Below, in pieces: positions 1-64,000 of a stretch of 64,000 nucleotides of DNA. The notes below the pieces were generated by a model that saw only the letters and a list, made by a program, of their open reading frames with translations, made no database searches and had not been told where the DNA came from. Source of the stretch: Azospirillum baldaniorum (lineage in GTDB: Bacteria > Pseudomonadota > Alphaproteobacteria > Azospirillales > Azospirillaceae); assembly GCF_003119195.2 (NCBI RefSeq), contig NZ_CP022255.1, positions 496,001 to 560,000 of the forward strand, written 5' to 3'. Made by a program: the position numbers and the translations under genes. Position 1 is the first letter of the stretch, and the number at the start of each line of letters is the position of its first letter.

Positions 1-834
1 CATGGAGGGGCGGTGCGCAGTTCCACCGGAATGGCGGTGGACAGCGAGTCCTTTGCCGGACAGGACTTCGACACGGTGCTGGTGGGCGGCGGTGTGGAGG
101 TGCCCCGGCCGAGCGACGGGCTGCGCGCCTGGATCGCCGGCCGTCTGCCCGCCGTGCGACGCCTGGGCGCAATCTGCACCGGCGCGTTCGTGCTCGCCGA
201 ATCCGGTGTGCTGAACGGGCGGCGCGCCACCACCCACTGGCTTCTGGCGCGCGAGTTGGGGACGCGGTTTCCGGCCATCCAGGTCGAGGAGGACCGCATC
301 TTCATCATCGACGGGCCGGTCTGGAGTTCCGCCGGCATGACCGCGGGCGTCGATCTGGCTCTGGCGATGGTGGAGAAGGATCTCGGCAGCGACATCGCCC
401 GGTCGGTCGCCCGTAAGCTGGTCATGTATCATCGCCGGGGCGGCGGCCAGACCCAGCATTCGGAGCTGCTGGAGATGGCGGCGAAGTCCGACCGCATCGA
501 GGCGGCGTTGACCTACGCGCGGCAGAACCTGAAAAATCCGCTGTCGGTGGAGGAGTTGGCGGGTGCCGCCGCCTTGAGCCCCCGCCAGTTCAGCCGCGCC
601 TTCCGCGCCGAGACCGGGCAGTCCCCGGCCAAGGCGGTGGAGCAATTGCGGCTGGAAAGCGCGCGCCTGATGCTGGAGCAGACGCGGCACCCGGTCGAGG
701 TTATCGCCCGCGAAAGCGGCTTTGCCGATCCGGAGCGCATGCGGCGCGCCTTTCTGCGCGCCTTCGGCCAGCCGCCCCAGGCGATGCGGCGGGCCGCAAG
801 GCAGGACGTGCGATCCACCGAGGCACCCGCTTGA
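1..834 (+). CDS. GlxA-family AraC transcriptional regulator, C-terminal part (5' end outside window)
   Basis: The reading frame is open from the first base, so the start codon lies upstream; the in-frame GTG at 13 falls inside the DJ-1/PfpI domain and is not a credible start. The first half matches the DJ-1/PfpI-like glutamine amidotransferase fold of GlxA-type regulators (LVGGG, then GAICTGAFVLAESG around the nucleophile elbow). The last ~110 residues are an AraC/XylS double helix-turn-helix (LSVEELAGAAALSPRQFSRAF and a second HTH near VIARESGFADPERMRRAF). The family senses small nitrogen compounds or unknown ligands and acts as a DNA-binding activator. Its target is not visible here, since the next gene is convergent. 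Confidence 0.9.
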   Translation, partial: HGGAVRSSTGMAVDSESFAGQDFDTVLVGGGVEVPRPSDGLRAWIAGRLPAVRRLGAICTGAFVLAESGVLNGRRATTHWLLARELGTRFPAIQVEEDRIFIIDGPVWSSAGMTAGVDLALAMVEKDLGSDIARSVARKLVMYHRRGGGQTQHSELLEMAAKSDRIEAALTYARQNLKNPLSVEELAGAAALSPRQFSRAFRAETGQSPAKAVEQLRLESARLMLEQTRHPVEVIARESGFADPERMRRAFLRAFGQPPQAMRRAARQDVRSTEAPA

Positions 835-932
835 CGGGCTGGGGCCGCGCATCGCCGGATCCGTGCCGCCTCCGCGTGCCGGAGCGCGCCAAGCCCATCA
901 CGGGACGGTGGCCTCGTCCTGCTAAGAGTGCC

Positions 933-997
933 GATCAAAACCTCCGCCGGGCCGAGTAAAATCAATGGCTTGAGCCTATGGAGACGGGGTTTTGATC
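933..997. repeat. 10-bp inverted repeat between convergent genes
   Basis: GATCAAAACC (933-942) and GGTTTTGATC (988-997) are perfect reverse complements separated by 45 bases. They lie in the 169-base gap between the convergent GlxA-type regulator and acyl-CoA synthetase genes. There is no T-run after either arm, so it is at best a weak bidirectional transcription barrier. Nothing else was recognised in the gap. Confidence 0.35.
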
Positions 998-1003
998 CGC
1001 GCT

Positions 1004-2683
<1,680 letters not shown>

Positions 2684-2697
2684 GCGGCGGGCCTCTC

Positions 2698-3771
2698 TCA
2701 TTCCGGCAGGATGCGGCGCTTCTGGAGTTCCTGGAGGAGATCGACGAACATCTCCTCGCTGTCCACGCAGTCGTGGAAGCCCAGCTTGCGCGCTTTGATC
2801 GTGCTCATGTGGTGCGGGTTGGGGCGCTGGCCGTAGCCGAACAGGAAGTCGGCGAACTGCCAGGACGGCACGACCTCGGTGTATTTGTAGGGCTTGAGAC
2901 CGTGCTTGGCGACCACGCGGTCCCAGATCGGCTCGTTCTGCGGCATGATGCGGGCCAGCGAGAAGGGTTGCGCCGGCTCCAGCTCCATGCGGAACAGCTC
3001 CGCCACCTTGGGAAACACGTTCTCCCAGACATAGACGTCGCCGTTGGCGATGTTGAAGACCTGGTTGGCGCATTGCGGGCTGGTGCCGGCCCATTCGGCG
3101 GCCTTGGCGATCAGCCGGGCGTCGGTCGCCTCGCCGATGCGCGACGCCCCGCCGGGGAAGCGCAGCGGCAGGCCGTATTCGCGCGACACCGCGGCGAAGA
3201 CGCCGATGGCGGTGATGATGTTCAAGGGGCTGCCGACCGCGAGGCCGCAGACGATCTGCGGGCGCAGCACGCTCCAGCTCCACTCCTTGCCCTGCTGGCG
3301 TTCGCTGATCCAGTCCTGCTGGTCGTAGTAGAAGTTGGGGCGCATGTAGCGTTGGTCGCTCTCCCGCGCTGGCTGGCGGAAGGGGCCGAGATGGCCGCCA
3401 TAGGCCTTGGTGCCCTGCAACAGCGTGATGTGGCGCAGGTTGGACGACACCGCCTCGACGTTCTCGACCACGTTCTTCAGCATGGCGAGGTTGGTCTCGA
3501 CATGGTCCCATTCCGACCAGCCGCGCGTCACGTCGGGCTTCTCGTAGACGGCGGTGTAGCAGATGTTGGTGACGCCCTTGATCTCGCGCAGGTTGCGGCA
3601 GTCGTCGGGGTTGCGCAGATCGACGGCCGCCCATTCGGCGGTGGTCTCGAAATCCGGAGTGCGGCGCGACACGCCGCAGACGTCCCATTCCGGGGAGGCT
3701 TCGAAATGCTCCAGCATCGGGCGGCCGACGGTCCCCAGCGCACCCACGATCAGCATCTTCTGACGGGCCAT
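2698..3771 (-). CDS. PRISE-type SDR reductase (progesterone 5-beta-reductase/iridoid synthase-like)
   Basis: This 357-residue atypical short-chain dehydrogenase has the N-terminal NADP(H) motif IVGALGTVGRPMLEHF. It also has the family signatures LLQGTKAYGGHLGP and NFYYDQQDWI; the tyrosine of the latter replaces the usual YxxxK and is typical of the PRISE group. Characterised members reduce the C=C bond of enones such as steroid 3-oxo-4-enes or 8-oxogeranial. ATG 3771 is preferred over the in-frame GTG at 3777 because AAGGA lies 8 bases upstream of it. It is placed between the Liv-type transporter and the acyl-CoA synthetase, suggesting reduction of an unsaturated carbonyl in the same pathway. 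The substrate is not known. Confidence 0.87.
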   Translation of the reverse strand: MARQKMLIVGALGTVGRPMLEHFEASPEWDVCGVSRRTPDFETTAEWAAVDLRNPDDCRNLREIKGVTNICYTAVYEKPDVTRGWSEWDHVETNLAMLKNVVENVEAVSSNLRHITLLQGTKAYGGHLGPFRQPARESDQRYMRPNFYYDQQDWISERQQGKEWSWSVLRPQIVCGLAVGSPLNIITAIGVFAAVSREYGLPLRFPGGASRIGEATDARLIAKAAEWAGTSPQCANQVFNIANGDVYVWENVFPKVAELFRMELEPAQPFSLARIMPQNEPIWDRVVAKHGLKPYKYTEVVPSWQFADFLFGYGQRPNPHHMSTIKARKLGFHDCVDSEEMFVDLLQELQKRRILPE

Positions 3772-3797
3772 GAACACGATCCTTCTGTGCGGAATTC

Positions 3798-4532
3798 TTA
3801 GAAAAGGGTCATCAGGTATTGGCGGTCGCCCAGCGGTTCGGGCGGGCCCTCGTAAATCTTGCGGCCGGTGCGCAGCACGGTGACGCTCTGCGCGATCGGC
3901 AGGGCGTGGACGACGTTCTGCTCGACCATCAGCACGGCCATGCGCAGCGCCCGGTTCACCTCGGCGATGGCCTCCATGACGCGCTGGACGAGGTTGGGGG
4001 CGAGGCCGATGGACGGTTCGTCGAGGATCATCACGTCGGGCCGGTGCATCAGCGCCATGCCCATCGCCAGCATCTGCTGCTGGCCGCCGGACATGGTGCC
4101 GGCGATCTGGCCGGCGCGTTCGCGCAGGATCGGGAACAGGTCCATCACCGCGTCGCGGTTCGCCCGGATTTCCGCCGGGTCCTGCGCCGTGTAGGCGCCA
4201 AGTTCCAGATTCTCGCGCACGGTCAGGCTGCGGAAGATGCCGTGCCCCTGCGGAACCAGCGCGATCCCCGCCTTCACGTTGTCGGCGCAGCGCCGCCGGG
4301 TGATATCCTCCCCCCGGTAGCGTACGGTCCCGGCGGAGGGGCGCAGCAGCCCGAAGACGGAGCGCACCAGCGTCGTCTTGCCGGCCCCGTTGTGGCCCAG
4401 CAGCACGCGGATTTCGCCGGCCCGCACCGTCAGGTCCACGTCGTGGACCACCGCCCGCTTGCCGTAGCCGGCGCTGAGGCCGCGCACCTCCAGGACGGGT
4501 TCGGCGATCGGCATGGTGTGAATCTCGGTCAT
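3798..4532 (-). CDS. livF: Branched-chain-amino-acid-type ABC transporter ATPase LivF
   Basis: This 244-residue ATP-binding subunit energises import through the LivH/LivM pore. It shows Walker A GHNGAGKTT, the signature MSGGQQQML, Walker B VMILDEPSIGLAP and the H-loop region VEQNV. It is the shorter LivF type. The start ATG at 4532 overlaps the stop of the fused permease-ATPase gene by 4 bases (ATGA), indicating translational coupling. HAAT/Liv transporters also carry aromatic acids, dicarboxylates and other acids, so a catabolic operon suggests a carboxylic acid substrate rather than leucine. Confidence 0.94.
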   Translation of the reverse strand: MTEIHTMPIAEPVLEVRGLSAGYGKRAVVHDVDLTVRAGEIRVLLGHNGAGKTTLVRSVFGLLRPSAGTVRYRGEDITRRRCADNVKAGIALVPQGHGIFRSLTVRENLELGAYTAQDPAEIRANRDAVMDLFPILRERAGQIAGTMSGGQQQMLAMGMALMHRPDVMILDEPSIGLAPNLVQRVMEAIAEVNRALRMAVLMVEQNVVHALPIAQSVTVLRTGRKIYEGPPEPLGDRQYLMTLF

Positions 4533-6232
4533 CCGAAATACCTCTCGGCCAGTTCGCGGTCGCGCATCAGCGTGTCCGGCGGTCCCTTGGTCAGCACGCG
4601 GCCCTCGTCGATGAAGACGATCTCGTCGCAGACGCCGCGGATGACCTCCAGATTGTGCTCGATGATGCAGACGGCCTTGTTGGCGCGGGCGAGGTCGCGG
4701 ATCACCCCGCAGATGCGCTCCACCGTCACGGTGTCGAGGCCGGACAGCGGCTCGTCGAGCAGCAGCACGTCGGCCCCGGTCGCCAGCAGCCGGGCGATGA
4801 CCAGCAGCTTCTCCTCGGCGTAGGAGAGGTTGGCGGCGGTCTCGTCGGCCTTGGCGAGCAGCCCGACGAAGGAGGCGATCTCCAGCGCGCGGGCGACGTT
4901 CTCGCGGTCGGCCCGGCGAACCAGGCCGGGGCGGAAATAGACGTCCAGCGGGCGGTCGCCCGGCTGTGCGGGCAGCGAAACCAGGATGTTCTCCACCACC
5001 GTCAGCTTGGTGAAGAGCTTCAGGTCCTGGAAGGAGCGGGCCAGCCCGGCGGCCACCACCTCGTGCGGCTTCAGCGTCGTCATGTCGCGGCCCCGGTAGA
5101 GGATGGTGCCGCCGGTCGGGCGCAGGAAACCGGACAGCAGGTTGAAGGCGGTCGTCTTGCCGGCGCCGTTGGGGCCGATCAGCCCGACGATCTCGCCGCG
5201 CTTCAGGTCGATGGTCAGGTCCTTCACCGCCTGGATGCCGCCGAAGTGCTTGGACAGCGAGGTCGCGGAGACCACCACCTCCCCCGGTGTGCCGCCTGCG
5301 CGCTCCAGCGCGCCCATGAGCTGGCCGTTGGCGGGAACGCTGGAGCGCGCGGCCCCGGTCGGGGTGCGGAACACCGTCTCGGGGAACAGCCCCTCCGTGC
5401 GCAGGCGCAGGATGACGATCAGCACGACGCCGTAGATCACCTGCCGCACCATGTCGGCGATGTCGCCCGGCACATGGACGAACTTCAGCCCCTCCGGCAA
5501 CAGCACGAGGATCGCCGCCCCGGCCAGCGAGCCCCACAAATTGCCCATGCCGCCCAGGATCACCATGGCGAGGATGAGAATGGTCTCCTCGATGGTGAAG
5601 GATTCCGGGTTCACGAAGGCGATGTAATGGGCGACCAGCGTGCCGGCGACGGAGGCCAGCCCCGCCGACATCGCGAAGACCACCAGCTTCATGCGGACGA
5701 GATTCTTGCCGACCGCCTGGGCCGCCGCCTCGTTCTCCCGCATGGCGCGCAGGGAGCGTCCGAAGGGCGAGGCGCCGAGCCTCCAGGCGACCGCGCAGCA
5801 CAGAGCCGCCATCACCACGGCCAGCGGCAGGAAGGTCACCGGGCTGGTCAGCGCCGTGCCGAACAGCGACACCGGGGGAATGCCGGCGATGCCGTCCGGT
5901 CCGCCGGTCAGCGGCTTGCTGTTCATCAGCACGTCGATGGTGATGGCCTGGAGCGCCAGCGTGATGACGACCAGATAGTGGCTGCCCACCCGCATGGCGG
6001 GAAAGGCGACCAGCAGGCCGATGCCGGCGGTGACCACCATCCCGGCCAGCAGGGTGAGGGGAAAGCCGATGCCGAGCTTCGTCGCCAGGATGCCGGCGGC
6101 GTAGGCGCCGCTGGCGTAGAAGGTGGCGTGCGCCAGGGCGAAGATGCCGCCGAAGCCGATCAACAGGTTGAAGGAGGTCGCCAGGATGCCGTAGAGGCAG
6201 ACCATGACGAGGATGTGGGCGAGATACTCCAT
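4529..6232 (-). CDS. Fused Liv-type permease (LivM) and ATPase (LivG)
   Basis: The first ~290 residues of this 567-residue protein form a LivM-like permease with about eight hydrophobic segments (start MEYLAHILVMVCLYG). A linker of about 25 residues follows, then a complete LivG-type ATPase with Walker A GPNGAGKTT, a signature region LSYAEEKLL and Walker B VLLLDEPLSGLD. The signature is LSYAE rather than LSGGQ, a common LivG variant. Such fusions are widespread in Alphaproteobacteria. A purine-rich GAGGAGAGGG lies upstream of the ATG at 6232. It works with the neighbouring LivH, LivF and periplasmic protein as one importer. Confidence 0.94.
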   Translation of the reverse strand: MEYLAHILVMVCLYGILATSFNLLIGFGGIFALAHATFYASGAYAAGILATKLGIGFPLTLLAGMVVTAGIGLLVAFPAMRVGSHYLVVITLALQAITIDVLMNSKPLTGGPDGIAGIPPVSLFGTALTSPVTFLPLAVVMAALCCAVAWRLGASPFGRSLRAMRENEAAAQAVGKNLVRMKLVVFAMSAGLASVAGTLVAHYIAFVNPESFTIEETILILAMVILGGMGNLWGSLAGAAILVLLPEGLKFVHVPGDIADMVRQVIYGVVLIVILRLRTEGLFPETVFRTPTGAARSSVPANGQLMGALERAGGTPGEVVVSATSLSKHFGGIQAVKDLTIDLKRGEIVGLIGPNGAGKTTAFNLLSGFLRPTGGTILYRGRDMTTLKPHEVVAAGLARSFQDLKLFTKLTVVENILVSLPAQPGDRPLDVYFRPGLVRRADRENVARALEIASFVGLLAKADETAANLSYAEEKLLVIARLLATGADVLLLDEPLSGLDTVTVERICGVIRDLARANKAVCIIEHNLEVIRGVCDEIVFIDEGRVLTKGPPDTLMRDRELAERYFG

Positions 6233-6248
6233 GGCTGTGTCCCTCTCC

Positions 6249-7112
6249 TCACGCCCGGCGGACGATGCCGGAGGGGCGGGCGAGCAGGAACCCGAACAGC
6301 ACCACGAAGACGATGGTGTTCTGCCACTCGGTGGGGATCTGCCACATGCCCAGGCTCTGCACGAAGGCCAGCAGGAAGGCGGCGATGACCGCCCCGCGCA
6401 GCGATCCCACCCCGCCGACGATCACCGCGACGAAGGCGACGAACACCGCGCCGAAGCCCATGTTGGGGTTCAGCCCGTCGCGCAGCAGGACCAGCGCCCC
6501 GGCCACCGCCGACACCGCCGATCCCAGCGCGAAGACCAGGATGGACAGCCGCGTGGTGTCGATGCCGATGACGGTGGCCATCTCGCGGTTGTCGGCCATG
6601 GCGCGGATGGCCTTGCCGTAGCGGCTGGCCCGCAGGAACAGCGCGATGCCGCAGCCGACCAGCAGCGCCGCCGCCACCTGCCCCAATTGAACCGTGGTAA
6701 AGAAGGCGTTGCCGACGAAATGCACGTCGTAGGCGACGCTGTCGACCGTCTTGACCCCGGTGCCGAAGACGATGCCGATCAGGTTCTTCATGACGATGAA
6801 CAGGCCGAGCGAGGCGACCAGAACGACGAAGGGCGGGCTGCCGCTGATTTCGAACGGGCGGTAGATGAACAGGTAGCAGCCGACGCCCAGCGCCGCGGTG
6901 AAGGCGATCCCCAGCAGCACCGCCGCCCAAAACGGCAGCCCGACCAGCGCCGCCAGCGCCCAGATGGCGTAGGCGCCGACCGCATAGACCGGCCCGTAGG
7001 CGAAATGCACGACGCCGGTCGTCCCGAAGATCAACGCGAAGCCCATCGCCAGCAGGGCGAAATGCGCGCCGTTGAACAGACCGTTCAGGGTCAGTTGGAT
7101 GAGCAAATCCAT
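6249..7112 (-). CDS. livH: Branched-chain-amino-acid-type ABC transporter permease LivH
   Basis: This 287-residue inner-membrane protein has about eight transmembrane helices. The LivH pattern is clear: GLFNGAHFALLAMGFALIFG near the N terminus and AFVAVIVGGVGSLRGAVIAA in the conserved cytoplasmic loop that meets the ATPases. ATG 7112 has AGGAG about 10 bases upstream. It follows the substrate-binding protein gene after a gap that contains a REPIN-like repeat, and precedes the LivM-LivG fusion by 16 bases. It would form a heterodimeric pore with the LivM half of the fused protein. Confidence 0.95.
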   Translation of the reverse strand: MDLLIQLTLNGLFNGAHFALLAMGFALIFGTTGVVHFAYGPVYAVGAYAIWALAALVGLPFWAAVLLGIAFTAALGVGCYLFIYRPFEISGSPPFVVLVASLGLFIVMKNLIGIVFGTGVKTVDSVAYDVHFVGNAFFTTVQLGQVAAALLVGCGIALFLRASRYGKAIRAMADNREMATVIGIDTTRLSILVFALGSAVSAVAGALVLLRDGLNPNMGFGAVFVAFVAVIVGGVGSLRGAVIAAFLLAFVQSLGMWQIPTEWQNTIVFVVLFGFLLARPSGIVRRA

Positions 7113-7136
7113 GGAATGGCGCTCCTGTCTATGTCC

Positions 7137-7253
7137 CCCTCTCCCCTCTGGGGAGAGGGTTGGGGTGAGGGGGTTGCGCGTGTCGGAGCGTCCGGCAAAA
7201 GCGCAACCCCCTCACCGGCCCTACGGGCCACCCTCTCCCCAGAGGGGAGAGGG
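7137..7253. repeat. REPIN-like paired inverted repeat, type 1 (copy 1)
   Basis: Two arms built around CCCTCTCCCCTCTGGGGAGAG-like palindromes lie in inverted orientation around a central TGCGCGTGTCGGAGCGTCCGG. The right arm has an extra GGCCCTACGGGCC mini-hairpin. The same core is found in the element at 33136-33252. It occupies the gap between a periplasmic binding protein gene and livH, where such structures often stabilise the upstream mRNA and lower expression of downstream membrane genes. Confidence 0.8.
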
Positions 7254-7273
7254 CTAACGCATTGAAACCGCGG

Positions 7274-8419
7274 TCATTCGCCCGAGGTGAACTTCACGAA
7301 TGTCTGTTGGCCGTTCTCCAGGCGGAACACCGCGACCGGCTTCTGCGCCACGCCGTTCTTGCGGAAGGTCAGCGTCTTGCCGTAGACGCTGTCGAAGGTC
7401 GGGTTTTCCCACAGCGCCTGGACCAGACGCTCGCCGCTGTAATAGTCGCCGCCCTTGGCCTTCGCCCGCCGGATCAGCTCGGCGATGACGTAGACGCCCT
7501 CGTAGTAGTTGGCGGCGTAGAAGTCCGGCATCTCGCCGAACTTGGCCCGGTAGGCGTCGGCGAAGCGCTTGGACCAGGGATTCTCGTCGGTGGCGGCGAA
7601 ATAGTCGGTGACGACCTCCACCCCCTCGGCGTGCTTGCCGGCGACCTTGGTGTCCTCGGCGGTCCATTCCATGCAGTAGACCGGCTGCTTCATGCCCAGC
7701 TCGCGCATCCGCTTCACCGCCAGCCCGGCCTGCGGCGTGGTCGGCCAGTTGGCGATGGCGTCGGGCTGGGAGGCGCGCAGCTTGGCGACCTGGGTGTCGA
7801 TGTTGGCGGCATCGGCCTGGAACTGCTCGGCGGCGACCATCTTCAGCCCCATGCCCTCCCACGCCTTGGTGGTGGCGGCGATGGTGGCGTCGCCGAACTC
7901 CGACTTGATGGCGATCTGGGCGAGCTTCTTGGCCCCCTGCTCGGCCGCGCGGTGGGCGATGCCGGCGGCCAGATCGGACGCCATGGAGCGGATGTTGAAC
8001 ATGTAGGGGGAGGTGCCGACCGTCTGGGCGCTGACCCCGCCGCCGTTGATCATCATCACCTTCTTCTGGTCGCCGATGGGCATGGTGGCCAGCGTCACCG
8101 TGGAGAAGGAGGGGAGTACCGCCTTCACCCCCTCGACGTCGACCAGCCGGTTCATGCCGGCGACCGCCGCCTGGGCGCTGCCGCTCTTGTGGTCCTCGAT
8201 GACCAGCTGCAGCTTGATGCCGTCGATGCCCCCCTGGGCGTTGATCTCGTCCACCGCAAGCTGCGCCCCGGCGCTCATCACCTTGCCGTAATGGGGCGAG
8301 GCGCCGGTCATCGCGAAGATGCCGCCGATCTTGTAGACCGCCGGGTCGGCGGCCAGCGCGGCGCCGCTGGTGAGCGCGCTGCTCAGCACGAGCGCGGCGA
8401 ACAGGGTGCGTTTCGACAT
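7274..8419 (-). CDS. Periplasmic substrate-binding protein of Liv-type ABC transporter
   Basis: This 381-residue type I periplasmic binding protein (Peripla_BP_6/LivK fold) has an N-terminal signal peptide ending near SGAALAADP. The mature start VYKIGGIFAMTGASPHYGKVMSAGAQLAVDEINAQGG is typical of the family. ATG 8419 follows GGGAGGGA by 3 bases, a strong ribosome-binding site, and gives the shortest sensible signal peptide; a longer reading frame exists but has no signal character. It delivers substrate to the LivH/LivM-G/LivF importer encoded downstream. The ligand is unknown; the operon context suggests a hydrophobic or aromatic acid. Confidence 0.92.
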   Translation of the reverse strand: MSKRTLFAALVLSSALTSGAALAADPAVYKIGGIFAMTGASPHYGKVMSAGAQLAVDEINAQGGIDGIKLQLVIEDHKSGSAQAAVAGMNRLVDVEGVKAVLPSFSTVTLATMPIGDQKKVMMINGGGVSAQTVGTSPYMFNIRSMASDLAAGIAHRAAEQGAKKLAQIAIKSEFGDATIAATTKAWEGMGLKMVAAEQFQADAANIDTQVAKLRASQPDAIANWPTTPQAGLAVKRMRELGMKQPVYCMEWTAEDTKVAGKHAEGVEVVTDYFAATDENPWSKRFADAYRAKFGEMPDFYAANYYEGVYVIAELIRRAKAKGGDYYSGERLVQALWENPTFDSVYGKTLTFRKNGVAQKPVAVFRLENGQQTFVKFTSGE

Positions 8420-8494
8420 CGTTCCCTCCCAGGAATCCGTTGTTCGGGGGTGACGCGGTCCCGTTGGCGGGACTCGTTGCCGTTTCAAAAGAAA

Positions 8495-9241
8495 TCAGCG
8501 GGCAAAAGACAGCCCGGACAGCAGCCGCCGGACGGACGGCGCCGCGTGGTTCTCGGCCAGCAGCGGGGCCAGCCGCGCGGTCTTTTCCGCCATCGATGGG
8601 CGGTCCTCCATCCGCAGGATGCGCCGGCCCGCCGCCAGGGCGTCCAGTCGGTCGCGGTAGTAGGCGATGCGCGCCTCCGCCGTCTCGGCAAAGCCGTCTG
8701 CGGGCAGGATCTCCGTCAGGAAGCCGAAGCCGTAGGCCTGCGCCGCGTCCATCATCCGACCCCCCGCCAGGATCTGGAAGGCCAGCGCCGCCGGCAGCCG
8801 TTCCGTCAGGGCGGCGTGGACGAAGGCCGGGTAGAGGCCGAAGCGCATCTCCGGAAAGCCGAACTGCACATCGTCGGCGCCCAGCACGAGGTCGCTGAGG
8901 CACGCCACGATGCAGCCAGCGCCCAGCGTCCGGCCGTGGACCACGCTGATCACCGGCACCGCCGATCCATGCAGCGCCTGCATCGCCGCCCGCAGCGCCT
9001 CCTCCTGGGCGGCGAAGGCCTCGGCACCGCGGCTCATCTCGGCGACATCGCCGCCGGCGCAGAAGCCGCGCGGTCCGGCGCCATCGATCGCCACCAGGGC
9101 CGCGCCGTCGGCGGGCGCGCCGTCCACGGCCTCGGCCAGCGCCCGCAGGGTCGCGGTGTCGAGCGCGTTGATCTTCGCGGGGCGGTTCAGAGTGATGCGC
9201 CGCAGATCGCCGTCGTCGCGGACGAGAAGCGTGCCGGTCAT
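8495..9241 (-). CDS. Enoyl-CoA hydratase/isomerase (crotonase family)
   Basis: This 248-residue crotonase-fold protein shows the first oxyanion-hole region GPRGFCAGGDVAEM and the second one HGRTLGAGCIVACLSD. The acidic residue FPEMRFGL sits at the position of a catalytic glutamate. It would hydrate or isomerise a CoA-linked substrate. The start overlaps the stop of the MaoC-like gene by 4 bases. It lies between the MaoC/DUF35/thiolase-like group and the transporter. Some members of this group are hydrolases or isomerases, so the precise reaction is open. Confidence 0.9.
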   Translation of the reverse strand: MTGTLLVRDDGDLRRITLNRPAKINALDTATLRALAEAVDGAPADGAALVAIDGAGPRGFCAGGDVAEMSRGAEAFAAQEEALRAAMQALHGSAVPVISVVHGRTLGAGCIVACLSDLVLGADDVQFGFPEMRFGLYPAFVHAALTERLPAALAFQILAGGRMMDAAQAYGFGFLTEILPADGFAETAEARIAYYRDRLDALAAGRRILRMEDRPSMAEKTARLAPLLAENHAAPSVRRLLSGLSFAR

Positions 9242-9639
9242 GACGCAGCCCTCCCCGGCCCGTGCAGGATGCGTCCGGCGATCACCGTTTCACCATGCTG
9301 GTTGTCGATCCAGACGTCGTAGCCGTCGCCGTCGGCGCGGCGCTGGCCGCCCGCGGTCACCACGTCGTCCTCGCGCACCGGGCGCAGGAAGCGGATGTCG
9401 AGCGTCGCGTCGGACACCGCCGCCTCGCCCAGGCTGTGCCGGACCGACTGCCAGAGCAGATTCACCGACAGCAGGCCGTGGGCGATGATGCCCTTCATCG
9501 GCGTCGTCGCCGCGAAGTCGGGATCGACGTGGATCGGGTTGAAATCGTCGGTCAGCTCGGCGTAGAGCCGGATCGCCGCGCGGTCGATCCGCTTGGTGAC
9601 CGGGGTCAGGCGGTCGATGGTGATCGTCCCGTCCGCCAT
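9238..9639 (-). CDS. MaoC-like (R)-enoyl-CoA hydratase, catalytic hotdog subunit
   Basis: This 133-residue single hotdog domain carries the complete hydratase-2 motif: DDFNPIHVD with aspartate 32 and histidine 37, followed by the helix MKGIIAHGLLSVN. These residues are the catalytic pair in characterised (R)-specific hydratases. The neighbouring 127-residue gene, 2 bases upstream, is a second hotdog that lacks the pair, so the two probably form a heteromer with one active subunit. Single-domain pairs of this type hydrate CoA esters with bulky chains, as in steroid side-chain breakdown. The substrate is inferred only from context. Confidence 0.88.
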   Translation of the reverse strand: MADGTITIDRLTPVTKRIDRAAIRLYAELTDDFNPIHVDPDFAATTPMKGIIAHGLLSVNLLWQSVRHSLGEAAVSDATLDIRFLRPVREDDVVTAGGQRRADGDGYDVWIDNQHGETVIAGRILHGPGRAAS

Positions 9640-9641
9640 GG

Positions 9642-10025
9642 TCAGGCCGCCCACAGGATGGTCATGCGGCCGCGGAAGCAGGGGGTCCCGTCCTCCCCCA
9701 CCGTCTCGGTGTCGAAATGGACCCAGCGGCGGTCGCGCTTCAGCTCCTTTCCGGCGCAGGCGATGCGGGTGGTCAAACGCTCCCCGACCGCCGGGCGGCG
9801 CAGCATCTCGTAACGCTGGGAGCCGTGGATATTCCCCGGCGGACGCGGCACGACGAGGCTGGAATAGGCCCGCATGGTGGCCACCGCGATCATCCCGGCG
9901 GGCATTCGCCCGTCCGGCGGGTCGTCGGGGTAGAGGCTGGTCCAGCGCTCCATCAGCGCGTCGGACAGGTGAAGCTCCTCGGCGCCGAAGGCGGCGCCCT
10001 CCCGGAGCGTGTCGAACAGATGCAT
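9642..10025 (-). CDS. Hotdog-fold partner of MaoC-like hydratase (non-catalytic)
   Basis: This 127-residue protein has a hotdog-like layout: a helix with MPAGMIAVATMRAYSSLV, then strands ending GTPCFRGRMTILWAA. The Asp-x-x-x-x-His hydratase motif of its neighbour is missing. The ATG at 10025 (MHLFDTLREG) has GGAAGGGA 6 bases upstream. The gene sits directly between the DUF35 protein and the catalytic MaoC-like gene, which favours a structural role in a mixed hydratase. It could also be a stand-alone thioesterase-like protein. The fold call is from pattern recognition and is less certain than that of its neighbours. Confidence 0.72.
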   Translation of the reverse strand: MHLFDTLREGAAFGAEELHLSDALMERWTSLYPDDPPDGRMPAGMIAVATMRAYSSLVVPRPPGNIHGSQRYEMLRRPAVGERLTTRIACAGKELKRDRRWVHFDTETVGEDGTPCFRGRMTILWAA

Positions 10026-10051
10026 GGATGGTCCCTTCCGAAGGGTTGGGT

Positions 10052-10477
10052 TCACTCCACCAGGAGCCGGACCTGCGGCAGCGCGCCGCCACCGGCCAAC
10101 GGCTCGAACAGGACGCAGACGCGCAGGCCGATGCGGGCCTCCGAGGGTGGGCAACCGCGCAGATTGACCATCAGGCGGAAGCCCTCGTCGAAATCGACCA
10201 ACGCCAGGACGTAGGGTGTGTCCGCCTTGAAGGCCGCGGTCGGCGGTCGGTGGACGATGGTGAAGCTGTGGATGGTGCCGAGCCCGGCGGACCGCTCCGT
10301 CCCCGGCCCTGCGGCCCGGCATTCGGTGCAGAAGGGCCGCGGCGGAAACTGGACATGGCCGCAGGCGGCGCAGCGCTGAAAGGTCAGCGCCCCCTCCGCG
10401 CAGGCGTCCCAGAAGGCGCGGGTGTCCGCGGTGACCAGCGGAACGGGCTTTGCGGGAGCTGCATCGGTCGAGGTCAT
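10052..10477 (-). CDS. DUF35 OB-fold/zinc-ribbon protein
   Basis: This 141-residue protein has the rubredoxin-like zinc ribbon CAACG...CTEC (cysteines 36, 39, 50 and 53). An OB-fold follows (GTIHSFTIVHRP, DTPYVLALVDFDEG, IGLRVCVLFEP), as in the DUF35/ChsH2 C-terminal group. DUF35 proteins bind and activate thiolase-like partners and can pass CoA esters between active sites. The gene lies 1 base from the thiolase-like gene and beside two hotdog genes. The same three parts form the hydratase-aldolase complexes of actinobacterial steroid side-chain degradation. A strong GGGAGGG precedes the ATG. Confidence 0.93.
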   Translation of the reverse strand: MTSTDAAPAKPVPLVTADTRAFWDACAEGALTFQRCAACGHVQFPPRPFCTECRAAGPGTERSAGLGTIHSFTIVHRPPTAAFKADTPYVLALVDFDEGFRLMVNLRGCPPSEARIGLRVCVLFEPLAGGGALPQVRLLVE

Positions 10478-10478
10478 T

Positions 10479-11627
10479 TCACGCCCTCCCCAGGATCAGC
10501 GAGCAGTGGGCGGACAGGATGCCGCCGTCGCCGTGAACGAAGGCGGTTTCCGCCCCCGCCACCTGCCGGGCCTCGGCCTCGCCGCGCAATTGCCGCACCG
10601 CCTCGACGATGTGGAACATGCCGCCCGCCGCCCCCGAATGGCCGTAGGACAGCAGCCCGCCGTGAGTGTTGCAGGGCAGGACCCCGTCCAGCTCCAGCGC
10701 GCCGTCGAGGATCGCCGGACCGGCCTCCCCCTTCGGAAAAAAGCCGATGGATTCCAGCTCGGCCAGCAGGGTGATGGTGAAGCTGTCGTAGATCTCGGCC
10801 ACGTCGATGTCCGCCGGGGTCAGCCCGGCCATGGCGAAGGCTTGCGCCGCCGATTGCCGGCAGCCGAAATCGGTCAGCGAGGGCATGGCGAAGGCGTGCT
10901 CGTGCGTGTTCATCTGGCCGTAGCCGAGGATCGACACCGCGCGGTCCGTATGGTCGGCCGCCGCGTCGGCGGCGCTGACCACCAGGGCGGCGCCACCGTC
11001 CGAGACGAGGCAGCAGTCGAACAGCCGCAGCGGGTCGGCGATCATGCGGGCGGACAGCGCCTGCTCCATGGTCAGCGGGTCGCGGGCCTGGGCCTTGGGG
11101 TGGCGGCGCGCGTGGCCGCGCTGGGTGACGGAGATGGCGGCGAGATGCTCCGCCGTGACGCCGCGCTCATGCATGCAGCGCCGGGCGACCAGCGCGTAGG
11201 CCGCCGGGATCGACATGCCGTAGGGGCGCTCGAACTGCGGATGCCCGACCTCGGCCAGCGCGGCGACGGCGCCGTTGCGCCCCAGCCCGGTCAGCCGGTT
11301 GTCGGCGCAGACGGCCAGGACGTTGCGGCAGATGCCCGCCCGCACCAACGCCGCCGCCTGCATCACCAGCGCGCAGGCGGTCGCCCCGCCGGCCTGGACG
11401 GCGGCGCTGTAGGACGGCGCGATTCCGAAATACTCGTTGAAGACCGACGACAGCATCAGATGCGGCTCGGCCAGCGAATAGGCGCAGAGCACGCCGTCCA
11501 CCTCGTCCGCCCGCAGGCCGGCGTCGGCCAGCGCCGCGGACGCCGCTTCGGCGTGAAGCGCCATGCAGCCGCTGCCGTCCAGCCGCCCGACGGCGGTGTC
11601 GGCGGCTCCGGAGATCACCGGGGTCAT
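10479..11627 (-). CDS. Thiolase-fold protein, candidate retro-aldolase (SCP2/Ltp2-like)
   Basis: This 382-residue thiolase-superfamily protein shows the C-terminal motif NTHGGLLSYGHSGAAGG (His 330) and VAEIYDSFT (Tyr 280). By eye alignment, the nucleophilic cysteine position of classical thiolases is a glycine (AVQAGGATACAL, Gly 81), while a cysteine occurs four residues later. Family members without that cysteine and with conserved tyrosines act as retro-aldolases with a DUF35 partner. The gene is followed after 1 base by a DUF35 gene. ATG 11627 overlaps the IclR stop by 4 bases. Annotation as acetyl-CoA acetyltransferase would be the default but is probably misleading. Confidence 0.88.
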   Translation of the reverse strand: MTPVISGAADTAVGRLDGSGCMALHAEAASAALADAGLRADEVDGVLCAYSLAEPHLMLSSVFNEYFGIAPSYSAAVQAGGATACALVMQAAALVRAGICRNVLAVCADNRLTGLGRNGAVAALAEVGHPQFERPYGMSIPAAYALVARRCMHERGVTAEHLAAISVTQRGHARRHPKAQARDPLTMEQALSARMIADPLRLFDCCLVSDGGAALVVSAADAAADHTDRAVSILGYGQMNTHEHAFAMPSLTDFGCRQSAAQAFAMAGLTPADIDVAEIYDSFTITLLAELESIGFFPKGEAGPAILDGALELDGVLPCNTHGGLLSYGHSGAAGGMFHIVEAVRQLRGEAEARQVAGAETAFVHGDGGILSAHCSLILGRA

Positions 11628-12469
11628 CGCGTGGTCTCCCGTGGGGAAAGGGGGGCGGCCCGGCCCGGCCCGGCGAGCTGCCGTCCGATGCGCCGCGTGG
11701 TGTCGCGCAGGTCGGCGGCCATCGCCGCGGCCCGCTCGTCGGAGAACTGCGCGGTCAGCCCGACCGCCGACAGGGCCAGGAAGGGCCGGCCCTCGGCGTC
11801 GAGGATCGGGCTGGACACCGTCGTCACGCCGCGCGTGAAGCCGTCGCGGTCCACCGCGTAGCCGGCGGTCCGCGCCTCCTCCACCTCGGCCAGGAATTGC
11901 TCGAAGGGCGGCGGGTTGTCCTGGCGGACGGCGGCGTACTGGCGGCGCATCTCCTCCACCGGCAGGCCGGCGTGCGCCGCCATGCAGCGGCCGAGCGCGC
12001 CGACCAGCAGCGGCAGCCGGTGGCCGATCCGCATGTGGATCTGGATGGCCGAGCTGGACACCGCCTGATCCACCAGCATGACGCGGTGGTCGCTGACCCG
12101 CAGCCACGCCGTCATCGGCGTCTGCCACGCGGCGGCCAGCCGTTCCAGCTCCGGATGGAGCAGCCGGGTGTAGCCGACCTGATCGAGCGCGCTGCCCGCC
12201 AGTTCCAGCAGCCCGGCGCCCAGCCGGTAGGCCTTGCCGACCTCCTCGAACTGGACCACCCGCTCCGCGGCCAGGGTCTTCAGGATGTTGAAGCAGGTGC
12301 TCGGGTTGAGGCCGAGCGCGCGGGCGACCTGCGCGCTCGACACCGCCCCGTCCTGCGCCGCCAGATGGCGCAGGATCGCGAAGGCGCTGACCACCGCGCC
12401 GACCGGCTTGCCGGCGTTGAAGGTCGTGGAAAGGGTGAAGGACTCCCGGTCCTGGTCATCGGTGAGCAT
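11624..12469 (-). CDS. IclR-family transcriptional regulator
   Basis: This 281-residue protein has an N-terminal winged helix (AILRHLAAQDGAVSSAQVARALGLNPSTCFNILKTLA) and a C-terminal GAF-like effector domain (HRLPLLVGALGRCMAAHAG, GYAVDRDGFTRGVTTVSSPI). IclR proteins bind aromatic or other small acids and control adjacent catabolic genes. It is the first gene of the minus-strand operon that runs down to 1004 and overlaps the thiolase-like gene by 4 bases, so it probably controls its own operon. GGAGAG lies 6 bases upstream of the ATG. A 14-bp inverted repeat sits just upstream at 12483. Confidence 0.94.
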   Translation of the reverse strand: MLTDDQDRESFTLSTTFNAGKPVGAVVSAFAILRHLAAQDGAVSSAQVARALGLNPSTCFNILKTLAAERVVQFEEVGKAYRLGAGLLELAGSALDQVGYTRLLHPELERLAAAWQTPMTAWLRVSDHRVMLVDQAVSSSAIQIHMRIGHRLPLLVGALGRCMAAHAGLPVEEMRRQYAAVRQDNPPPFEQFLAEVEEARTAGYAVDRDGFTRGVTTVSSPILDAEGRPFLALSAVGLTAQFSDERAAAMAADLRDTTRRIGRQLAGPGRAAPLSPRETTR

Positions 12470-12482
12470 GGCGCGCTCTCCG

Positions 12483-12496
12483 TTCTCTATTGAGAA
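12483..12496. promoter_or_regulatory. Candidate IclR operator upstream of the 12-gene operon
   Basis: TTCTCTATTGAGAA is a perfect 5-4-5 inverted repeat 14 bases upstream of the IclR gene start. It lies in an AT-rich island (about 12481-12600) that stands out from the surrounding GC-rich DNA and presumably contains the promoter. Assignment to IclR is by position only. Confidence 0.45.
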
Positions 12497-12625
12497 TTCT
12501 ATTTTCTATGAAGATTATGAGTGCGCAAATATTGTTGGTCAAACGAATTATCTGTCCTTGGCATTGTTTGGAATGCATACCCCCATAGTCATTTTGCACG
12601 GCTGCTCCCCTCCGCGTCCCGAACG

Positions 12626-12660
12626 CAAAACGGCCCCGCCGGGAGGGGCGGGGCCGTTCG
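12626..12660 (-). terminator. Rho-independent terminator after the alcohol dehydrogenase gene
   Basis: A 12-bp perfect stem (12629-12640 with 12647-12658, AACGGCCCCGCC and its complement) with a 6-base loop is followed on the minus strand by TTTT. It lies about 40 bases past the stop of the iron-type alcohol dehydrogenase and upstream of the IclR promoter. It therefore separates the two minus-strand operons. Confidence 0.85.
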
Positions 12661-12699
12661 GGCCGCAGGGTGGCGGCGCAGAGTGGTGGCGCCTGCGGA

Positions 12700-13866
12700 T
12701 CACCAGGCCAGTTCGAGGATCTCCCGGACGTCATCCTCCCCAGTGACCGGGCGCGGGTTGCTGCGGACCATCATGTTCTGCATGGCCCCGGCGGCGATGG
12801 CGGCGAAATGGTCGCGAGTCACGCCGACCGCCCGCAGGCTGTCGGGCTGCCCCAGGGCGCGCACCAGATCGGCGACGGCCGCCGCCGCGTCGCCGTCCTC
12901 CCGCCCCAGCGCCTGCGCCACCAGCCTTTGGCGGTCGGCGTTCACCGGGTGGTTCCAGCGCAGCACGCTGGGCAGCATGACGCAGGAGCAATGACCGTGC
13001 GGCACGTTGGCGACGGCGCCGAGCTGGTGGCCGATGCCATGGCTGGCCCCCCACTCCACCCGGCCCAGCCCGGTCGAGGCCAGCCAGACGCCGAGCTGGC
13101 TGTCCAGCCGCGCGTCGAGATCGTCCGGCCTCTCCCGGTTGGCGGGGAGGGAGCGCGCCAGCATCGCCAGCCCGTGCAGGCAGGTCGCGTCGGTGAAGGG
13201 CTGGGGCTTGCGCGAACAGACCGTCTCCACCGCGTGGTCGACGGCGCGGATGCCGGTGGACAGCCACAGCCGCTCCGGCGTGTGGACGGTCACGGCGGGG
13301 TCGAGGATGACCACCTGCCCGCCGATGTACCGCCCGGTGTAGAGGTCCTTGACCTGCCGCGCCGGGTCGGTGGCGCCACCCAGGTTGGAGAATTCGGCGC
13401 CCGACAGGGTGGTCGGCACGATGATCTGGCGCAGCGGCGGGTCCTTCACCGCCGGAACGATGCGGGTTCCGTCCTCGGCGACGCGGATGCGCACGGCGTC
13501 GAATCCGGCGGTGTCGGTGATGTCCTCGGCCAGCGCGACCAGGGCGACCTTCACCGTGTCCATGGGCGTGCCGCCGCCGACCGTGACGATCAGGTCCGGC
13601 TCCAGCCGCCGCACCTCCGCGGCCAGCGCCAGGACGGAAGCGCGCGGCACATGCTCGACGCAGGAATCGAAGACACCGGCGCAAGTCGCGCCCAGCGCGC
13701 CGCGGATGGCAGTGACGACGCCGGTTCCCCGACTCAGCGTCCGGCTCGCCACGATCAGCGCGCGCTGCTTTCCCAGCTTGGCGATGGTTTCCGACACCGC
13801 CTCCGCCGCCGGGCGGCCGTAGATGACGCGATCCTGCGCCAGGAACTCGTAGACACCCGACTGCAT
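12700..13866 (-). CDS. Iron-containing alcohol dehydrogenase (maleylacetate-reductase-like)
   Basis: This 388-residue group III alcohol dehydrogenase has the NAD-binding GGGTPMDTVK, the motif VPTTLSGAEFSN and the metal-binding set DHAVETV, GASHGIGHQLG and VPHGHCSCVMLP. Members oxidise alcohols or hydroxyacids, or reduce maleylacetate. The layout resembles maleylacetate reductase, but the signature loop is not identical. ATG 13866 is preceded by GGGAGGGA. It is the last gene of the second Liv transporter operon and is followed by a strong terminator. The gap to the upstream livF carries a type 2 REPIN-like repeat. Confidence 0.92.
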   Translation of the reverse strand: MQSGVYEFLAQDRVIYGRPAAEAVSETIAKLGKQRALIVASRTLSRGTGVVTAIRGALGATCAGVFDSCVEHVPRASVLALAAEVRRLEPDLIVTVGGGTPMDTVKVALVALAEDITDTAGFDAVRIRVAEDGTRIVPAVKDPPLRQIIVPTTLSGAEFSNLGGATDPARQVKDLYTGRYIGGQVVILDPAVTVHTPERLWLSTGIRAVDHAVETVCSRKPQPFTDATCLHGLAMLARSLPANRERPDDLDARLDSQLGVWLASTGLGRVEWGASHGIGHQLGAVANVPHGHCSCVMLPSVLRWNHPVNADRQRLVAQALGREDGDAAAAVADLVRALGQPDSLRAVGVTRDHFAAIAAGAMQNMMVRSNPRPVTGEDDVREILELAW

Positions 13867-13910
13867 GGTGGTTCCCTCCCGTCGTTGATTGATCCGGCAT
13901 GGGCACACTG

Positions 13911-13997
13911 GCCCCCACCCTAACCCTCCCCCGCTGCGCAGGGGAGGGGACCATTCTCCCTCCCCTGCGTCAGCGGGGGAGGGCCGGGGTGGGGGCA
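13911..13997. repeat. REPIN-like paired inverted repeat, type 2 (copy 1)
   Basis: The arms read GCCCCCACCCTAACCCTCCC and, inverted, GGGAGGGCCGGGGTGGGGGC. They enclose two smaller palindromes around CCCCGCTG and CAGCGGGG. The sequence type differs from the CCCTCTCCCC elements elsewhere in the window but matches the element at 18972-19079. It fills most of the gap between livF and the alcohol dehydrogenase gene. Confidence 0.78.
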
Positions 13998-14013
13998 CGC
14001 GGCTGCCGCACCT

Positions 14014-14736
14014 TCACCCGCCCAAATACGCCGCCGACAGCGCCGGGTCGGCGGCCAGTTCCACCGCCGGACCGCCGCGCACCACCTGCCCGCGCCGCAG
14101 CACGCAACCGGAATGGGCGACGCGCAGGGCGATGGCCGCCACCTGCTCGCACAGCAGGATGGTGGTGCCGCGCTCGCGGCAGACGGACTCGATGAAGCCG
14201 AAGATCTGCTGCACGATCACCGGGGCCAGCCCCAGCGACGGTTCGTCGAGCAGCAGGTAGCGCGGCTCGTGGATCAGCGCCGCCGACAGGATGACCATCT
14301 GCTGCTGGCCGCCCGACAGCATGCCCGCCGGGGTTTGCCGCCGCGGCGCCAGCATGGGGAACTGCTCGTAGACGCGGTCGGCCACCGCACGGAAGTTGCC
14401 GCCGCGGTTGCGGAAGTCCCAGGCGACCTTCAGGTTCTCCTCCACCGTCATGCGGTGGAACAGCCGGCGCCCCTCCAGCGCATGCGACAGGCCGCGGCGC
14501 GCCCGCTCGTGCGGAGGAAGCCGCGTGATGTCGTCGCCGTCCAGCGTGATGCGCCCCGCCGTCGCCGGGACCAAGCCGGAAATCGCCTTCATCAGCGAGG
14601 ATTTGCCGGCCCCGTTGGCGCCCAGGATGGCGGTGATGGTCCCCGGCTCGGCCCGTAGCGTGACGCCGCGCACCGCCTCCACCGGTCCGTAGCGGACCTC
14701 CAGCCCGTGGATCTCAAGTCCCGTGATGTCAGGCAT
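14014..14736 (-). CDS. livF: Branched-chain-amino-acid-type ABC transporter ATPase LivF (second system)
   Basis: This 240-residue ATPase has Walker A GANGAGKSS, signature LSGGQQQMV and Walker B YLLLDEPSLGLAP. The start overlaps the end of the LivM-LivG fusion gene by 8 bases. With the fused protein, LivH and the periplasmic protein upstream it makes a complete second Liv-type importer. It is only distantly similar to the LivF at 3798-4532, so the two systems are unlikely to be a recent duplication. Confidence 0.94.
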   Translation of the reverse strand: MPDITGLEIHGLEVRYGPVEAVRGVTLRAEPGTITAILGANGAGKSSLMKAISGLVPATAGRITLDGDDITRLPPHERARRGLSHALEGRRLFHRMTVEENLKVAWDFRNRGGNFRAVADRVYEQFPMLAPRRQTPAGMLSGGQQQMVILSAALIHEPRYLLLDEPSLGLAPVIVQQIFGFIESVCRERGTTILLCEQVAAIALRVAHSGCVLRRGQVVRGGPAVELAADPALSAAYLGG

Positions 14737-16525
14737 GGACGGCCTCCCCCGGGTGGGTTTCGGTGCCGAGATAGGCGGCGACCACCGCCGGGTCGCGGTA
14801 CATGCCGGCCATGCCGCCCTGGTAGATGACCCGCCCGCTGTCCAGCACGACCACGCGGTCGACCAGCTCGTTGAGGAAATCCATGTGGTGCTCGATCAGG
14901 ATCACGCCGACACCCCGTTCCTTCAGATGGCGGACCAGCCCGCCCAGCCGTTGCAGTTCGACCTCCGACAGGCCCGCCGCCGGCTCGTCGAGCATGACGA
15001 GGCGCGGGTCGGCCAGGATGACGCGCGACAACTCGGTCATCCGCTGGTCGCCGTAGGGCAGGTCGCGCACCGGCGTGTCGGCCAGATGCGACAGGCCGGC
15101 CATGGCGATGATGGCGTCGGCGCGGCCCAGCATCGCCGCGTCCTCGCGCAGGGCGCCCGGCAGGTTCAGCGCCGCCGCCAGCGGGTTCTGCCGGTAGAGC
15201 CGGTGCCCGCCGAGCAGCACGTTCTCGCGCACCGTGAAGGCGGGGACGAGCCGCGGGTCCTGGAAGGTGCGCAGCGCGCCCCGCCGGGCCACCGCGTGGT
15301 CGGGCAGTCCGGTGATGGCGGCGCCGTCGAAAGTCACGCGCCCGTCGCCCGGCCGGTAGATGCCGCTGATGATGTTGACGAGCGTGCTCTTGCCCGACCC
15401 GTTCGGCCCGACGAGGCCGAGGATCTCCCCCACCCCCACGGTGACCGACGCGTTGTCGAGCGCCCGCAGCCCGAGGAAGCTGATGGAAACCCCCTCCGCG
15501 CTCAGCAGCGGCCCGCTCCCCGATGGTTTCGGCGCGGCGGGCGGCGCGGCGGGCAGCGGCGTCACGTCCTTGGCGAAACGCGGACGCGGCAGCAGCAGCC
15601 CAGCCAGTCCGCGCGGCAGCAGGACGAAGGACAGCAGCAGGATCAGGCCGTAGACCATGAACTGGTACTCGGCGAAGATCTGGAGCTTCTCCGGCAGGTA
15701 GGTGAAGACGACGGCGCCCAGCACCGGCCCGGCCAGCGTGCCCAGCCCGCCGACCACCGCCATCACCAGCACCTCCACCGAGCGGTGCAGGCCGAAGGTC
15801 TCCGGCCCGAGATAGCCGACGAGATGGGCGTAGAAGCCCCCCGCCAGCCCGGCCAGCGCGGCGCTGAGCATGTAGGCGTTGCGCTTGGTGCGGGCGCGCG
15901 GCACGCCGATGCTGCCGGCAGCGACCTCGCTGACATGGATGGCGAAGAAGGCGCGGCCGAAGGGGCTGGTGACGAAGTTCCGCAGCAGCCACACCACCCC
16001 CGCGACCACCGCCAGCATGATCTGGAAATAGGCGGTCGGGCCGACGGACCAGCCGAACAGGGTCAGCGTCCGCAGGCCGGGCGACGGCACGCCGCTCAGC
16101 CCCATCATGCCGCCGGTGACCGAGGTCCACTCGCGCACCACCTCGTAGAAGATCATGCCGAAGCCGAGCGTCATCATGGCGAGGTAGAACTCGCGCACCC
16201 GCCCGGCGGCGAAGGACAGCAGCCAGCCGCTCACCGCCCCCATCGCCGCCCCGGCCAGCAGGGTCAGCGGCAGCGGAAGACCGAAGTTCTTCATCAGCAG
16301 GGCGGAGCCGTAGGCGCCGATGCCGAGAAAGCCGGCGTGGCCCAGCGAGATCTGACCCGCGACGCCGGTCAGCAGGTTGATGCTCTGGGCCAGCAGGACG
16401 TTGACGAGGAGGAAGGACCAGATCTGCACGGTGGCGCCGCTGACGAACTCCGCCGCGACGCCCAGCGCCACCAGCAGGGCCGCGACCACCGGGGTCCGGG
16501 TGAGGAAGGAGAGGAGATTCCGCAT
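14729..16525 (-). CDS. Fused Liv-type permease (LivM) and ATPase (LivG), second system
   Basis: The first ~320 residues of this 598-residue protein form a LivM-like permease (LLVNVLLAQSINLLTGVAGQISLGHAGF, then VLVMAVVGGLGTLAGPVLGAV). A proline- and alanine-rich linker follows, and then a LivG-type ATPase with Walker A GPNGSGKST, the signature region LPYGDQRM and Walker B LVMLDEPAAGLSE. The domain order equals that of the fusion at 4529-6232. It starts 9 bases after livH. Confidence 0.94.
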   Translation of the reverse strand: MRNLLSFLTRTPVVAALLVALGVAAEFVSGATVQIWSFLLVNVLLAQSINLLTGVAGQISLGHAGFLGIGAYGSALLMKNFGLPLPLTLLAGAAMGAVSGWLLSFAAGRVREFYLAMMTLGFGMIFYEVVREWTSVTGGMMGLSGVPSPGLRTLTLFGWSVGPTAYFQIMLAVVAGVVWLLRNFVTSPFGRAFFAIHVSEVAAGSIGVPRARTKRNAYMLSAALAGLAGGFYAHLVGYLGPETFGLHRSVEVLVMAVVGGLGTLAGPVLGAVVFTYLPEKLQIFAEYQFMVYGLILLLSFVLLPRGLAGLLLPRPRFAKDVTPLPAAPPAAPKPSGSGPLLSAEGVSISFLGLRALDNASVTVGVGEILGLVGPNGSGKSTLVNIISGIYRPGDGRVTFDGAAITGLPDHAVARRGALRTFQDPRLVPAFTVRENVLLGGHRLYRQNPLAAALNLPGALREDAAMLGRADAIIAMAGLSHLADTPVRDLPYGDQRMTELSRVILADPRLVMLDEPAAGLSEVELQRLGGLVRHLKERGVGVILIEHHMDFLNELVDRVVVLDSGRVIYQGGMAGMYRDPAVVAAYLGTETHPGEAVHA

Positions 16526-16534
16526 CGCTGGCCC

Positions 16535-17419
16535 TTACACCTTCGTGAATTCCTTGCGGCCGAACAGGCCCTGCGGGCGGATGGCGAGGATCACCATCAG
16601 GATGGCGAAGGCCATGCCGTGTTCGGCGGCGGTGGAGACGTAGCCGCCGACCAGCTTCTCGATGACGCCGAGAGCGATGCCGCCGACCAGGGCGCCGGCG
16701 GTGTTGCCCATGCCACCGAAGACCGCGGCGACGAAGCCCAGCACCATCAGGTTGAAGCCGAAGCTGGGATCGACGGTGCCGGTGATCTGCGCCACCATCA
16801 CCCCGGCGATGCCGGCCAGCACGCCGCTGGCGACGAAGGACAGCACGATCACCCGGCGCACCGGGATGCCGGCCAGCGCCGCAGCGTCGGCGTCGTGCGA
16901 CACCGCCCGCACCGCGCGGCCCCAGGCGGAGCGGCGCAGGAACAGCTCCATCGCCACCATCAGGGAGAGCGACAGGGCGAGCACGGCAAGATACTGCGAC
17001 GACACCTGGACCCCGGCGACGTCCACCGAATCCAGGCTGTCGAAGACCAGCGACGGGAAGGCGATGGCCTGCGACCCGAAGACGGTGGAGACGAAGCCCT
17101 GGAGGAAGATGCCGAGCCCCAGCGTGGACACCACCCAGCCCATGCTGTCGCCGGATTTCAGCAGCGGGCGGATGGCGATCCGCTCCGCCACCACCATCAG
17201 CCCGCCGGCCAGCAGGATGCCCAGCGGCACGGCGAGGGCCGCGGGCATCCCGGCCGCCAGCATCGCCACCGTCGCGACCGAGGCGGTCATCAGCAGCGAG
17301 CCCTGGCCGAAATTCAGCGTCCGCGTGGTCCAGAAGGTCAGCGACAGCCCCATGGCGATGAGCGCGTAGACCGCGCCGACGCAGACGCCGGCGAAAACGA
17401 GTTGCAGCACGAAATGCAT
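16535..17419 (-). CDS. livH: Branched-chain-amino-acid-type ABC transporter permease LivH (second system)
   Basis: This 294-residue membrane protein has about eight helices. It begins MHFVLQLVFAGVCVGAVYALIAMG and contains the family loop VAAVFGGMGNTAGALVGGIALG. The ATG at 17419 is preferred to an in-frame start 39 bases upstream, because that extension is a charged stretch running into the neighbouring repeat. It follows the substrate-binding protein gene after a type 1 REPIN-like element, the same arrangement as in the first Liv operon. Confidence 0.93.
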   Translation of the reverse strand: MHFVLQLVFAGVCVGAVYALIAMGLSLTFWTTRTLNFGQGSLLMTASVATVAMLAAGMPAALAVPLGILLAGGLMVVAERIAIRPLLKSGDSMGWVVSTLGLGIFLQGFVSTVFGSQAIAFPSLVFDSLDSVDVAGVQVSSQYLAVLALSLSLMVAMELFLRRSAWGRAVRAVSHDADAAALAGIPVRRVIVLSFVASGVLAGIAGVMVAQITGTVDPSFGFNLMVLGFVAAVFGGMGNTAGALVGGIALGVIEKLVGGYVSTAAEHGMAFAILMVILAIRPQGLFGRKEFTKV

Positions 17420-17469
17420 GGCGTCGTCCTTTTTCTTCCCTCTCCCCCGTCGCAGCACCCGCCTTTGAG

Positions 17470-17581
17470 TCCCCTCTCCCCTCTGGGGAGAGGGTTAGGG
17501 TGAGGGGGGCCCGCATCGCCTGCGCTTTCCGTCCCCCGATATCCCCCTCACCCCGACCCTCTCCCCAGAGGGGAGAGGGGG
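17470..17581. repeat. REPIN-like paired inverted repeat, type 1 (copy 2)
   Basis: CCCCTCTCCCCTCTGGGGAG with GGTTAGGGTGAGGGG on the left is mirrored by CCCCCTCACCCCGACCCTC and CCCCAGAGGGGAGAGGGG on the right. The centre differs from copies 1 and 3. It lies between the periplasmic binding protein gene and livH, exactly as copy 1 does in the first Liv operon. Confidence 0.8.
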
Positions 17582-17620
17582 ATCGCTCCGGAGACGAAAG
17601 AAGGAGAGAGGGGAACCCAA

Positions 17621-18832
17621 TCAGTTCTTGACGATCGTCAGCCCGATCTTGTCGCCGGTCTTCACGTACTCGAAGATCGCCACATCCTCCGGCGCGATGG
17701 CGTGGTGCTTGGTGGCGGAGAAGGAATAGGTCGCGTTCACCCCGCGCAGGCCCTGGATGCCCTCGATGGCCGTCGCGATGGCCTTGGGATCGGTGGAGTT
17801 GGCGCGCTTGATGCCCTCGAACAGCACGTCGGCGGCGTCGTAGGCGTTGCTGACCGACAGCGACATGAAGATCTGCGGGCGCTGCGGGTCGTTGCCCCAC
17901 CAGCGGTCGGTGCCGTACTTGGCCTTGTAGGCGTCGGCGAAGCCCTGGGCCGCCGGGTTCAGCGTCTCCTCGCCGAAGACGTAGACCATGGAACCGCGCG
18001 TGCCGGTCACCAGATCCCCGGCGGCCTCCTGGTAGGGAATCGACAGGGCGCCGTTGGAGGCCACCAGCGGCACGTTGAAATTCAGCCGCGCCATGGTGCG
18101 GCGGATCACCGCCAGATCGGCGCCCAGCCCGACGCAGACCACCACGTCGGCCCCGGCCCGCTGGAGACGGGCGATCTGCGCCGTCACGTCCTGGGCGCGC
18201 TGGTTGTAGGTCTCCGTCGCCACAGCCGCACCGCCCGCCGCCTTCAGCTCCTTGGCGATCATGTCGGCGCCGGACACGCCGTAGGCCGTGCTTTCGTGGA
18301 CCAGCCCCGGCTTCTTGAACTGGGTGGCGACGTAGCGGCCGAGCACCATCGATTCGACGTCGTTCTGAAGCGCAAAGGAAAAGACGTTCGGGCGCGGCTT
18401 GCCGCCGTCCGGGTAGGTGACGGTCGGGGTCTGCGCCACCGGGTTCATGTAGGGGCGCCCGTCGGCGGCGGCCATCTCGATCACCGCCAGCGTCGGGCCG
18501 CTGCCCGCCGGGCCGATGATGGCGACCAGCTCCTTGTTGTCGAGCAGCCGCCGCATGTTCTGCACCGCACGGTCGGGCACGAGCTGGTCGTCGAGCAGCA
18601 TCGCCAGCTCGACCTTCTTGCCGTTGATGCCGCCCTTGGCGTTCCACTTCTCGATGGCGAGTTCGACGCCGCGCCGCCCGCCCTCGCCATACTCGTTGTA
18701 GGGGCCGGTGAGAGCCGAGGTCATGCCGATCTTGATGGTGTCCTGCGCGGCGGCGGAACCGGCGGACAGGGCGAGCGCCGAGGTCAGCGTGACGGCGGCC
18801 CCGAGCAAGCGGATGACGGAACGACGGTGCAT
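17621..18832 (-). CDS. Periplasmic substrate-binding protein of second Liv-type ABC transporter
   Basis: This 403-residue type I binding protein has a signal peptide (MHRRSVIRLLGAAV...SAAAQD). The mature start TIKIGMTSALTGPYNEYGEGGRRGVELAIEKWNAKGG and the loop IIGPAGSGPTLAVIEMAA are typical of LivK-like proteins. GGGAGGGA precedes the ATG at 18832. It is the first gene of the five-gene minus-strand operon and is divergent from the E1-alpha gene. It shares with that gene a promoter region holding two matching palindromes, which suggests joint control of uptake and breakdown. Confidence 0.93.
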   Translation of the reverse strand: MHRRSVIRLLGAAVTLTSALALSAGSAAAQDTIKIGMTSALTGPYNEYGEGGRRGVELAIEKWNAKGGINGKKVELAMLLDDQLVPDRAVQNMRRLLDNKELVAIIGPAGSGPTLAVIEMAAADGRPYMNPVAQTPTVTYPDGGKPRPNVFSFALQNDVESMVLGRYVATQFKKPGLVHESTAYGVSGADMIAKELKAAGGAAVATETYNQRAQDVTAQIARLQRAGADVVVCVGLGADLAVIRRTMARLNFNVPLVASNGALSIPYQEAAGDLVTGTRGSMVYVFGEETLNPAAQGFADAYKAKYGTDRWWGNDPQRPQIFMSLSVSNAYDAADVLFEGIKRANSTDPKAIATAIEGIQGLRGVNATYSFSATKHHAIAPEDVAIFEYVKTGDKIGLTIVKN

Positions 18833-18881
18833 GGCGCTTTTCCCTCCCTTATGCGGCGGAGCGTGCTGCCTCGCCTTTTTG

Positions 18882-18899
18882 AATGAACCATGAGTCATT
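18882..18899. promoter_or_regulatory. Operator-like palindrome A in divergent promoter region
   Basis: AATGAACCATGAGTCATT has matched ends AATGA/TCATT and a self-complementary centre CATG, so 14 of 18 positions are symmetric. It lies 50 bases upstream of the second Liv binding-protein gene. A related site is at 19099-19116, next to the divergent E1-alpha gene. The TetR regulator at the end of that plus-strand operon is the likeliest ligand-controlled binder, by position only. Confidence 0.6.
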
Positions 18900-18971
18900 T
18901 TTCATCGAGAATGTAACGCGCGCCAACTGTCAGCGCAACGGTGTATTTGAGCGGGATGCCCCAAGCGGCTG

Positions 18972-19079
18972 CCCTCACCCTATCCTTCCCCCGCTGGGCG
19001 GGGGAGGAAATCTCTGCATGATCCGCCAGAGCGTCATTCCCCCTCCCCCGCCCAGCGGGGGAGGGTCGGGGTGGGGGCA
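18972..19079. repeat. REPIN-like paired inverted repeat, type 2 (copy 2)
   Basis: The left arm, CCCTCACCCTATCCTTCCCC with the palindrome CCCCGCTGGGCGGGGG, is mirrored by CCCTCCCCCGCCCAGCGGGG and GAGGGTCGGGGTGGGGGC on the right. It occupies the middle of the 373-base divergent region between the two operator-like palindromes. This is the same sequence class as the element at 13911-13997. Confidence 0.78.
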
Positions 19080-19098
19080 AACAGACTGCTTGACTGAA

Positions 19099-19116
19099 AC
19101 ATGAATCATCATTCAT
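19099..19116. promoter_or_regulatory. Operator-like palindrome B in divergent promoter region
   Basis: CATGAATCATCATTCATT contains the perfect 6-4-6 inverted repeat ATGAAT-CATC-ATTCAT. Read on the other strand it follows the AATGA, two bases, SATG, two bases, TCAT pattern of the site at 18882-18899. It lies about 90 bases upstream of the E1-alpha start. Two matching sites, one by each divergent operon, suggest control by a single regulator. Confidence 0.6.
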
Positions 19117-19205
19117 TGTTTGGTCGACCAACGGAGCATCGACTCCGCACCGCGCTTTCCCACACACACCGGCGGGGCGCGGAAGAAACGCGAAGGGAGG
19201 CATCC

Positions 19206-20219
19206 ATGCCGTCATCCGCCGCTCAGGCAGATCCGATTCCGGCCAACCCAATCCCAACCGACCGGCGGCTGGCGCTCCACCGCACCATGCAGACGATCCG
19301 AGCGACCGAAACCACCCTGTCCCGGCTGTTCGCTGACGGCGAGATCCCCGGCTTCATCCATCTCAGCGTCGGGCAGGAGGCGGTCGCCGCCGGGGTTGTC
19401 GGCGCGCTGGGGCCGCGGGACAGCTTCGCCACCACCCACCGTGGCCACGGCCATGTGCTGGCCCGCGGCGTGAGGCTCGACCTCTTCTTCAAGGAGATCA
19501 TGGGACGCGCCGGCGGCATCTGCGGCGGGCGCGGCGGCTCCATGCACGTCGCCGACCTGTCGCTCGGCGTGCTGGGGGCCAATGGCATCGTCGGGGCCGG
19601 GCTGCCGCTCGCCACCGGGAGCGCGCTCGCCCACCAGACGCGGCGCACCGGCGGCGTGGCGGTCGCCTTCTTCGGCGACGGCGCCATGGCCGAGGGCGCC
19701 CTGCACGAGTGCCTGAACATGGCGGCGCTGTGGAAGCTGCCGATGGTCTTCGTCTGCGAAAACAACGGCTGGTCGGAATTCTCGCCGACCTCCACCCAGT
19801 TCGCCGCGACTCTCGACAAGCTGGGCGCCGCCTTCGGCGTGCCGCACCGCCGGGTGGACGGCAACGACGTCGCCGCGGTGGCCGAAACCGCCGCGGAGGT
19901 GGTGGAGGCCGCCCGCAGCGGCGGGCCACGCATCCTGGAATGCCTGACCACGCGCTGGCACGGCCATTTCGAGGGCGATCCGCAGCGCTACCGCAACGCC
20001 GACGAAGTCGCCGGCCTGTCGCAGAACGACCCGTTGCGCCGCTCCGCCGAGGCGCTGCTCGCCGCCGGGATCGAGGAATCGGCGCTCGCCGCCCTGGTCG
20101 ACTCGGTGGACGCCGAAATCCGCGACGCCCTGGAGGCCGCCCGCGCCGACGCCCTGCCCGACGTGGACGCCGCCTTCCGCGACGTCTACACGCCGACCAC
20201 CCTCACCGCCGGGGCCTGA
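19206..20219 (+). CDS. 2-oxoacid dehydrogenase E1 component, alpha subunit (acetoin/branched-chain type)
   Basis: This 337-residue ThDP-dependent subunit shows THRGHGHVLARG, the GGRGGSMH loop and the ThDP/Mg motif FFGDGAMAEGALHECLNMAA...ENNGW. ATG 19206 is preceded by GAAGGGAGG 5 bases upstream; an earlier ATG at 19101 overlaps the operator-like site and is less likely. With the beta subunit and E2 it would decarboxylate a 2-oxoacid, or cleave an acetoin-like ketone, and form an acyl-CoA. The substrate cannot be told from sequence. Enoyl-CoA hydratase and acyl-CoA dehydrogenase neighbours suggest a branched or cyclic carbon skeleton. Confidence 0.93.
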   Translation: MPSSAAQADPIPANPIPTDRRLALHRTMQTIRATETTLSRLFADGEIPGFIHLSVGQEAVAAGVVGALGPRDSFATTHRGHGHVLARGVRLDLFFKEIMGRAGGICGGRGGSMHVADLSLGVLGANGIVGAGLPLATGSALAHQTRRTGGVAVAFFGDGAMAEGALHECLNMAALWKLPMVFVCENNGWSEFSPTSTQFAATLDKLGAAFGVPHRRVDGNDVAAVAETAAEVVEAARSGGPRILECLTTRWHGHFEGDPQRYRNADEVAGLSQNDPLRRSAEALLAAGIEESALAALVDSVDAEIRDALEAARADALPDVDAAFRDVYTPTTLTAGA

Positions 20220-20225
20220 TTTCCG

Positions 20226-21200
20226 ATGCCGAAGCCTTTGCGCTATGTGAACGCCGTCGCCCAGGCCCTCAACGACGCGATGGCCGCCGACCCCGCCGTG
20301 ATGCTGATGGGCGAGGACGTGGCCGCCGCCGGCGGGCCGTTCAAGGCGACCCGCGGCCTGCTCGACGCCCACGGGCCGGAGCGGGTGCGCGACACGCCGA
20401 TCTCCGAGGCCTCCCTGGTCGGCGCCGCCGTCGGGGCCGCGCTGACCGGCATGAAGCCGGTGGTCGAGATCATGTTCATGGATTTCGTGACGCTCGCCAT
20501 GGACGCCGTGGTCAACCAAGCCGCCAAGGCCCGCTTCATGTTCGGCGGGCAGTGCAGCGTGCCGATGGTGCTGCGCACGCCGCACGGCGGCGGGCTGAAC
20601 GCCGGGCCGCAGCATTCGCAGTGCCTGGAGGCGTGGTTCGCCCACATCCCCGGCCTGCGCGTCGTCTGCCCGGCCACCGTCGCTGACGCCTACAGCCTGC
20701 TGCGTGCCGCCATCGAGGCGCCGGACCCCGTCGTCGTCGTCGAGAACAAGGCGCTCTACGCGCTTCAGGGCGACATCGACGTGAACGCCCCGCGCGAGGT
20801 CGGCAAGGCGCGCATCGACCGGGCGGGCCGCGACGCCACCATCGTCACCTACGGCGCCACCCTCTACGCCGCCCGCGCCGCCGCCGACCGGCTGGCCACC
20901 GAGGGCATCGAGGCGGAAATCGTCGATCTGCGCTGGATCCAGCCCTGGGACGAGGAGGCCGTCTTCGCCTCCGTCGCCAAGACCCACAGGGTGGTCATCG
21001 CCCACGAGGCGGTGCAGGCCTTCGGCGTCGGGGCGGAGATCGCCGCGCGCATCGCCGCGGACGCCTTCGACGACCTCGACGCCCCGGTGCTGCGGGTCGG
21101 CGCGCCCTTCATGCCCATCGCCTTTGCCAAGACCCTCGAAGCGGCCTATCTGCCCGACGCCGACCGGATCGTCGCGGCGGTCAAGAGCACGCTCGCCTGA
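20226..21200 (+). CDS. 2-oxoacid dehydrogenase E1 component, beta subunit
   Basis: This 324-residue transketolase-like pyrimidine domain plus C-terminal domain has the typical start RYVNAVAQALNDAMAADPAVMLMGEDVA. It also has the segments TPISEASLVGAAVGAALTGMKPVVEIMFMDF and VVIAHEAVQAFGVGAEIAARI. It begins 6 bases after the alpha gene. It forms the alpha2beta2 E1 heterotetramer with the preceding gene product and hands the acyl group to the lipoyl domain of the E2 at 22016. The length is normal for the family. Confidence 0.95.
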   Translation: MPKPLRYVNAVAQALNDAMAADPAVMLMGEDVAAAGGPFKATRGLLDAHGPERVRDTPISEASLVGAAVGAALTGMKPVVEIMFMDFVTLAMDAVVNQAAKARFMFGGQCSVPMVLRTPHGGGLNAGPQHSQCLEAWFAHIPGLRVVCPATVADAYSLLRAAIEAPDPVVVVENKALYALQGDIDVNAPREVGKARIDRAGRDATIVTYGATLYAARAAADRLATEGIEAEIVDLRWIQPWDEEAVFASVAKTHRVVIAHEAVQAFGVGAEIAARIAADAFDDLDAPVLRVGAPFMPIAFAKTLEAAYLPDADRIVAAVKSTLA

Positions 21201-21224
21201 ACGCCCCACGGGAGGACCAGCATC

Positions 21225-22013
21225 ATGACGGACGAACGCCCCATCCTGACCAGCCGCGACGGCGCCGTGGGCCTGATCACCATCAACCGCCCGACGACCC
21301 TCAACGCGCTCGACGTGCCGACCCTGCTGGAGCTGGAACGGGCGCTGGGCGAGCTTGAGAGCGACGACGGCGTGCACGTCATCGTCGTCACCGGGGCCGG
21401 CGAGCGCGCCTTCGTGGCCGGCGGCGACATCGCCGACCTCGACAGCCGCCAGGGCCTCGCCCACTATCTCGACTTCGCCGAGGTCGTCCACCGGGTGTTC
21501 CGCCGGTTCGAGACCTGCGACAAGCCGACCATCGCCGCCGTCAACGGCTGGGCGCTCGGCGGCGGGACCGAGCTGGTGCTGTCGCTCGACATCCGCATCG
21601 CCGCCGACACCGCGAAGTTCGGCCTGCCGGAGATCAATCTCGGCCTGTTCCCCGGCGCCGGCGGCACCCAGCGCATCCTGCGCCAGATCCCACCTTGCCG
21701 GGCGCGCGAGCTGGTCTTCACCGGCGACCAGTTCACCGCCGCCGAGGCCGTCGCCTGGGGATTGGTCAACCGCGCCGTCCCCAAGGCCGATCTGATGGCC
21801 GAGGCGATGGCCACCGCCCAGAAGATCGCCGCCAAGTCACCGCTGATCCTGAAACTGACCAAGCGCACGCTGCGCCATGGCGCGGAAATGCCGCTCGGCG
21901 CCTCGCTGGCCTACGAGCAGGCGATGATCGGGCTGGTGCTGGACAGCCAAGACGCGCACGAGGGCTGCCGCGCCTTCCTGGAGAAGCGCAAGGCCGCCTT
22001 CACGGGGCAATGA
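21225..22013 (+). CDS. Enoyl-CoA hydratase (crotonase family)
   Basis: This 262-residue crotonase has TGAGERAFVAGGDIADL and NGWALGGGTELVLSLDIRIAAD for the oxyanion hole. LPEINLGLFPGAGGTQRILRQI carries the second catalytic glutamate, and the full length is present. A GGGAGGACC ribosome-binding site precedes the ATG. It is embedded between E1-beta and E2, which is unusual for a 2-oxoacid dehydrogenase operon and ties oxidative decarboxylation to a beta-oxidation-like step. The first catalytic glutamate position is not clearly conserved, so an isomerase or hydrolase activity is possible. Confidence 0.92.
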   Translation: MTDERPILTSRDGAVGLITINRPTTLNALDVPTLLELERALGELESDDGVHVIVVTGAGERAFVAGGDIADLDSRQGLAHYLDFAEVVHRVFRRFETCDKPTIAAVNGWALGGGTELVLSLDIRIAADTAKFGLPEINLGLFPGAGGTQRILRQIPPCRARELVFTGDQFTAAEAVAWGLVNRAVPKADLMAEAMATAQKIAAKSPLILKLTKRTLRHGAEMPLGASLAYEQAMIGLVLDSQDAHEGCRAFLEKRKAAFTGQ

Positions 22014-22015
22014 CC

Positions 22016-23251
22016 ATGGTCCGCGAACTGGTGATGCCCAAGCTGGGGCTGACGATGACCGAGGGGGTGCTCGCCGAATGGCGGGTATCGCCCGGCCAGC
22101 CCTTCCGCAGCGGCGACGTGCTGCTCGTCGTCGAAACCGACAAGATCGCCTCGGAGGTCGAGGCCGACAGCGACGGCGTGCTGATCGAGACGACCATCCC
22201 GGCCGGCGAGACGGTGGCCGTCGGCACCCCGATCGCCCGCTGGTCCGCCAATGGCGCGGGCGCCGCCCCCGCTCCGGAGCCGGCGGAGACGCCCGCCGCG
22301 AACCCCGCCCCGACACCCGTCGCCACCAACGCCCGCCCCCTGCCCGCCCCGGTCCGCGCCAACGGGGAGCGCATCCTGTCGACTCCCCTCGCCCGCCGCC
22401 GCGCCGAGGGGCTGGGCGTCGATCTCGGGACGGTGACCGGCAGCGGCCCGCGTGGCCGCATCAAGGTGGCCGATGTCGAGGCGGCGGCTCAAACGCGGCC
22501 AGCGCCTCAGCCTGCACCCCAGGTGCCAAAGGTCGAGGCTTCCGCCGGGGAACGGTCGAAGCCCACCACCTTGCAAGCGACCATCGCCCGTCGCCTGACC
22601 GCCGCCAAGCGCGACGTCCCGCACTTCTACCTCGCCGCCGAGGCCGAGGTGACGGAGCTGGCGGCGCTGCGCGACCGGTTGAACGCCGACACCGAGTCCG
22701 GACTTCCGCGGATTTCGATGACCCATCTGGTGCTGGCCGCGGTCGGGCGGGCGCTCGCCGCCATGCCGGAAATGGACCGGGTGTGGGACGACGAGCCTTC
22801 CGGCGGCGCGATCCTCAGCCTCGGGCAGGGCGACATCGGCATGGCGGTGGACACGCCGCGCGGGCTGGTCGCCCCGGTGCTGCGCGGGGCGGCGACCCTG
22901 CCGCTCGACCGACTGGCGGCGGAGGCCGCGTCGCTGACCCGCCGCGCCCGCGACGGCCGCCTGACGGAGGAGGACTTCCAGGGCGGCGCCGTCACCGTGT
23001 CGAACGCCGGCATGCACAACGTCACCTACATGACCTCGATCATCAATCCCGGCCAGTCGAGCATCCTCGGCGTCGGCAGCGTCCGCTCCGTCTTCCGTCC
23101 CGACGAGGCGGGAGCCCCGGTGCTGAAGCGCGAACTCGGCCTCGTCCTGTCGGCGGACCACCGGCTGTTCGACGGCGTGACCGCCCTGGCCTTCCTCAAC
23201 CGCATCATCGCCGGGCTGGAGCGGCCTTTGCGCCTGCTTCGCGCCGCCTGA
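22016..23251 (+). CDS. Dihydrolipoyl acyltransferase (E2) of the 2-oxoacid dehydrogenase complex
   Basis: This 411-residue E2 has one lipoyl domain with the modified lysine in VETDKIASE (Lys 43), an Ala/Pro linker, a peripheral-subunit-binding domain at about 118-155 (ILSTPLARRRAEGLGVDL) and a catalytic domain with the motif DHRLFDG near the C terminus. ATG 22016 is preferred because GGGG lies 8 bases upstream; an ATG at 22010 overlapping the hydratase stop is the alternative. No lipoamide dehydrogenase (E3) gene lies nearby, so E3 must come from elsewhere in the genome. Confidence 0.94.
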   Translation: MVRELVMPKLGLTMTEGVLAEWRVSPGQPFRSGDVLLVVETDKIASEVEADSDGVLIETTIPAGETVAVGTPIARWSANGAGAAPAPEPAETPAANPAPTPVATNARPLPAPVRANGERILSTPLARRRAEGLGVDLGTVTGSGPRGRIKVADVEAAAQTRPAPQPAPQVPKVEASAGERSKPTTLQATIARRLTAAKRDVPHFYLAAEAEVTELAALRDRLNADTESGLPRISMTHLVLAAVGRALAAMPEMDRVWDDEPSGGAILSLGQGDIGMAVDTPRGLVAPVLRGAATLPLDRLAAEAASLTRRARDGRLTEEDFQGGAVTVSNAGMHNVTYMTSIINPGQSSILGVGSVRSVFRPDEAGAPVLKRELGLVLSADHRLFDGVTALAFLNRIIAGLERPLRLLRAA

Positions 23252-23270
23252 CCTGAAAAAGAGACCCCCC

Positions 23271-24443
23271 ATGGACTTTCAGCTTTCCGAAGAACAGCGC
23301 CTGATGATCGAGACGGCGTCGCGCGTCGGCGCCGAGTTCGGTCCCGACTATTGGCGCGAGCAGGACGCGAAGAAGACCTTCCCGACCGAAGCCTGGGCCG
23401 GCATCTGCGAATCCGGCCTCGGCGGCGTCTCCCTGCCCGAGGAGTATGGCGGTTCCGGCCTCGGCATGCTCGACATGGCGCTGGTGGTCGAGGCGCTGTC
23501 GGCGGCCGGCGGCGGCGCGACGCTGGCTCAGCTCTTCATGATCAACCCGATCTTCGGCGGCGTGGCGCTGGCGAAGTTCGGCAGCAAGGCCCAGAAGGAC
23601 GCCATGCTGCCCGCCCTGATCCAGGGCAAGCTGAACTTCTGCATGGCGCTGACCGAGCCGAACGCCGGCTCCAACAGCCTGGAGATCCGCACCTTCGCCC
23701 ACGCCGACGGCCAGGGCTGGCGGCTGAAGGGCCAGAAAATCTGGATCACCGGGGTGCCCGACGCGCAGAAGATGCTGGTGGTCGCCCGCACCACCCGGCT
23801 GGAGGAGGCGGGCCGCCGCACCGCCGGCATCAGCCTGTTCCTGATCGACGTCGACCGCGAGGGCCTCAGCCACCAGCCGATCGAGAAGGTCGGCACCAAC
23901 ACACTGGCCTCCAGCACCGTCTATTTCGACGACGTGCGGATCGAGCCGGACGAGCTGATCGGCACGCTCGACGGCGGCTGGCACCAGCTTCTCGACGTGC
24001 TGAACACCGAGCGCATCGTCACCACCGCCGGTCTGGTCGGCGCCGGCAGCCTCGCCATCCGGCTGGCGGTGGATTACGCCAAGGACCGCAAGGTGTTCGG
24101 CGACAAGCCGGTGGCCGCCTACCAGGGGGTCCAGTTCCCGCTCGCCCAGGCGCACGCCGAGCTGCAATGCGCCCGGCTGATGAACCTGAAGGCGGCGTCC
24201 CTGTGCGACACGGGCCTGCCCTACGGCAGCGAGGCCAACATCGCCAAGCTGATCGCGGCGCAGGCGGCGTCCCACGCCATCGAACGGTCGATGCAGGCGA
24301 TGGGCGGGATGGGCTACGCCAAGGAATACCATGTCGAGCGGCTGTGGCGCGACGCAAGGCTGTTCCGCTTCGCCCCGGTGTCGGAAGAGATGGTGTTGAA
24401 CTTCATCGCCATGCACGATCTCGGCATGCCGAAATCCTACTGA
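23271..24443 (+). CDS. Acyl-CoA dehydrogenase
   Basis: This 390-residue flavoprotein has the normal family layout: CMALTEPNAGSNSLEIRT, WRLKGQKIWITG and MQAMGGMGYAKEYHVERLWRDAR. The usual C-terminal catalytic glutamate (IYEGT) is replaced by FAPVSEEM. A glutamate in LNTERIVTTAG (Glu 247) lies where isovaleryl-CoA dehydrogenase keeps its base. This suggests, by inference, an enzyme for a 3-branched or bulky acyl-CoA. It follows the E2 gene after 19 bases and precedes the acyl-CoA synthetase. Confidence 0.93.
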   Translation: MDFQLSEEQRLMIETASRVGAEFGPDYWREQDAKKTFPTEAWAGICESGLGGVSLPEEYGGSGLGMLDMALVVEALSAAGGGATLAQLFMINPIFGGVALAKFGSKAQKDAMLPALIQGKLNFCMALTEPNAGSNSLEIRTFAHADGQGWRLKGQKIWITGVPDAQKMLVVARTTRLEEAGRRTAGISLFLIDVDREGLSHQPIEKVGTNTLASSTVYFDDVRIEPDELIGTLDGGWHQLLDVLNTERIVTTAGLVGAGSLAIRLAVDYAKDRKVFGDKPVAAYQGVQFPLAQAHAELQCARLMNLKAASLCDTGLPYGSEANIAKLIAAQAASHAIERSMQAMGGMGYAKEYHVERLWRDARLFRFAPVSEEMVLNFIAMHDLGMPKSY

Positions 24444-24492
24444 GCGAAGCCGGCGGATAAGCCGGCCGCACATCCCGAGGGAGGGGACACCC

Positions 24493-26007
24493 GTGGTCAA
24501 TCTGAGCGCCTTCATCCGGTTCCACGCGCTGCGCACGCCGGAACGGCTGGCGCTGGTCTATGGCGACCAGCGCATCAGCTACGCCGACTTCCTCGACCGC
24601 ATCGGGCGCATGGCCGCCTTCCTCCACCGGCGCGGCGTGCGCGAGAGCGACGTGGTGGCGGTGGTGATGAAGAACAGCGCCGCCTTCCTGGAGATCGCCT
24701 TCGCCGCCAGCCACCTCGGCGCGGTGTTCCTGCCGATCAACTACCGGCTGGCCGCCCCCGAGGTCGCCTTCATCACCGGCAACGCCGGGGCGGTGCTGGT
24801 CTTCGCCGACACCGAGCTGGCGGCGGCGGTGACGGACGACCCACGCGCCGTCCTGGTCGACGCTGCGGCGCAGGCGGACGGGCGGGCGCTGGCCGGCACG
24901 GAGGGACCGGTGCCGCCGATGCGGGTGCGCGGCTCGCAGGATCTGTTCCGGCTGATGTACACGTCGGGCACCACCGACCACCCCAAGGGGGTCATGCATT
25001 CCTACGAGAACTTCTATTGGAAATGCATGGACCATGTGACCGCGCTGGGGCTGACGGCGGAGGACCGGCTGCTGGCGGTCGGGCCGCTGTACCATGTCGG
25101 CGCCTTCGACCTGCCCGGCCTCGCGGTGCTGTGGCTGGGCGGAACGATCTGCCTGCTGCGCGACTTCGACCCCGACACCGCCCTCGCCGCCATCGAGCGC
25201 GAGCAACTGACCGGCGCCTGGTTCGCCCCGGTGATGGTCGGGCGCATCCTGTCCCACCCGGAGCGCGGGCGCTACGACGTCTCCAGCCTGAAATGGGCGA
25301 TCGGCGGCGGCGAGCGCACGCCGGAGCAGCGCATCCGCGACTTCACCGGCCTGTTCGCCAACGCCCGCTACATCGACGGTTACGGCCTGACGGAGAGCTG
25401 TTCGGGCGACACGCTGATGGAGGCCGGGCGCGAGATCGAGAAGATCGGCTCGACGGGACGAGCGCTCGCCCATGTGGAGATCGACATCCGCGACGATGCC
25501 GGCACCTCCCTGCCCGCCGGGGACATCGGGGAGATCTGCCTGCGCGGACCGAAGGTCACCAAGGGCTACTGGAAGGACCCGGAGAAGACGGCGCGCAGCT
25601 TCTACGGCGACTGGTTCCGAACCGGCGACGTCGGCTATCTCGACGCCGACGGCTTCCTGTTCCTGACTGACCGCAAGAAGGACATGATCATCAGCGGCGG
25701 CGAGAACATCGCCTCCTCGGAGATCGAACGGGTCGTCTTCCTGCTGCCCCAGGTCGTCGAGGTCGCCGTCATCGCCGTCCCCGACGAGCGCTGGGGCGAA
25801 GTGCCGGCGGCGGTCGTGGTGCTGAAGGAGGGCGAGAGCCTCGACGCCGAGACGCTGGAGCAGCACTGCCGCCGGCACCTTGCCGGTTTCAAGATCCCCA
25901 AGCGCCTGCTGCTGCGCGAGGCGCTGCCGCGCAACCCGTCCGGCAAGGTGCTGAAGCGCGTGCTGCGCGATGAACTGGCCCCCGCCCAACCGGAGGACAC
26001 CCCATGA
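24493..26007 (+). CDS. Long- or medium-chain acyl-CoA synthetase (AMP-dependent)
   Basis: This 504-residue adenylate-forming ligase has FRLMYTSGTTDHPKGVMHSYE, YGLTESCSGDTLM, WFRTGDVGYLDADGFLFLTDRKKDMI and the C-terminal catalytic lysine in NPSGKVLKR. GTG 24493 is used as start, with CGAGGGAGGGG a few bases upstream. It overlaps the next gene by 4 bases. It would activate the acid brought in by the divergent Liv-type transporter. The ligand pocket cannot be interpreted by eye. Confidence 0.93.
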   Translation: MVNLSAFIRFHALRTPERLALVYGDQRISYADFLDRIGRMAAFLHRRGVRESDVVAVVMKNSAAFLEIAFAASHLGAVFLPINYRLAAPEVAFITGNAGAVLVFADTELAAAVTDDPRAVLVDAAAQADGRALAGTEGPVPPMRVRGSQDLFRLMYTSGTTDHPKGVMHSYENFYWKCMDHVTALGLTAEDRLLAVGPLYHVGAFDLPGLAVLWLGGTICLLRDFDPDTALAAIEREQLTGAWFAPVMVGRILSHPERGRYDVSSLKWAIGGGERTPEQRIRDFTGLFANARYIDGYGLTESCSGDTLMEAGREIEKIGSTGRALAHVEIDIRDDAGTSLPAGDIGEICLRGPKVTKGYWKDPEKTARSFYGDWFRTGDVGYLDADGFLFLTDRKKDMIISGGENIASSEIERVVFLLPQVVEVAVIAVPDERWGEVPAAVVVLKEGESLDAETLEQHCRRHLAGFKIPKRLLLREALPRNPSGKVLKRVLRDELAPAQPEDTP

Positions 26008-27422
26008 CCGCTCCCGACACCCTGGCGACGGCCATCGCCCGCTTCGTCGCCGGCCTGACCCTGGACAGCCTGCCGCCCGACGTGGTGGAAAAGGCGCGGG
26101 TCTGCCTGCTGAACGGTTACGGAATCGCGCTCGGCGGCCACGACACCCCCTACGCCCCGGTGGCGCGGGCGGCGGCGCTGGCCCTGCACGGCGAACGATC
26201 CGACGGCGCCACCATGCTGGGCGACAACACATCTGGCAGGAGCCGGCGGACCAGCGTCCCCGGCGCTGCACTCGCCGGTTCCGCGCTGTTCCATGGCCGG
26301 GCGCAGGAGGACACCTGCGGCGCCGCCCACATCGGCGCCGTGCTGATCCCGCTGTTGACCGCGCTGGTCGAGGCCGGCGACGGCCCGGTCGAACGGCTGC
26401 TGCCGGCCCTGGTCGCCGGCTACGAGGCGGGAGGGCTGCTGGAGAACGCCTTCTCGCCACTGACCACGCCCGCCGGCCTGCGCGCCTCGCCGCTCTACGG
26501 CACAGTGGCCGCCGCCGCCGGCGCGGCGTACCTGCTCGGCCTGCCGGAGGACCGTATCGCGGCGGCGCTCGCCAACGCCGCCTCCTTCACCGGCGGCATC
26601 CTGCAATCCTTCGACGACGGCACCGACGAGTGGCGCTATCAGGTCGGCGTCGCCGCGGTAAACGGGTTGACGGCGGCGCGGCTGGCGGCGGCGGGCTCGG
26701 TCTCCGCCCCCCACGCCTTCGAAGGACGGACCGGCTTCGTCCGCGCCTTTGCCCGTACCGGCTGCGATCCCGTGGAGCTGGCGGTGCGGCTGGGCCGAGA
26801 CTGGTCGATCCACCGCGTCACCTTCAAGCCCTACCCGGTCTGCGCCTTCAACCAAACCCCGGTCACCGCGGCGCTCGCCCTGCGCGACGAAGTGGCGGGG
26901 CGGGCCGTCCGGTCGGTGACCGTGCGCATGAACCCGTTCGAAACCGGCTATGCCGGCATGGATTCGAAGGGACCCTTCGCCAGCATCTCCGGCACGCTGA
27001 TGAGCATTCCCTTCTGCATCGCGCTGACGCTGCTGCGCGGCGTGCCGACCATGGAGACGATGACCCGCTACGACGACGGCGCGGTCAACGCCCTGGTCGA
27101 GCGGGTCGCCCTCGTCCCCGACGAGGGCGTGCGGCGGCTGTGCTGCGCCATCGAGGTGGTGTTGGAGGACGGCACGGCGCTGACCCGCCGCCAGGATATG
27201 ACGACCGACGACTTCTCCCTGCCCTGGGAAGAGGTGAGCGCGCTGGTCCGCCGCATCGGCGACGAAACCGGGGTGCCCTCCGACGCCTACGACCGGATCG
27301 AGCGTTTCGCCCGCGCCCTGCCCGACGCGGAGATCAACGACGTGCTGGAGGCGTTCGGGCGGCTTCCCGATCACCCGCATCAGGCGTCGGTTTCTCTCGT
27401 CAAAGGCGTGGGGAACGGCTAA
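26004..27422 (+). CDS. MmgE/PrpD family protein
   Basis: This 472-residue protein of the MmgE/PrpD fold (2-methylcitrate dehydratase, cis-aconitate decarboxylase and related enzymes) has RVCLLNGYGIALGGHDTPYAPVARA, the GSALFHGRAQEDTCGAAHIG segment and VTFKPYPVCAFNQTPVTAAL. These correspond to the conserved active-site and hinge regions. The start overlaps the acyl-CoA synthetase stop by 4 bases. No citrate-synthase-like gene is near, so a general methylcitrate cycle is unlikely; a dehydratase, decarboxylase or cis-trans isomerase for a pathway-specific polycarboxylate is possible. Confidence 0.9.
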   Translation: MTAPDTLATAIARFVAGLTLDSLPPDVVEKARVCLLNGYGIALGGHDTPYAPVARAAALALHGERSDGATMLGDNTSGRSRRTSVPGAALAGSALFHGRAQEDTCGAAHIGAVLIPLLTALVEAGDGPVERLLPALVAGYEAGGLLENAFSPLTTPAGLRASPLYGTVAAAAGAAYLLGLPEDRIAAALANAASFTGGILQSFDDGTDEWRYQVGVAAVNGLTAARLAAAGSVSAPHAFEGRTGFVRAFARTGCDPVELAVRLGRDWSIHRVTFKPYPVCAFNQTPVTAALALRDEVAGRAVRSVTVRMNPFETGYAGMDSKGPFASISGTLMSIPFCIALTLLRGVPTMETMTRYDDGAVNALVERVALVPDEGVRRLCCAIEVVLEDGTALTRRQDMTTDDFSLPWEEVSALVRRIGDETGVPSDAYDRIERFARALPDAEINDVLEAFGRLPDHPHQASVSLVKGVGNG

Positions 27423-27451
27423 ATCCGGGACGGAGAGGGAGATTGCAGGCG

Positions 27452-28090
27452 ATGGTGGCGATGGGGCGGACGGCGGGAAAGAAGACGCGCGTGCAGCGAT
27501 CGGAAGAGGTCCGCGACGCCCTGTTCCAGGCCGCCGCCGAGGTGGTGGGGGAATACGGCTATATCGACGCCTCGATCACCCGCATCACCCAGCGGGCGAA
27601 CCTGGCCCAGGGCACCTTCTACAACTACTTCTCCTCGCGACAGGAAATCTTCGACGAGCTGCTTCCGGTGCTGGGCGCCAAGATGCTGGCCCACATCCGC
27701 CAGCAGGCCAGCGGTGCCAGGACCTTTCTGGAGAAGGAGGAACAGTCGTTCCGGGCCTTCTTCTCCTTCCTCAAGCGCATGCCCTATTTCCTGCGCATCC
27801 TGAACGAGGCGGAGATTTTCGCGCCCAAGGCCCACCGCCAGCACTTCCACAACGTCACCGGCGGCTACATGCGCTTCCTGCACAGCGCCCGCAAGAACGG
27901 CGAGATCGCCAACCTCAGCGACGAGGCGCTGGAGCCGCTGGTCTACATGCTGATCGCCACGCGGGGCTATCTCGCCTTGCGCTACACCGACGAGGAAGGC
28001 GTCGTCAATCTGCCGGAAGAGGCCGTTCAGATGTACCTGCAACTGCTCTCCAAGGGCCTTCTGACCAAGGAACCGGGTGCGCCGTCGTAA
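27452..28090 (+). CDS. TetR-family transcriptional regulator
   Basis: This 212-residue protein has an N-terminal TetR helix-turn-helix (RDALFQAAAEVVGEYGYIDASITRITQRANLAQGTFYNYFSSRQEIF) and an all-helical ligand domain. ATG 27452 is chosen; a TTG nine bases upstream is an alternative nearer to the GAGAGGG box. It lies 29 bases after the PrpD gene in the same direction, so it is probably the last gene of the operon. The paired palindromes at 18882 and 19099 are its best candidate targets. Confidence 0.92.
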   Translation: MVAMGRTAGKKTRVQRSEEVRDALFQAAAEVVGEYGYIDASITRITQRANLAQGTFYNYFSSRQEIFDELLPVLGAKMLAHIRQQASGARTFLEKEEQSFRAFFSFLKRMPYFLRILNEAEIFAPKAHRQHFHNVTGGYMRFLHSARKNGEIANLSDEALEPLVYMLIATRGYLALRYTDEEGVVNLPEEAVQMYLQLLSKGLLTKEPGAPS

Positions 28091-28124
28091 AGACCGCACC
28101 GCAACGGCCGCGGGGCGGGCGGCC

Positions 28125-29063
28125 CTACGCGCTCTTGTTCAGTGACGACAGGAACTCGTCCTCCCACTGCCGCCCCGCCTCCAGCTCGCTGAACAGCCAT
28201 TCGCGGAACAGCCGGATCTTGGGAAGGTTGGCGGTCGATTTCAGCGTCACGAAGCCATGCCCCTGCGCCCGCAGGCCGCGGGTCGGGAAAGGGATGATGA
28301 GCCGGCCCGACAGCAATTCCTGCCGGGCCAGCAGCAGGCTGTCCAGGCACACGCCCATGCCGTTCGCCGCGGCGTTGATCGCCATGAAGGAGCGGTCGAA
28401 GCGCAGGCCGCGCTCCATGTCCAACTCGACGCCGCGGTGCCGGTTCGCCCAGTCGCGCCAGCCGACGATGTTGATTTCCGAATGGATCAGGATGTGCCGG
28501 CTGATGTCCGACGGCTTACGGATCGGGTTCAGCCCGTTCGCCAGCGCCGGGGAGCACATCGGCACGATGACGTCGTCGGGAAACAGCTCCAGCACGCAGC
28601 CGGCCGGCGGCGGGCCGGGGTTGTAGCGGATGTCCACATCCACCGCCCCCGTCGTCAGGTCGATGGGTGAAACCGACGCCCGCAGGCGGATGTCGATGGC
28701 GGGATGGATCTCCTTCACCCGCCCCAGCCGCGGCATCAACCACTGCGCGGCGAAGCTGGGCATCGAGCGCACGGTCAGGGTCGTCGTGCCGCTACCCGTC
28801 GTCGTGACGTTGCGGGTCGCCGTGTCGATGCGGGCGAAGGCGGCGATGATTTCCGCGGCGTAGGCCCGCCCGTCGTCGGTCAGGGCGACCGACCGGTGCA
28901 CGCGGTGGAACAGCCGCAGGCCGAGCTGCTCTTCCAGAATCTTCACCTGATGGCTGATCGCCGAGGGCGTCAGGCCGAGATCCTCCGCCGCCGTTGCGAA
29001 GGAACCGAGCCGCGCCGCCGCCTCAAAGGCTTGCAAAGCCTTGATGGAAATCCGTTTCCGCAT
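28125..29063 (-). CDS. LysR-family transcriptional regulator (GcvA type)
   Basis: This 312-residue protein has the LysR winged helix at its N terminus (ALQAFEAAARLGSFATAAEDLGLTPSAISHQVKILEEQLG) and a periplasmic-binding-like effector domain. The sequence LRLFHRVHRSVALTDDGRAY is characteristic of the GcvA-like subgroup. It is transcribed divergently from the SDR/transketolase/TRAP operon, the usual arrangement for a LysR activator of its neighbour. The start ATG lies next to an AT-rich region with a repeated GAATTCAT motif. Confidence 0.94.
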   Translation of the reverse strand: MRKRISIKALQAFEAAARLGSFATAAEDLGLTPSAISHQVKILEEQLGLRLFHRVHRSVALTDDGRAYAAEIIAAFARIDTATRNVTTTGSGTTTLTVRSMPSFAAQWLMPRLGRVKEIHPAIDIRLRASVSPIDLTTGAVDVDIRYNPGPPPAGCVLELFPDDVIVPMCSPALANGLNPIRKPSDISRHILIHSEINIVGWRDWANRHRGVELDMERGLRFDRSFMAINAAANGMGVCLDSLLLARQELLSGRLIIPFPTRGLRAQGHGFVTLKSTANLPKIRLFREWLFSELEAGRQWEDEFLSSLNKSA

Positions 29064-29071
29064 TGCACCAT

Positions 29072-29122
29072 ATTCATGAATTCATTTCAGCATTCGGCAA
29101 TCTTATTCGTTTGTCGAATTCA
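29072..29122. promoter_or_regulatory. LysR divergent promoter region with repeated GAATTCAT sites
   Basis: The 225-base gap between the LysR gene and the SDR gene holds a perfect palindrome ATGAATTCAT (29076-29085). A second GAATTCAT copy lies at 29115-29122, about 38 bases downstream. The surrounding 60 bases are AT-rich compared with the flanks. The spacing suits two LysR recognition and activation sites. The rest of the gap shows nothing recognisable. Confidence 0.45.
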
Positions 29123-29288
29123 TCTCAAGACCATAGGATTGTTGCAACGATCGGAGGCACGAACCATCCGCCCTCCGTACCGAAAAACCACCAAAACCGA
29201 GCGATAACGACGCTCCGCCGCGGCATCTCCAGGGCCGCCACGCCCACGGCCGCCATGGCGGAGCCAGCTTCGAACAAAGGGAGCGAGC

Positions 29289-30038
29289 ATGTTGCTGTCC
29301 AACAAGGTGTGCGTGATCACCGGAGCGGCGTCCCAGCGCGGCATCGGCCGGGCCACGGCGCGGCTGTTCGCGCTGCATGGCGGGCGGGCGATCATTCTGG
29401 ACCTCGACGGCGGTCAGGCCGCCGAAGCCGCCGCCGAGCTGGGCGAGGCGCACCGCGGCATTGCCTGCGACGTGACCGACAAGGCCGCCTGCGTCAATGC
29501 CGCCGCTCGCGTGGTCGAGGAGTTCGGCCGCATCGACGTGCTGGTCAACAACGCCGGCATCACCCAGCCGCTGAAGTTCATGGACATCGAGCCGAAGAAC
29601 TACGAGGCGGTGACCGACGTCAGCCTGCGCGGCACGCTCTACATGAGCCAGGCGGTCGTCCCGCACATGCGCGCCCAGAAGTCCGGCTCCATCGTCTGCA
29701 TCTCCTCGGTGTCGGCGCAGCGCGGCGGCGGCATCTTCGGCGGCCCGCACTACAGCGCCGCCAAGGCCGGCGTTCTCGGCCTCGCCAAGGCGATGGCGCG
29801 GGAGCTGGGTCCGGACAACGTCCGCGTCAATTCCGTCACCCCCGGCCTGATCCAGACCGACATCACCGGCGGCAAGCTGACGCCCGAGCTGCGGGCGGAC
29901 ATCCTCAAGGGCATCCCGCTGAACCGCCTGGGCGACGCCGAGGACGTGGCGCGCTCCTGCCTCTTCCTGGCGTCGGAGCTGTCGTCCTACGTCACGGGCG
30001 CCACGCTCGACGTCAACGGCGGCATGCTGATCCACTGA
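29289..30038 (+). CDS. Short-chain dehydrogenase/reductase (FabG-like)
   Basis: This 249-residue classical SDR has the cofactor motif TGAASQRGIGRATA, the NNAG motif, the catalytic YSAAK (HYSAAKAGVLG) and the ending TGATLDVNGGML. D-L-D after strand two (IILDLDGG) suggests NAD(H) preference. It is the first gene of the operon divergent from the LysR regulator and is followed closely by a split transketolase. It would oxidise or reduce a polyol, sugar acid or hydroxyketone. No fatty-acid genes are nearby, so a FabG role is unlikely. Confidence 0.93.
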   Translation: MLLSNKVCVITGAASQRGIGRATARLFALHGGRAIILDLDGGQAAEAAAELGEAHRGIACDVTDKAACVNAAARVVEEFGRIDVLVNNAGITQPLKFMDIEPKNYEAVTDVSLRGTLYMSQAVVPHMRAQKSGSIVCISSVSAQRGGGIFGGPHYSAAKAGVLGLAKAMARELGPDNVRVNSVTPGLIQTDITGGKLTPELRADILKGIPLNRLGDAEDVARSCLFLASELSSYVTGATLDVNGGMLIH

Positions 30039-30063
30039 CCCTGAAACGCTGGAGACGACTCCC

Positions 30064-30909
30064 GTGGACACCACCCAACTGGGCCACAACGTTCCCCTGA
30101 CCGAACGCGCCTACCGCATCCGCCGCAACGCCGTGCTGATGGGCGAGGTGCAGGGCCAGGGCTACATCGGGCAGGCCCTCGACATCGCCGACGTGCTGGC
30201 CGTGTCCTATTTCCACGCCATGCGCTACCGGCCGGAGGACCCGCATTGGGAAGGCCGCGACCGCTTCCTGCTGTCCAACGGCCACTACGCCATCGCGCTC
30301 TACGCCGCCCTGATCGAGGCCGGCATCGTCCCGGCCGAGGAGCTGGAGACCTACGGCAGCGACGACAGCCGCCTGCCGATGTCGGGCATGGCCGCCTACA
30401 CGCCGGGCATGGAGATGTCGGGCGGCTCGCTCGGCCTCGGCCTCAGCATCGCGGTCGGCATCGCTCTCGGCCTGAAGCGCAAGGCGTCGGACAACCGCGT
30501 CTACACGCTCTTCTCCGACGGCGAGCTGGACGAGGGCTCGGTCTGGGAGGCCATCATGTCGGCGGCCCATTACAAGCTCGACAACCTGATCGGCATCATC
30601 GACGTCAACAATCAGCAGGCCGACGGCCCCTCCACCCAGGTGATGGCCTTCGAGCCGCTGGTCGACAAGCTGGAAGCCTTCGGCTGGTTCGTCCAGCGGG
30701 TGGACGGCAACGACATGGACGCCGTGGTCGCCGCCTTCGACGCCGCCCGCGACCATCCGGAGCCCAAGCCCCGCATGATCGTCTGCGACACCAAGATGGG
30801 CAAGGGCGTGCCCTTCCTCGAAGCCCGCGAAAAGAATCACTTCATCCGCGTGGACGCGCACGAGTGGAAGCTGGCCCTCGACGCGCTGGACGCCGGGAGG
30901 ACCGCATGA
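30064..30909 (+). CDS. Transketolase, N-terminal (ThDP-binding) subunit
   Basis: This 281-residue split transketolase subunit has SNGHYAIALYAALIEAG, the SGGSLGLGLSIAVGIALG segment and the ThDP motif SDGELDEGSVWEAIMSAAHYKLDNL...DVNN. It corresponds to the first half of a full transketolase. The next gene, overlapping by 4 bases, supplies the second half. Split transketolases of this type are often dedicated to unusual ketose or sulfosugar substrates rather than the pentose phosphate pathway. The TRAP transporter in the same operon supports a catabolic role. Confidence 0.92.
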   Translation: MDTTQLGHNVPLTERAYRIRRNAVLMGEVQGQGYIGQALDIADVLAVSYFHAMRYRPEDPHWEGRDRFLLSNGHYAIALYAALIEAGIVPAEELETYGSDDSRLPMSGMAAYTPGMEMSGGSLGLGLSIAVGIALGLKRKASDNRVYTLFSDGELDEGSVWEAIMSAAHYKLDNLIGIIDVNNQQADGPSTQVMAFEPLVDKLEAFGWFVQRVDGNDMDAVVAAFDAARDHPEPKPRMIVCDTKMGKGVPFLEAREKNHFIRVDAHEWKLALDALDAGRTA

Positions 30910-31916
30910 GCACCGCCGCCACCACTGCTGCCGCCAAGCCGCGCCTGAAGACCTCCGCCATGATCGCCTCGATCGCTGGCGAAGGGCAGCGCACCAAGCC
31001 CGCCCCCTTCGGCCACGCGCTGGTCGAGCTGGCCAAGGCGCGTCCGGAGATCGTCGGCCTCACCGCCGATCTGGCGAAATACACCGACCTGCACATCTTC
31101 GCCCAGGCCAACCTGGACCGCTTCTACCAGATGGGCATGGCCGAGCAACTGCTGATGGGCGCGGCCTCCGGTCTGGCGCACGAGGGCTTCATGCCCTTCG
31201 TCACCACCTACGCGGTCTTCGCCTCGCGCCGGGCCTACGACTTCGTGCACCAGACGATCGCGGAGGAGAACCGCAACGTCAAGATCGCCTGCGCCCTGCC
31301 GGGCCTGACCTCGGGCTACGGCCCCAGCCATCAGGCGGCGGAGGATCTGGCGCTGATGCGCGCCATGCCGAACATGGTGGTCATCGATCCCTGCGACGCC
31401 CTTGAGATCGAGCAGGCGGTGCCCGCCATGGCCGCCCACCAGGGGCCGGTCTACATGCGCCTGCTGCGCGGCAACGTCCCGCTGGTGCTCGACGAATACG
31501 ACTACAAATTCGAACTCGGCAAGGCGAAGCGGCTGCGCGACGGCGCCGACGTGCTGGTCATCTCCTCCGGCATCATGACGATGCGGGCGCTGGAGGTGGC
31601 GAAGGCCCTGGAGGCCGACAAGGTCGACGTCGCCGTGCTGCACGTCCCGACCATCAAGCCGCTCGACACCGAGACCATCCTGGCCGAGGCCGGGCGCAGC
31701 GGTCGCATGGTCGTCGTCGCCGAGAACCACACCGTCATCGGCGGTCTGGGCGAGGCGGTGGCCGGCACGCTGCTGCGCGCCGGGGTCGTTCCCAGCGCCT
31801 TCCGCCAGATCGGCCTGCCCGACGAGTTCCTGAAGGCCGGCGCCCTGCCGACGCTGCACGACCTCTACGGCATTTCCACCGACGCCATGGTAACCAGCAT
31901 CAAGGGGTGGCTGTAA
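30906..31916 (+). CDS. Transketolase, C-terminal subunit
   Basis: This 336-residue subunit has the pyrimidine-binding domain with the conserved glutamate in YQMGMAEQLLMGAASGLAHEGFMPF. The motif GYGPSHQAAEDLALMRAMPNM and a C-terminal domain (VLVISSGIMTMRALEVAKAL...VVVAENHTVIGGLGEAV) follow. It overlaps the N-terminal subunit gene by 4 bases, consistent with a 1:1 complex. A poorly conserved N-terminal tail of about 25 residues precedes the domain. The donor and acceptor sugars are unknown. Confidence 0.92.
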   Translation: MSTAATTAAAKPRLKTSAMIASIAGEGQRTKPAPFGHALVELAKARPEIVGLTADLAKYTDLHIFAQANLDRFYQMGMAEQLLMGAASGLAHEGFMPFVTTYAVFASRRAYDFVHQTIAEENRNVKIACALPGLTSGYGPSHQAAEDLALMRAMPNMVVIDPCDALEIEQAVPAMAAHQGPVYMRLLRGNVPLVLDEYDYKFELGKAKRLRDGADVLVISSGIMTMRALEVAKALEADKVDVAVLHVPTIKPLDTETILAEAGRSGRMVVVAENHTVIGGLGEAVAGTLLRAGVVPSAFRQIGLPDEFLKAGALPTLHDLYGISTDAMVTSIKGWL

Positions 31917-32036
31917 GCCGCCCCCAACCCCCGTCGCTCACCCCACCCCGGCTGTCGCAGAAGCGAGGACACCGAAGAACCGCGCCGCGCCCGTTCCCGA
32001 TACGCTGAACGACAAAAGACCACAGGAGAGGAAACA

Positions 32037-33092
32037 ATGGACAAGAAGCCGCCCCAAACCCCCGCTCAATCGACCCTGGGCCTTCTTCGCCCGAGCCGCC
32101 GCGCCGTTCTGGCCGCCGCCGCCGCCGTGCCGCTGGTGACCATCCTGAAGCGCCCGGCCAACGCCGCCGAGTTCCAGTTCAAGTACGCCACCGGCCAGGA
32201 CCCGACCCACCCGGTCAACATCCGCGCGCAGGAGGCCATCGACCGCATCCGCGAGGCGACGTCCGGCCGGCTCGACATCAAGCTGTTCCCGGCCAACCAG
32301 CTCGGCAGCGACACCGACCTGCTGGGGCAGGTGCGCAACGGCGGCGTGGAGATCTTCAACCTCTCCTCGCTGATCCTCGCCACCTTCGTCCCGCTGTCCG
32401 GCATCACCAGCATGGGCTTCGCCTTCAAGGACTACGACGCGGTCTGGCAGGCGATGGACGGCGACTTGGGCAAGCATGTCCGGGCGGAGATCGCCAAGAC
32501 CCCGATCATGACGCTCAGCAAGATCTGGGACAACGGCTTCCGCCACGTCACCTCCTCCACCCGCGTCATCAAGACGCCGGAGGACATCAAGGGCTTCAAG
32601 ATGCGGGTGCCGCCGGCGCCGGCCCTGACCTCGCTGTTCAAGGCCATCGACGCCGCCCCGGCGCCGATCAACTTCAACGAACTCTACTCCGCCCTTCAGA
32701 CCACCGTGGTGGAGGGGCAGGAGAACCCGCTGGCGATCATCGCCACCGCCCGCCTGTACGAGGTGCAGAAGTCCTGCAGCCTGACCGGCCATGTCTGGGA
32801 CGGCTACTGGGTGCTCGGCAACAAGCGCGCCTTCGCCCGCCTGCCCGCCGACATCCAGGCCATCGTCACCCGCGAACTGGACCGTTCGGCGGACGACCAG
32901 CGGGCCGACATCGCGGCGCTCACCGAATCGCTGCAGAAGGACCTGTCCGCCAAGGGGCTGACCTTCCACACCATCGACCGCGAACCGTTCCGCAAGGTCC
33001 TCGCCGGGACGAACTTCTACGCGGAGTGGAAGGAGAAGTACGGGGCCACCGCCTGGGACCTGCTTGAGAAGGTGACCGGCAAGCTGGGCTGA
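32037..33092 (+). CDS. dctP: TRAP transporter periplasmic solute-binding protein (DctP family)
   Basis: This 351-residue DctP-like protein has a twin-arginine-like leader (RPSRRAVLAAAAAVPLVTILKRPANAAEF). It also has the conserved LGSDTDLLGQVRNGGVEIFNLS segment and an arginine-containing FKMRVPPAPALTSLFKAIDAAPAPINFNELYSALQTTVVEGQENPL motif region that binds a carboxylate. AGGAGAGG precedes the ATG. It acts with the fused DctQM protein at 33313. TRAP ligands carry carboxylates or sulfonates, so a sugar acid or similar compound feeding the transketolase is likely. Confidence 0.94.
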   Translation: MDKKPPQTPAQSTLGLLRPSRRAVLAAAAAVPLVTILKRPANAAEFQFKYATGQDPTHPVNIRAQEAIDRIREATSGRLDIKLFPANQLGSDTDLLGQVRNGGVEIFNLSSLILATFVPLSGITSMGFAFKDYDAVWQAMDGDLGKHVRAEIAKTPIMTLSKIWDNGFRHVTSSTRVIKTPEDIKGFKMRVPPAPALTSLFKAIDAAPAPINFNELYSALQTTVVEGQENPLAIIATARLYEVQKSCSLTGHVWDGYWVLGNKRAFARLPADIQAIVTRELDRSADDQRADIAALTESLQKDLSAKGLTFHTIDREPFRKVLAGTNFYAEWKEKYGATAWDLLEKVTGKLG

Positions 33093-33135
33093 CGCGGTCC
33101 GCCGACAGCGGAGGGATGGCGTTTGGCCTTCGTAG

Positions 33136-33252
33136 CCCTCTCCCCTCAGGGGAGAGGGTGGCCCGAAGGGCCGGTGAGGGGGATGCGCGTGACGGAACGT
33201 CCGGCACAAGCGCAACCCCCTCACCCTAACCCTCTCCCCAGAGGGGAGAGGG
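33136..33252. repeat. REPIN-like paired inverted repeat, type 1 (copy 3)
   Basis: CCCTCTCCCCTCAGGGGAGA on the left is mirrored by CCCTCTCCCCAGAGGGGAGA on the right. The centre GCGCGTGACGGAACGTCCGG matches the element at 7137-7253 almost base for base. Here the extra GGCCCGAAGGGCC mini-hairpin is on the left arm rather than the right. It lies between the dctP and dctQM genes. Confidence 0.8.
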
Positions 33253-33312
33253 AAAATCAAATGCGACCGCCGCTTCCCCATCACCGATCGTCCATGCGAA
33301 GGGCTGGTTACC

Positions 33313-35202
33313 ATGAACACTCCCGTCAACACGGCGGACGCCGCCGTTCACGGCGCCGGGCGGCCATCGGGCGCCGGCACCGGCTGGCTCGACCGGCTGG
33401 ACCGCGGCATCGGGCTGCTGGTCGAGACGCCGGCGGCGCTGCTGGTGCTCGCCGAGGTCGGCGTCCTGCTGGTCGGCGTCATCTGGCGCTACCTCCTGCA
33501 CAGCCCGATCATCTGGTCGGACGAGCTGGCCTCCATCCTGTTCCTCTGGCTCGCCATGTTCGGCTCGGTCGTGGCGCTGCGCCGGGGCGAGCACATGCGG
33601 ATGACCGCGATCGTCGGCATGCTCCAGCCCCGCACCCAGGCGTTCCTCGACGTGGTGGCGATCACCGCGGCGCTGGCCTTCCTGCTGCTGATGGCCGAGC
33701 CGGCCTACGAGTTCGCGGTGGAGGAGGTGTGGGTCACCACCCCGGCGCTGGACATTCCCAACTCCTGGCGGGCGAGCGCGCTGCCGGTGGGCTTCGTCCT
33801 GATGATCGCGGTGGCGCTGCTCCGGCTGGCGCGGCTGGGCCGTCCGTCCGACGTGCTGCGGGCGGTGGTGGCGGTCACGGCGGTGGTCGGCGTCATGGCG
33901 CTGGCGGCGCCGCTGTTCGCGGGGCTCGGCAACTACAACCTGCTGCTCTTCTTCGTGGTGGGCGTCGGCGCGATGGTGTTCCTCGGCCTGCCCATCGCCT
34001 TCGCCTTCGGTCTGGCGACCTTCGGCTATCTGGCGCTCGCCACCTCGACCCCGGCCATCGTCATGGTGGGCCGCATGGACGAGGGGATGAGCCACCTGAT
34101 CCTGCTGTCGGTGCCGCTGTTCGTCTTCCTCGGCCAGCTGATCGAAATGACCGGCATGGCCCGCGCCATGGTCGGCTTCCTGGCCAGCCTGCTCGGCCAT
34201 GTCCGCGGCGGCCTGTCCTATGTGCTGATCGGCGCCATGTACCTCGTCTCGGGCATTTCCGGGTCGAAGGCGGCGGACATGGCGGCGGTCGCCCCGGTGC
34301 TGTTCCCCGAGATGAAGGCGCGCGGCGCCAAGCCCGGCGACCTCGTCGCCCTGCTGTCGGCCACCGGCGCCCAGACCGAGACCATCCCGCCGTCGCTGGT
34401 CCTCATCACCATCGGTTCGGTCACCGGCGTGTCCATCGCCGCCTTGTTCACCGGCGGCCTGCTGCCGGCCGTCGTCCTGGGCGCGGCACTGGCGGCGCTG
34501 GTCTGGTGGCGCTACCGCCACGAGGACCTGTCCCATGTCCGCCGCGCCAGCAAGGCGGAGATCGGCAGGGCCTTCCTGATCGCGCTGCCGGCTATCGCGC
34601 TGCCCTTCATCATCCGCGCCGCGGTGATCGAGGGTGTGGCGACCGCGACCGAGGTCTCGACCATCGGCATCGTCTACGCGGTGGTCGCCGGCCTGCTGAT
34701 CTACCGCCAGTTCGACTGGCGCCGCATCTACCCGATGCTGGTCGAGACGGCGTCGCTGTCCGGGGCCATCCTGCTGATCATCGGGGCGGCCACCGGCATG
34801 GCCTGGGCGCTGACCCAGTCCGGCTTCTCCAGCTCGCTGGCCGAGGCGATGCGGGCCCTGCCGGGCGGGGTGCCGGTCTTCATCGTGGTGTCGATCATCG
34901 CCTTCATCATCCTGGGCAGCGTGCTGGAGGGCATCCCCGCCATTGTGCTGTTCGGACCGCTGCTGTTCCCCATCGCCCGCCAACTGGGGGTGCATGAGGT
35001 GCACTACGCGATGATCGTGATCCTGGCCATGGGCATCGGCCTGTTCGCCCCGCCCTTCGGCGTCGGCTACTACGCGGCCTGCGCCATCAGCCGGATCAAC
35101 CCCGACGAAGGCATGAAGCCGATCATCGGCTACCTCGTGGCGCTGACCATCGGCCTGATCGTCGTCGCGGCGGTGCCCTGGATCTCCATCGGTTTCCTGT
35201 GA
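33313..35202 (+). CDS. TRAP transporter fused small and large permease (DctQM)
   Basis: The first ~200 residues of this 629-residue membrane protein form the DctQ-like four-helix small subunit (LLVGVIWRYLLHSPIIWSDELASILFLWLAMFGSVVALRRGEHM). The rest is a DctM-like large subunit (FFVVGVGAMVFLGLPIAFAFGLATF, then GSKAADMAAVAPVLFPEMKARGAKPGDLVALLSATGAQTETIPPSL). Fusion of the two is common. It imports the DctP-bound solute using an ion gradient. The gap to dctP carries a REPIN-like repeat that could lower translation of this membrane gene. Confidence 0.95.
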   Translation: MNTPVNTADAAVHGAGRPSGAGTGWLDRLDRGIGLLVETPAALLVLAEVGVLLVGVIWRYLLHSPIIWSDELASILFLWLAMFGSVVALRRGEHMRMTAIVGMLQPRTQAFLDVVAITAALAFLLLMAEPAYEFAVEEVWVTTPALDIPNSWRASALPVGFVLMIAVALLRLARLGRPSDVLRAVVAVTAVVGVMALAAPLFAGLGNYNLLLFFVVGVGAMVFLGLPIAFAFGLATFGYLALATSTPAIVMVGRMDEGMSHLILLSVPLFVFLGQLIEMTGMARAMVGFLASLLGHVRGGLSYVLIGAMYLVSGISGSKAADMAAVAPVLFPEMKARGAKPGDLVALLSATGAQTETIPPSLVLITIGSVTGVSIAALFTGGLLPAVVLGAALAALVWWRYRHEDLSHVRRASKAEIGRAFLIALPAIALPFIIRAAVIEGVATATEVSTIGIVYAVVAGLLIYRQFDWRRIYPMLVETASLSGAILLIIGAATGMAWALTQSGFSSSLAEAMRALPGGVPVFIVVSIIAFIILGSVLEGIPAIVLFGPLLFPIARQLGVHEVHYAMIVILAMGIGLFAPPFGVGYYAACAISRINPDEGMKPIIGYLVALTIGLIVVAAVPWISIGFL

Positions 35203-35287
35203 TCCGCCTTCCGGCCCGGTCCCCCGATTCCCCGACGAGTGGATCGGGCCTTCCTCTCCTTCTTCCGTTCAGGAAAGTGATACGGCC

Positions 35288-36172
35288 ATGACGACGGTGG
35301 GCTTTATCGGCCTCGGTTCCATGGGCATGCCGATGGCGTGCAACCTGCTGGCCCGCGGTTTCGCGCTGCGCGGCTTCGACGTGCGGCGCGAGAGCGTCGC
35401 CGTTCTGGAGGCCCGCGGCGGGCGGGGGGCGGACAGCGCCGCCGCCGCCGCCGAAGGGGCCGACGCCCTGGTCCTGATGGTGGTCAACGCCGCCCAGGCC
35501 GAGTCCGTCCTGTTCGCCCAGGGCGCGCTGGACCGCCTGCCGGAGGGCGCCACGGTGATCCTGATGGCGACCTGCCCGCCGGACGCCGTCGCCGTGCTCG
35601 CCGCGCGGGTCGAGGCGGCGGGGCGGCGCTTCGTGGACGCTCCGGTGTCGGGCGGCACGGTCGGGGCGGTGGCCGGAACGCTCTCCATCATGGCGGCGGC
35701 CCCGGCGGCGACGGTGGAGCGGGTGCGCCCGGTCCTGGCGGCGATGGGCGACAAGGTCTTCCACGTCGGCGAGGCGCCGGGGCAAGGCGCCACGGTGAAG
35801 ACGGTCAACCAGCTGCTGTGCGGCGTCCACATCGCCGTGGTGGCGGAAGCCTTCTCGCTGGCCGCCAAGGCCGGCGTCGATCTGGCGGTCCTGCTGGAGA
35901 TCATGAGCGGCTCCGCCGCGTCGAGCTGGATGCTGAAGGACCGCGGCCCGCGCATGCTGGAGGCCGAACCGGGCATCACCAGCGCCGTGGACATTTTCGT
36001 CAAGGATCTCGGCATCGTCCTGGAGGCCGGTCGCGGCGCCAAGGCCGCCTTGCCGCTGGCCGCCGTCGCCCACCAGATGTTCCTCTCGGCCTCCGGGCGC
36101 GGCGAGGGCGCGATGGACGACAGCCAGGTGATCCGCAGCTATCACCTGCTCAACGGCGTCACGCCAGGATGA
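35288..36172 (+). CDS. 3-hydroxyisobutyrate dehydrogenase-family oxidoreductase
   Basis: This 294-residue beta-hydroxyacid dehydrogenase has the N-terminal Rossmann motif VGFIGLGSMGMPMACNLL, the substrate-binding motif DAPVSGGTVGAVAGTLSIM and the catalytic lysine in GQGATVKTVNQLL. Relatives oxidise 3-hydroxyisobutyrate, tartronate semialdehyde, L-threonate or similar acids. It is the last gene of the transketolase/TRAP operon and is followed by a terminator. The context favours a C4 or C3 sugar acid such as threonate or glycerate, by inference. Confidence 0.92.
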   Translation: MTTVGFIGLGSMGMPMACNLLARGFALRGFDVRRESVAVLEARGGRGADSAAAAAEGADALVLMVVNAAQAESVLFAQGALDRLPEGATVILMATCPPDAVAVLAARVEAAGRRFVDAPVSGGTVGAVAGTLSIMAAAPAATVERVRPVLAAMGDKVFHVGEAPGQGATVKTVNQLLCGVHIAVVAEAFSLAAKAGVDLAVLLEIMSGSAASSWMLKDRGPRMLEAEPGITSAVDIFVKDLGIVLEAGRGAKAALPLAAVAHQMFLSASGRGEGAMDDSQVIRSYHLLNGVTPG

Positions 36173-36279
36173 GGCGGGGGCGTCGTCAAGGAAACGACGG
36201 CGCTCCATCGGTCATGACGGTCTTCGCTCCGGATGCCGGCGGCTCACGCTGAACCGTCGTCATTCGGGGCGCATCAGGT

Positions 36280-36304
36280 CGCCGGGCTTTGCCCGGCGTT
36301 TTTT
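36280..36304 (+). terminator. Rho-independent terminator of the transketolase/TRAP operon
   Basis: The 8-bp perfect stem CGCCGGGC/GCCCGGCG with the three-base loop TTT is followed directly by six T residues. It lies about 110 bases past the stop of the hydroxyacid dehydrogenase and separates this operon from the LacI-type promoter at 36401. Confidence 0.92.
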
Positions 36305-36400
36305 CTTTCGGCACGACGACGGCAGGGTTCGATGATGAAGGCCCCCGCTGCGCCTCGCCGCCGAGGGAGCCGGCAAGGAAAAAGAAATCCACGAACCTTG

Positions 36401-36449
36401 ATGACAACGTTGTCATTTGCGCCTGACAGCGCTATGATAACGTTGTCAT
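36401..36449 (+). promoter_or_regulatory. Sigma-70-like promoter flanked by twin LacI-type operators
   Basis: ATGACAACGTTGTCAT (36401-36416) is a perfect 16-bp palindrome. ATGATAACGTTGTCAT (36434-36449) is the same site with one change. Their centres are 33 bases apart, about three helical turns. A -35 element TTGTCA (36410-36415) and a -10 element TATGAT (36433-36438) with an ideal 17-base spacer overlap the two sites, so bound repressor would block RNA polymerase. The AACGTT-centred form is typical of LacI-family operators, and a LacI gene ends the operon. Confidence 0.85.
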
Positions 36450-36497
36450 CGGGCGTTATCGCCTCGCCCTCATCCGGCCGATCAGGATTGCCCCCTC

Positions 36498-37796
36498 ATG
36501 AGCGTGTTTCTCGATGCCCTGCTCGACAGCAGTTTGGACGACAGCATCCGGGGGGTGCCGCCTGGGACGGCGCCGCTGCGGCTGCGTGATGTCGGCGCCC
36601 GGGGTTGGCGACCGGCCGCAGGCGACATGGCGCTTCCGGTGCTGACGCTCGACGAGGATGCCTTCGCCGCCAACCGCGATCTGATCTTCGCCTACGCGCG
36701 CCGTCACGGCGTGGCTCTGGCGCCGCACGCCAAGACGCCGATGGCCCCGCAGATCGCCTCCGCCCTGGTGGAGGCCGGCGCCTGGGGCGCGACCGTCGCC
36801 AACCTGCAGCAGGCCGCCGTTCTGCTGCGCGCCGGCGTGACCCGGCTGATCCTCGCCAACGAGATCGGTGGCCGGGCCAGCGGCGAGCGGCTGGGCGCGC
36901 TGCTCGCCTCCCATCCCGACGCCGACCTGCGCGCCTTCGCCGACTCCCCCGCTGCGGTCGAGACGCTCGCCGCCGCGGCGCGTGCCGCCGGCCGCCCCCC
37001 CGAACGCCCGCTGCCCGTCCTGGTCGAGGTCGGCGCCGGCCGCGCCGGCGCCCGCGACCGGGCAGCGGTGGACGCGATCCTCGCTGCGGTCGTCCGCCAC
37101 CCCGGCCTGCTGGTCCTCGACGGCATCGCCACCTACGAAGGGGCGGTCGCCACCGCCGATCCGGCCGAGACTGCCGCCAACATCGCCGCCCTGATGCGGC
37201 GCACGGCGGAAGCCTTCGCGCTGGTGCGCGCGCTGGCCCCGGAGCGGCCGTTGCTGCTCACCGCGGGCGGTTCCGCCTTCTTCGACATGGTGGTGGCCGG
37301 TCTGGCGCCGGTCGCCGCGACGGACGGCAACGCCACGCTGGTGCTGCGCAGCGGCGCCATCTTCTTCCACGACCACGGTGTCTACGAACGCGCGCTCGGC
37401 GCGCTCGACGCCCGGCAAGGCTTCGCCTGCGGCGGCGCCACGGCGGCCGATTTCCGCCCGGCCCTGCGCCTGTGGGCGGAGGTTCTGACCCGGCCGGAAC
37501 CGGAACTGGCCATCTGCGGCTTCGGCATGCGCGACGCCTCCTTCGACCAGGGCCTGCCCCGCCCCCTGCGGGTTCACCGCGACGGCACCGCGCTCTCCGC
37601 GGAGGGCTTGCGGGTGACCCGGCTGAACGACCAGCACGCCTTCGTCGCCGTGCCGGCCGGCCATGACCTCGCCGTCGGCGACATCGTCGAGCTCGGGATC
37701 TCGCACCCCTGCACCTGCATCGACCGCTGGCGGGTGCTGTTCGGCCTCGGCGCCGACGGACGGGTCCGCAGCGCCTACCGCACCTTCTTCGGCTGA
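36498..37796 (+). CDS. PLP-dependent D-serine dehydratase-like/amino acid deaminase (fold type III)
   Basis: This 432-residue alanine-racemase-fold enzyme has the PLP lysine in LAPHAKTPMAPQ (Lys 79). The C-terminal motif ISHPCTCIDRW supplies the His and Cys that bind zinc in eukaryotic-type D-serine dehydratases. Related enzymes deaminate D-serine, D-threonine or D-threo-3-hydroxyaspartate, or cleave D-threonine. It is the first gene behind the LacI-type promoter, and a RidA protein that would clear the enamine/imine product is encoded in the same operon. This favours a dehydratase over an aldolase. The exact amino acid is not known. Confidence 0.87.
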   Translation: MSVFLDALLDSSLDDSIRGVPPGTAPLRLRDVGARGWRPAAGDMALPVLTLDEDAFAANRDLIFAYARRHGVALAPHAKTPMAPQIASALVEAGAWGATVANLQQAAVLLRAGVTRLILANEIGGRASGERLGALLASHPDADLRAFADSPAAVETLAAAARAAGRPPERPLPVLVEVGAGRAGARDRAAVDAILAAVVRHPGLLVLDGIATYEGAVATADPAETAANIAALMRRTAEAFALVRALAPERPLLLTAGGSAFFDMVVAGLAPVAATDGNATLVLRSGAIFFHDHGVYERALGALDARQGFACGGATAADFRPALRLWAEVLTRPEPELAICGFGMRDASFDQGLPRPLRVHRDGTALSAEGLRVTRLNDQHAFVAVPAGHDLAVGDIVELGISHPCTCIDRWRVLFGLGADGRVRSAYRTFFG

Positions 37797-37817
37797 TCCA
37801 AGGCGGCCAGACACGCC

Positions 37818-38486
37818 ATGCAGACATTGAATTTCCAGCAGCTCCTGCGCTACCAGGACCAGCTGATCGACGGCACGCTGCACACGCTGCTGCTGACCCT
37901 GGTCGCAGCGGTGATCGGCACCGCCATCGGCGTCGCCGGGGCGGCGGCGGTGCGCAGCGGGCCACGCCCGGTGCGCTGGGCGATCCGCGGCTATGTCGAG
38001 CTGATCCGCAACACGCCGTCGCTGATCCAGCTGTTCGTGGTCTTCTTCGTGCTGCCGGGCTTCGGCTTGCGGATGGGAGCCTTCGAGGCGGCGGCGATCG
38101 CGCTCGGCCTCTATTTCGGCGCCTACTGCACCGAGATCGTCCGCGCCGGGCTCGACGCCATTCCCGGCAGCCAGGTCGAGGCCGGCCAGTGCCTGGGGCT
38201 CACCCGCTGGCAGGTGTTCCGTCACATCGTGCTGCCGCCCGCCCTGCGCAGCGTCTACCCCGCCTTCACCAGCCAGTTCGTCCTGCTGCTGCTCGGCACC
38301 TCGCTGGCCTCGCAGATCTCGGCGGAGGAGCTGTTCCACACCGGCGGCTTCATCGAGACGCGCACCTACCGCAGCTTCGAGGTCTATGCCGTCATCTGCG
38401 GCATCTACTTCGCCCTGGTGATGAGCTTCAAACTGCTGTTCGCCGCGGTGGGGCACCTCGCCTTCCGCTGGCCGGTGCGGCGCTGA
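37818..38486 (+). CDS. Polar amino acid ABC transporter permease (HisMQ type)
   Basis: This 222-residue inner-membrane protein has about five helices. It shows the HisMQ-type EAA loop GSQVEAGQCLGLTRWQVFRHIVLPPALRSVYPAF and the upstream motif ELIRNTPSLIQLFVVFFVLP. It starts 21 bases after the dehydratase gene. It forms a heterodimeric channel with the permease encoded at 38501. Uptake of a hydroxyamino acid or its derivative would fit the enzymes of this operon. Confidence 0.94.
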   Translation: MQTLNFQQLLRYQDQLIDGTLHTLLLTLVAAVIGTAIGVAGAAAVRSGPRPVRWAIRGYVELIRNTPSLIQLFVVFFVLPGFGLRMGAFEAAAIALGLYFGAYCTEIVRAGLDAIPGSQVEAGQCLGLTRWQVFRHIVLPPALRSVYPAFTSQFVLLLLGTSLASQISAEELFHTGGFIETRTYRSFEVYAVICGIYFALVMSFKLLFAAVGHLAFRWPVRR

Positions 38487-38500
38487 CGGAGACACCGGCC

Positions 38501-39151
38501 ATGCGTTCCTTTTCCCTCGCCGACTTCCTGTCGCTGCTCAGCGCGCTGCAATGGACGGGTGTCCTCGTCCTCATCGCGCTCGCCTTCGGCGCCCCGCTGG
38601 CGCTGGGGCTGGCCCTGATGCGGACCAGCGCCCGCCGCGCGCTTCGCTGGACCGCCACCGCCTTCCTCCAGCTCGTCCAGGGCGTCCCGCTGCTCGGCCT
38701 GCTGATGTTCTTCTACTTCGGCATGCCGGTCTTCCTCGGGGTGGAGATGCCGCCGCTGGTCGCCGTCGGCATCGCCATGACCGTCTACACCGCCTCCTTC
38801 CTCGGCGAGATCTGGCGCGGCGGCATCGAGGCGGTGAAGCACGAGCAGTGGGAGGCCGCCGCCTGCCTCGGCCTGTCGACCTGGCACCAGTTCCGCTACG
38901 TCATCGCGCCGCAGGCCTTCCGCATGGCGCTGCCGCCGACCGTCGGCTTCCTGGTCCAGCTGATCAAGGGCACGTCGCTGGCCTCCATCGTCGGCTTCGT
39001 CGAACTCGCCCGCGCCGGCCAGCTGGTCAGCGCCGCCACCTTCCAGCCCCTGCTGGTCTACTCGATCGTCGCGGCGATCTACTTCGCCGCCTGCCTGCCG
39101 CTCACCCTGTGGGCGCGTTCCCTGGAGGCCCGTCTCAATGGCGCTCGTTGA
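38501..39151 (+). CDS. Polar amino acid ABC transporter permease, second subunit
   Basis: This 216-residue HisMQ-type permease has FLQLVQGVPLLGLLMFFYFG and the EAA loop EAVKHEQWEAAACLGLSTWHQFRYVIAPQAFRMALPP. The ATG at 38501 follows the first permease gene by 14 bases. Its 3' end overlaps the ATPase gene by 14 bases, showing tight coupling within the transporter operon. Confidence 0.94.
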   Translation: MRSFSLADFLSLLSALQWTGVLVLIALAFGAPLALGLALMRTSARRALRWTATAFLQLVQGVPLLGLLMFFYFGMPVFLGVEMPPLVAVGIAMTVYTASFLGEIWRGGIEAVKHEQWEAAACLGLSTWHQFRYVIAPQAFRMALPPTVGFLVQLIKGTSLASIVGFVELARAGQLVSAATFQPLLVYSIVAAIYFAACLPLTLWARSLEARLNGAR

Positions 39152-39866
39152 CATCAAGAACGTTACCAAGAGCTACGGTTCCATCGAGGTGCTCAAGGGG
39201 GTTTCGCTCAGCATCGACGAGGGCGAGATCGTCACCATCATCGGCAAGTCGGGCTCCGGCAAATCGACCCTGCTGCGCTGCATCAACGCGCTGGAGCGCA
39301 TCGACGGCGGCGCGATCACGGTGGAGGGCCAGTCGGTGCGCACCGACATGCCGAACCTGCGCGGCTTCCGCCAGCGCGTCGGCATCGTCTTCCAGGCCTT
39401 CAACCTGTTCCCGCACCTGACGGTGGAACGCAACATCACGCTGGCCCCGATCCTCAACAAGCGGATCGCCAAGGCGGAGGGCCGGGCGCTGGCGCTCGAC
39501 GTGCTGGCCCGCGTCGGGCTGGCCGACAAGATCGACGCCTATCCGGCCCAGCTCTCGGGCGGGCAGCAGCAGCGCGTCGCCATCGCCCGCTGCCTCGCCA
39601 TGGGGCCGCACCTGATGCTGTTCGACGAGGTGACCTCGGCCCTCGACCCGGAACTGGTCGGCGAGGTTTTGAAGGTGATGGAGGACATGGCGCGGCAGGG
39701 CATGACGATGGTCCTGGTCACCCACGAGATGGGCTTCGCCCGCAACGTCGCCTCCAAGATCGTCTTCATGCACCAGGGCCGCGTCTGGGAGGAGGGGCCG
39801 CCGGCGGAACTCTTCGCCAATCCCCGCACCCCCGAGCTGCGAAGCTTCATCGCCTCCGCGCGCTGA
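39138..39866 (+). CDS. Polar amino acid ABC transporter ATPase (GlnQ/HisP type)
   Basis: This 242-residue ATPase has Walker A GKSGSGKST, the Q-loop GIVFQAFNLFPHLTV, the signature LSGGQQQRVAIARCLAM and Walker B LMLFDEVTSALDPELVGEV. The H-loop THEMGFARN identifies the polar-amino-acid uptake family. A threonine replaces the proline usually found after the DE pair (DEVTSALD), a known variant in this group. It overlaps the second permease gene by 14 bases. Confidence 0.95.
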   Translation: MALVDIKNVTKSYGSIEVLKGVSLSIDEGEIVTIIGKSGSGKSTLLRCINALERIDGGAITVEGQSVRTDMPNLRGFRQRVGIVFQAFNLFPHLTVERNITLAPILNKRIAKAEGRALALDVLARVGLADKIDAYPAQLSGGQQQRVAIARCLAMGPHLMLFDEVTSALDPELVGEVLKVMEDMARQGMTMVLVTHEMGFARNVASKIVFMHQGRVWEEGPPAELFANPRTPELRSFIASAR

Positions 39867-39947
39867 GCCACCACCGGTCTCCCTTCACCGAGCACTTTCA
39901 CCGACCCCTTGAGGGCCGGACAACCACCAGAACAGAGGAGCAATGTC

Positions 39948-40751
39948 GTGAGACTCTTCCGGACCCTCGCCGCCGCCGTGGCGGTCTGCGCCACCGTCGC
40001 CCTGTCCGCCGCCGCCCTGCCGTCCGCCGCGAAGGCGGATGCCCTGCAGAACGTGCTGTCGGCCGGCAAGCTGCGCGTCGGCGTGCTGATGGACGCCGCC
40101 CCCTGGGGCTTCAAGGACGCCAAGGGCGAGGCCGCCGGCCTCGACATCGACCTTGCCAAGCTGATGGCCGCCGACATGGGCGTGAAGCTGGATCTGGTCC
40201 AGGTGACCGGCGCCAACCGCATCCCCAGCCTGCTCGCCAACAAGGTGGACGTGCTGATCGCCGCCGCCGGCGCGACGCCGGAGCGCGCCCAGCAGGTGAC
40301 CTTCTCCCAGCCCTATGCCGCGGTCAATCTCGGCGTCTACGGGCTGAAGGGGATGGCCACCGCCACCGATCCGGCCGAGCTGAAGGGCCACAGCATCGGC
40401 GTCGCCAAGGGCTCGACGCTCGACATCTGGCTGACCGACAACGCCCCCGGCGCCAAGCTGGTCCGTTTCGAGGACACCCCCGGCGCCATCGCCGCCTATC
40501 TGGCCGGCCAGGTCGAGGCCTTCGCCGAGAACAGCGCCATCGCGCTGAAGGTCTCGGAGGACAATCCCGGCAAGGATGTCGAGCTTAAGTTCCTGATCCG
40601 CCAGTCGCCGGCCCATGTGGCCGTCCGCCACGGCGAACAGGACATGGTCAACTGGATCAACACCTTCCTGTTCTACAACCGCCTGAACGGCAAGCTGAGC
40701 GCCCTTCAGATGAAGTGGTTCAAGGAAAAGCAGACGCTTCCGCAGATGTAA
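39948..40751 (+). CDS. Periplasmic amino-acid-binding protein of ABC transporter
   Basis: This 267-residue type II binding protein (SBP family 3) has a signal peptide ending near AAKADALQ. The mature sequence GKLRVGVLMDAAPWGFKDAKGEAAGLDIDLAKLMAADMGVKLDLV is typical of the family. GTG 39948 is the start, with GAGGAG 8 bases upstream. An ATG five bases earlier is out of frame and stops at once. It supplies substrate to the two permeases and ATPase encoded just upstream. Confidence 0.93.
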   Translation: MRLFRTLAAAVAVCATVALSAAALPSAAKADALQNVLSAGKLRVGVLMDAAPWGFKDAKGEAAGLDIDLAKLMAADMGVKLDLVQVTGANRIPSLLANKVDVLIAAAGATPERAQQVTFSQPYAAVNLGVYGLKGMATATDPAELKGHSIGVAKGSTLDIWLTDNAPGAKLVRFEDTPGAIAAYLAGQVEAFAENSAIALKVSEDNPGKDVELKFLIRQSPAHVAVRHGEQDMVNWINTFLFYNRLNGKLSALQMKWFKEKQTLPQM

Positions 40752-40786
40752 TCCGCCGTTCGGCATCGCAAGAGAGGTTTCATTCG

Positions 40787-41131
40787 ATGATCACGAGGTT
40801 CCAGGTCGGCTCGCGCATGAGCCAGGCCGTCGTCTGCCAGGGCATGGTCCACATCGCGGGCCAGGTCGCCAACAACCGCAAGGGGTCGATCGGGGAGCAG
40901 ACCCGGGACGTGCTGGCGAAGATCGACGCCCTGCTGGAGGAGGCCGGCACCGACAAGTCCAAGCTGGTCGCCGTCAACGTCTTCCTGCCGCACATCACTG
41001 ACTTCGACGCCATGAACGAGGTCTACGACGCCTGGATCAACCCCGCCAACCCGCCGGCCCGCGCCTGCACCGAGGCGCGGCTGGCCGACCCGGACCTGCG
41101 CGTCGAGATGACGGCGCTGGCCGCCCTCTGA
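40787..41131 (+). CDS. RidA/YjgF family protein (imine/enamine deaminase-like)
   Basis: This 114-residue trimeric Rid-family protein has the family features GMVHIAGQVANN, an internal QTRDVLAKIDALLEEAGTDKSKLVAVNVFLPHITDFDAMNEVYDAW run, and the active-site arginine region PARACTEARL followed by VEMTALAAL. RidA proteins hydrolyse reactive enamine or imine intermediates that PLP-dependent dehydratases release. Its place in the operon with the D-serine-dehydratase-like enzyme at 36498 therefore makes functional sense. AGAGAGG precedes the ATG. Confidence 0.93.
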   Translation: MITRFQVGSRMSQAVVCQGMVHIAGQVANNRKGSIGEQTRDVLAKIDALLEEAGTDKSKLVAVNVFLPHITDFDAMNEVYDAWINPANPPARACTEARLADPDLRVEMTALAAL

Positions 41132-41149
41132 AGGGCCTCTTAGGCGAAC

Positions 41150-41205
41150 CGGAGGGGGCGCCGGGCAGCCGCTGCCCTGGCAAACGCTGTTAAGGCGCCC
41201 CTCCG
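41150..41205 (+). other. Nested hairpin between ridA-like and deacylase genes
   Basis: CGGAGGGG(G)CGCC (41150-41162) pairs with GGCGCCCCTCCG (41194-41205). Inside the loop GGGCAG-CCG-CTGCCC forms a second perfect hairpin. The structure fills most of the 90-base gap. It has no proper U-run immediately after the stem (a five-T stretch occurs about 10 bases later), so it may attenuate, or mark an mRNA processing or stability site, rather than terminate fully. Confidence 0.5.
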
Positions 41206-41221
41206 CCACAAGGTTTTTGGA

Positions 41222-42268
41222 ATGCACACTGGCCTCTACCACGCGCTCGATTTCGCCGCCGACGGCAAGTCGCTGGATTTCCTCAGCATCCCGTTCTCGG
41301 TGGACCGCTCCCCCTATTATCAGGTGAAGGTCCCGGTCTGCCGCGTGCGCAACGGGGCTGGTCCGCGCGTGCTGCTGATGGCGGGCAACCATGGCGACGA
41401 GTATGAAGGCGAATTGCTGCTGGGCCGCCTGTTCCGCCGGCTCGACCCCGCGCGCATCCGCGGCGAGGTGACGATCCTGCCGGCCACCAACGCGCCGGCC
41501 GTGATGGCGGCGCGGCGCCGCTCGCCGCTGGACGAGGGCAACCTCAACCGCGCCTTTCCCGGCGACCCCGCCGGATCTCCGACCTTCCGGCTGGCGCATT
41601 TCCTCGAACACGAGCTGTTTCCGCGCCATGACGTGGTGTTCGACCTCCATTCCGGCGGCACCTCCATGGCCCACCTGCCTTGCGCCCTGATCGAGCGGCA
41701 GGGCACGCCCGACCGGCTGGGCCGCGCCCTGGAGCTGATGCAGGCGCTGGGCATGCCCTATGGCTTCGTGGCGGAGAACGGCGCGACGGCGCCGACCTCG
41801 ATGGCGGCGGCGGCGCGGGCCGGCGTCATCGGCATCAGCGGAGAGTTCGGCGGCGGCGGCACGGTGACGCCGGAGACCATGGCCTATACCGCCCGCGCGA
41901 TCGACAACCTGCTGATCGCCGTCGGGTTGACCGACGCGCCGGTGCTCTCGGTCGCCGGGGCCGCCCCTGCCCCCATGCAATTGCCTATGCAACTGCTTCA
42001 GCTTGACAGCCACCGGCAGGCGATTTACGCGCTGCGGCGCGGCTGGTTCGAACCGGCGGTCGACATCGGGGCGCGGGTCGCCGCCGGTGACCTCGCCGGC
42101 TGGTTCCACGACCTGACCCGGCTCGACCAGCCGGAGGAGGAGTTGCGCTTCCAGGAGGCGGGCATCGTCATCTCGCGGCGCCTGCACAGCGACAGCGAGG
42201 CCGGCGACTGCCTGATCCAGGTGGCGCGTCCGGTCGAGGAGGCGGGCATCCTGGCGCGCGCGGCCTGA
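41222..42268 (+). CDS. Succinylglutamate desuccinylase/aspartoacylase-family zinc deacylase
   Basis: This 348-residue M14-like metallo-deacylase has zinc ligands visible as GNHGDEYEGE (His 57, Glu 60) and FDLHSGG (His 143). The substrate motif EGNLNRAFPG also matches the AstE/AspA and DoeB group. These enzymes remove acyl groups from N-acyl amino acids such as N-acetyldiaminobutyrate, N-acetylaspartate or N-succinylglutamate. Its presence beside an amino acid transporter and a D-amino-acid dehydratase suggests the imported compound is, or passes through, an N-acylated amino acid. The ATG follows a short poly-T stretch and has no strong Shine-Dalgarno box. Confidence 0.9.
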   Translation: MHTGLYHALDFAADGKSLDFLSIPFSVDRSPYYQVKVPVCRVRNGAGPRVLLMAGNHGDEYEGELLLGRLFRRLDPARIRGEVTILPATNAPAVMAARRRSPLDEGNLNRAFPGDPAGSPTFRLAHFLEHELFPRHDVVFDLHSGGTSMAHLPCALIERQGTPDRLGRALELMQALGMPYGFVAENGATAPTSMAAAARAGVIGISGEFGGGGTVTPETMAYTARAIDNLLIAVGLTDAPVLSVAGAAPAPMQLPMQLLQLDSHRQAIYALRRGWFEPAVDIGARVAAGDLAGWFHDLTRLDQPEEELRFQEAGIVISRRLHSDSEAGDCLIQVARPVEEAGILARAA

Positions 42269-42312
42269 CCGCGGATTGACAACCGCGGACCAACAGACGG
42301 GAGACGGGCGGC

Positions 42313-43422
42313 ATGAGTGACACCGGTGCGGCAAAGCGTCCGCCGACCATTGACGACGTCCTCCGCCTGCGGGCAGCGGAACCGCTTTCCTCACGCGACG
42401 GGGACCCGGTCGAAGGGGTGGGCCGCGAGGGGGCGGCTCCGCCGCGCATCGTCGAGATCGCCCGGCTTGCCGGTGTCTCGCCGATCACCGTCTCACGCGC
42501 CCTGCGCCATCCGGAGAAGGTGGCCGAGACCAAGCGCCGCAAAATCCTGGAGATCGTGGAGCGCACCGGCTACGCCACCAACCCCCATGCCCGCGCGCTG
42601 AGGTCCGGCCAGTCGAACATCGTCGCCGCCTTCGTCTCGAACCTGCAGAGCCAGCAGTTCTGCCTCGCCGTGCAGGGCTGCGGCGAGGTCCTGGAGCCTC
42701 AGGGCTACCAGCTGATGATCGGGCAGACCTCCTACTCCTACGCCAAGGAGACGACGATGATCCAGTCGCTGCGCGAGATGCGTCCGGCGGCGGTCATGTT
42801 CACCGGCGTCATCGAGATCGAGGAGAACCGGCGGGCTTTGCGGGCGCTGGGAATCCCGATCATGGAGACCTGGGCCTATCCCCGCGACCCGATCGACATG
42901 CTGGTCGGCTTCTCGAACATCGACAGCGGCCGCCTGGCGGCCGAGCATTTCGCCGAGCGCGGCTATCGTCGCATCGGCTTCATCGGCCGCCGCAGCGGCC
43001 GCGGCGCCCTTCGCCTCACCGGCTTCCGCGAGGGCGCCCGCGCCGCCGGTCTCGACATCGTCGCCGAACTGTCGGTCGACGGGGTGAGCAGCATGGTCGA
43101 CGGCCGCCGCGCGCTTGGCGACCTCCTGTCGCGCAACGCGGCGGTCGAGGCGGTGTTCTGCGCCAACGACCTGCTGGCGACCGGCGCGTTGCTGGAAGCG
43201 CGCCGGCTGGGCATGCGCCTGCCCGACGACATCGCCATCCTCGGCTTCGGCCACAACGACGTCGCCGAAGAGCTGCCGCCCGGCCTGACCACCATCGGGA
43301 TCGACAGCCGCGACCTCGGCCGCCAAGCCGGATCAATGATCCTGCAACGGATGCGCGGCGAGATGCCTTCGGAACCGACCCGCGCCGTCGAGCTGACTCT
43401 GACCCGCCGCGGCAGCAGCTGA
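42313..43422 (+). CDS. LacI-family transcriptional regulator
   Basis: This 369-residue repressor has its helix-turn-helix and hinge at about 45-95 (RIVEIARLAGVSPITVSRALRHPEKV) and a sugar-binding-like effector domain (FGHNDVAEELPPGLTTIGID near the end). The N-terminal ~43 residues precede the DNA-binding domain and are unusual; the family normally starts directly at the HTH, so a later start is possible, though no good internal start is obvious. GntR/IdnR-like features are present. It closes the operon whose promoter carries two LacI-type palindromes and is the best candidate to bind them. Confidence 0.93.
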   Translation: MSDTGAAKRPPTIDDVLRLRAAEPLSSRDGDPVEGVGREGAAPPRIVEIARLAGVSPITVSRALRHPEKVAETKRRKILEIVERTGYATNPHARALRSGQSNIVAAFVSNLQSQQFCLAVQGCGEVLEPQGYQLMIGQTSYSYAKETTMIQSLREMRPAAVMFTGVIEIEENRRALRALGIPIMETWAYPRDPIDMLVGFSNIDSGRLAAEHFAERGYRRIGFIGRRSGRGALRLTGFREGARAAGLDIVAELSVDGVSSMVDGRRALGDLLSRNAAVEAVFCANDLLATGALLEARRLGMRLPDDIAILGFGHNDVAEELPPGLTTIGIDSRDLGRQAGSMILQRMRGEMPSEPTRAVELTLTRRGSS

Positions 43423-43680
43423 CGCGCGCTCGGGCTTGAGCCGGCGGTGCCGGACCGCCAGCGGCTGGCAACAAATCAGCCTGGGATGGACGACATGGCT
43501 GCGTGGGCAACAGCGCAACACGCCGCCTGCGCCGGCTTGGCTGGCCCAACCGAACCGGGAAAGCACCGGGTCCTCCGCCCTGCCCAAACATGGAGCGTTT
43601 GGACGGGGCAATGCCCTGGCCAAGCCACGCTCGGGGTCCTGTTCGCTCCCCTCCCCCACCGGCATGACGGTGGCTCAGGA

Positions 43681-44424
43681 TCAGCTTCCCAGAAGGTTGG
43701 TGCGGACTTGCAGCAGATGCTCCTGAAGGGCGGCACGGGCCTGATCCCCGTCACGGTCCTTGAGCGCGCTGACGATGCGCCGGTGCTGCTCCTCATAAAC
43801 GGCGCGCCGCGCCGGCGTGAGGCTGCGCACCTTTAGGCGAGCCCATTCCGGCTGGTTTCGGATGGCGTTGATCGCGTCGTAAACATCCGCCAGCAGGCCG
43901 TTCTTGGCCGCGCCGATGATCGCCACGTGCAGCATGCCGTCCCAGTGTTCGAACTCCGGAACGTCCTGGGCGCGCTCGGCATGGGCCAGGCATTCCTCCA
44001 TCCGGTGGAGATCCGCCGCGGTGGCCCGTCCGGCAGCCAGTTCCGCCGCCTGCGGCTCGACCATCAGCCGCAGTTCCATGATCTCCGCCGGACTGGCGCC
44101 GATGATGCGGCTGGTCAGGCTTTGGTCCTCGCCCGTGGCCCTCACCGTTGCCTCCGACGTGACGAACGAGCCGCGGCCCACATGACGGACGATCTTGCCC
44201 TGCTCCTCAAGCACGCGAAGGCTCTTGCGCAACGTGTTGCGGGAAACGTTGAAGCGCTTCTCCAATTCACGCTCGGTCGGCAGCTTGGTGCCCGGCCCCC
44301 AGGTTCCGTCGGCAATGCATTGTTCGATCAACGCAACAACCGCGCTCGCTCCGGAAGCAGCCCGATCCCTGAGATTCAGCGCGTCCATAACCCGTTCCAC
44401 CAACATTTTTGCTCCATTCTTCAT
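43681..44424 (-). CDS. GntR-family transcriptional regulator (FadR/FCD type)
   Basis: This 247-residue protein has an N-terminal GntR winged helix (GTKLPTERELEKRFNVSRNTLRKSLRVLEEQGKIVRHVGRGSFV) and a C-terminal all-helical FCD ligand domain (EIMELRLMVEPQAAELAAGRA, with metal-binding histidines such as LHVAIIGAA and EEQHRRI). It is divergent from the FAH/hydrolase/amidohydrolase operon. The shared 208-base region carries repeated TTGG-type half sites. FCD regulators respond to small organic acids, fitting the FAH-family hydrolase downstream. Confidence 0.93.
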   Translation of the reverse strand: MKNGAKMLVERVMDALNLRDRAASGASAVVALIEQCIADGTWGPGTKLPTERELEKRFNVSRNTLRKSLRVLEEQGKIVRHVGRGSFVTSEATVRATGEDQSLTSRIIGASPAEIMELRLMVEPQAAELAAGRATAADLHRMEECLAHAERAQDVPEFEHWDGMLHVAIIGAAKNGLLADVYDAINAIRNQPEWARLKVRSLTPARRAVYEEQHRRIVSALKDRDGDQARAALQEHLLQVRTNLLGS

Positions 44425-44528
44425 CCAATATGGCGCGTCATCAGCCGCCGCGCAATCTCAATTTTAGGGTTCCGGCTTACGGATCCTGACAACCGGTTCA
44501 GAAAAAATGGACCAGACGCATTTTCTTC

Positions 44529-44620
44529 TTGACCAATCATGAGCCGTGATCGTCATATTGGATCACTGATGGCGCTGATAGCGTCGTATTGGTCCTGATA
44601 ATGGCTCATAATTGGATCAA
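44529..44620. promoter_or_regulatory. Multi-site GntR operator region
   Basis: TTGACCAATCATGAGCC (44529-44545) is mirrored by GGCTCATAATTGGATCAA (44603-44620), a long near-perfect inverted repeat with 57 bases between. Inside it, CGTCATATTGGATCACTGAT (44551) and CGTCGTATTGGTCCTGATAA (44582) form a direct repeat 31 bases apart. A -10-like GATAAT at 44597-44602 overlaps the inner right copy. Four copies of a TTGG(A/T)(T/C)C-type core in one intergenic region strongly suggest cooperative binding by the adjacent GntR protein. Confidence 0.7.
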
Positions 44621-44632
44621 AGGAGGCAGCGC

Positions 44633-45514
44633 ATGAGATTCGTCACCTTCCAACATGATGGACGCCGCAAGCTCGGGGTGATCGATCCGGACACGCAGCG
44701 GGTTTGGCCGATCGAATCCGTTCTCGGCGAACCGGTCCGTGACATGCTCGATCTCATCCGCCGTTACGACGCGGCCAAGGGCGAGATGACGCTTGGTTCC
44801 GTGGGGATTCCGCTGACCGACGTCCGTGTCGACGCGCCGATCCCGCGCCCCGACCGCAACATTTTCTGCGTCGGCAAGAACTACCACGACCATGCCCACG
44901 AGTTTACCCGCAGCGGTTTCGACGCCGGGTCGAAGGTGGCGACCGACGCAATCCCGGAAGCGCCGATCTTCTTCACGAAGCCGCCGGAGACGGTGATCGC
45001 CAATGGTGATCCAATCCGTTACCCGCACGGAGTCAGCGACAGCCTCGACTATGAGGCCGAGCTGGGTGTGGTCATCGGCAAGGGGGGCCGCGGGATCACC
45101 AAAGCCGAAGCCTACGACCATGTCTTCGGTTACGTCATCATCAACGACATGACGGCGCGTGACTGGCAGTCGCGCCATAAGCAGTGGTTCCTGGGCAAGA
45201 GCTTCGACACCTTCTGCCCGATGGGCCCATGGCTGGCGACGACCGACGAGGTCGACGCGGCCAATCTGGCGCTACGCTGCTGGGTGAACGACGAACTCCG
45301 CCAGAACGCCAACACACGCGATCTGATCTTCGACATTCCGACCATGATCGAGACCCTGTCGGCCGGAATCACGCTGTACCCCGGCGACATCATCGCCACC
45401 GGCACGCCGGCCGGGGTCGGCATCGGCTTCAACCCGCCGAAGTTCCTGAAGCCGGGCGACCGCGTGACGATCGAGATCGACGGGCTCGGCCGGCTCAGCA
45501 ACGTGCTCGACTGA
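44633..45514 (+). CDS. Fumarylacetoacetate hydrolase (FAH)-family protein
   Basis: This 293-residue FAH-fold enzyme has an N-terminal FAH_N-like domain and the catalytic core IFCVGKNYHDHAHEF, LDYEAELGVVIGKGGRGI, GYVIINDMTARDWQ and IATGTPAGVGIGF. The metal-binding Glu-Glu-Asp set falls in the second and third segments. Relatives hydrolyse acylpyruvates or fumarylpyruvate, or tautomerise oxaloacetate. ATG 44633 has a perfect AGGAGG 6 bases upstream. It opens the operon that also encodes an alpha/beta hydrolase, an amidohydrolase, a CitE-like lyase and a sulfatase. This looks like a ring-cleavage product pathway, but no dioxygenase is present here. Confidence 0.93.
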   Translation: MRFVTFQHDGRRKLGVIDPDTQRVWPIESVLGEPVRDMLDLIRRYDAAKGEMTLGSVGIPLTDVRVDAPIPRPDRNIFCVGKNYHDHAHEFTRSGFDAGSKVATDAIPEAPIFFTKPPETVIANGDPIRYPHGVSDSLDYEAELGVVIGKGGRGITKAEAYDHVFGYVIINDMTARDWQSRHKQWFLGKSFDTFCPMGPWLATTDEVDAANLALRCWVNDELRQNANTRDLIFDIPTMIETLSAGITLYPGDIIATGTPAGVGIGFNPPKFLKPGDRVTIEIDGLGRLSNVLD

Positions 45515-45556
45515 GCACGGGCGGCCATTCTGCAACGGCAACAAGGGAAACACCTT

Positions 45557-46321
45557 ATGGCACAGCATCTGGCTGTCGAGGTTCATGGCGCGGGCGACCC
45601 GGTGATCCTGATCCATGGCCTGGGCGGCACCTCCAACGTGTTCACCCCGCAGGTCGGCGCGTTGTCGCGGTTCTTCCAATGCGTGCGCTTCGACCTTCCC
45701 GGTTCCGGGCGAAGCGCCATCACCGACGACGTCTCGATTTCCGGCTTCGTCGATGCGGTCGTGGCGGTCCTCGACAGCCGCGGCATCGAGCGCGCCCATG
45801 TAGTCGGCCATTCGCTCGGCACCGTCGTGTGCCAGCATCTCGCCATCCGCCAGCCGGAGCGGGTGCGCAGCCTGTCGTTGATCGGGCCGCTTCACGCGCC
45901 GCCCGAGGCCGCCCGGCCGGCGCTCCGCGACCGTGCCGCCAAGGCGCGCGCCGACGGTATGGTGGGCATCGCCGATGCGGTCGTCCAGGGCGGCACCTCG
46001 GCCGACACCAAGGCCAACCGGCCGGAGGTGGCGGCGTTCGTGCGCGAGATCCTGATGCGTCAGGACCCGGAAGGCTATGCCCGCACCTGCGAGGCCTTGG
46101 CCGCCGCCGAGCCCGCCGACGTGGCGCGGATCGCCTGCCCGACGCTGCTCATCACGGGCGACGAGGACGGCACGGCGCCACCCCCGGCCGTACGGGCCCT
46201 GGCGTCGAAGATCCCGGGATCGAACCTGCGCATTCTCGATCGCTGCGGCCATTGGACGACGTTCGAGCGTCCGGCGGCGGTCAACGAAGCGCTGGTCAAC
46301 TTCCTGTTCTCCGTCGCCTGA
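45557..46321 (+). CDS. Alpha/beta hydrolase (3-oxoadipate enol-lactonase-like)
   Basis: This 254-residue alpha/beta hydrolase has HGLGGTSN (oxyanion region), the nucleophile elbow GHSLG (Ser in VVGHSLGTVV), the acid in LITGDEDGTAPP and the catalytic histidine in CGHWTTFE. The length and the DLPGSGRS segment match enol-lactonase or carboxylesterase relatives. It follows the FAH gene after 42 bases. Its position between FAH and amidohydrolase genes suggests a role in opening a lactone or ester intermediate. Confidence 0.92.
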   Translation: MAQHLAVEVHGAGDPVILIHGLGGTSNVFTPQVGALSRFFQCVRFDLPGSGRSAITDDVSISGFVDAVVAVLDSRGIERAHVVGHSLGTVVCQHLAIRQPERVRSLSLIGPLHAPPEAARPALRDRAAKARADGMVGIADAVVQGGTSADTKANRPEVAAFVREILMRQDPEGYARTCEALAAAEPADVARIACPTLLITGDEDGTAPPPAVRALASKIPGSNLRILDRCGHWTTFERPAAVNEALVNFLFSVA

Positions 46322-46506
46322 GCACCTTGCGGAAAAGCGCACCGCCGTGACGCGTCCCCATGGCGGACGCGGCCCATCAAAGGAATGGCCCATCAAGAAG
46401 GCGGTGTCGTTCGGATGGCGGAGCCACGGTCCCGGCAAAGCCATCCGCAGCACGAACGAAACAATAAGCCGGCAAACCGGCATCCCCGATCGACCAGGAG
46501 GAAACG

Positions 46507-47778
46507 ATGCAAACGACTCTCTTCACCAACGTGCGCGTCCTCGACAGCACCGGCGAGCAGCCCTTTGCCGGCGAAGTGCTGGTCCAAGGCAACCGCATCG
46601 CCGAGATTTCCAGGCAGGAAGGGACGATCTCCCGCGACGCGCACCGCCACGTGAACGGCGGCGGCGCCACGCTGATGCCGGGCCTCATCGACTCGCACCT
46701 GCACCTGTCGTGGAACAACCAGCCCACGCTCGCGGCCATTCAGCAGATGCCGCCGGAAGAGCATGTCCTCTTCGCCGCCGACATGGCCAAGCTGGTGCTG
46801 GACGCCGGCTTCACGGCGGGCTTCGGCGCCGCCGCCGCCAAGCCCCGCCTGGACGTGGTGATCCGCAACGCCATCAACGCGGGCCAGATCCCCGGGCCGC
46901 GGTACCGCGCGGCGGGCCAGGAGATCGCCACGCCCGGCGGGCTTGGCGACACGTCGCCGCCGCACATCGAGCACGAGGGTCTGAATTTCGGCATGATCGT
47001 GTCCGGGCCGGAGGAGGTCCGCCGCGCCGTCCGCAAGTTCATCAAATACGGCGTCGACAACATCAAGCTGAACCTGTCGGGCGAGGAGATCACCGGGGTC
47101 GGGGCCGAGGTGACGCCGATGGCGCGCGAAGAGATCGCCGTGGCGGTGAGCGAAGCCAAGATGCATGGGAAGACCCTGTGCGCGCACGCACGCTCCTCCA
47201 AGTCGGTCAAGCTGTGCGTCGAGTTCGGCATCGAAGGCATCTTCCACGCCTCCTACGCGGACGAGGAAGCCCTCGACATGCTGGAAGCGGTGAAGGACCG
47301 GCACTTCGTGGCGCCCGGTCTGGCGTGGCTGCTCACCACCGCCCGGGAAGCGGGCGCGTATGGCATCGCCCCCGGGTCGCCGCTGTCGCAGCAGTACGAA
47401 CGCGAGTTGGAGATCGCCGTCGACAGCATGAGGAAGATGCACAAGCGCGGCATCCGGGTTCTCCCCGGCGGCGACTATGGGTTCGCCTGGCAGCCGCACG
47501 GCACGAACGCCCGCGACCTCGAGATTTTCGTGAACCTGCTCGGCTTCACGCCGATGGAGGCTCTGGTGTCCGCGACCCGGTCCGCCGGGCAGATCATGGG
47601 CATGGGCGACGAGCTGGGCGTGATCCGGGAGGGCTGTCTGGCCGACCTCCTGCTGGTCGACGGCGATCCTCTCGCGGACGTCACCATCCTGCAGGACCGC
47701 AAGCGCCTCCTGGCGATCATGAAGGACGGTGTCTTCCACAAGGCGCCGGAAGCCCCCGCCCCACGCGAGCGTGTCTGA
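46507..47778 (+). CDS. Amidohydrolase-family metal-dependent hydrolase
   Basis: This 423-residue TIM-barrel amidohydrolase has the HxH motif GLIDSHLHLSW, a lysine in DNIKLNLSGEE at the position of the bridging residue, histidines in LCAHARSS and GIFHASY, and an aspartate in LPGGDYGFAW. It is related to the imidazolonepropionase/prolidase-like group that acts on cyclic amides or dipeptides. GGAGGAAA precedes the ATG. Together with FAH, hydrolase and lyase genes it suggests breakdown of a nitrogen-containing ring or amide. The substrate is unknown. Confidence 0.92.
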   Translation: MQTTLFTNVRVLDSTGEQPFAGEVLVQGNRIAEISRQEGTISRDAHRHVNGGGATLMPGLIDSHLHLSWNNQPTLAAIQQMPPEEHVLFAADMAKLVLDAGFTAGFGAAAAKPRLDVVIRNAINAGQIPGPRYRAAGQEIATPGGLGDTSPPHIEHEGLNFGMIVSGPEEVRRAVRKFIKYGVDNIKLNLSGEEITGVGAEVTPMAREEIAVAVSEAKMHGKTLCAHARSSKSVKLCVEFGIEGIFHASYADEEALDMLEAVKDRHFVAPGLAWLLTTAREAGAYGIAPGSPLSQQYERELEIAVDSMRKMHKRGIRVLPGGDYGFAWQPHGTNARDLEIFVNLLGFTPMEALVSATRSAGQIMGMGDELGVIREGCLADLLLVDGDPLADVTILQDRKRLLAIMKDGVFHKAPEAPAPRERV

Positions 47779-47811
47779 AACCAATCCGGACCCGGCCGTT
47801 CCCGGCGCATC

Positions 47812-47846
47812 GCTCCCGGCGGAGGCTCCGCCTTCTCGCCGGGAGC
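47812..47846 (+). other. Intercistronic hairpin without U-run
   Basis: GCTCCCGGCG (47812-47821) and CGCCGGGAGC (47837-47846) form a perfect 10-bp stem with a 15-base loop in the 126-base gap between the amidohydrolase and CitE-like genes. No T-run follows, so it may set relative expression of the two halves of the operon by mRNA stability or partial termination. Confidence 0.5.
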
Positions 47847-47904
47847 ACGGACGCTCGCAACGGCTGGGTCATCGCACAGGCCATGAATAGGAGGGGGACG
47901 CGCG

Positions 47905-48822
47905 ATGGACGATCTCGGCTGGCGCAGCGTGCTGTTTGTCCCGGCATCGCGGCCCGACCGCTTCGACAAGGCGCTTGCCGCCGGCGCCGATGCGGTCTGC
48001 GTGGATCTGGAGGACGCCGTGGCGCCGGCTCACAAGCAGGATGCCCGTGCCGCGGCCATGCGCTTCGTGGCGGATGGCAGCAACGGTGGCAGTGGCGGTG
48101 GCGGTGGCGGTGGCGGTGGCGGTGGCGGTCCCGACCGCGTGATACGCATCAACACGTTGCGCAGCGTGGCGGGGATGCGCGATGCGCTCGCCCTCATCGA
48201 GGCGCGCCCCTCGGGTGGCACCGTAGTCGTCCCCAAGATCGACTCGCCCGAGGAGGTCTGCTGGCTCGACCAGTTGCTGACCGAAGCGGGACTCGATCTT
48301 CGCTTGGTGGCTCAGATCGAGACGCTGCGTGGGGTCGATCAGGCAGCCGCCATCACGGCCGCGTCCCGCCGGGTGAGCGCCGTCATGTTTGGAGGCTTGG
48401 ATCTGGCGGCTGAACTCGGCGTCCCGGCGTCCTGGGATGGGCTTCTGTACGGTCGATCGCGGGTCGTCCACGCCGCCGCGCGGGCCGGCATTCCGGCCAT
48501 CGACATGCCCTTCGTCGCGGTGCGCGACGCCGACGGGTGCCGCGCCGAGGCGCAGCGCGCCCTGGCTCTGGGCTTCACGGCGAAGATGGCCATCCATCCG
48601 GGCCAGGTTCCCACCATCAACGACGCCTACACACCGACACCGGACGAGGTCGCCGACGCCGAGCGGATCGTCACGGCCTGGAAGAACGCTCCGGACGGCG
48701 TCATCCAAGTCGACGGGAAAATGGTCGAACGCCCGATCGTGCTCGCCATGCGACGCACACTGGCCCGCGCGCAGGCTCCCGAACGCGCATCCACATCGAC
48801 GCGGCATGGTGATGCCGCGTGA
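47905..48822 (+). CDS. CitE/HpcH-type C-C lyase with polyglycine insert
   Basis: This 305-residue HpcH/HpaI-family protein (citrate lyase beta or malyl-CoA lyase-like) shows RSVLFVPASRPDRFDKALAAGADAVCVDLEDAVAPAHK, VRIN-like RVIRINTLR, VPKIDSPEEV and KMAIHPGQVPTIN. The catalytic arginine, glutamate and aspartate are present. A glycine-rich run of about 20 residues sits between the first helix region and RVIRIN and is encoded by a GGTGGC repeat, which is probably a flexible surface loop. It would cleave a beta-hydroxyacyl compound at the end of the pathway. Confidence 0.92.
   Translation: MDDLGWRSVLFVPASRPDRFDKALAAGADAVCVDLEDAVAPAHKQDARAAAMRFVADGSNGGSGGGGGGGGGGGGPDRVIRINTLRSVAGMRDALALIEARPSGGTVVVPKIDSPEEVCWLDQLLTEAGLDLRLVAQIETLRGVDQAAAITAASRRVSAVMFGGLDLAAELGVPASWDGLLYGRSRVVHAAARAGIPAIDMPFVAVRDADGCRAEAQRALALGFTAKMAIHPGQVPTINDAYTPTPDEVADAERIVTAWKNAPDGVIQVDGKMVERPIVLAMRRTLARAQAPERASTSTRHGDAA
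48085..48129 (+). repeat. GGTGGC hexamer repeat inside the CitE-like gene
   Basis: Seven and a half units of GGTGGC (the second unit reads AGTGGC) encode a run of glycines with a serine. Because the unit is six bases, copy-number change alters loop length but not reading frame. Confidence 0.92.
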
Positions 48823-48894
48823 CGGCCTTGCGGCTGGCTTGGGCCGGCCTGCGAGGGCGAACTTTATAAGCAGAAAGAAGGGGGGAAAAAGGCA

Positions 48895-50652
48895 ATGCGC
48901 AGACACGGATCATTCCGGACGAGGCTGGCGCTGGGAGCCATCGTGGCGGCGACCGCCGGCGCCGTTCTGGCGTGCCCATCCATGGCGGCGGACGTCCGGA
49001 CGGGCGCCGGCCCGTCGGGGGGCGGCAACCGTCCCAACATCCTGCTGATTCTTGCCGACGATTTGGGCTATTCGGACATCGGTGCGTTCGGAGGCGAGAT
49101 CCAGACGCCCAGTCTCGACGCCTTGGCGCGCTCCGGTCTCCAACTGACCAACTTCCATGTGTCGCCAGCCTGTTCGCCGACGCGGGCCATGCTGATGGCC
49201 GGCACCGACAATCACGTGGCCGGACTGGGGACGATGGCGGAACTGCCGACGCCGGAGCAGAAAGGAAAAGCGGGCTACGAGGGCACCCTCGGCACCAACG
49301 TCGTCCCGTTCCCGGAACTGCTGCGCGATGCGGGCTATCACACCTACATGGCCGGCAAGTGGCATCTGGGCATGACGGAGGAACTCAGCCCTCCGGCGCG
49401 CGGCTTCGATCAATCCTACGCCATGCTCCAGGGCGGGGCGGGGTTCTTCGACCAGACCGGCAATGCGCCGCCACCTGACGGCAAGGGCACGACCAAGGCG
49501 CGCTACCGCGAGAACGGCAAGCCGGTCGAACTGCCGAAGATCGACTACACGACGAATTTCTACACCGACAAGATCATCGAATACATCGGCAGCAACAAGG
49601 CCGATGGGAAGCCCTTCTTTGCCTATGCGGCCTACACGGCCCCGCACTTCCCCCTGCAGGCGCCCGACCACCTCATCGAGAAGTACAAGGACACCTACAA
49701 GGCGGGATACGAGGCCATTCGGAACGAGCGCTTCAAGCGCATGCAGGCCGCGGGGCTGATCCCGGCAAACATGACGCCGTCCGAGCCGCCCGCGCTCTGG
49801 CCGAAATGGGAGCAGCTTTCCCAGCAGCAGAAGGATGTCGAAGCGCGCCGGATGGCGGTTTACGCGGCCATGGTCGATGCCCTGGACCAGAACGTCGGCC
49901 GATTGGTGTCCTACCTGAAGGAGATCGGCGAGTTCGACAACACCATCATCGTCTTCCTGTCCGACAACGGCGCCGAGGGGAACGACATTCTCGACCTTGT
50001 CCCTGCCGCGTGGGTCGAGGAAACCTTCGACAACAGCCTGGACAACATCGGGCGTCCGGGCTCCTACGTCGGCTATGGGCCGGGGTGGGGCCATGTGAGC
50101 GCCGCCCCCTTCCGCCTTTTCAAGGCGTTCCCGACCGAGGGCGGCGTGCGTTCGCCGACCATCATCTCGTACCCCAAGCTGGCGCATCGCGGAAAGATCG
50201 ACGGCCAGATCGCCTCGGTGATGGATCTGGCGCCGACCTTTCTTGAGGCGGCCGGGGTCAAGCACCCTGGACACAGCCACAAGGGGCGCACCGTCCATCC
50301 CATGCAGGGAACCTCCCTCTGGCCCTATCTGAACGGCCGGTCCGATCGCGCCCACCCGACGGATTACGCGTTGGGGATGGAGCTGTTCGGGCGTGCCTCC
50401 ATCAAGAAGGGCGACTGGAAGCTGGTGTGGGTGAACCAGCCCTGGGGAACCGGCGGGTGGGAGCTCTTTAATCTTGCCGATGATCCCGGCGAGACCCGCA
50501 ATCTCGTCGATGCCCAACCGGAAAAGGTCAAGGAAATGATGGCCTCCTGGGATGAGTACCGGGAGAAGAACGGTGTGATCTTCGATGAGAAGATCGCCGG
50601 CCAGCTTCAGTACAGCAATGGCACGCGCTACTACCAGGAGCTTGAGTGGTAA
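48895..50652 (+). CDS. Exported arylsulfatase
   Basis: This 585-residue sulfatase has a signal peptide (residues ~1-32, ending SMAAD). The metal-binding start is NILLILADDLGYSDIG (Asp 55 and 56) and the sulfatase signature CSPTRAMLMAG has Cys 93 as the formylglycine site. KWHLGM (Lys 155, His 157) and a later SDNGAEG motif follow. It would hydrolyse sulfate esters in the periplasm. The next gene encodes the formylglycine-generating enzyme needed to mature Cys 93. It is placed after catabolic enzymes of the FAH operon, so the sulfate ester is probably the starting compound of that pathway. Confidence 0.96.
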   Translation: MRRHGSFRTRLALGAIVAATAGAVLACPSMAADVRTGAGPSGGGNRPNILLILADDLGYSDIGAFGGEIQTPSLDALARSGLQLTNFHVSPACSPTRAMLMAGTDNHVAGLGTMAELPTPEQKGKAGYEGTLGTNVVPFPELLRDAGYHTYMAGKWHLGMTEELSPPARGFDQSYAMLQGGAGFFDQTGNAPPPDGKGTTKARYRENGKPVELPKIDYTTNFYTDKIIEYIGSNKADGKPFFAYAAYTAPHFPLQAPDHLIEKYKDTYKAGYEAIRNERFKRMQAAGLIPANMTPSEPPALWPKWEQLSQQQKDVEARRMAVYAAMVDALDQNVGRLVSYLKEIGEFDNTIIVFLSDNGAEGNDILDLVPAAWVEETFDNSLDNIGRPGSYVGYGPGWGHVSAAPFRLFKAFPTEGGVRSPTIISYPKLAHRGKIDGQIASVMDLAPTFLEAAGVKHPGHSHKGRTVHPMQGTSLWPYLNGRSDRAHPTDYALGMELFGRASIKKGDWKLVWVNQPWGTGGWELFNLADDPGETRNLVDAQPEKVKEMMASWDEYREKNGVIFDEKIAGQLQYSNGTRYYQELEW

Positions 50653-50733
50653 GCGATGCGACAGCGGCGGCCGGGCATGACACGGCCGCCGGCCACGACC
50701 GGGACGCGGCCGATCGCGAGGAAAGACAGACTC

Positions 50734-51783
50734 ATGGCCAACAAAAGCACGGTCTTCTTCACGGCACTCGTGACGGCCGGGGTTGGTGCCGCCGCGGGGC
50801 TGGCGATGTTCGCCTGGCCTGCCCAGGCTCCAGCCATGCCGAACGTCGCGGAGGACACGCTGTGCGACGGTTCCGCCGCGGCCCCCGGCACGAAGGAGGC
50901 GCCTCCCGGCATGGTGTGGATTCCGGGGGGCGATACCCGGATTGGCTCCGACCAGCATTACCGCGAGGAAGGGCCGGTGACGCGGGTGAGCGTCGATGGC
51001 TTCTGGATGGACCGGACCGAAGTCACGAACGCCCAGTTCCGCCGGTTTGTCGAAGCGACGGGGTATGTCACCGAGGCGGAACGCGTCGTCGACGGAACCG
51101 GCGCCGATGCGCGCCGGCCCTCCGGTTCCGTGGTCTTCGTCGATCCGACCTCCCAGGCCGGGAGGAGCGACACGTGGTGGCGCTTGCTTCCTGAAGCGAA
51201 CTGGCGCCATCCGGAGGGTTCCGGCAGCGACATCGGGGGCCGCGAGAACCACCCCGTGGTGCATGTCACGTACAACGATGCCGTCGCGTATGCGCGATGG
51301 CTCGGCCGGGAACTTCCCACCGAGGCGCAGTGGGAGCACGCGGCCCGGGGCGGGCTGGATGGTGCGCCCTACGCCTGGGGCGGCGAGTTCACCCCTCAGG
51401 GCGTGGCGATGGCCAACACGTGGCAGGGGTTTTTCCCGATCCAGAACACGCGGGGTGACGGCTATCCGGCGACCGCCCCGGTGGGCTGCTTCACGGCGAA
51501 CGGTTACGGGCTGCGGGATATGATCGGCAATGTCTGGGAATGGACGTCGGATTGGTATCGGCCGCGGCATGACGGTCTGGGCGACGTCAACCCGACCGGT
51601 CCCCGGCAGGAGGACAGTTACGATCCCCGGCAGCCGGGGGTTCCCAGCCGGGTGATCAAAGGAGGCTCCTTCCTCTGCGCGCAGAACTTCTGCCAGCGGT
51701 ACCGGCCGGCGTCACGCCATCCGCAGGAGGTCGGCGTCGGAGCAAGCCATCTGGGGTTCCGGACAGTGCTGAATACGAGGTAG
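50734..51783 (+). CDS. Formylglycine-generating enzyme (sulfatase-modifying factor)
   Basis: This 349-residue FGE-sulfatase-domain protein has MVWIPGG, GFWMDRTEVTNAQFRRFVEATGY, HPVVHVTYNDAVAYARWLGRELPTEAQWEHAARGG and MIGNVWEWTSDWY. The C-terminal catalytic pair is in GGSFLCAQNFCQRYRPASR (Cys 315 and Cys 320, five apart as in classical FGE). A hydrophobic N-terminal segment (FFTALVTAGVGAAAGLAMFAWPAQA) makes it membrane-anchored or exported, unlike the usual cytosolic bacterial FGE. It converts the sulfatase cysteine to formylglycine and starts 82 bases after the sulfatase gene. It is the last gene of the operon. Confidence 0.95.
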   Translation: MANKSTVFFTALVTAGVGAAAGLAMFAWPAQAPAMPNVAEDTLCDGSAAAPGTKEAPPGMVWIPGGDTRIGSDQHYREEGPVTRVSVDGFWMDRTEVTNAQFRRFVEATGYVTEAERVVDGTGADARRPSGSVVFVDPTSQAGRSDTWWRLLPEANWRHPEGSGSDIGGRENHPVVHVTYNDAVAYARWLGRELPTEAQWEHAARGGLDGAPYAWGGEFTPQGVAMANTWQGFFPIQNTRGDGYPATAPVGCFTANGYGLRDMIGNVWEWTSDWYRPRHDGLGDVNPTGPRQEDSYDPRQPGVPSRVIKGGSFLCAQNFCQRYRPASRHPQEVGVGASHLGFRTVLNTR

Positions 51784-52344
51784 GGCAAGCGCCGAGACGG
51801 AACGGCAGCGTCACCGTTCGGCCGCGTGTGGTGGCTGCGAGCGGCGTTCGCTTCATGGCACACCGCCAGAAACCCAAACGGAGGTGGGGCCGCTGCCTAC
51901 GACAGCGGTCCCATCCATGCAACAGCCCGACCCTGGCGATCCTCGTCGCGTGAGCTGATGTGGCGAAGGCCATCCATCACATCGGCTCTCGCCCCGGTCC
52001 TCACGCCGGCTGATTCCATGGCCGCGCCGATACAGGTATCGGATTCAACCCACCAGCTGAAACGCCGGCTCGCGGAGGAGAACGAACCGTGATTCGATTT
52101 CCCTTTCACGGCGGAGAGGAGCGAATGCCAGCGATGTTGCCGATCCGCGAAAGGGTCACTGCACAAAAGAACCCCCGGAATCGGGATGATGGGCGGTCAC
52201 GCCAACCCTGGAGCCATCGTGAGAGGGCGCAGAAAGGAGCGCTGGGGCGCGGCGGAGCTCACGTTCACCCTGCCCTCTCACATCCCGGACAGTTTGCGCA
52301 CTTTCATGCCAGGACCCCAGCCGCCGCCCCAGACCCATCCCCTG
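51784..52344. other. 561-base gap between convergent genes, no gene recognised
   Basis: Short open frames on both strands (for example 51826-52092 plus and 51897-52166 minus) have no recognisable motif, no good ribosome-binding site and mutual overlap. Codon use is less GC3-biased than in the neighbours. The sequence could be a decayed insertion remnant but no terminal repeat was identified. Confidence 0.6.
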
Positions 52345-53217
52345 TCAGCCAAACTGTCGAAACGGGCTGACCGGGGGCATGTCATGAACCGTCTTGCCAA
52401 AAAAGAATCGTGGATCGGCGATGACGATAGCCACAGTCAACGCGAAGAGAAGTCCCGTCTGGATTATCTTGGTGTCCGGGTGAGTTTGGAACAGCTCGTT
52501 GAACAGACCTGCGCTCAGGTGGAATACGATGGCGACAAGGATGCTGCGGTTCGCACGGTAATAGAGCCAATTCATGATCAACACGAACGGGAACAGGCTC
52601 AACGCGAAGTTCAGCGTGTGAATCCAGCCGCTTTCGGCGATCTGCGCCTGATAATAATGAGCGACCATGCCGAGTGGTGCATGCCAGACCGTCCAATAGA
52701 AGGCGAAAACGATCGAGGTCCAGAACAGCGTCATGCTGCGCCTAAGGCAGTCGGTCCCGTAGGAATGCCAGCTCAACTCCTCGATGATCGGCGCCAGAAC
52801 CAACGGGAACCAGCCCGGCAGGATGCCAGCGGAAAAGGACGCATGGGCCGCAAAACGGAATTGTTCGGTGCTGTAGCCGAGCAGAAGGGAAAGAGCCTGC
52901 GCAAGCAGGATGCTTCCGAGCATGATGCCCGCGCCCAGCGTCGCAAGGCGCAGCTGCCGCCAGTCGGGCCGGACCAGACGGCGACCCAAGTCGTTGCGCA
53001 GAACCGGGTCACCTCGCGTCAACCGCCAGGCGGTGAGGAACGGAAAGAGCAGACCGAGCAACAAAAGCACTGCCACCGTCGTCAGGCCGGCAGGGCCGAT
53101 TCCGTCCAGATGGCTCAGCCACACCGCGCCACCCCAGGCCGTCCATGAGCCCAACGTGGCGAGGGCATAAAAAGTCCAAGGGTGGTTGTAGCGTTGAATG
53201 ATCTGATCTTCGGTCAT
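52345..53217 (-). CDS. CPBP-family intramembrane metalloprotease
   Basis: This 290-residue protein with about eight hydrophobic segments is of the CAAX protease/bacteriocin-processing (CPBP, Rce1-like) family. Motif 1 is present as IIEELSWHSYGTDCLRR (Glu 146-147) and the histidine of motif 2 in FYWTVWHAPL (His 179). The last motif reads HLSAGLFN, so the asparagine four residues after His 233 is replaced by glycine. Related proteins cleave within membranes, act in bacteriocin self-immunity or scaffold signalling. It overlaps the TetR gene by 4 bases and is probably controlled by it. Confidence 0.9.
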   Translation of the reverse strand: MTEDQIIQRYNHPWTFYALATLGSWTAWGGAVWLSHLDGIGPAGLTTVAVLLLLGLLFPFLTAWRLTRGDPVLRNDLGRRLVRPDWRQLRLATLGAGIMLGSILLAQALSLLLGYSTEQFRFAAHASFSAGILPGWFPLVLAPIIEELSWHSYGTDCLRRSMTLFWTSIVFAFYWTVWHAPLGMVAHYYQAQIAESGWIHTLNFALSLFPFVLIMNWLYYRANRSILVAIVFHLSAGLFNELFQTHPDTKIIQTGLLFALTVAIVIADPRFFFGKTVHDMPPVSPFRQFG

Positions 53218-53864
53218 GATTGCACCCTTCCCGCTCCGGCCAAAACGGCCAGAAATGCCGAGACGAGACTGTCCGGGCGCGCGCCGAGCGCGCGTTCGGT
53301 CAGGCGCAGCGTCGCCATCAGCCGCATGCCATGCTCGTCCTGCGACCAGCCGAAGCGCGGGTTACCGAGCAGAAAGGCCTGTCCGGCGAGGATGAACTGA
53401 ATGGTCGACAGCGGGTCCTCGACGGCGAAATCCCCGGTTTCGCAACCGCGATCGATTACATTGGCGATCAGGGGGCCGACCTTGACGACCAACGCGATGT
53501 TGGCCCGCTCCTGCAACTCGACATTGTCCGGGTGATCGAGCGCCTGCATCAGCGGCGCATTATCCGCTTCCACCGATTTCAGCGCTGTCAATGCGAGGAC
53601 GAGCGTTTCGTACGGCGAGCTTTCGGACGTTGCGATGACCCGCTCCACATTCTCGGCCATGGCCGTCACCGTCGCCTCCGCCATGCGCGCCAGCAGGTCT
53701 CGCATGGACTGGAAGTGAAGATAGAAGGTGCCCTTTGCGATACCGGCCTCACGAGCGATCTGGTCGATCGACACCGCGCCGACGCCATGCTGGCGGAACA
53801 ATTTGGCGGCTGCGTTCAGGATTTCGGCCGATCGAACATCGGCAGGCTTGCTCGTGCGTGGCAT
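53214..53864 (-). CDS. TetR-family transcriptional regulator
   Basis: This 216-residue TetR protein has an N-terminal HTH (AEILNAAAKLFRQHGVGAVSIDQIAREAGIAKGTFYLHFQSMRDLL) and an AcrR-like ligand domain. The gene is the first of a two-gene minus-strand operon with the CPBP protease, overlapping it by 4 bases. A perfect 19-bp palindrome lies 17 bases upstream of the start. Repression of its own operon, released by a small hydrophobic ligand, is the likely mode. Confidence 0.94.
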   Translation of the reverse strand: MPRTSKPADVRSAEILNAAAKLFRQHGVGAVSIDQIAREAGIAKGTFYLHFQSMRDLLARMAEATVTAMAENVERVIATSESSPYETLVLALTALKSVEADNAPLMQALDHPDNVELQERANIALVVKVGPLIANVIDRGCETGDFAVEDPLSTIQFILAGQAFLLGNPRFGWSQDEHGMRLMATLRLTERALGARPDSLVSAFLAVLAGAGRVQS

Positions 53865-53880
53865 GACATGCGCCTTAAAT

Positions 53881-53899
53881 ATGACTGACCGTCAGTCAT
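53881..53899. promoter_or_regulatory. TetR operator palindrome
   Basis: ATGACTGACCGTCAGTCAT is a perfect 9-1-9 inverted repeat immediately upstream of the TetR start. TGACTGACNGTCAGTCA-like boxes are the classical operator of many TetR/AcrR proteins, so autoregulation of the TetR/CPBP operon is very likely. Confidence 0.85.
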
Positions 53900-54010
53900 T
53901 ATCGCATCTGCGTTCAAGCTGGCAAGCTCTTGTTGAGAGTTGACGGTGCTTACGCGACCAGCTCTCTGAAACTCCCCCCAAGTTGGAGTCCGTCGAGCAA
54001 GGAGACGGAC

Positions 54011-54366
<356 letters not shown>

Positions 54367-54488
54367 CCACGGAATTCAACGCCCCCGGCAATCCAACTTG
54401 TTCTTGCGCAACGATCCCCGACCGGCCGGCCGGCACTGTCGCGTCCGACACCGCTCATGAGCATGCGGCCCCGGTTGGAGACACCATC

Positions 54489-54635
54489 ATGCGCAAAAAT
54501 CCGCAAGCCTTCATCCAAGAGCCTCGGAAAGCCGTCACCGCGCTGAAGCGGGACATCGTCCGCGTAAAGCCGGGCCGGCACGACAACGCAGGCCACACCG
54601 CCAAGACGGCACTCCGTGAAAGGCCTTTCCAATGA
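54489..54635 (+). CDS. Possible 48-residue small protein
   Basis: The short frame starts MRKNPQAFIQEPRKAVTALK and ends with a stop that overlaps the start of the next gene by 4 bases (ATGA). The product would be basic and without recognised motifs. The overlap could mean translational coupling with the binding protein at 54632, but the upstream region is IS debris and no clear Shine-Dalgarno box is seen. It may be a leader peptide or a chance frame. Confidence 0.3.
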   Translation: MRKNPQAFIQEPRKAVTALKRDIVRVKPGRHDNAGHTAKTALRERPFQ

Positions 54636-55624
54636 TCCGCCCGAACCGCCGCACCGCGCTGGCAGGGCTCGCCGCCCTGCTGGCCGCTCCCGCCCTCCGC
54701 CGCACCGCGGCGGCCGCCACGGCCCCCTTGCCGCTATTGACCCTGTGGGGACCGCCGGCGGGTCCGTCGATCACGCTGGTTCACGCCATCGCCTCCGGCC
54801 TGCTCCGCCCGGTCGCCGACAAGGTGGTGTTCAAGGCGTGGCGCACCCCCGACGAACTGCGCGCCGGCCTGACCTCCGGCACCATGCAGACCTTCGTGCT
54901 GCCGACCCAGTCCGCCGCCAACCTGTTCAACAAGGGGCTCGGCGTCCGGCTGGTCAACGTGATGACCAACGGGCTGCTCTATCTGCTGTCCGCCGATCCG
55001 TCGCTGACTTCGGTGGCCGCGCTGAAAGGCCGGAGCGTCGCGATCCCCTTCCGCAACGACACGCCGGAATACGTGTTCCGGCGCCTCCTGGCGGCGGAGC
55101 GGCTGACCGCCGACGGTGATGTCGCCCTTCAATTCACCGGCACGCCGATGGAGGCGATCCAGCTTCTCGTCACCGGACGGGCCGACGCCGCCCTGCTGCC
55201 CGAGCCGGCGGCCTCCGCCGCCATCCTGCGCGCCGGGATGGCCGGCAAGACGGTGACGCGGGTTCTCGACATCCAGCAGGCCTGGGGCGCCGCCACCGGG
55301 TTGGCGACCGTGCTGCCGCAGGCCGGCCTCGGCGTCTCCGCCGCCTTCCTGGCGGAGCACCCCGCCGCCGTCGAGGCGCTGCACGACGCGCTGGCCACGG
55401 CGACCGCCTCGGTCAACGCCGACCCGGCGCGGGCCGCCAGCGACGCCGCGGCGCCGCTCGGCCTGCCCTGGCCGGTCATCGAGCAGGCGATCCCCCATTC
55501 CAATCTGGTCGCCCAGCGCGCCAGCGCCGTCCGCGAACCGATGGAGGCCGTCTTCCGCGCCCTGGCGGAGTTCGACCCCAAGATCATCGGCGGCGCGCTG
55601 CCGGCGGCGGACTTCTATCTGTGA
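54632..55624 (+). CDS. NitT/TauT-type ABC transporter substrate-binding protein
   Basis: This 330-residue periplasmic protein of the NMT1/SsuA-like fold has a twin-arginine-like leader (MIRPNRRTALAGLAALLAAPALRRTAAAA). The binding-protein pattern is LWGPPAGPSITLVHAIASGLL, SAANLFNKGLGVRLVNVM, SVAALKGRSVAIPFRNDTPEYVFRRLL and GRADAALLPEPAA. The reading frame starts at the ATG overlapping the small upstream frame. It works with the permease at 55633 and the ATPase at 58929. The ligand is unknown; the TonB receptor lying within the same operon suggests a bulky or scarce metal-related compound. Confidence 0.88.
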   Translation: MIRPNRRTALAGLAALLAAPALRRTAAAATAPLPLLTLWGPPAGPSITLVHAIASGLLRPVADKVVFKAWRTPDELRAGLTSGTMQTFVLPTQSAANLFNKGLGVRLVNVMTNGLLYLLSADPSLTSVAALKGRSVAIPFRNDTPEYVFRRLLAAERLTADGDVALQFTGTPMEAIQLLVTGRADAALLPEPAASAAILRAGMAGKTVTRVLDIQQAWGAATGLATVLPQAGLGVSAAFLAEHPAAVEALHDALATATASVNADPARAASDAAAPLGLPWPVIEQAIPHSNLVAQRASAVREPMEAVFRALAEFDPKIIGGALPAADFYL

Positions 55625-55632
55625 GGTGCGGC

Positions 55633-56457
55633 ATGACGACGGCGCGCGCCGACGCGGTTCTCGACCGGCTGGGCCGGGTCGGGCAATTCCTGTGGTCGGG
55701 CTGGGCCGGGCTGGCCGGGCTGGCCCTGTTCGCCGCCCTTTGGCAGGCGGGGCATGAGCGCTACGGCGACTTCATCCTGCCGGCCCCGCTGGCGACGCTG
55801 GCCGCCGGCCTAACCATCGCCGCCGATCCCACCGCCTGGGAGCTGGCCGGACAGACCACGCTGCGCGCGGTCGAGGGCTTCGCGCTGGCCGCCCTGGCCG
55901 GTGCGGCGGGCGGGTTGGCCGCCGGCTATTCCCCCGCGACGATGCGGCTGGCCCGCCCCATCCTGACCGTCCTGCTGGGGGTCCCGCCCATCGCCTGGAT
56001 CGTGCTGGCGATGATCTGGTTCGGCTCCACCGACGGAACGATCATCACGACGGTTCTCGTCGCCGCGACCCCGGTGGTCTTCGTCGGCGTGGCCGAGGGC
56101 GCCGTCACCCGTGACCGCGGGCTGGACGACATGGCCCGTGCCTTCGGTGCCGGCCCGCTCGCCCGGTTGACCACGCTCGGGCTGCGCCACGTCGCCGCCT
56201 TCCTGTTCCCGGCGCTGACCGTGGCGCTCGGCTCGGCCTTCAAGGTGGCGGTGATGGCCGAGCTTCTCGCCAACACCGGCGGCATCGGCGGCGCGCTGGC
56301 CGCCGCCCGCGCCAACCTCGACGTGGCCGAGGCGCTGGCCTGGGTGCTGATCGCGGTGACCGGGCTGATCGTGGTCGAATACACGCTCGTCCACCCCATC
56401 CGGTCCGAGTTCGAGCGCTGGCGCAACGCCGCGCGCCCCTGGGGCGTCAAGCGCTGA
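55633..56457 (+). CDS. NitT/TauT-type ABC transporter permease
   Basis: This 274-residue inner-membrane protein has about six helices and the EAA-loop region DRGLDDMARAFGAGPLARLTTLGLRHVAAFLFPALTVALGSAFKVAVMAELLANTGGIGGAL of the SsuC/TauC family. It also has FILPAPLATLAAGL near the N terminus, a hallmark of this family. The ATG at 55633 follows the binding protein gene by 8 bases. The downstream gap of 164 bases contains a Fur-box-like site and the start of the TonB-dependent receptor gene. Confidence 0.93.
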   Translation: MTTARADAVLDRLGRVGQFLWSGWAGLAGLALFAALWQAGHERYGDFILPAPLATLAAGLTIAADPTAWELAGQTTLRAVEGFALAALAGAAGGLAAGYSPATMRLARPILTVLLGVPPIAWIVLAMIWFGSTDGTIITTVLVAATPVVFVGVAEGAVTRDRGLDDMARAFGAGPLARLTTLGLRHVAAFLFPALTVALGSAFKVAVMAELLANTGGIGGALAAARANLDVAEALAWVLIAVTGLIVVEYTLVHPIRSEFERWRNAARPWGVKR

Positions 56458-56560
56458 CCGCCAAGGCCGGCGCCAGCGGGGAGAAAATCGATCGTGCACG
56501 CTGCTTTTCCGCCTCGAACTTGACCGCGGACAAACAGCCCGTCCGAAAGGCCGATAAAAT

Positions 56561-56579
56561 GCGAACGACAATCATTTGC
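56561..56579. promoter_or_regulatory. Fur-box-like site upstream of the TonB-dependent receptor
   Basis: GCGAACGACAATCATTTGC is an inverted repeat. GCAAATGATTGTCGTTCGC on the other strand shares the (T)GCAAATGA / TCATTTGC(A) halves of proteobacterial Fur boxes, with 7 of 9 half-site positions symmetric. It starts 61 bases before the receptor gene. This suggests iron-dependent repression of the receptor, and perhaps of the downstream ATPase and NnrS genes. Confidence 0.6.
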
Positions 56580-56621
56580 ATTTAAGTCCGAGGCATCGGC
56601 TTTTTCGGGGAAACGAGCACC

Positions 56622-58907
56622 ATGACGACACGGGGACAGGCCGGCCAAGCGGCGTTCCGAACCGCGCGAGCGGACACCGCCACCCGCGCCCCCATCCTTC
56701 TGGCCGGATTGGCCCTGGCCTCCCTGGGCGCCGCGGCCTCGCCGCCGGCCCACGCGCAGTCGGCGGCACCGGGGGCCGCCGTCGTGCTCTCCCCGGTCAT
56801 GGTCGAGGGACAGGCCGACAGCGCCGAGGCGACCGCCCGCCGCCGTCTGGAGGCGATCCCCGGCGGCACCGCCCTGGTGGCGGAGGAAGATCTGGCCGGC
56901 AAGGCGAACGTCACGGTGTCCGACGCGCTGTCCGGGGTGCCCGGCGTGGTGGTTCAGAACTTCTTCGGCGGCAATGACCAGCCGCGCATTCAGATCCGTG
57001 GCTCCGGGCTCCAACAGAATCCGGTGGAGCGCGGCATCCTGGCCCTGCAGAACGGCCTGCCGCTGAACCGGGCCGACGGTTCCTACATCGTCGGGCTGGC
57101 CAACCCGCGGCAGGCGGAGTTCACCGAGATCTACCGCGGCTACACCGCCAACCGGCTGGGCGCCAGCATGCTGGGCGGGGCGATCAACGTCATCTCCCCC
57201 ACCGGCTCCTCCGCGCCGGGCTACCGGCTGGGAGTCGAGGGCGGCAGCTTCGGCCAGTTCAACACCGCCTTGCAGGCCGGCGGCAGCGCCGGACATCTCG
57301 ACGGGCTGGTCCAGGTCCAGCGCAGCCAGCGCGACGGCTACCGCGATTACAACAGTTCCGAGCGCACCGGCTTCGACGCCAATGTGGGCGCCGTGCTGTC
57401 CGACACCGTCACCACCCGCTTCTTCGCCGGCTATACCGACCTGTCCTTCGACGTCGCCGGTCCGCTGACCCGCCAGCTTCTGGAATCGAACCCCAAGGCG
57501 GTCTACACCGGCCCTCGCGTGGTCAACGGTGTCGCCACCAATCCGGGACCGAACGTCGTCCGCGACCGGCCCGAGCGTGAGGCCAAGCAGTTCCGCATCG
57601 GCAACCGGACGACGGCGACCTTCGGGGCGCACCTGCTGGACGTGGCGCTGGGCTACACCCACACCGACGACACGTTCCGCTTCCCGATCTCCTCGGGCAT
57701 CCGCAAGACGGAGGGTGGCGACGTCACCGCCGTCGCGCGCTACGCCTACAGCCCTGACGCCAGCCAGCCCCTGCCGCTGTTCGAGACGACCCTGCGCTAC
57801 GTCGTCGGCTCGGCGGACCGCGAGGATTACCTGAACAACGCCGGCAGCCAGGGCGCCCTGTTCGGGCGCAGCACGATGGACGCCTCCACCCTGGCGCTCC
57901 ACGGCGGCCTGAACCTGCCGCTGGGCAACGCGGTCACCCTGTCCCCGGCGGTCACCGTCACCCACGCCACGCGCGAGAACGACGACACCTTCGGCGCGGC
58001 GCGGCGGCCGACCATCGCCTTCAACCCGGCCAACCCGCGGGTGACGCTGCCCGCCGGTTCGATCCCCGCCGGCGACACCAGCTACGACCGCAGCTACACC
58101 GGGTTCAGCCCCAGCCTCGGCCTGACCTGGAAGCCGCTGGAGGACCACACCCTCTACGCCGCGGTCAGCCGCAGTTTCGAGCCGCCCACCCACGACGACC
58201 TGATCGCCACCGTCAACGGCACGCCGAACAGCAGCGCCGGCCGCCCGAACCCAGCCCAGCCCGGCCTCGTCTCCACCGCCTACCGCACGCCGGACCTCAA
58301 GGCGCAGACGGCGACCACCGTCGAGGCGGGTTGGCGCGGCCGTTTCGGGGTCGTCGCGGTCGATGCCGGGACCTATTACTCCTGGGTCAAGAACGAGCTG
58401 TTGAGCCTGCGCGACGCCAGCGGGGCCTCGCTCGGCGCGGTGAACGCCGACCGGACGCGGCATTTCGGCGTCGATCTCGGGCTGTCGGCCTTCCTCACCG
58501 AGCGGCTGAGCGGACGGATCGCCTACACTTTCCAGGATTTCCGCTTCCAGGACGATCCGGTGCGCGGCGACAACCGGCTGGCCGGCGCGCCGCGCCACGT
58601 CATCAACGCCTCCGCGCGCTACGACATCACCGGTGCGTGGTCGGTGGGGGCGGAGGTGGACTGGTATCCCGGCAGGACCCCCGTGGACAACATGAACAGC
58701 GTCTACACGGACGGTTACGCCACCGTCGACCTGCGCAGCACCTACGCCATCAACGAGCGTGTCAGCGTCTATGGCGAGGTGCGCAACATCTTCGACGCGA
58801 CTTACGCCTCCTCGACCCTGATCGTCGATCAGGCGTCGCCCACCCAGGCGGTCTATCTGCCGGGCGACGGTCGGGCCTTCTACGCCGGCCTGAAGGTCAG
58901 CTTCTAA
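56622..58907 (+). CDS. TonB-dependent outer-membrane receptor
   Basis: This 761-residue receptor has a signal peptide (about residues 1-45, ending AHAQS). A plug domain (ALVAEEDLAGKANVTVSDALSGVPGVVVQNFFGGNDQPRIQIRGSG; IYRGYTANRLGASMLGGAINVISPTG) and a 22-strand barrel follow, ending in the terminal phenylalanine GLKVSF. The TonB box is likely in VVLSPVMVEG. It would import a large or scarce ligand such as a siderophore, heme or cobalamin-like compound, with energy from TonB. It is encoded inside an ABC transporter operon between permease and ATPase genes, with a Fur-box-like site upstream. Confidence 0.95.
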   Translation: MTTRGQAGQAAFRTARADTATRAPILLAGLALASLGAAASPPAHAQSAAPGAAVVLSPVMVEGQADSAEATARRRLEAIPGGTALVAEEDLAGKANVTVSDALSGVPGVVVQNFFGGNDQPRIQIRGSGLQQNPVERGILALQNGLPLNRADGSYIVGLANPRQAEFTEIYRGYTANRLGASMLGGAINVISPTGSSAPGYRLGVEGGSFGQFNTALQAGGSAGHLDGLVQVQRSQRDGYRDYNSSERTGFDANVGAVLSDTVTTRFFAGYTDLSFDVAGPLTRQLLESNPKAVYTGPRVVNGVATNPGPNVVRDRPEREAKQFRIGNRTTATFGAHLLDVALGYTHTDDTFRFPISSGIRKTEGGDVTAVARYAYSPDASQPLPLFETTLRYVVGSADREDYLNNAGSQGALFGRSTMDASTLALHGGLNLPLGNAVTLSPAVTVTHATRENDDTFGAARRPTIAFNPANPRVTLPAGSIPAGDTSYDRSYTGFSPSLGLTWKPLEDHTLYAAVSRSFEPPTHDDLIATVNGTPNSSAGRPNPAQPGLVSTAYRTPDLKAQTATTVEAGWRGRFGVVAVDAGTYYSWVKNELLSLRDASGASLGAVNADRTRHFGVDLGLSAFLTERLSGRIAYTFQDFRFQDDPVRGDNRLAGAPRHVINASARYDITGAWSVGAEVDWYPGRTPVDNMNSVYTDGYATVDLRSTYAINERVSVYGEVRNIFDATYASSTLIVDQASPTQAVYLPGDGRAFYAGLKVSF

Positions 58908-58928
58908 AAATCGGAAAGGCACCCTGCC

Positions 58929-59702
58929 ATGACCCTGGAAACGACGGGCGCCACCCCCTCCCTGACGCTGTCCGGCATCGGCCACGCCTATCTCGGCCGC
59001 ACGGTGCTCGACGCCGTGGACCTATCGCTGGCGGCGGGCGAGGTGGCGGCGCTCGTCGGTCCCTCGGGCTGCGGCAAGAGCACGCTGGCGCACATCGCCG
59101 CCGGGGTGGTCGAGCCGTCGCGGGGCCGCGTCGCGCGGCGCTACCGCCGCCACGGCATGGTGTTCCAGGACCCGCGCCTGCTGCCCTGGGCGACGGCACG
59201 GGCCAACATCGCCTACCCGCTGCGCCTGCTCGGCCTGCCCCGCCGCGAACGGCGGGAACGGGCGGAGGAGGCCGCGTGTCGGGTGGCGCTCGACCGCGCC
59301 GACCTCGACAAATACCCCGTCGAGCTGTCGGGCGGCATGCGCCAACGCGCCGCCATCGCGCGGGCGCTGGCGATCGACCCCGACTTCGTCTACTTCGACG
59401 AGCCCTTCACCGCGCTCGACGTCGCCCTGAAGCGCCGCATGCAGGATCTGGTGATCGAGGCGGCGCGCGGGGCGCGCTTCGGCGCCCTGTTCATCACCCA
59501 CGACCTGATGGAGGCGGTGCGCATCGCCCACCGCGTCGTGGTCATGGACGCGCAGGGGCGCGGCATCGCCGGGACGCGCGCCGTTCCCGGCGAACCGGGC
59601 GGGCGCGACGACGGCACTGTCTACCGGCTGGTCGCCGAATTCCTGACCGACGACCCGCTGTTCCGCCACATCCACGACATCGACGAAAGGCGGACGCCAT
59701 GA
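58929..59702 (+). CDS. NitT/TauT-type ABC transporter ATPase
   Basis: This 257-residue ATPase has Walker A GPSGCGKST, the Q-loop GMVFQDPRLLPWATARANIAYPL, the signature LSGGMRQRAAIARALAI and Walker B FVYFDEPFTALD. The W in LLPWATA is typical of the SsuB/TauB family. It overlaps the first NnrS gene by 4 bases. It energises uptake by the permease at 55633. The receptor gene lies between them, an arrangement that links outer-membrane and inner-membrane steps of one import route. Confidence 0.94.
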   Translation: MTLETTGATPSLTLSGIGHAYLGRTVLDAVDLSLAAGEVAALVGPSGCGKSTLAHIAAGVVEPSRGRVARRYRRHGMVFQDPRLLPWATARANIAYPLRLLGLPRRERRERAEEAACRVALDRADLDKYPVELSGGMRQRAAIARALAIDPDFVYFDEPFTALDVALKRRMQDLVIEAARGARFGALFITHDLMEAVRIAHRVVVMDAQGRGIAGTRAVPGEPGGRDDGTVYRLVAEFLTDDPLFRHIHDIDERRTP

Positions 59703-60913
59703 CGGACGCGATCCAAACCGCCCGCGCGCCGACCCTCGCCGACATCCTCGGCGACGAGGGGCTGCGTCTGTTCTTCCCGCTGTCGGCCCTGCACGCCGCT
59801 CTGTGGCCGCTGCTGTGGGCGGTGGTCAACGGCTTCGCCCTGCCCTTCGACGGCGCGATCCCGCCGGGACTGTGGCACGCGCACGAGATGCTGTTCGGCT
59901 CCTTCGGCGCCGCGGTGCTCGGCTTCATCACCACGGCCATCCCGGAATGGACCGACAGCCGGCGGCTTCAGGGCCGCGCCCTCTTCGCGCTGGCGGCGCT
60001 GTGGGGAATCGGACGGGTCGCCGGTCTGGCCGGCGCCGACGCGGCGGCCGTCGTCGTCGCGGTGGCCGACACGGCGTGGCTCGCCGCCCTGCCCGTCTAC
60101 GTCGCGGCGGTGTCCTGGCGCAAGCGCACGGTCCGGCTGGTCGGCGTTCTCCTCTGGCTGAGCGCGCTCGCGGTGTCCGGTGCCGTGGTTCACGCCGCGT
60201 TCGTCATCGGTGACGTGGAACGGGCGCAGGCCGGGCTGCACGCCGCCGGTCTGGTGCTGCTCGGGTTGCTCGGTCTCGTTCTGACGCGCATTTCGGTGCC
60301 CGTCACGAATCTCGTGCTCGACCCCGGTCAGAGCAGTTCGCCCTACCGGCCCCATCCGGGACGCCTCAATCTGGCGCCCGGTCTGGTCGCCATCGCCCTG
60401 GCCGGGGAGGTCGCCGGGCTGTCGCCCGCGGTGAGCGCTTATCTCTTCATCGCCGCCGGGGCCGCCTTTCTCGACCGGGTCGCGGAATCCTTCATCGGAC
60501 GCGCCGTCTTCCGCGCGGAGATCCTGGCCCTGGCCGGGTCGAGCCTGATGGCGGGCGCCGGGCTGCTGCTGGTCGGCGCTTCCCGGCTGGGGGCCGGGTT
60601 CGCCGAGACGCCGGCGCTGCATCTGGCGCTGATAGGCGGGCTGGGCCTCGGCGTGCTGGCGGTCTTCGCCATCGCCGGGCTGTTCCACACCGGCCGGACC
60701 TTTCCCCTTCCAGCGGCGGCGCGTCTGGCCGTTGCGCTGCTGATCGGGGCCGTGGCCCTGCGGGTCCTGCCGGAGCTGGGCGTCCTGCCGGCGCCGCCCG
60801 GACCGCCCCACGCGCTGGCGGCCCTGCTCTGGGCGGCAGCCTTCCTATCCTGGCTCAAGGTCTATTGGCCCTTCCTGTCGCGCCCCCGCGTGGAGGAGGC
60901 CGCCGTGTGCTGA
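59699..60913 (+). CDS. nnrS: NnrS family haem/copper membrane protein
   Basis: This 404-residue polytopic protein has about twelve transmembrane segments and the NnrS motifs LWHAHEMLFGSFGAAVLGFITTAIPEW, then later GLFHTGRTF. NnrS was named for its link to nitric-oxide metabolism, where it binds haem and copper and protects cells from nitrosative stress. It overlaps the ATPase gene by 4 bases, so it is part of the same operon. Direct function with the transporter has not been seen before to my knowledge. Confidence 0.92.
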   Translation: MTDAIQTARAPTLADILGDEGLRLFFPLSALHAALWPLLWAVVNGFALPFDGAIPPGLWHAHEMLFGSFGAAVLGFITTAIPEWTDSRRLQGRALFALAALWGIGRVAGLAGADAAAVVVAVADTAWLAALPVYVAAVSWRKRTVRLVGVLLWLSALAVSGAVVHAAFVIGDVERAQAGLHAAGLVLLGLLGLVLTRISVPVTNLVLDPGQSSSPYRPHPGRLNLAPGLVAIALAGEVAGLSPAVSAYLFIAAGAAFLDRVAESFIGRAVFRAEILALAGSSLMAGAGLLLVGASRLGAGFAETPALHLALIGGLGLGVLAVFAIAGLFHTGRTFPLPAAARLAVALLIGAVALRVLPELGVLPAPPGPPHALAALLWAAAFLSWLKVYWPFLSRPRVEEAAVC

Positions 60914-62130
60914 TCCCGCGGCGAGACAGGCGAACCCCCATGAATCCCCCCTCCTCCTCCAAAGCCGGCGGTGGCCCCTTCCTCCTCTTCGGAGCGCTCC
61001 ACGCCGCAGCGCTGGCCGCCGTCTGGGTGCCGTGGTTCCTCGGCCTCATCAGTCCGGAGATGGCGCTCTCACCCTCCTCCTGGCACGCGCATGAATTTCT
61101 GTTCGGCGTCGTGCCGGCCATCATCGGTGGCGTTCTGCTGACGGCGGCGCCGAACCGAACCGGTCATCCGCCTCCGGCCGGCTGGCCTCTGACCATGCTG
61201 CTGGCCGTCTGGATCGTCGGACGGCTGGGCTTGGCCGGATCGGCGGCGCTGGAGCCGCTGACCGTCGGGCTGCTTGCCCTGCTGTTCCCGGTCGCCCTCC
61301 TCGCTGTGGCCGGACGGGAATTCCTTCTGACGAGAAACGGCCGCAACCTGACGATCCTCACCGTCCTTTCCGTCCTGGTCGGCGCGCAGGGCCTGTTCCA
61401 TTGGGAGCAGTGGCGCTTCGGGCAAAGCGCCTACGGCACGCGCCTCGCGGTGGCGGCGCTTCTGGCCTGGACCGTGCTGGAGGCCGGGATCATGCCGGGC
61501 ATCGCCGGAGGACGGCGGAAGGCGTGCGGCCCCTCCCCTCCGCAAGTTCCCTCCTCCCGCGTCGACGGGGCGGCGAAGGGGCTCGGGCTGCTTGCCCTCG
61601 GGATCTGGATCGTTCAGGACGAGGGCGTTTTGAACGAACACCTGTCCGGCGCCCTGCTGCTGGCCGCCGGATTAACGCAGGCGGCGCGACTCGCGCGGTG
61701 GCGACCGCGTCACGCGCCGTCCGGGCGATCCGTGGCCGTCCTCCGTGCTTCCTGCGCCTTCATCCCGGCCGGGTTCCTGCTGGCGGCCTGGGCCTCGCTG
61801 GGCGGCGGTACGGCCTTCAACGCCGCGGCGCTCCACGCCTGGACCATGGGCGCCATTGGCGGCATAGCCCTGACGGTGCTGGCGCGGACCGCCGTCGGCC
61901 ACAGTGGGCCTGCGCCCATGGCCTCCCGGCTGACGACCGGCATCCACCTCGCCGTGGCGGCAGCGGCCTGCGCGCGGATCGCCGCCGCGCTCGACCCGCA
62001 GCGCACGATGCTGCTGATTCCGCTGGCGGGTGCCTTGTGGATCGCCGCCTTCCTGACGTTCGCGCTGCTTCATGGGCGGAGGTCAGGCCGCTGGGCGAGC
62101 GGGACCGTACGGCCGGCGACACCGGACTGA
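60907..62130 (+). CDS. NnrS family protein, second copy
   Basis: This NnrS-like membrane protein is 407 residues long from GTG 60907, which has GGAGGAGG 7 bases upstream and overlaps the preceding stop; an ATG at 60940 (396 residues) is the alternative. It contains SSWHAHEFLFGVVPAIIGGVLLTAAPN, FHWEQWRFG and AALHAWTMGAIGGIALTVLARTAVGHSG. The His-rich HAHE and HAWTMGAIGG motifs are the usual haem- or copper-binding positions. Two adjacent but clearly diverged copies suggest a heteromer or sequential steps. It is the last gene of the TonB/ABC operon. Confidence 0.9.
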   Translation: MLIPRRDRRTPMNPPSSSKAGGGPFLLFGALHAAALAAVWVPWFLGLISPEMALSPSSWHAHEFLFGVVPAIIGGVLLTAAPNRTGHPPPAGWPLTMLLAVWIVGRLGLAGSAALEPLTVGLLALLFPVALLAVAGREFLLTRNGRNLTILTVLSVLVGAQGLFHWEQWRFGQSAYGTRLAVAALLAWTVLEAGIMPGIAGGRRKACGPSPPQVPSSRVDGAAKGLGLLALGIWIVQDEGVLNEHLSGALLLAAGLTQAARLARWRPRHAPSGRSVAVLRASCAFIPAGFLLAAWASLGGGTAFNAAALHAWTMGAIGGIALTVLARTAVGHSGPAPMASRLTTGIHLAVAAAACARIAAALDPQRTMLLIPLAGALWIAAFLTFALLHGRRSGRWASGTVRPATPD

Positions 62131-62175
62131 GAGTCCGTCCGGAGAGGGAAACCGGCGCCCGGCTTGGGCAGGGTC

Positions 62176-62904
62176 TCACGTGGCGTCGGTGGCTGGACCG
62201 TCGAACTCCGCCATCGCCTTGTGCCACTGGTCCGACAGAGCTTTTGCCAAGCTGTCGGCGGTGGGGAACGACCGGCACAGCAGCGCGTCGCCATGGACGA
62301 ACCGCTCGCGAAGGCTTTCGATCGTCATCGCGATCATCAATCTCAGCACGCCTTCGAATTTGCCGCGCTCGCCCTCGGTGAAGGGATGGCCGCGACGGCG
62401 GGCGACCACCGCTATGATGCGCTCGACCCACTCGGAATTCATGCGTTCGCGCATGCGCAGCACCTCCGGGTCACGCGTGGCGAGTTCGGAGAACAGGCTG
62501 TAGACGCCCGCGTTCGCCTCGTAAGCGCGGCAATAGACCGTGTTGGCGTCCAGGATCGCGTCGTAACTGCTCCTCGGCCCCCGGGTTGCGGAGCGCCGAT
62601 ACGTCACATGCTCGAAGAACAGGGTGACGAGGACGGCCGCGCACTCGTCCATATCCTTGAAGTGGTTATAGAACGTGCCCCGGGACAACCCAGCTTCGTC
62701 GAGCAGCGCCTCGACGGTCATCAGTTTTCCCGAAAACGTGCGAAGGTGGCGGGCGACGATCGAGAGCAGCATGTAGCGCGTCCGCTCCCGTTTCGGGCGC
62801 GTCCGTTCCCGGCTCCACATCGCGAGCACGTCTTCAAAGAACAGCGGAGCGGAGCCTTCGCCGCACGCGGGCTCGCTTCCCGGTTCATCCACACCCTCCC
62901 GCAT
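62176..62904 (-). CDS. TetR-family transcriptional regulator
   Basis: This 242-residue TetR protein has its HTH preceded by a ~40-residue extension: RERTRYMLLSIVARHLRTFSGKLMTVEALLDEAGLSRGTFYNHFKDMDE. The C-terminal domain has no motif I recognise. A later start (MWSRERTRPK) would give a more usual length and cannot be excluded. It is divergent from the PotA-type ATPase at 63037 and shares with it an AT-rich promoter region. It would then regulate the downstream spermidine/putrescine-like transporter. Confidence 0.9.
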   Translation of the reverse strand: MREGVDEPGSEPACGEGSAPLFFEDVLAMWSRERTRPKRERTRYMLLSIVARHLRTFSGKLMTVEALLDEAGLSRGTFYNHFKDMDECAAVLVTLFFEHVTYRRSATRGPRSSYDAILDANTVYCRAYEANAGVYSLFSELATRDPEVLRMRERMNSEWVERIIAVVARRRGHPFTEGERGKFEGVLRLMIAMTIESLRERFVHGDALLCRSFPTADSLAKALSDQWHKAMAEFDGPATDAT

Positions 62905-62972
62905 CCTTGCGCCCTCACCCTTCGACCGAATCGGTCCTGACCATGAATGTTGGACAATCGCACTGTACCCTC

Positions 62973-63013
62973 TTGACGCGGTATGTTTTTATACATACTG
63001 TCATTTTTATACA
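62973..63013. promoter_or_regulatory. AT-rich divergent promoter with TTTTTATACA direct repeats
   Basis: A -35-like TTGACG (62973-62978) is followed after 17 bases by TACTGT as a poor -10. TTTTTATACA occurs twice, at 62986-62995 and 63004-63013, 18 bases apart. The first copy is part of the inverted repeat GTATG...CATAC (62981-62998). These are likely regulator sites between the TetR and ATPase genes. Confidence 0.45.
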
Positions 63014-63036
63014 ATGCGTCATCACTGGACAGGCCG

Positions 63037-64000
63037 ATGGTACCTACGATGGTGGACGTGAATAAACCTTCAAGTGGCACCTTGACCAGGGAGGCGAACC
63101 TGCAAACGAGGTCCACCGGCGCGACGATCGAGTTCCAATCCGTCAGGAAGGCCTATGGATCGGTAAAGGCGCTTCATGATTTCTCTTTGACGATTCGTCC
63201 CGGAGAGTTCCTGACGATCCTTGGATCGAGCGGGTCCGGCAAAACCACCGCGCTCAATGCACTTGCGGGCTTCTCCACGGCCGACTCGGGCGATATCCGC
63301 ATCGACGGGCGTTCAGTGATCGACGAGCCGCCGGAGCGGCGAAACCTGGGGATGGTGTTCCAGAACTACTCCCTGTTCCCTCACATGTCGGTGTTCGACA
63401 ACATCGCCTTCCCGCTGCGCATGCGCCGTATGCCGCGCCGGGACATCAAGGAGCGGGTGGAGCGGGTGCTGGAGATCGTGCGGCTCGGCCCGTTGGCCGG
63501 TCGCATGCCGCGCGACCTGTCCGGCGGGCAACAGCAGCGCGTCGCCTTCGCCCGGGCCATCGTGTTCGAGCCTCCGGTCCTGCTCATGGACGAACCGCTG
63601 GGCGCCCTCGATCTCAAACTGCGCGAGGCGCTTCAGTTCGAGATCAAGGAAATCCAGCACCAGCTCGGCTGCACCGTGGTCTATGTGACCCACGACCAGC
63701 GCGAGGCCCTGGCCATGTCGTCGCGCATCGTCGTGTTGCGCGACGGGCGGATCGAGCAGGTCGGCACGCCGTCCGAAATGTACGACGCGCCGCAAAGCCG
63801 CTTCGTCGCCGATTTCATCGGGCAGACCAACCTGCTTGCCGCCGACGTGGCGCAACCCGGATCGGTGGCCATACCCGAACTCGGCGTCACCTATCGGGAA
63901 AACGCATTCACGGCCCGTCCAGGCTCCTGGTACGCGAGCATTCGCCCCGAAAAGCTGCAACGCCGCCCGGCCGAAGGGCCGGACATCGCCGTGTCGGTCA
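63037..64000 (+). CDS. PotA-type ABC transporter ATPase (3' end outside window)
   Basis: The frame from ATG 63037 stays open to the window end (321 codons). It shows IEFQSVRKAYGSVKALHDF, Walker A GSSGSGKTT, the Q-loop GMVFQNYSLFPHMSV, the signature LSGGQQQRVAFARAI and Walker B VLLMDEPLGALD. The H-loop is VTHDQREAL, and the beginning of a TOBE domain (ADFIGQTNLLAADVA...YASIRPEKL) follows. This is the layout of spermidine/putrescine or iron/sulfate uptake ATPases. The first ~28 residues before the domain are a poorly conserved tail; an ATG at 63049 is an alternative start. It is divergent from the TetR gene. Confidence 0.93.
   Translation, partial: MVPTMVDVNKPSSGTLTREANLQTRSTGATIEFQSVRKAYGSVKALHDFSLTIRPGEFLTILGSSGSGKTTALNALAGFSTADSGDIRIDGRSVIDEPPERRNLGMVFQNYSLFPHMSVFDNIAFPLRMRRMPRRDIKERVERVLEIVRLGPLAGRMPRDLSGGQQQRVAFARAIVFEPPVLLMDEPLGALDLKLREALQFEIKEIQHQLGCTVVYVTHDQREALAMSSRIVVLRDGRIEQVGTPSEMYDAPQSRFVADFIGQTNLLAADVAQPGSVAIPELGVTYRENAFTARPGSWYASIRPEKLQRRPAEGPDIAVSV

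Follow-up and report, generated by a model that had tools for sequence, protein, structure and literature searches.

A thiolase-fold protein without the thiolase nucleophile and its DUF35 and hotdog partners: a predicted hydratase/retro-aldolase module in Azospirillum baldaniorum

A five-gene module in a 64,000-nucleotide stretch of the Azospirillum baldaniorum genome (the window; contig NZ_CP022255.1) may encode a CoA-dependent hydratase/retro-aldolase, releasing a carbonyl product that either is itself a 2-oxo acid or is tied closely to one, and this 2-oxo acid would be processed by the E1/E2 enzymes of a partner operon (estimated probability about 0.6). The module most likely works by hydration followed by retro-aldol cleavage; it belongs to a clade distinct from the steroid enzymes and probably cuts a carboxylic acid other than a steroid.

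The five-gene module and its operon

All five genes are present on the minus strand and nearly contiguous, with intergenic gaps of -4 to 26 nt, and they are enclosed in a 12-gene Azospirillum operon headed by an IclR gene. The features of this region are:

12633..12649, minus: terminator-like hairpin, putative end of the upstream Fe-ADH/Liv2 unit (consensus match only; shuffled sequence gives more such sites than the scan found)
12514..12542, minus: sigma-70-like promoter match, 10/12, upstream of IclR (consensus match only)
11624..12469, minus: IclR-family regulator, operon gene 1 (Pfam IclR_C 1.9e-19, HTH_IclR; 4-nt overlap with Thl)
10479..11627, minus: Thl, thiolase-fold protein, predicted retro-aldolase with G81, Y280, S282 and H330 (Pfam, alignment, fold)
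10052..10477, minus: stand-alone DUF35 protein, C4 zinc ribbon plus OB fold, predicted aldolase partner (Pfam, alignment)
9642..10025, minus: Hot1, motif-less hotdog, predicted substrate-binding half of the hydratase (structure model, alignment)
9238..9639, minus: MaoC, catalytic hotdog with D32/H37 dyad (Pfam, alignment)
8495..9241, minus: crotonase-family protein (Pfam ECH_1 1.5e-30)
7274..8419, minus: ABC substrate-binding protein, Peripla_BP_6 (domain match)
6249..7112, minus: LivH-type permease (domain match)
4529..6232, minus: LivM-LivG fusion, permease plus ATPase (domain match)
3798..4532, minus: LivF-type ATPase (translation; annotated counterpart in A. argentinense)
2698..3777, minus: PRISE-family SDR, enone reductase-like (PF22917 56.7 bits, cut-off 27)
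1004..2683, minus: AMP-forming acyl-CoA ligase (sequence match)

The preliminary description had placed a thiolase-fold protein, a DUF35 protein, two hotdog proteins and a crotonase side by side here, with a PRISE reductase, a CoA ligase and a Liv transporter in the same operon; both statements agree with the gene coordinates (1004-8419 for the latter genes) and the PF22917 match.

The DUF35 protein matched both ChsH2 domains of Pfam above cut-off (zf-ChsH2, 9.2e-14, 51.4 bits, cut-off 23.2; OB_ChsH2_C, 9.7e-21, 73.9 bits, cut-off 27.1). Its zinc ligands C36, C39, C50 and C53 were invariant across 33 rows, giving the expected zinc ribbon in a C4 form rather than the Cys3His1 form of Shy. MaoC (Pfam MaoC_dehydratas, 1e-16) carries an Asp/His dyad, D32/H37, that was invariant in 28 rows. 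Hot1 of the window had no Pfam match, and FAS1_DH_region was matched by 5 of 30 members of its alignment; its predicted model is a hotdog fold and the alignment shows no dyad motif. One catalytic hotdog thus stands beside one motif-less hotdog, as in ChsH1-ChsH2 and as first described. The inert hotdog and DUF35 are not fused, so the reported split of the two ChsH2 domains into separate genes also holds. In the crotonase, comparison of translations by eye placed Ile at the position of the first catalytic Glu of the sibling enoyl-CoA hydratase at 21225, and the crotonase may therefore be an isomerase or hydrolase rather than a hydratase.

Active-site residues of Thl

Thl (382 residues) has the fold of the thiolase superfamily (Pfam Thiolase_C_1, 1.6e-58), and its best NCBIfam match was PRK06158 'acetyl-CoA acetyltransferase', at 340.2 bits under a curated cut-off of 421. 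The nucleophilic Cys of a catalytic thiolase is replaced by Gly81, which occupies the column of that residue in the archaeal acetoacetyl-CoA thiolase 6esq. All 98 rows, the query among them, have glycine in this column, which confirms the glycine noted earlier; 97 homologues had been kept from 110 loci with a match, leaving out those with at least 90 % identity or with lengths outside 360-410 residues.

Two tyrosines, in EIYDSF and LSYGH, had also been proposed for the active site, and only the former stood. Tyr280 of EIYDSF aligns with the catalytic Tyr of both steroid aldolases, Ltp2 and Sal. Tyr328 of LSYGH lies two residues off the position of the Ltp2 acid, Tyr344, and is replaced by Phe in 13 of 36 core-clade rows; the residue that aligns with Ltp2 Tyr344 and with Sal Gln352 is His330, which rules out a Tyr-Tyr pair. 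BbsB, a benzoylsuccinyl-CoA thiolase, likewise carries GGLLSYGHP, and this motif is therefore no marker of aldolases. HDAF replaces YDxF in 5 of 32 other homologues of the tree set. Changing Cys304 of Sal to Ser abolishes activity (PMC12329534); Thl has Ser at this position, and therefore His330 would have to serve as the acid. In the tree the Thl clade was separate from Sal and Ltp2, which paired up on two long branches and are of unsure placement.

Conservation of the module

Loci were counted by tblastn or stop-to-stop frames because the home-made gene caller misses some small genes. DUF35 lay directly downstream of Thl in 72 of 75 non-Azospirillum loci and nearby in two more (L080 and L083), and the remaining locus (L045) stops at Thl. 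In 32 of the 75 loci both Hot1 and MaoC were found, always side by side; Hot1 was not seen in 39, some of them short. Given the adjacency of DUF35 to Thl and of Hot1 to MaoC, the association of the module genes is beyond chance. PRISE, by comparison, had matches of at least 40 % identity only in Azospirillum and one Bosea (79 loci, up to 10 kb each side), and so does not define the pathway as had been suggested.

Linkage to a 2-oxoacid dehydrogenase operon

The more widely shared partner of the module is, rather than PRISE, the operon at 19101-27422, beyond the coordinates covered by the preliminary description. Its genes, and a regulator beside them, are:

19101..20219, plus: E1alpha of a 2-oxoacid dehydrogenase-type complex (sequence match)
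20226..21200, plus: E1beta (sequence match; orthologue search)
21225..22013, plus: enoyl-CoA hydratase (sequence match)
22013..23251, plus: E2, lipoyl acyltransferase (sequence match)
23271..24443, plus: acyl-CoA dehydrogenase (sequence match)
24493..26007, plus: acyl-CoA synthetase (NCBIfam PRK06145 853.3 bits, cut-off 850)
26004..27422, plus: divergent MmgE/PrpD protein (alignment)
27488..28060 (approximate limits), plus: TetR-type regulator (tblastn; 49 % identity to a TetR near these genes in other genera)

Of 14 module-bearing genomes, 12 had an E1beta orthologue, which lay no more than 30 kb from the module in 10; none of 396 other sampled genomes had one, with only the best 4 or 5 candidates per genome scored in the 397-genome samples. 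The 14 genomes, all with Hot1, were hand-picked from the 75 loci rather than drawn at random; E1/E2 was visible beforehand in seven, and the orthologue then proved present in five of the other seven. At the thresholds used it was absent from G484 and G489 among these 14, and from G004 and G045 among six Azospirillum genomes with Thl. A hand-combined count gave 4/6 against 0/22, the four positives being close Azospirillum relatives with Thl 99 % alike. Among loci of at least 13 kb, E1/E2 occurred in 10 of 28 with Hot1 and 1 of 25 without (Fisher P=0.006, relatedness ignored). Because the E1/E2 operon travels with the module, we infer that the module either yields a 2-oxo acid or is fed by one, the direction of flow not being fixed by this link.

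Proposed mechanism and alternatives

Fold, residues, gene order and linkage are computed results; every chemical step that follows is proposed, as are the complex itself and what His330 and the 2-oxo acid do. An imported carboxylic acid would be converted to its CoA thioester by the CoA ligase and desaturated by the acyl-CoA dehydrogenase. Hot1 would hold the acyl part while MaoC adds water to the enoyl-CoA, giving a beta-hydroxyacyl-CoA, which DUF35-bound Thl would cleave by retro-aldol chemistry: the beta-hydroxyl proton would pass to Tyr280, the bond would break, and the acyl-CoA enolate would be protonated by His330, with Ser282 nearby. The products would be acetyl- or propionyl-CoA and a carbonyl compound. 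The latter would be a 2-oxo acid or closely connected with one, and E1/E2 of the partner operon would form a further acyl-CoA from that 2-oxo acid. A Cys acyl-enzyme is not possible because the nucleophile position is Gly81. No assay of any Thl-clade member and no paper recognisably on the clade was found in the open-licence literature, where work on steroids, ibuprofen and itaconate turned up.

The steroid-like or terpenoid acid favoured in the preliminary description would make the module a member of the Ltp2/Sal systems acting on the side chain of a large polycyclic acid. Fold and parts list match this, and a PRISE enone reductase and a CoA ligase lie within the operon, but the tree puts Sal and Ltp2 outside the clade (both on long branches), the catalytic residue sets differ and PRISE was seen only in Azospirillum and Bosea. 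Profile searches of the Azospirillum genome found neither HsaA nor IpdE2 over the curated cut-offs, as in all 14 control genomes, with no positive control; HsaA was over cut-off in none of 10 module genomes (best 353 bits against 450, in Sphingobium), again with no positive control. No steroid-ring genes were named in the module loci, in which many neighbouring genes are left unnamed. A steroid substrate was set aside as unsupported and the reading is very unlikely, although a non-steroid terpenoid acid is conceivable. It is somewhat less improbable that Thl is a decarboxylase, an acyltransferase or a non-catalytic binder of CoA esters, comparable to the slow malonyl-CoA decarboxylation of TbSLP or to PhlABC-type acylation. 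TbSLP, whose function is unsettled (PMC12329534), was the best Foldseek match of Thl, and some DUF35/thiolase-fold pairs are thiolases, while another is the acylase PhlABC. However, acyl transfer by the thiolase mechanism requires the Cys that Gly81 replaces, and the adjoining hydratase genes would supply what an aldolase acts on, a beta-hydroxyacyl-CoA.

A citramalyl-CoA-lyase-like reaction of the thiolase-fold aldolase on 2-substituted succinates is a tentative alternative, though still an unlikely one. A substituted succinyl-CoA would be desaturated, hydrated at the free-carboxylate carbon and split to acetyl-CoA and a 2-oxo acid for oxidation by E1/E2, which accounts for the dedicated dehydrogenase. 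The logic is that of itaconate/methylsuccinate degradation, in which acyl-CoA dehydrogenase, itaconyl-CoA hydratase, lyase and MmgE/PrpD isomerase are described as working jointly (PMC12290011). MmgE/PrpD genes were present in the partner operon of the window and in L036 and L090; of 12 stretches selected around E1beta matches, six also had one (one of the six from the genome of L072). In a comparison of MmgE/PrpD proteins the L090 row proved to be another gene and was disregarded. Next to the module in one Bosea locus (L081) are a citryl-CoA-lyase-family gene (334.5 bits, cut-off 193) and a RipB/Ich-like hydratase, which scored 59.7 bits and fell short of its cut-off of 340, but these neighbours come from that locus only. 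Against this route, the MmgE/PrpD protein at 26004-27422 lacks equivalents of Glu91, His152 and Lys202, residues to which dicarboxylate binding is ascribed in known members (PMC12290011), and keeps three of six equivalents (His88, His102 and Lys266). These were read from its pairwise alignment with 7bra, using the residue spacing given in that paper, and the missing residues weaken the protein as proof of a dicarboxylate substrate. An undescribed proteobacterial pathway, with a Tyr-Ser-His thiolase-fold/DUF35 aldolase replacing citramalyl-CoA lyase on larger 2-substituted succinyl-CoA-type compounds and a co-inherited operon supplying a dedicated dehydrogenase complex for the 2-oxo acid, is speculative in the same degree.

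The thiolase nucleophile is often missing from proteins that are annotated 'thiolase family protein' or 'acetyl-CoA acetyltransferase': Cys was absent from 75 of 77 tree-set rows, two archaeal thiolases being the sole exceptions. If the clade consists of aldolases, a large annotation class carries the wrong name, and thiolase-fold aldolases would be of wider use in acid catabolism than the steroid cases worked out to date and the indicated case of ibuprofen. The co-inherited 2-oxoacid dehydrogenase operon offers a handle for a substrate search by growth tests in a soil bacterium that is harmless, and a third active-site solution (Tyr-Ser-His) would serve aldolase engineering.

Comparison with known systems

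BbsAB (PDB 7pxp) resembles the module in its DUF35/thiolase-fold pair and GGLLSYGHP motif. It is annotated as a thiolase, and BbsB has HDAF where Thl has YDSF. In ibuprofen degradation, IpfE is a DUF35 protein. IpfDE, likened here by description only, releases propionyl-CoA from a non-steroid acyl-CoA by a retro-aldol reaction attributed to a 'thiolase', and thus shows that this chemistry extends beyond steroids, so that the module would not be its first non-steroid use, but its substrate is described as a dioxygenase-made ring dihydrodiol and not a hydratase product (PMC9195938). The itaconate/methylsuccinate cluster shares CoA activation, acyl-CoA dehydrogenase, hydratase, C-C lyase and MmgE/PrpD isomerase; its lyase is (S)-citramalyl-CoA lyase, whereas that of Azospirillum would be thiolase-fold, and the available text of the report mentions no 2-oxoacid dehydrogenase genes (PMC12290011).

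A non-actinobacterial origin is not new, as proteobacterial Sal/Shy and Ltp2/ChsH systems are already published (PMC12329534, PMC11321319, PMC12502768). Nor is a split DUF35, which is described as a separate piece in TA441 ORF40, where it works with the domains expressed apart (PMC12502768), and in ChsH4/Atf1 (PMC10398937).

The closest solved sequence to Thl was a putative thiolase of Sphaerobacter thermophilus (PDB 4u4e, 3.5e-77), for which no paper was found in the open-licence literature; it sits in a neighbouring clade and shares YDSF, the His and the nucleophile-column Gly. The sterol C3 side-chain hydratase/aldolase ChsH1-ChsH2-Ltp2 (PDB 6ok1, 4w78/4wnb) matches in parts and folds, as the preliminary description recognised, with an active and an inert hotdog, a C4 DUF35 and a thiolase-fold aldolase. 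It differs in that ChsH2 carries the inert hotdog and DUF35 in one protein, in that Ltp2 has YDHF and Tyr344 against YDSF and His330, and in being a sterol system, whereas no steroid-ring marker passed the cut-off in the Azospirillum genome. Sal-Shy of Comamonas testosteroni (PDB 9myr), a bile-acid C5 side-chain aldolase with DUF35, has Tyr302/Cys304 (YDCY) and Gln352 in place of Tyr280/Ser282 and His330, a C3H1 zinc site in place of C4, and a single DUF35-MaoC protein with no inert partner in place of three genes including a motif-less hotdog. Like the Azospirillum module it is proteobacterial, with a thiolase fold, Gly at the nucleophile position, the catalytic Tyr of YDxx, and DUF35 and MaoC hydratase partners.

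Operon organization

The module (8495-11627) comprises Thl, a 382-residue thiolase-fold protein and predicted retro-aldolase, a DUF35 protein, the motif-less hotdog protein Hot1, the catalytic hotdog protein MaoC and a crotonase. The minus-strand gene order is IclR, Thl, DUF35, Hot1, MaoC, crotonase, substrate-binding protein, LivH, LivM-G, LivF, PRISE and CoA ligase, with intergenic gaps of <80 nt in 10 of 11 cases and 161 nt in the other. The operon probably begins at IclR, since a terminator-like hairpin and a promoter-like site are located upstream of this gene.

12649-12633, minus strand: terminator-like hairpin upstream of IclR (consensus match only)
12542-12514, minus strand: promoter-like site upstream of IclR (consensus match only)
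11624-12469, minus strand: IclR gene, heading the series that runs through Thl to the CoA ligase
19101-27422, plus strand: partner operon (E1alpha, E1beta, enoyl-CoA hydratase, E2, acyl-CoA dehydrogenase, acyl-CoA synthetase, MmgE/PrpD)

Between the two operons in Azospirillum, the minus-strand region 12700-18898 encodes an iron-containing alcohol dehydrogenase and a second complete Liv-type ABC transporter (substrate-binding protein, LivH, LivM-G and LivF); going by the consensus matches upstream of IclR, it is probably a unit separate from the module operon. The crotonase (8495-9241, minus strand) has Ile at the first catalytic Glu position of its sibling at 21225-22013 when compared by eye, and its profile scores were nearly equal for ECH_1 (106.8 bits) and ECH_2 (100.2 bits). 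Loci near-identical to that of the window carry the names A. brasilense and A. argentinense.

Distribution of the module

A scan of species genomes yielded 79 loci (the best 80 of 353 being retained), 75 of them outside Azospirillum. These 75 came mostly from alpha-, beta- and gammaproteobacteria, with a few from other phyla; DUF35 was immediately 3' of Thl in 72 and close by in two more, Hot1 was present in 36, and Hot1 together with MaoC in 32. The 39 loci with no visible Hot1, some of which are short, count against the hydratase/aldolase reading. With the same shortness of some loci, acyl-CoA dehydrogenase A was found in 22 of 36 Hot1 loci versus three of 39 others; the corresponding counts for an ADP-forming CoA synthetase were 11 of 36 and none of 39. 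Transporter type differed among loci (Liv, TRAP or TctC), and PRISE was seen, among the loci of the scan, only in Azospirillum and one Bosea locus (L081). Thl matches at E<=1e-110 occurred in four of 397 genomes of the phylum sample, own genome counted. Among 82 family genomes, 34 held a homologue at E<=1e-60 and 11 at E<=1e-110, of which 10 reached at least 71 % identity to Thl.

Several arrangements varied. Hot1 and MaoC lie upstream rather than downstream of Thl-DUF35 in two Pseudoroseomonas loci (L044, L052), and in Quisquiliibacterium (L083) DUF35, Hot1 and MaoC are encoded as a trio on the strand opposite to Thl. In the Bosea locus (L081), two further genes come after the module (12309-14976), one for a second MaoC hydratase of RipB/Ich-like type and one of the citryl-CoA-lyase family (citrate synthase fold). 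Two metagenome bins titled Bordetella parapertussis (L064) and Klebsiella pneumoniae (L094) have Thl-DUF35 and no Hot1; their titles look wrong, because the gene order agrees with environmental Burkholderiales (L063, L066) and Gammaproteobacteria (L093) MAGs.

Linkage to a 2-oxoacid dehydrogenase operon

In 14 hand-chosen module genomes, an E1beta orthologue of 65-73 % identity was present in 12, other paralogues listed there reaching at most 53 %, and E1beta was 3-29 kb from Thl in 10. At E<=1e-125, with the top five candidates per genome scored, E1beta was found in none of the 396 other phylum genomes. Within the genus, it occurred in four of six genomes with a Thl orthologue, these four being closely related, versus none of 22 without. 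All 12 stretches fetched around an E1beta match contained E1alpha, E1beta, enoyl-CoA hydratase, E2 and acyl-CoA dehydrogenase genes, while MmgE was present in six; dihydrolipoyl dehydrogenase was also present at two loci (L061, L073). In Rubritepida (L072) the partner set precedes the module in the same orientation, separated from it by a single acyl-CoA dehydrogenase gene and a single enoyl-CoA hydratase gene, and a Chloroflexi locus (Thl 48 % identical) reads Thl-DUF35-FAS1_DH hotdog-MaoC-E1alpha-E1beta-E2. Four genomes (G484, G489, G004, G045) are exceptions. This co-occurrence, proximity and sharing of gene sets across genomes is good evidence that the two operons serve one pathway. E1/E2 family scores, which do not discriminate the type, were pyruvate-dehydrogenase-like, a label that may span several substrates.

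MmgE/PrpD (26004-27422, plus strand) represents a divergent subfamily whose genes neighbour the E1-E2 operon in several genera; equivalents of His88, His102 and Lys266 are kept and those of Glu91, His152 and Lys202 are absent. A TetR gene follows it. Further along (29289-30909, plus strand) are a FabG-like SDR, for which the sole listed family over its cut-off was a 'glucose 1-dehydrogenase' subfamily model (227.5 versus 215 bits), and, next to it downstream, a protein resembling, by eye, the N-terminal half of a transketolase.

Proposed pathway

Hydration followed by retro-aldol cleavage would yield two products, an acyl-CoA and a carbonyl compound. The dedication of a 2-oxoacid dehydrogenase to the module's pathway suggests that this carbonyl product, or else a feeder of the pathway, is a 2-oxo acid. 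A substituted succinate as substrate would fit the itaconate/methylsuccinate cluster, which follows like logic with a different lyase and likewise includes an MmgE/PrpD isomerase (PMC12290011); however, we consider this unlikely because half of the residues that bind the dicarboxylate are missing from the window's MmgE. The steroid substrate envisaged in the preliminary description gained no support from marker searches, which had no positive control.

Active site and comparison with known enzymes

Residue equivalences were taken from HMMER alignments of the Thl family profile with solved chains (in 9myr, the Sal structure, chain number is Sal number + 24). In these, the archaeal acetoacetyl-CoA thiolase Cys aligns to G81 of Thl and thiolase HDCF to Y280-D281-S282-F283, and H330 matches the thiolase GH histidine, in a column that also holds Tyr344 of Ltp2 and Gln352 of Sal, the characterised steroid side-chain aldolases. 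In a tree of 77 rows, Thl fell within a 41-row clade (support 100/100) containing a 36-row core (97/96). Y280, D281, F283, H322, H365 and T241-H242-E243-H244 were invariant in the core; S282, H330 and D367 were each kept in 35 of 36 rows, and position 328 was occupied by Tyr in 23 rows and by Phe in the other 13. The odd row, L095, has YDCF and Ser at 330. In 31 of the other 32 homologues in the tree set H330 was kept; position 280 was Tyr in 27 and His in five, and position 282 was Ala in 18, Ser in 10 and Cys in four. Gly/Tyr/His is thus the usual pattern of the tree set. The departures from it are Ltp2 (His296, Tyr344) and Sal (Cys304, Gln352), and His330 would be the candidate for the acid role in Thl. 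The genome also encodes a second Thl paralogue (G000:C5:350268-351353, L002; 40 % identical), which has YDAF, shares His330 and falls in a separate clade.

Several points count against an aldolase. Sal activity requires Tyr302 and Cys304, and C304S abolishes it (PMC12329534), yet Thl has this very Ser at 282; and BbsB, an annotated thiolase, has GGLLSYGHP in common with Thl. No characterised enzyme within the Thl clade was found in the open-licence literature. Nevertheless, the module is real and conserved, and most likely a hydratase/aldolase of the Ltp2/Sal kind but with an active-site signature of its own. Retro-aldol chemistry outside steroids is not new, since a retro-aldolase step in ibuprofen degradation is ascribed to IpfDE (PMC9195938); the new and testable element is the linkage of the module to a 2-oxoacid dehydrogenase operon.
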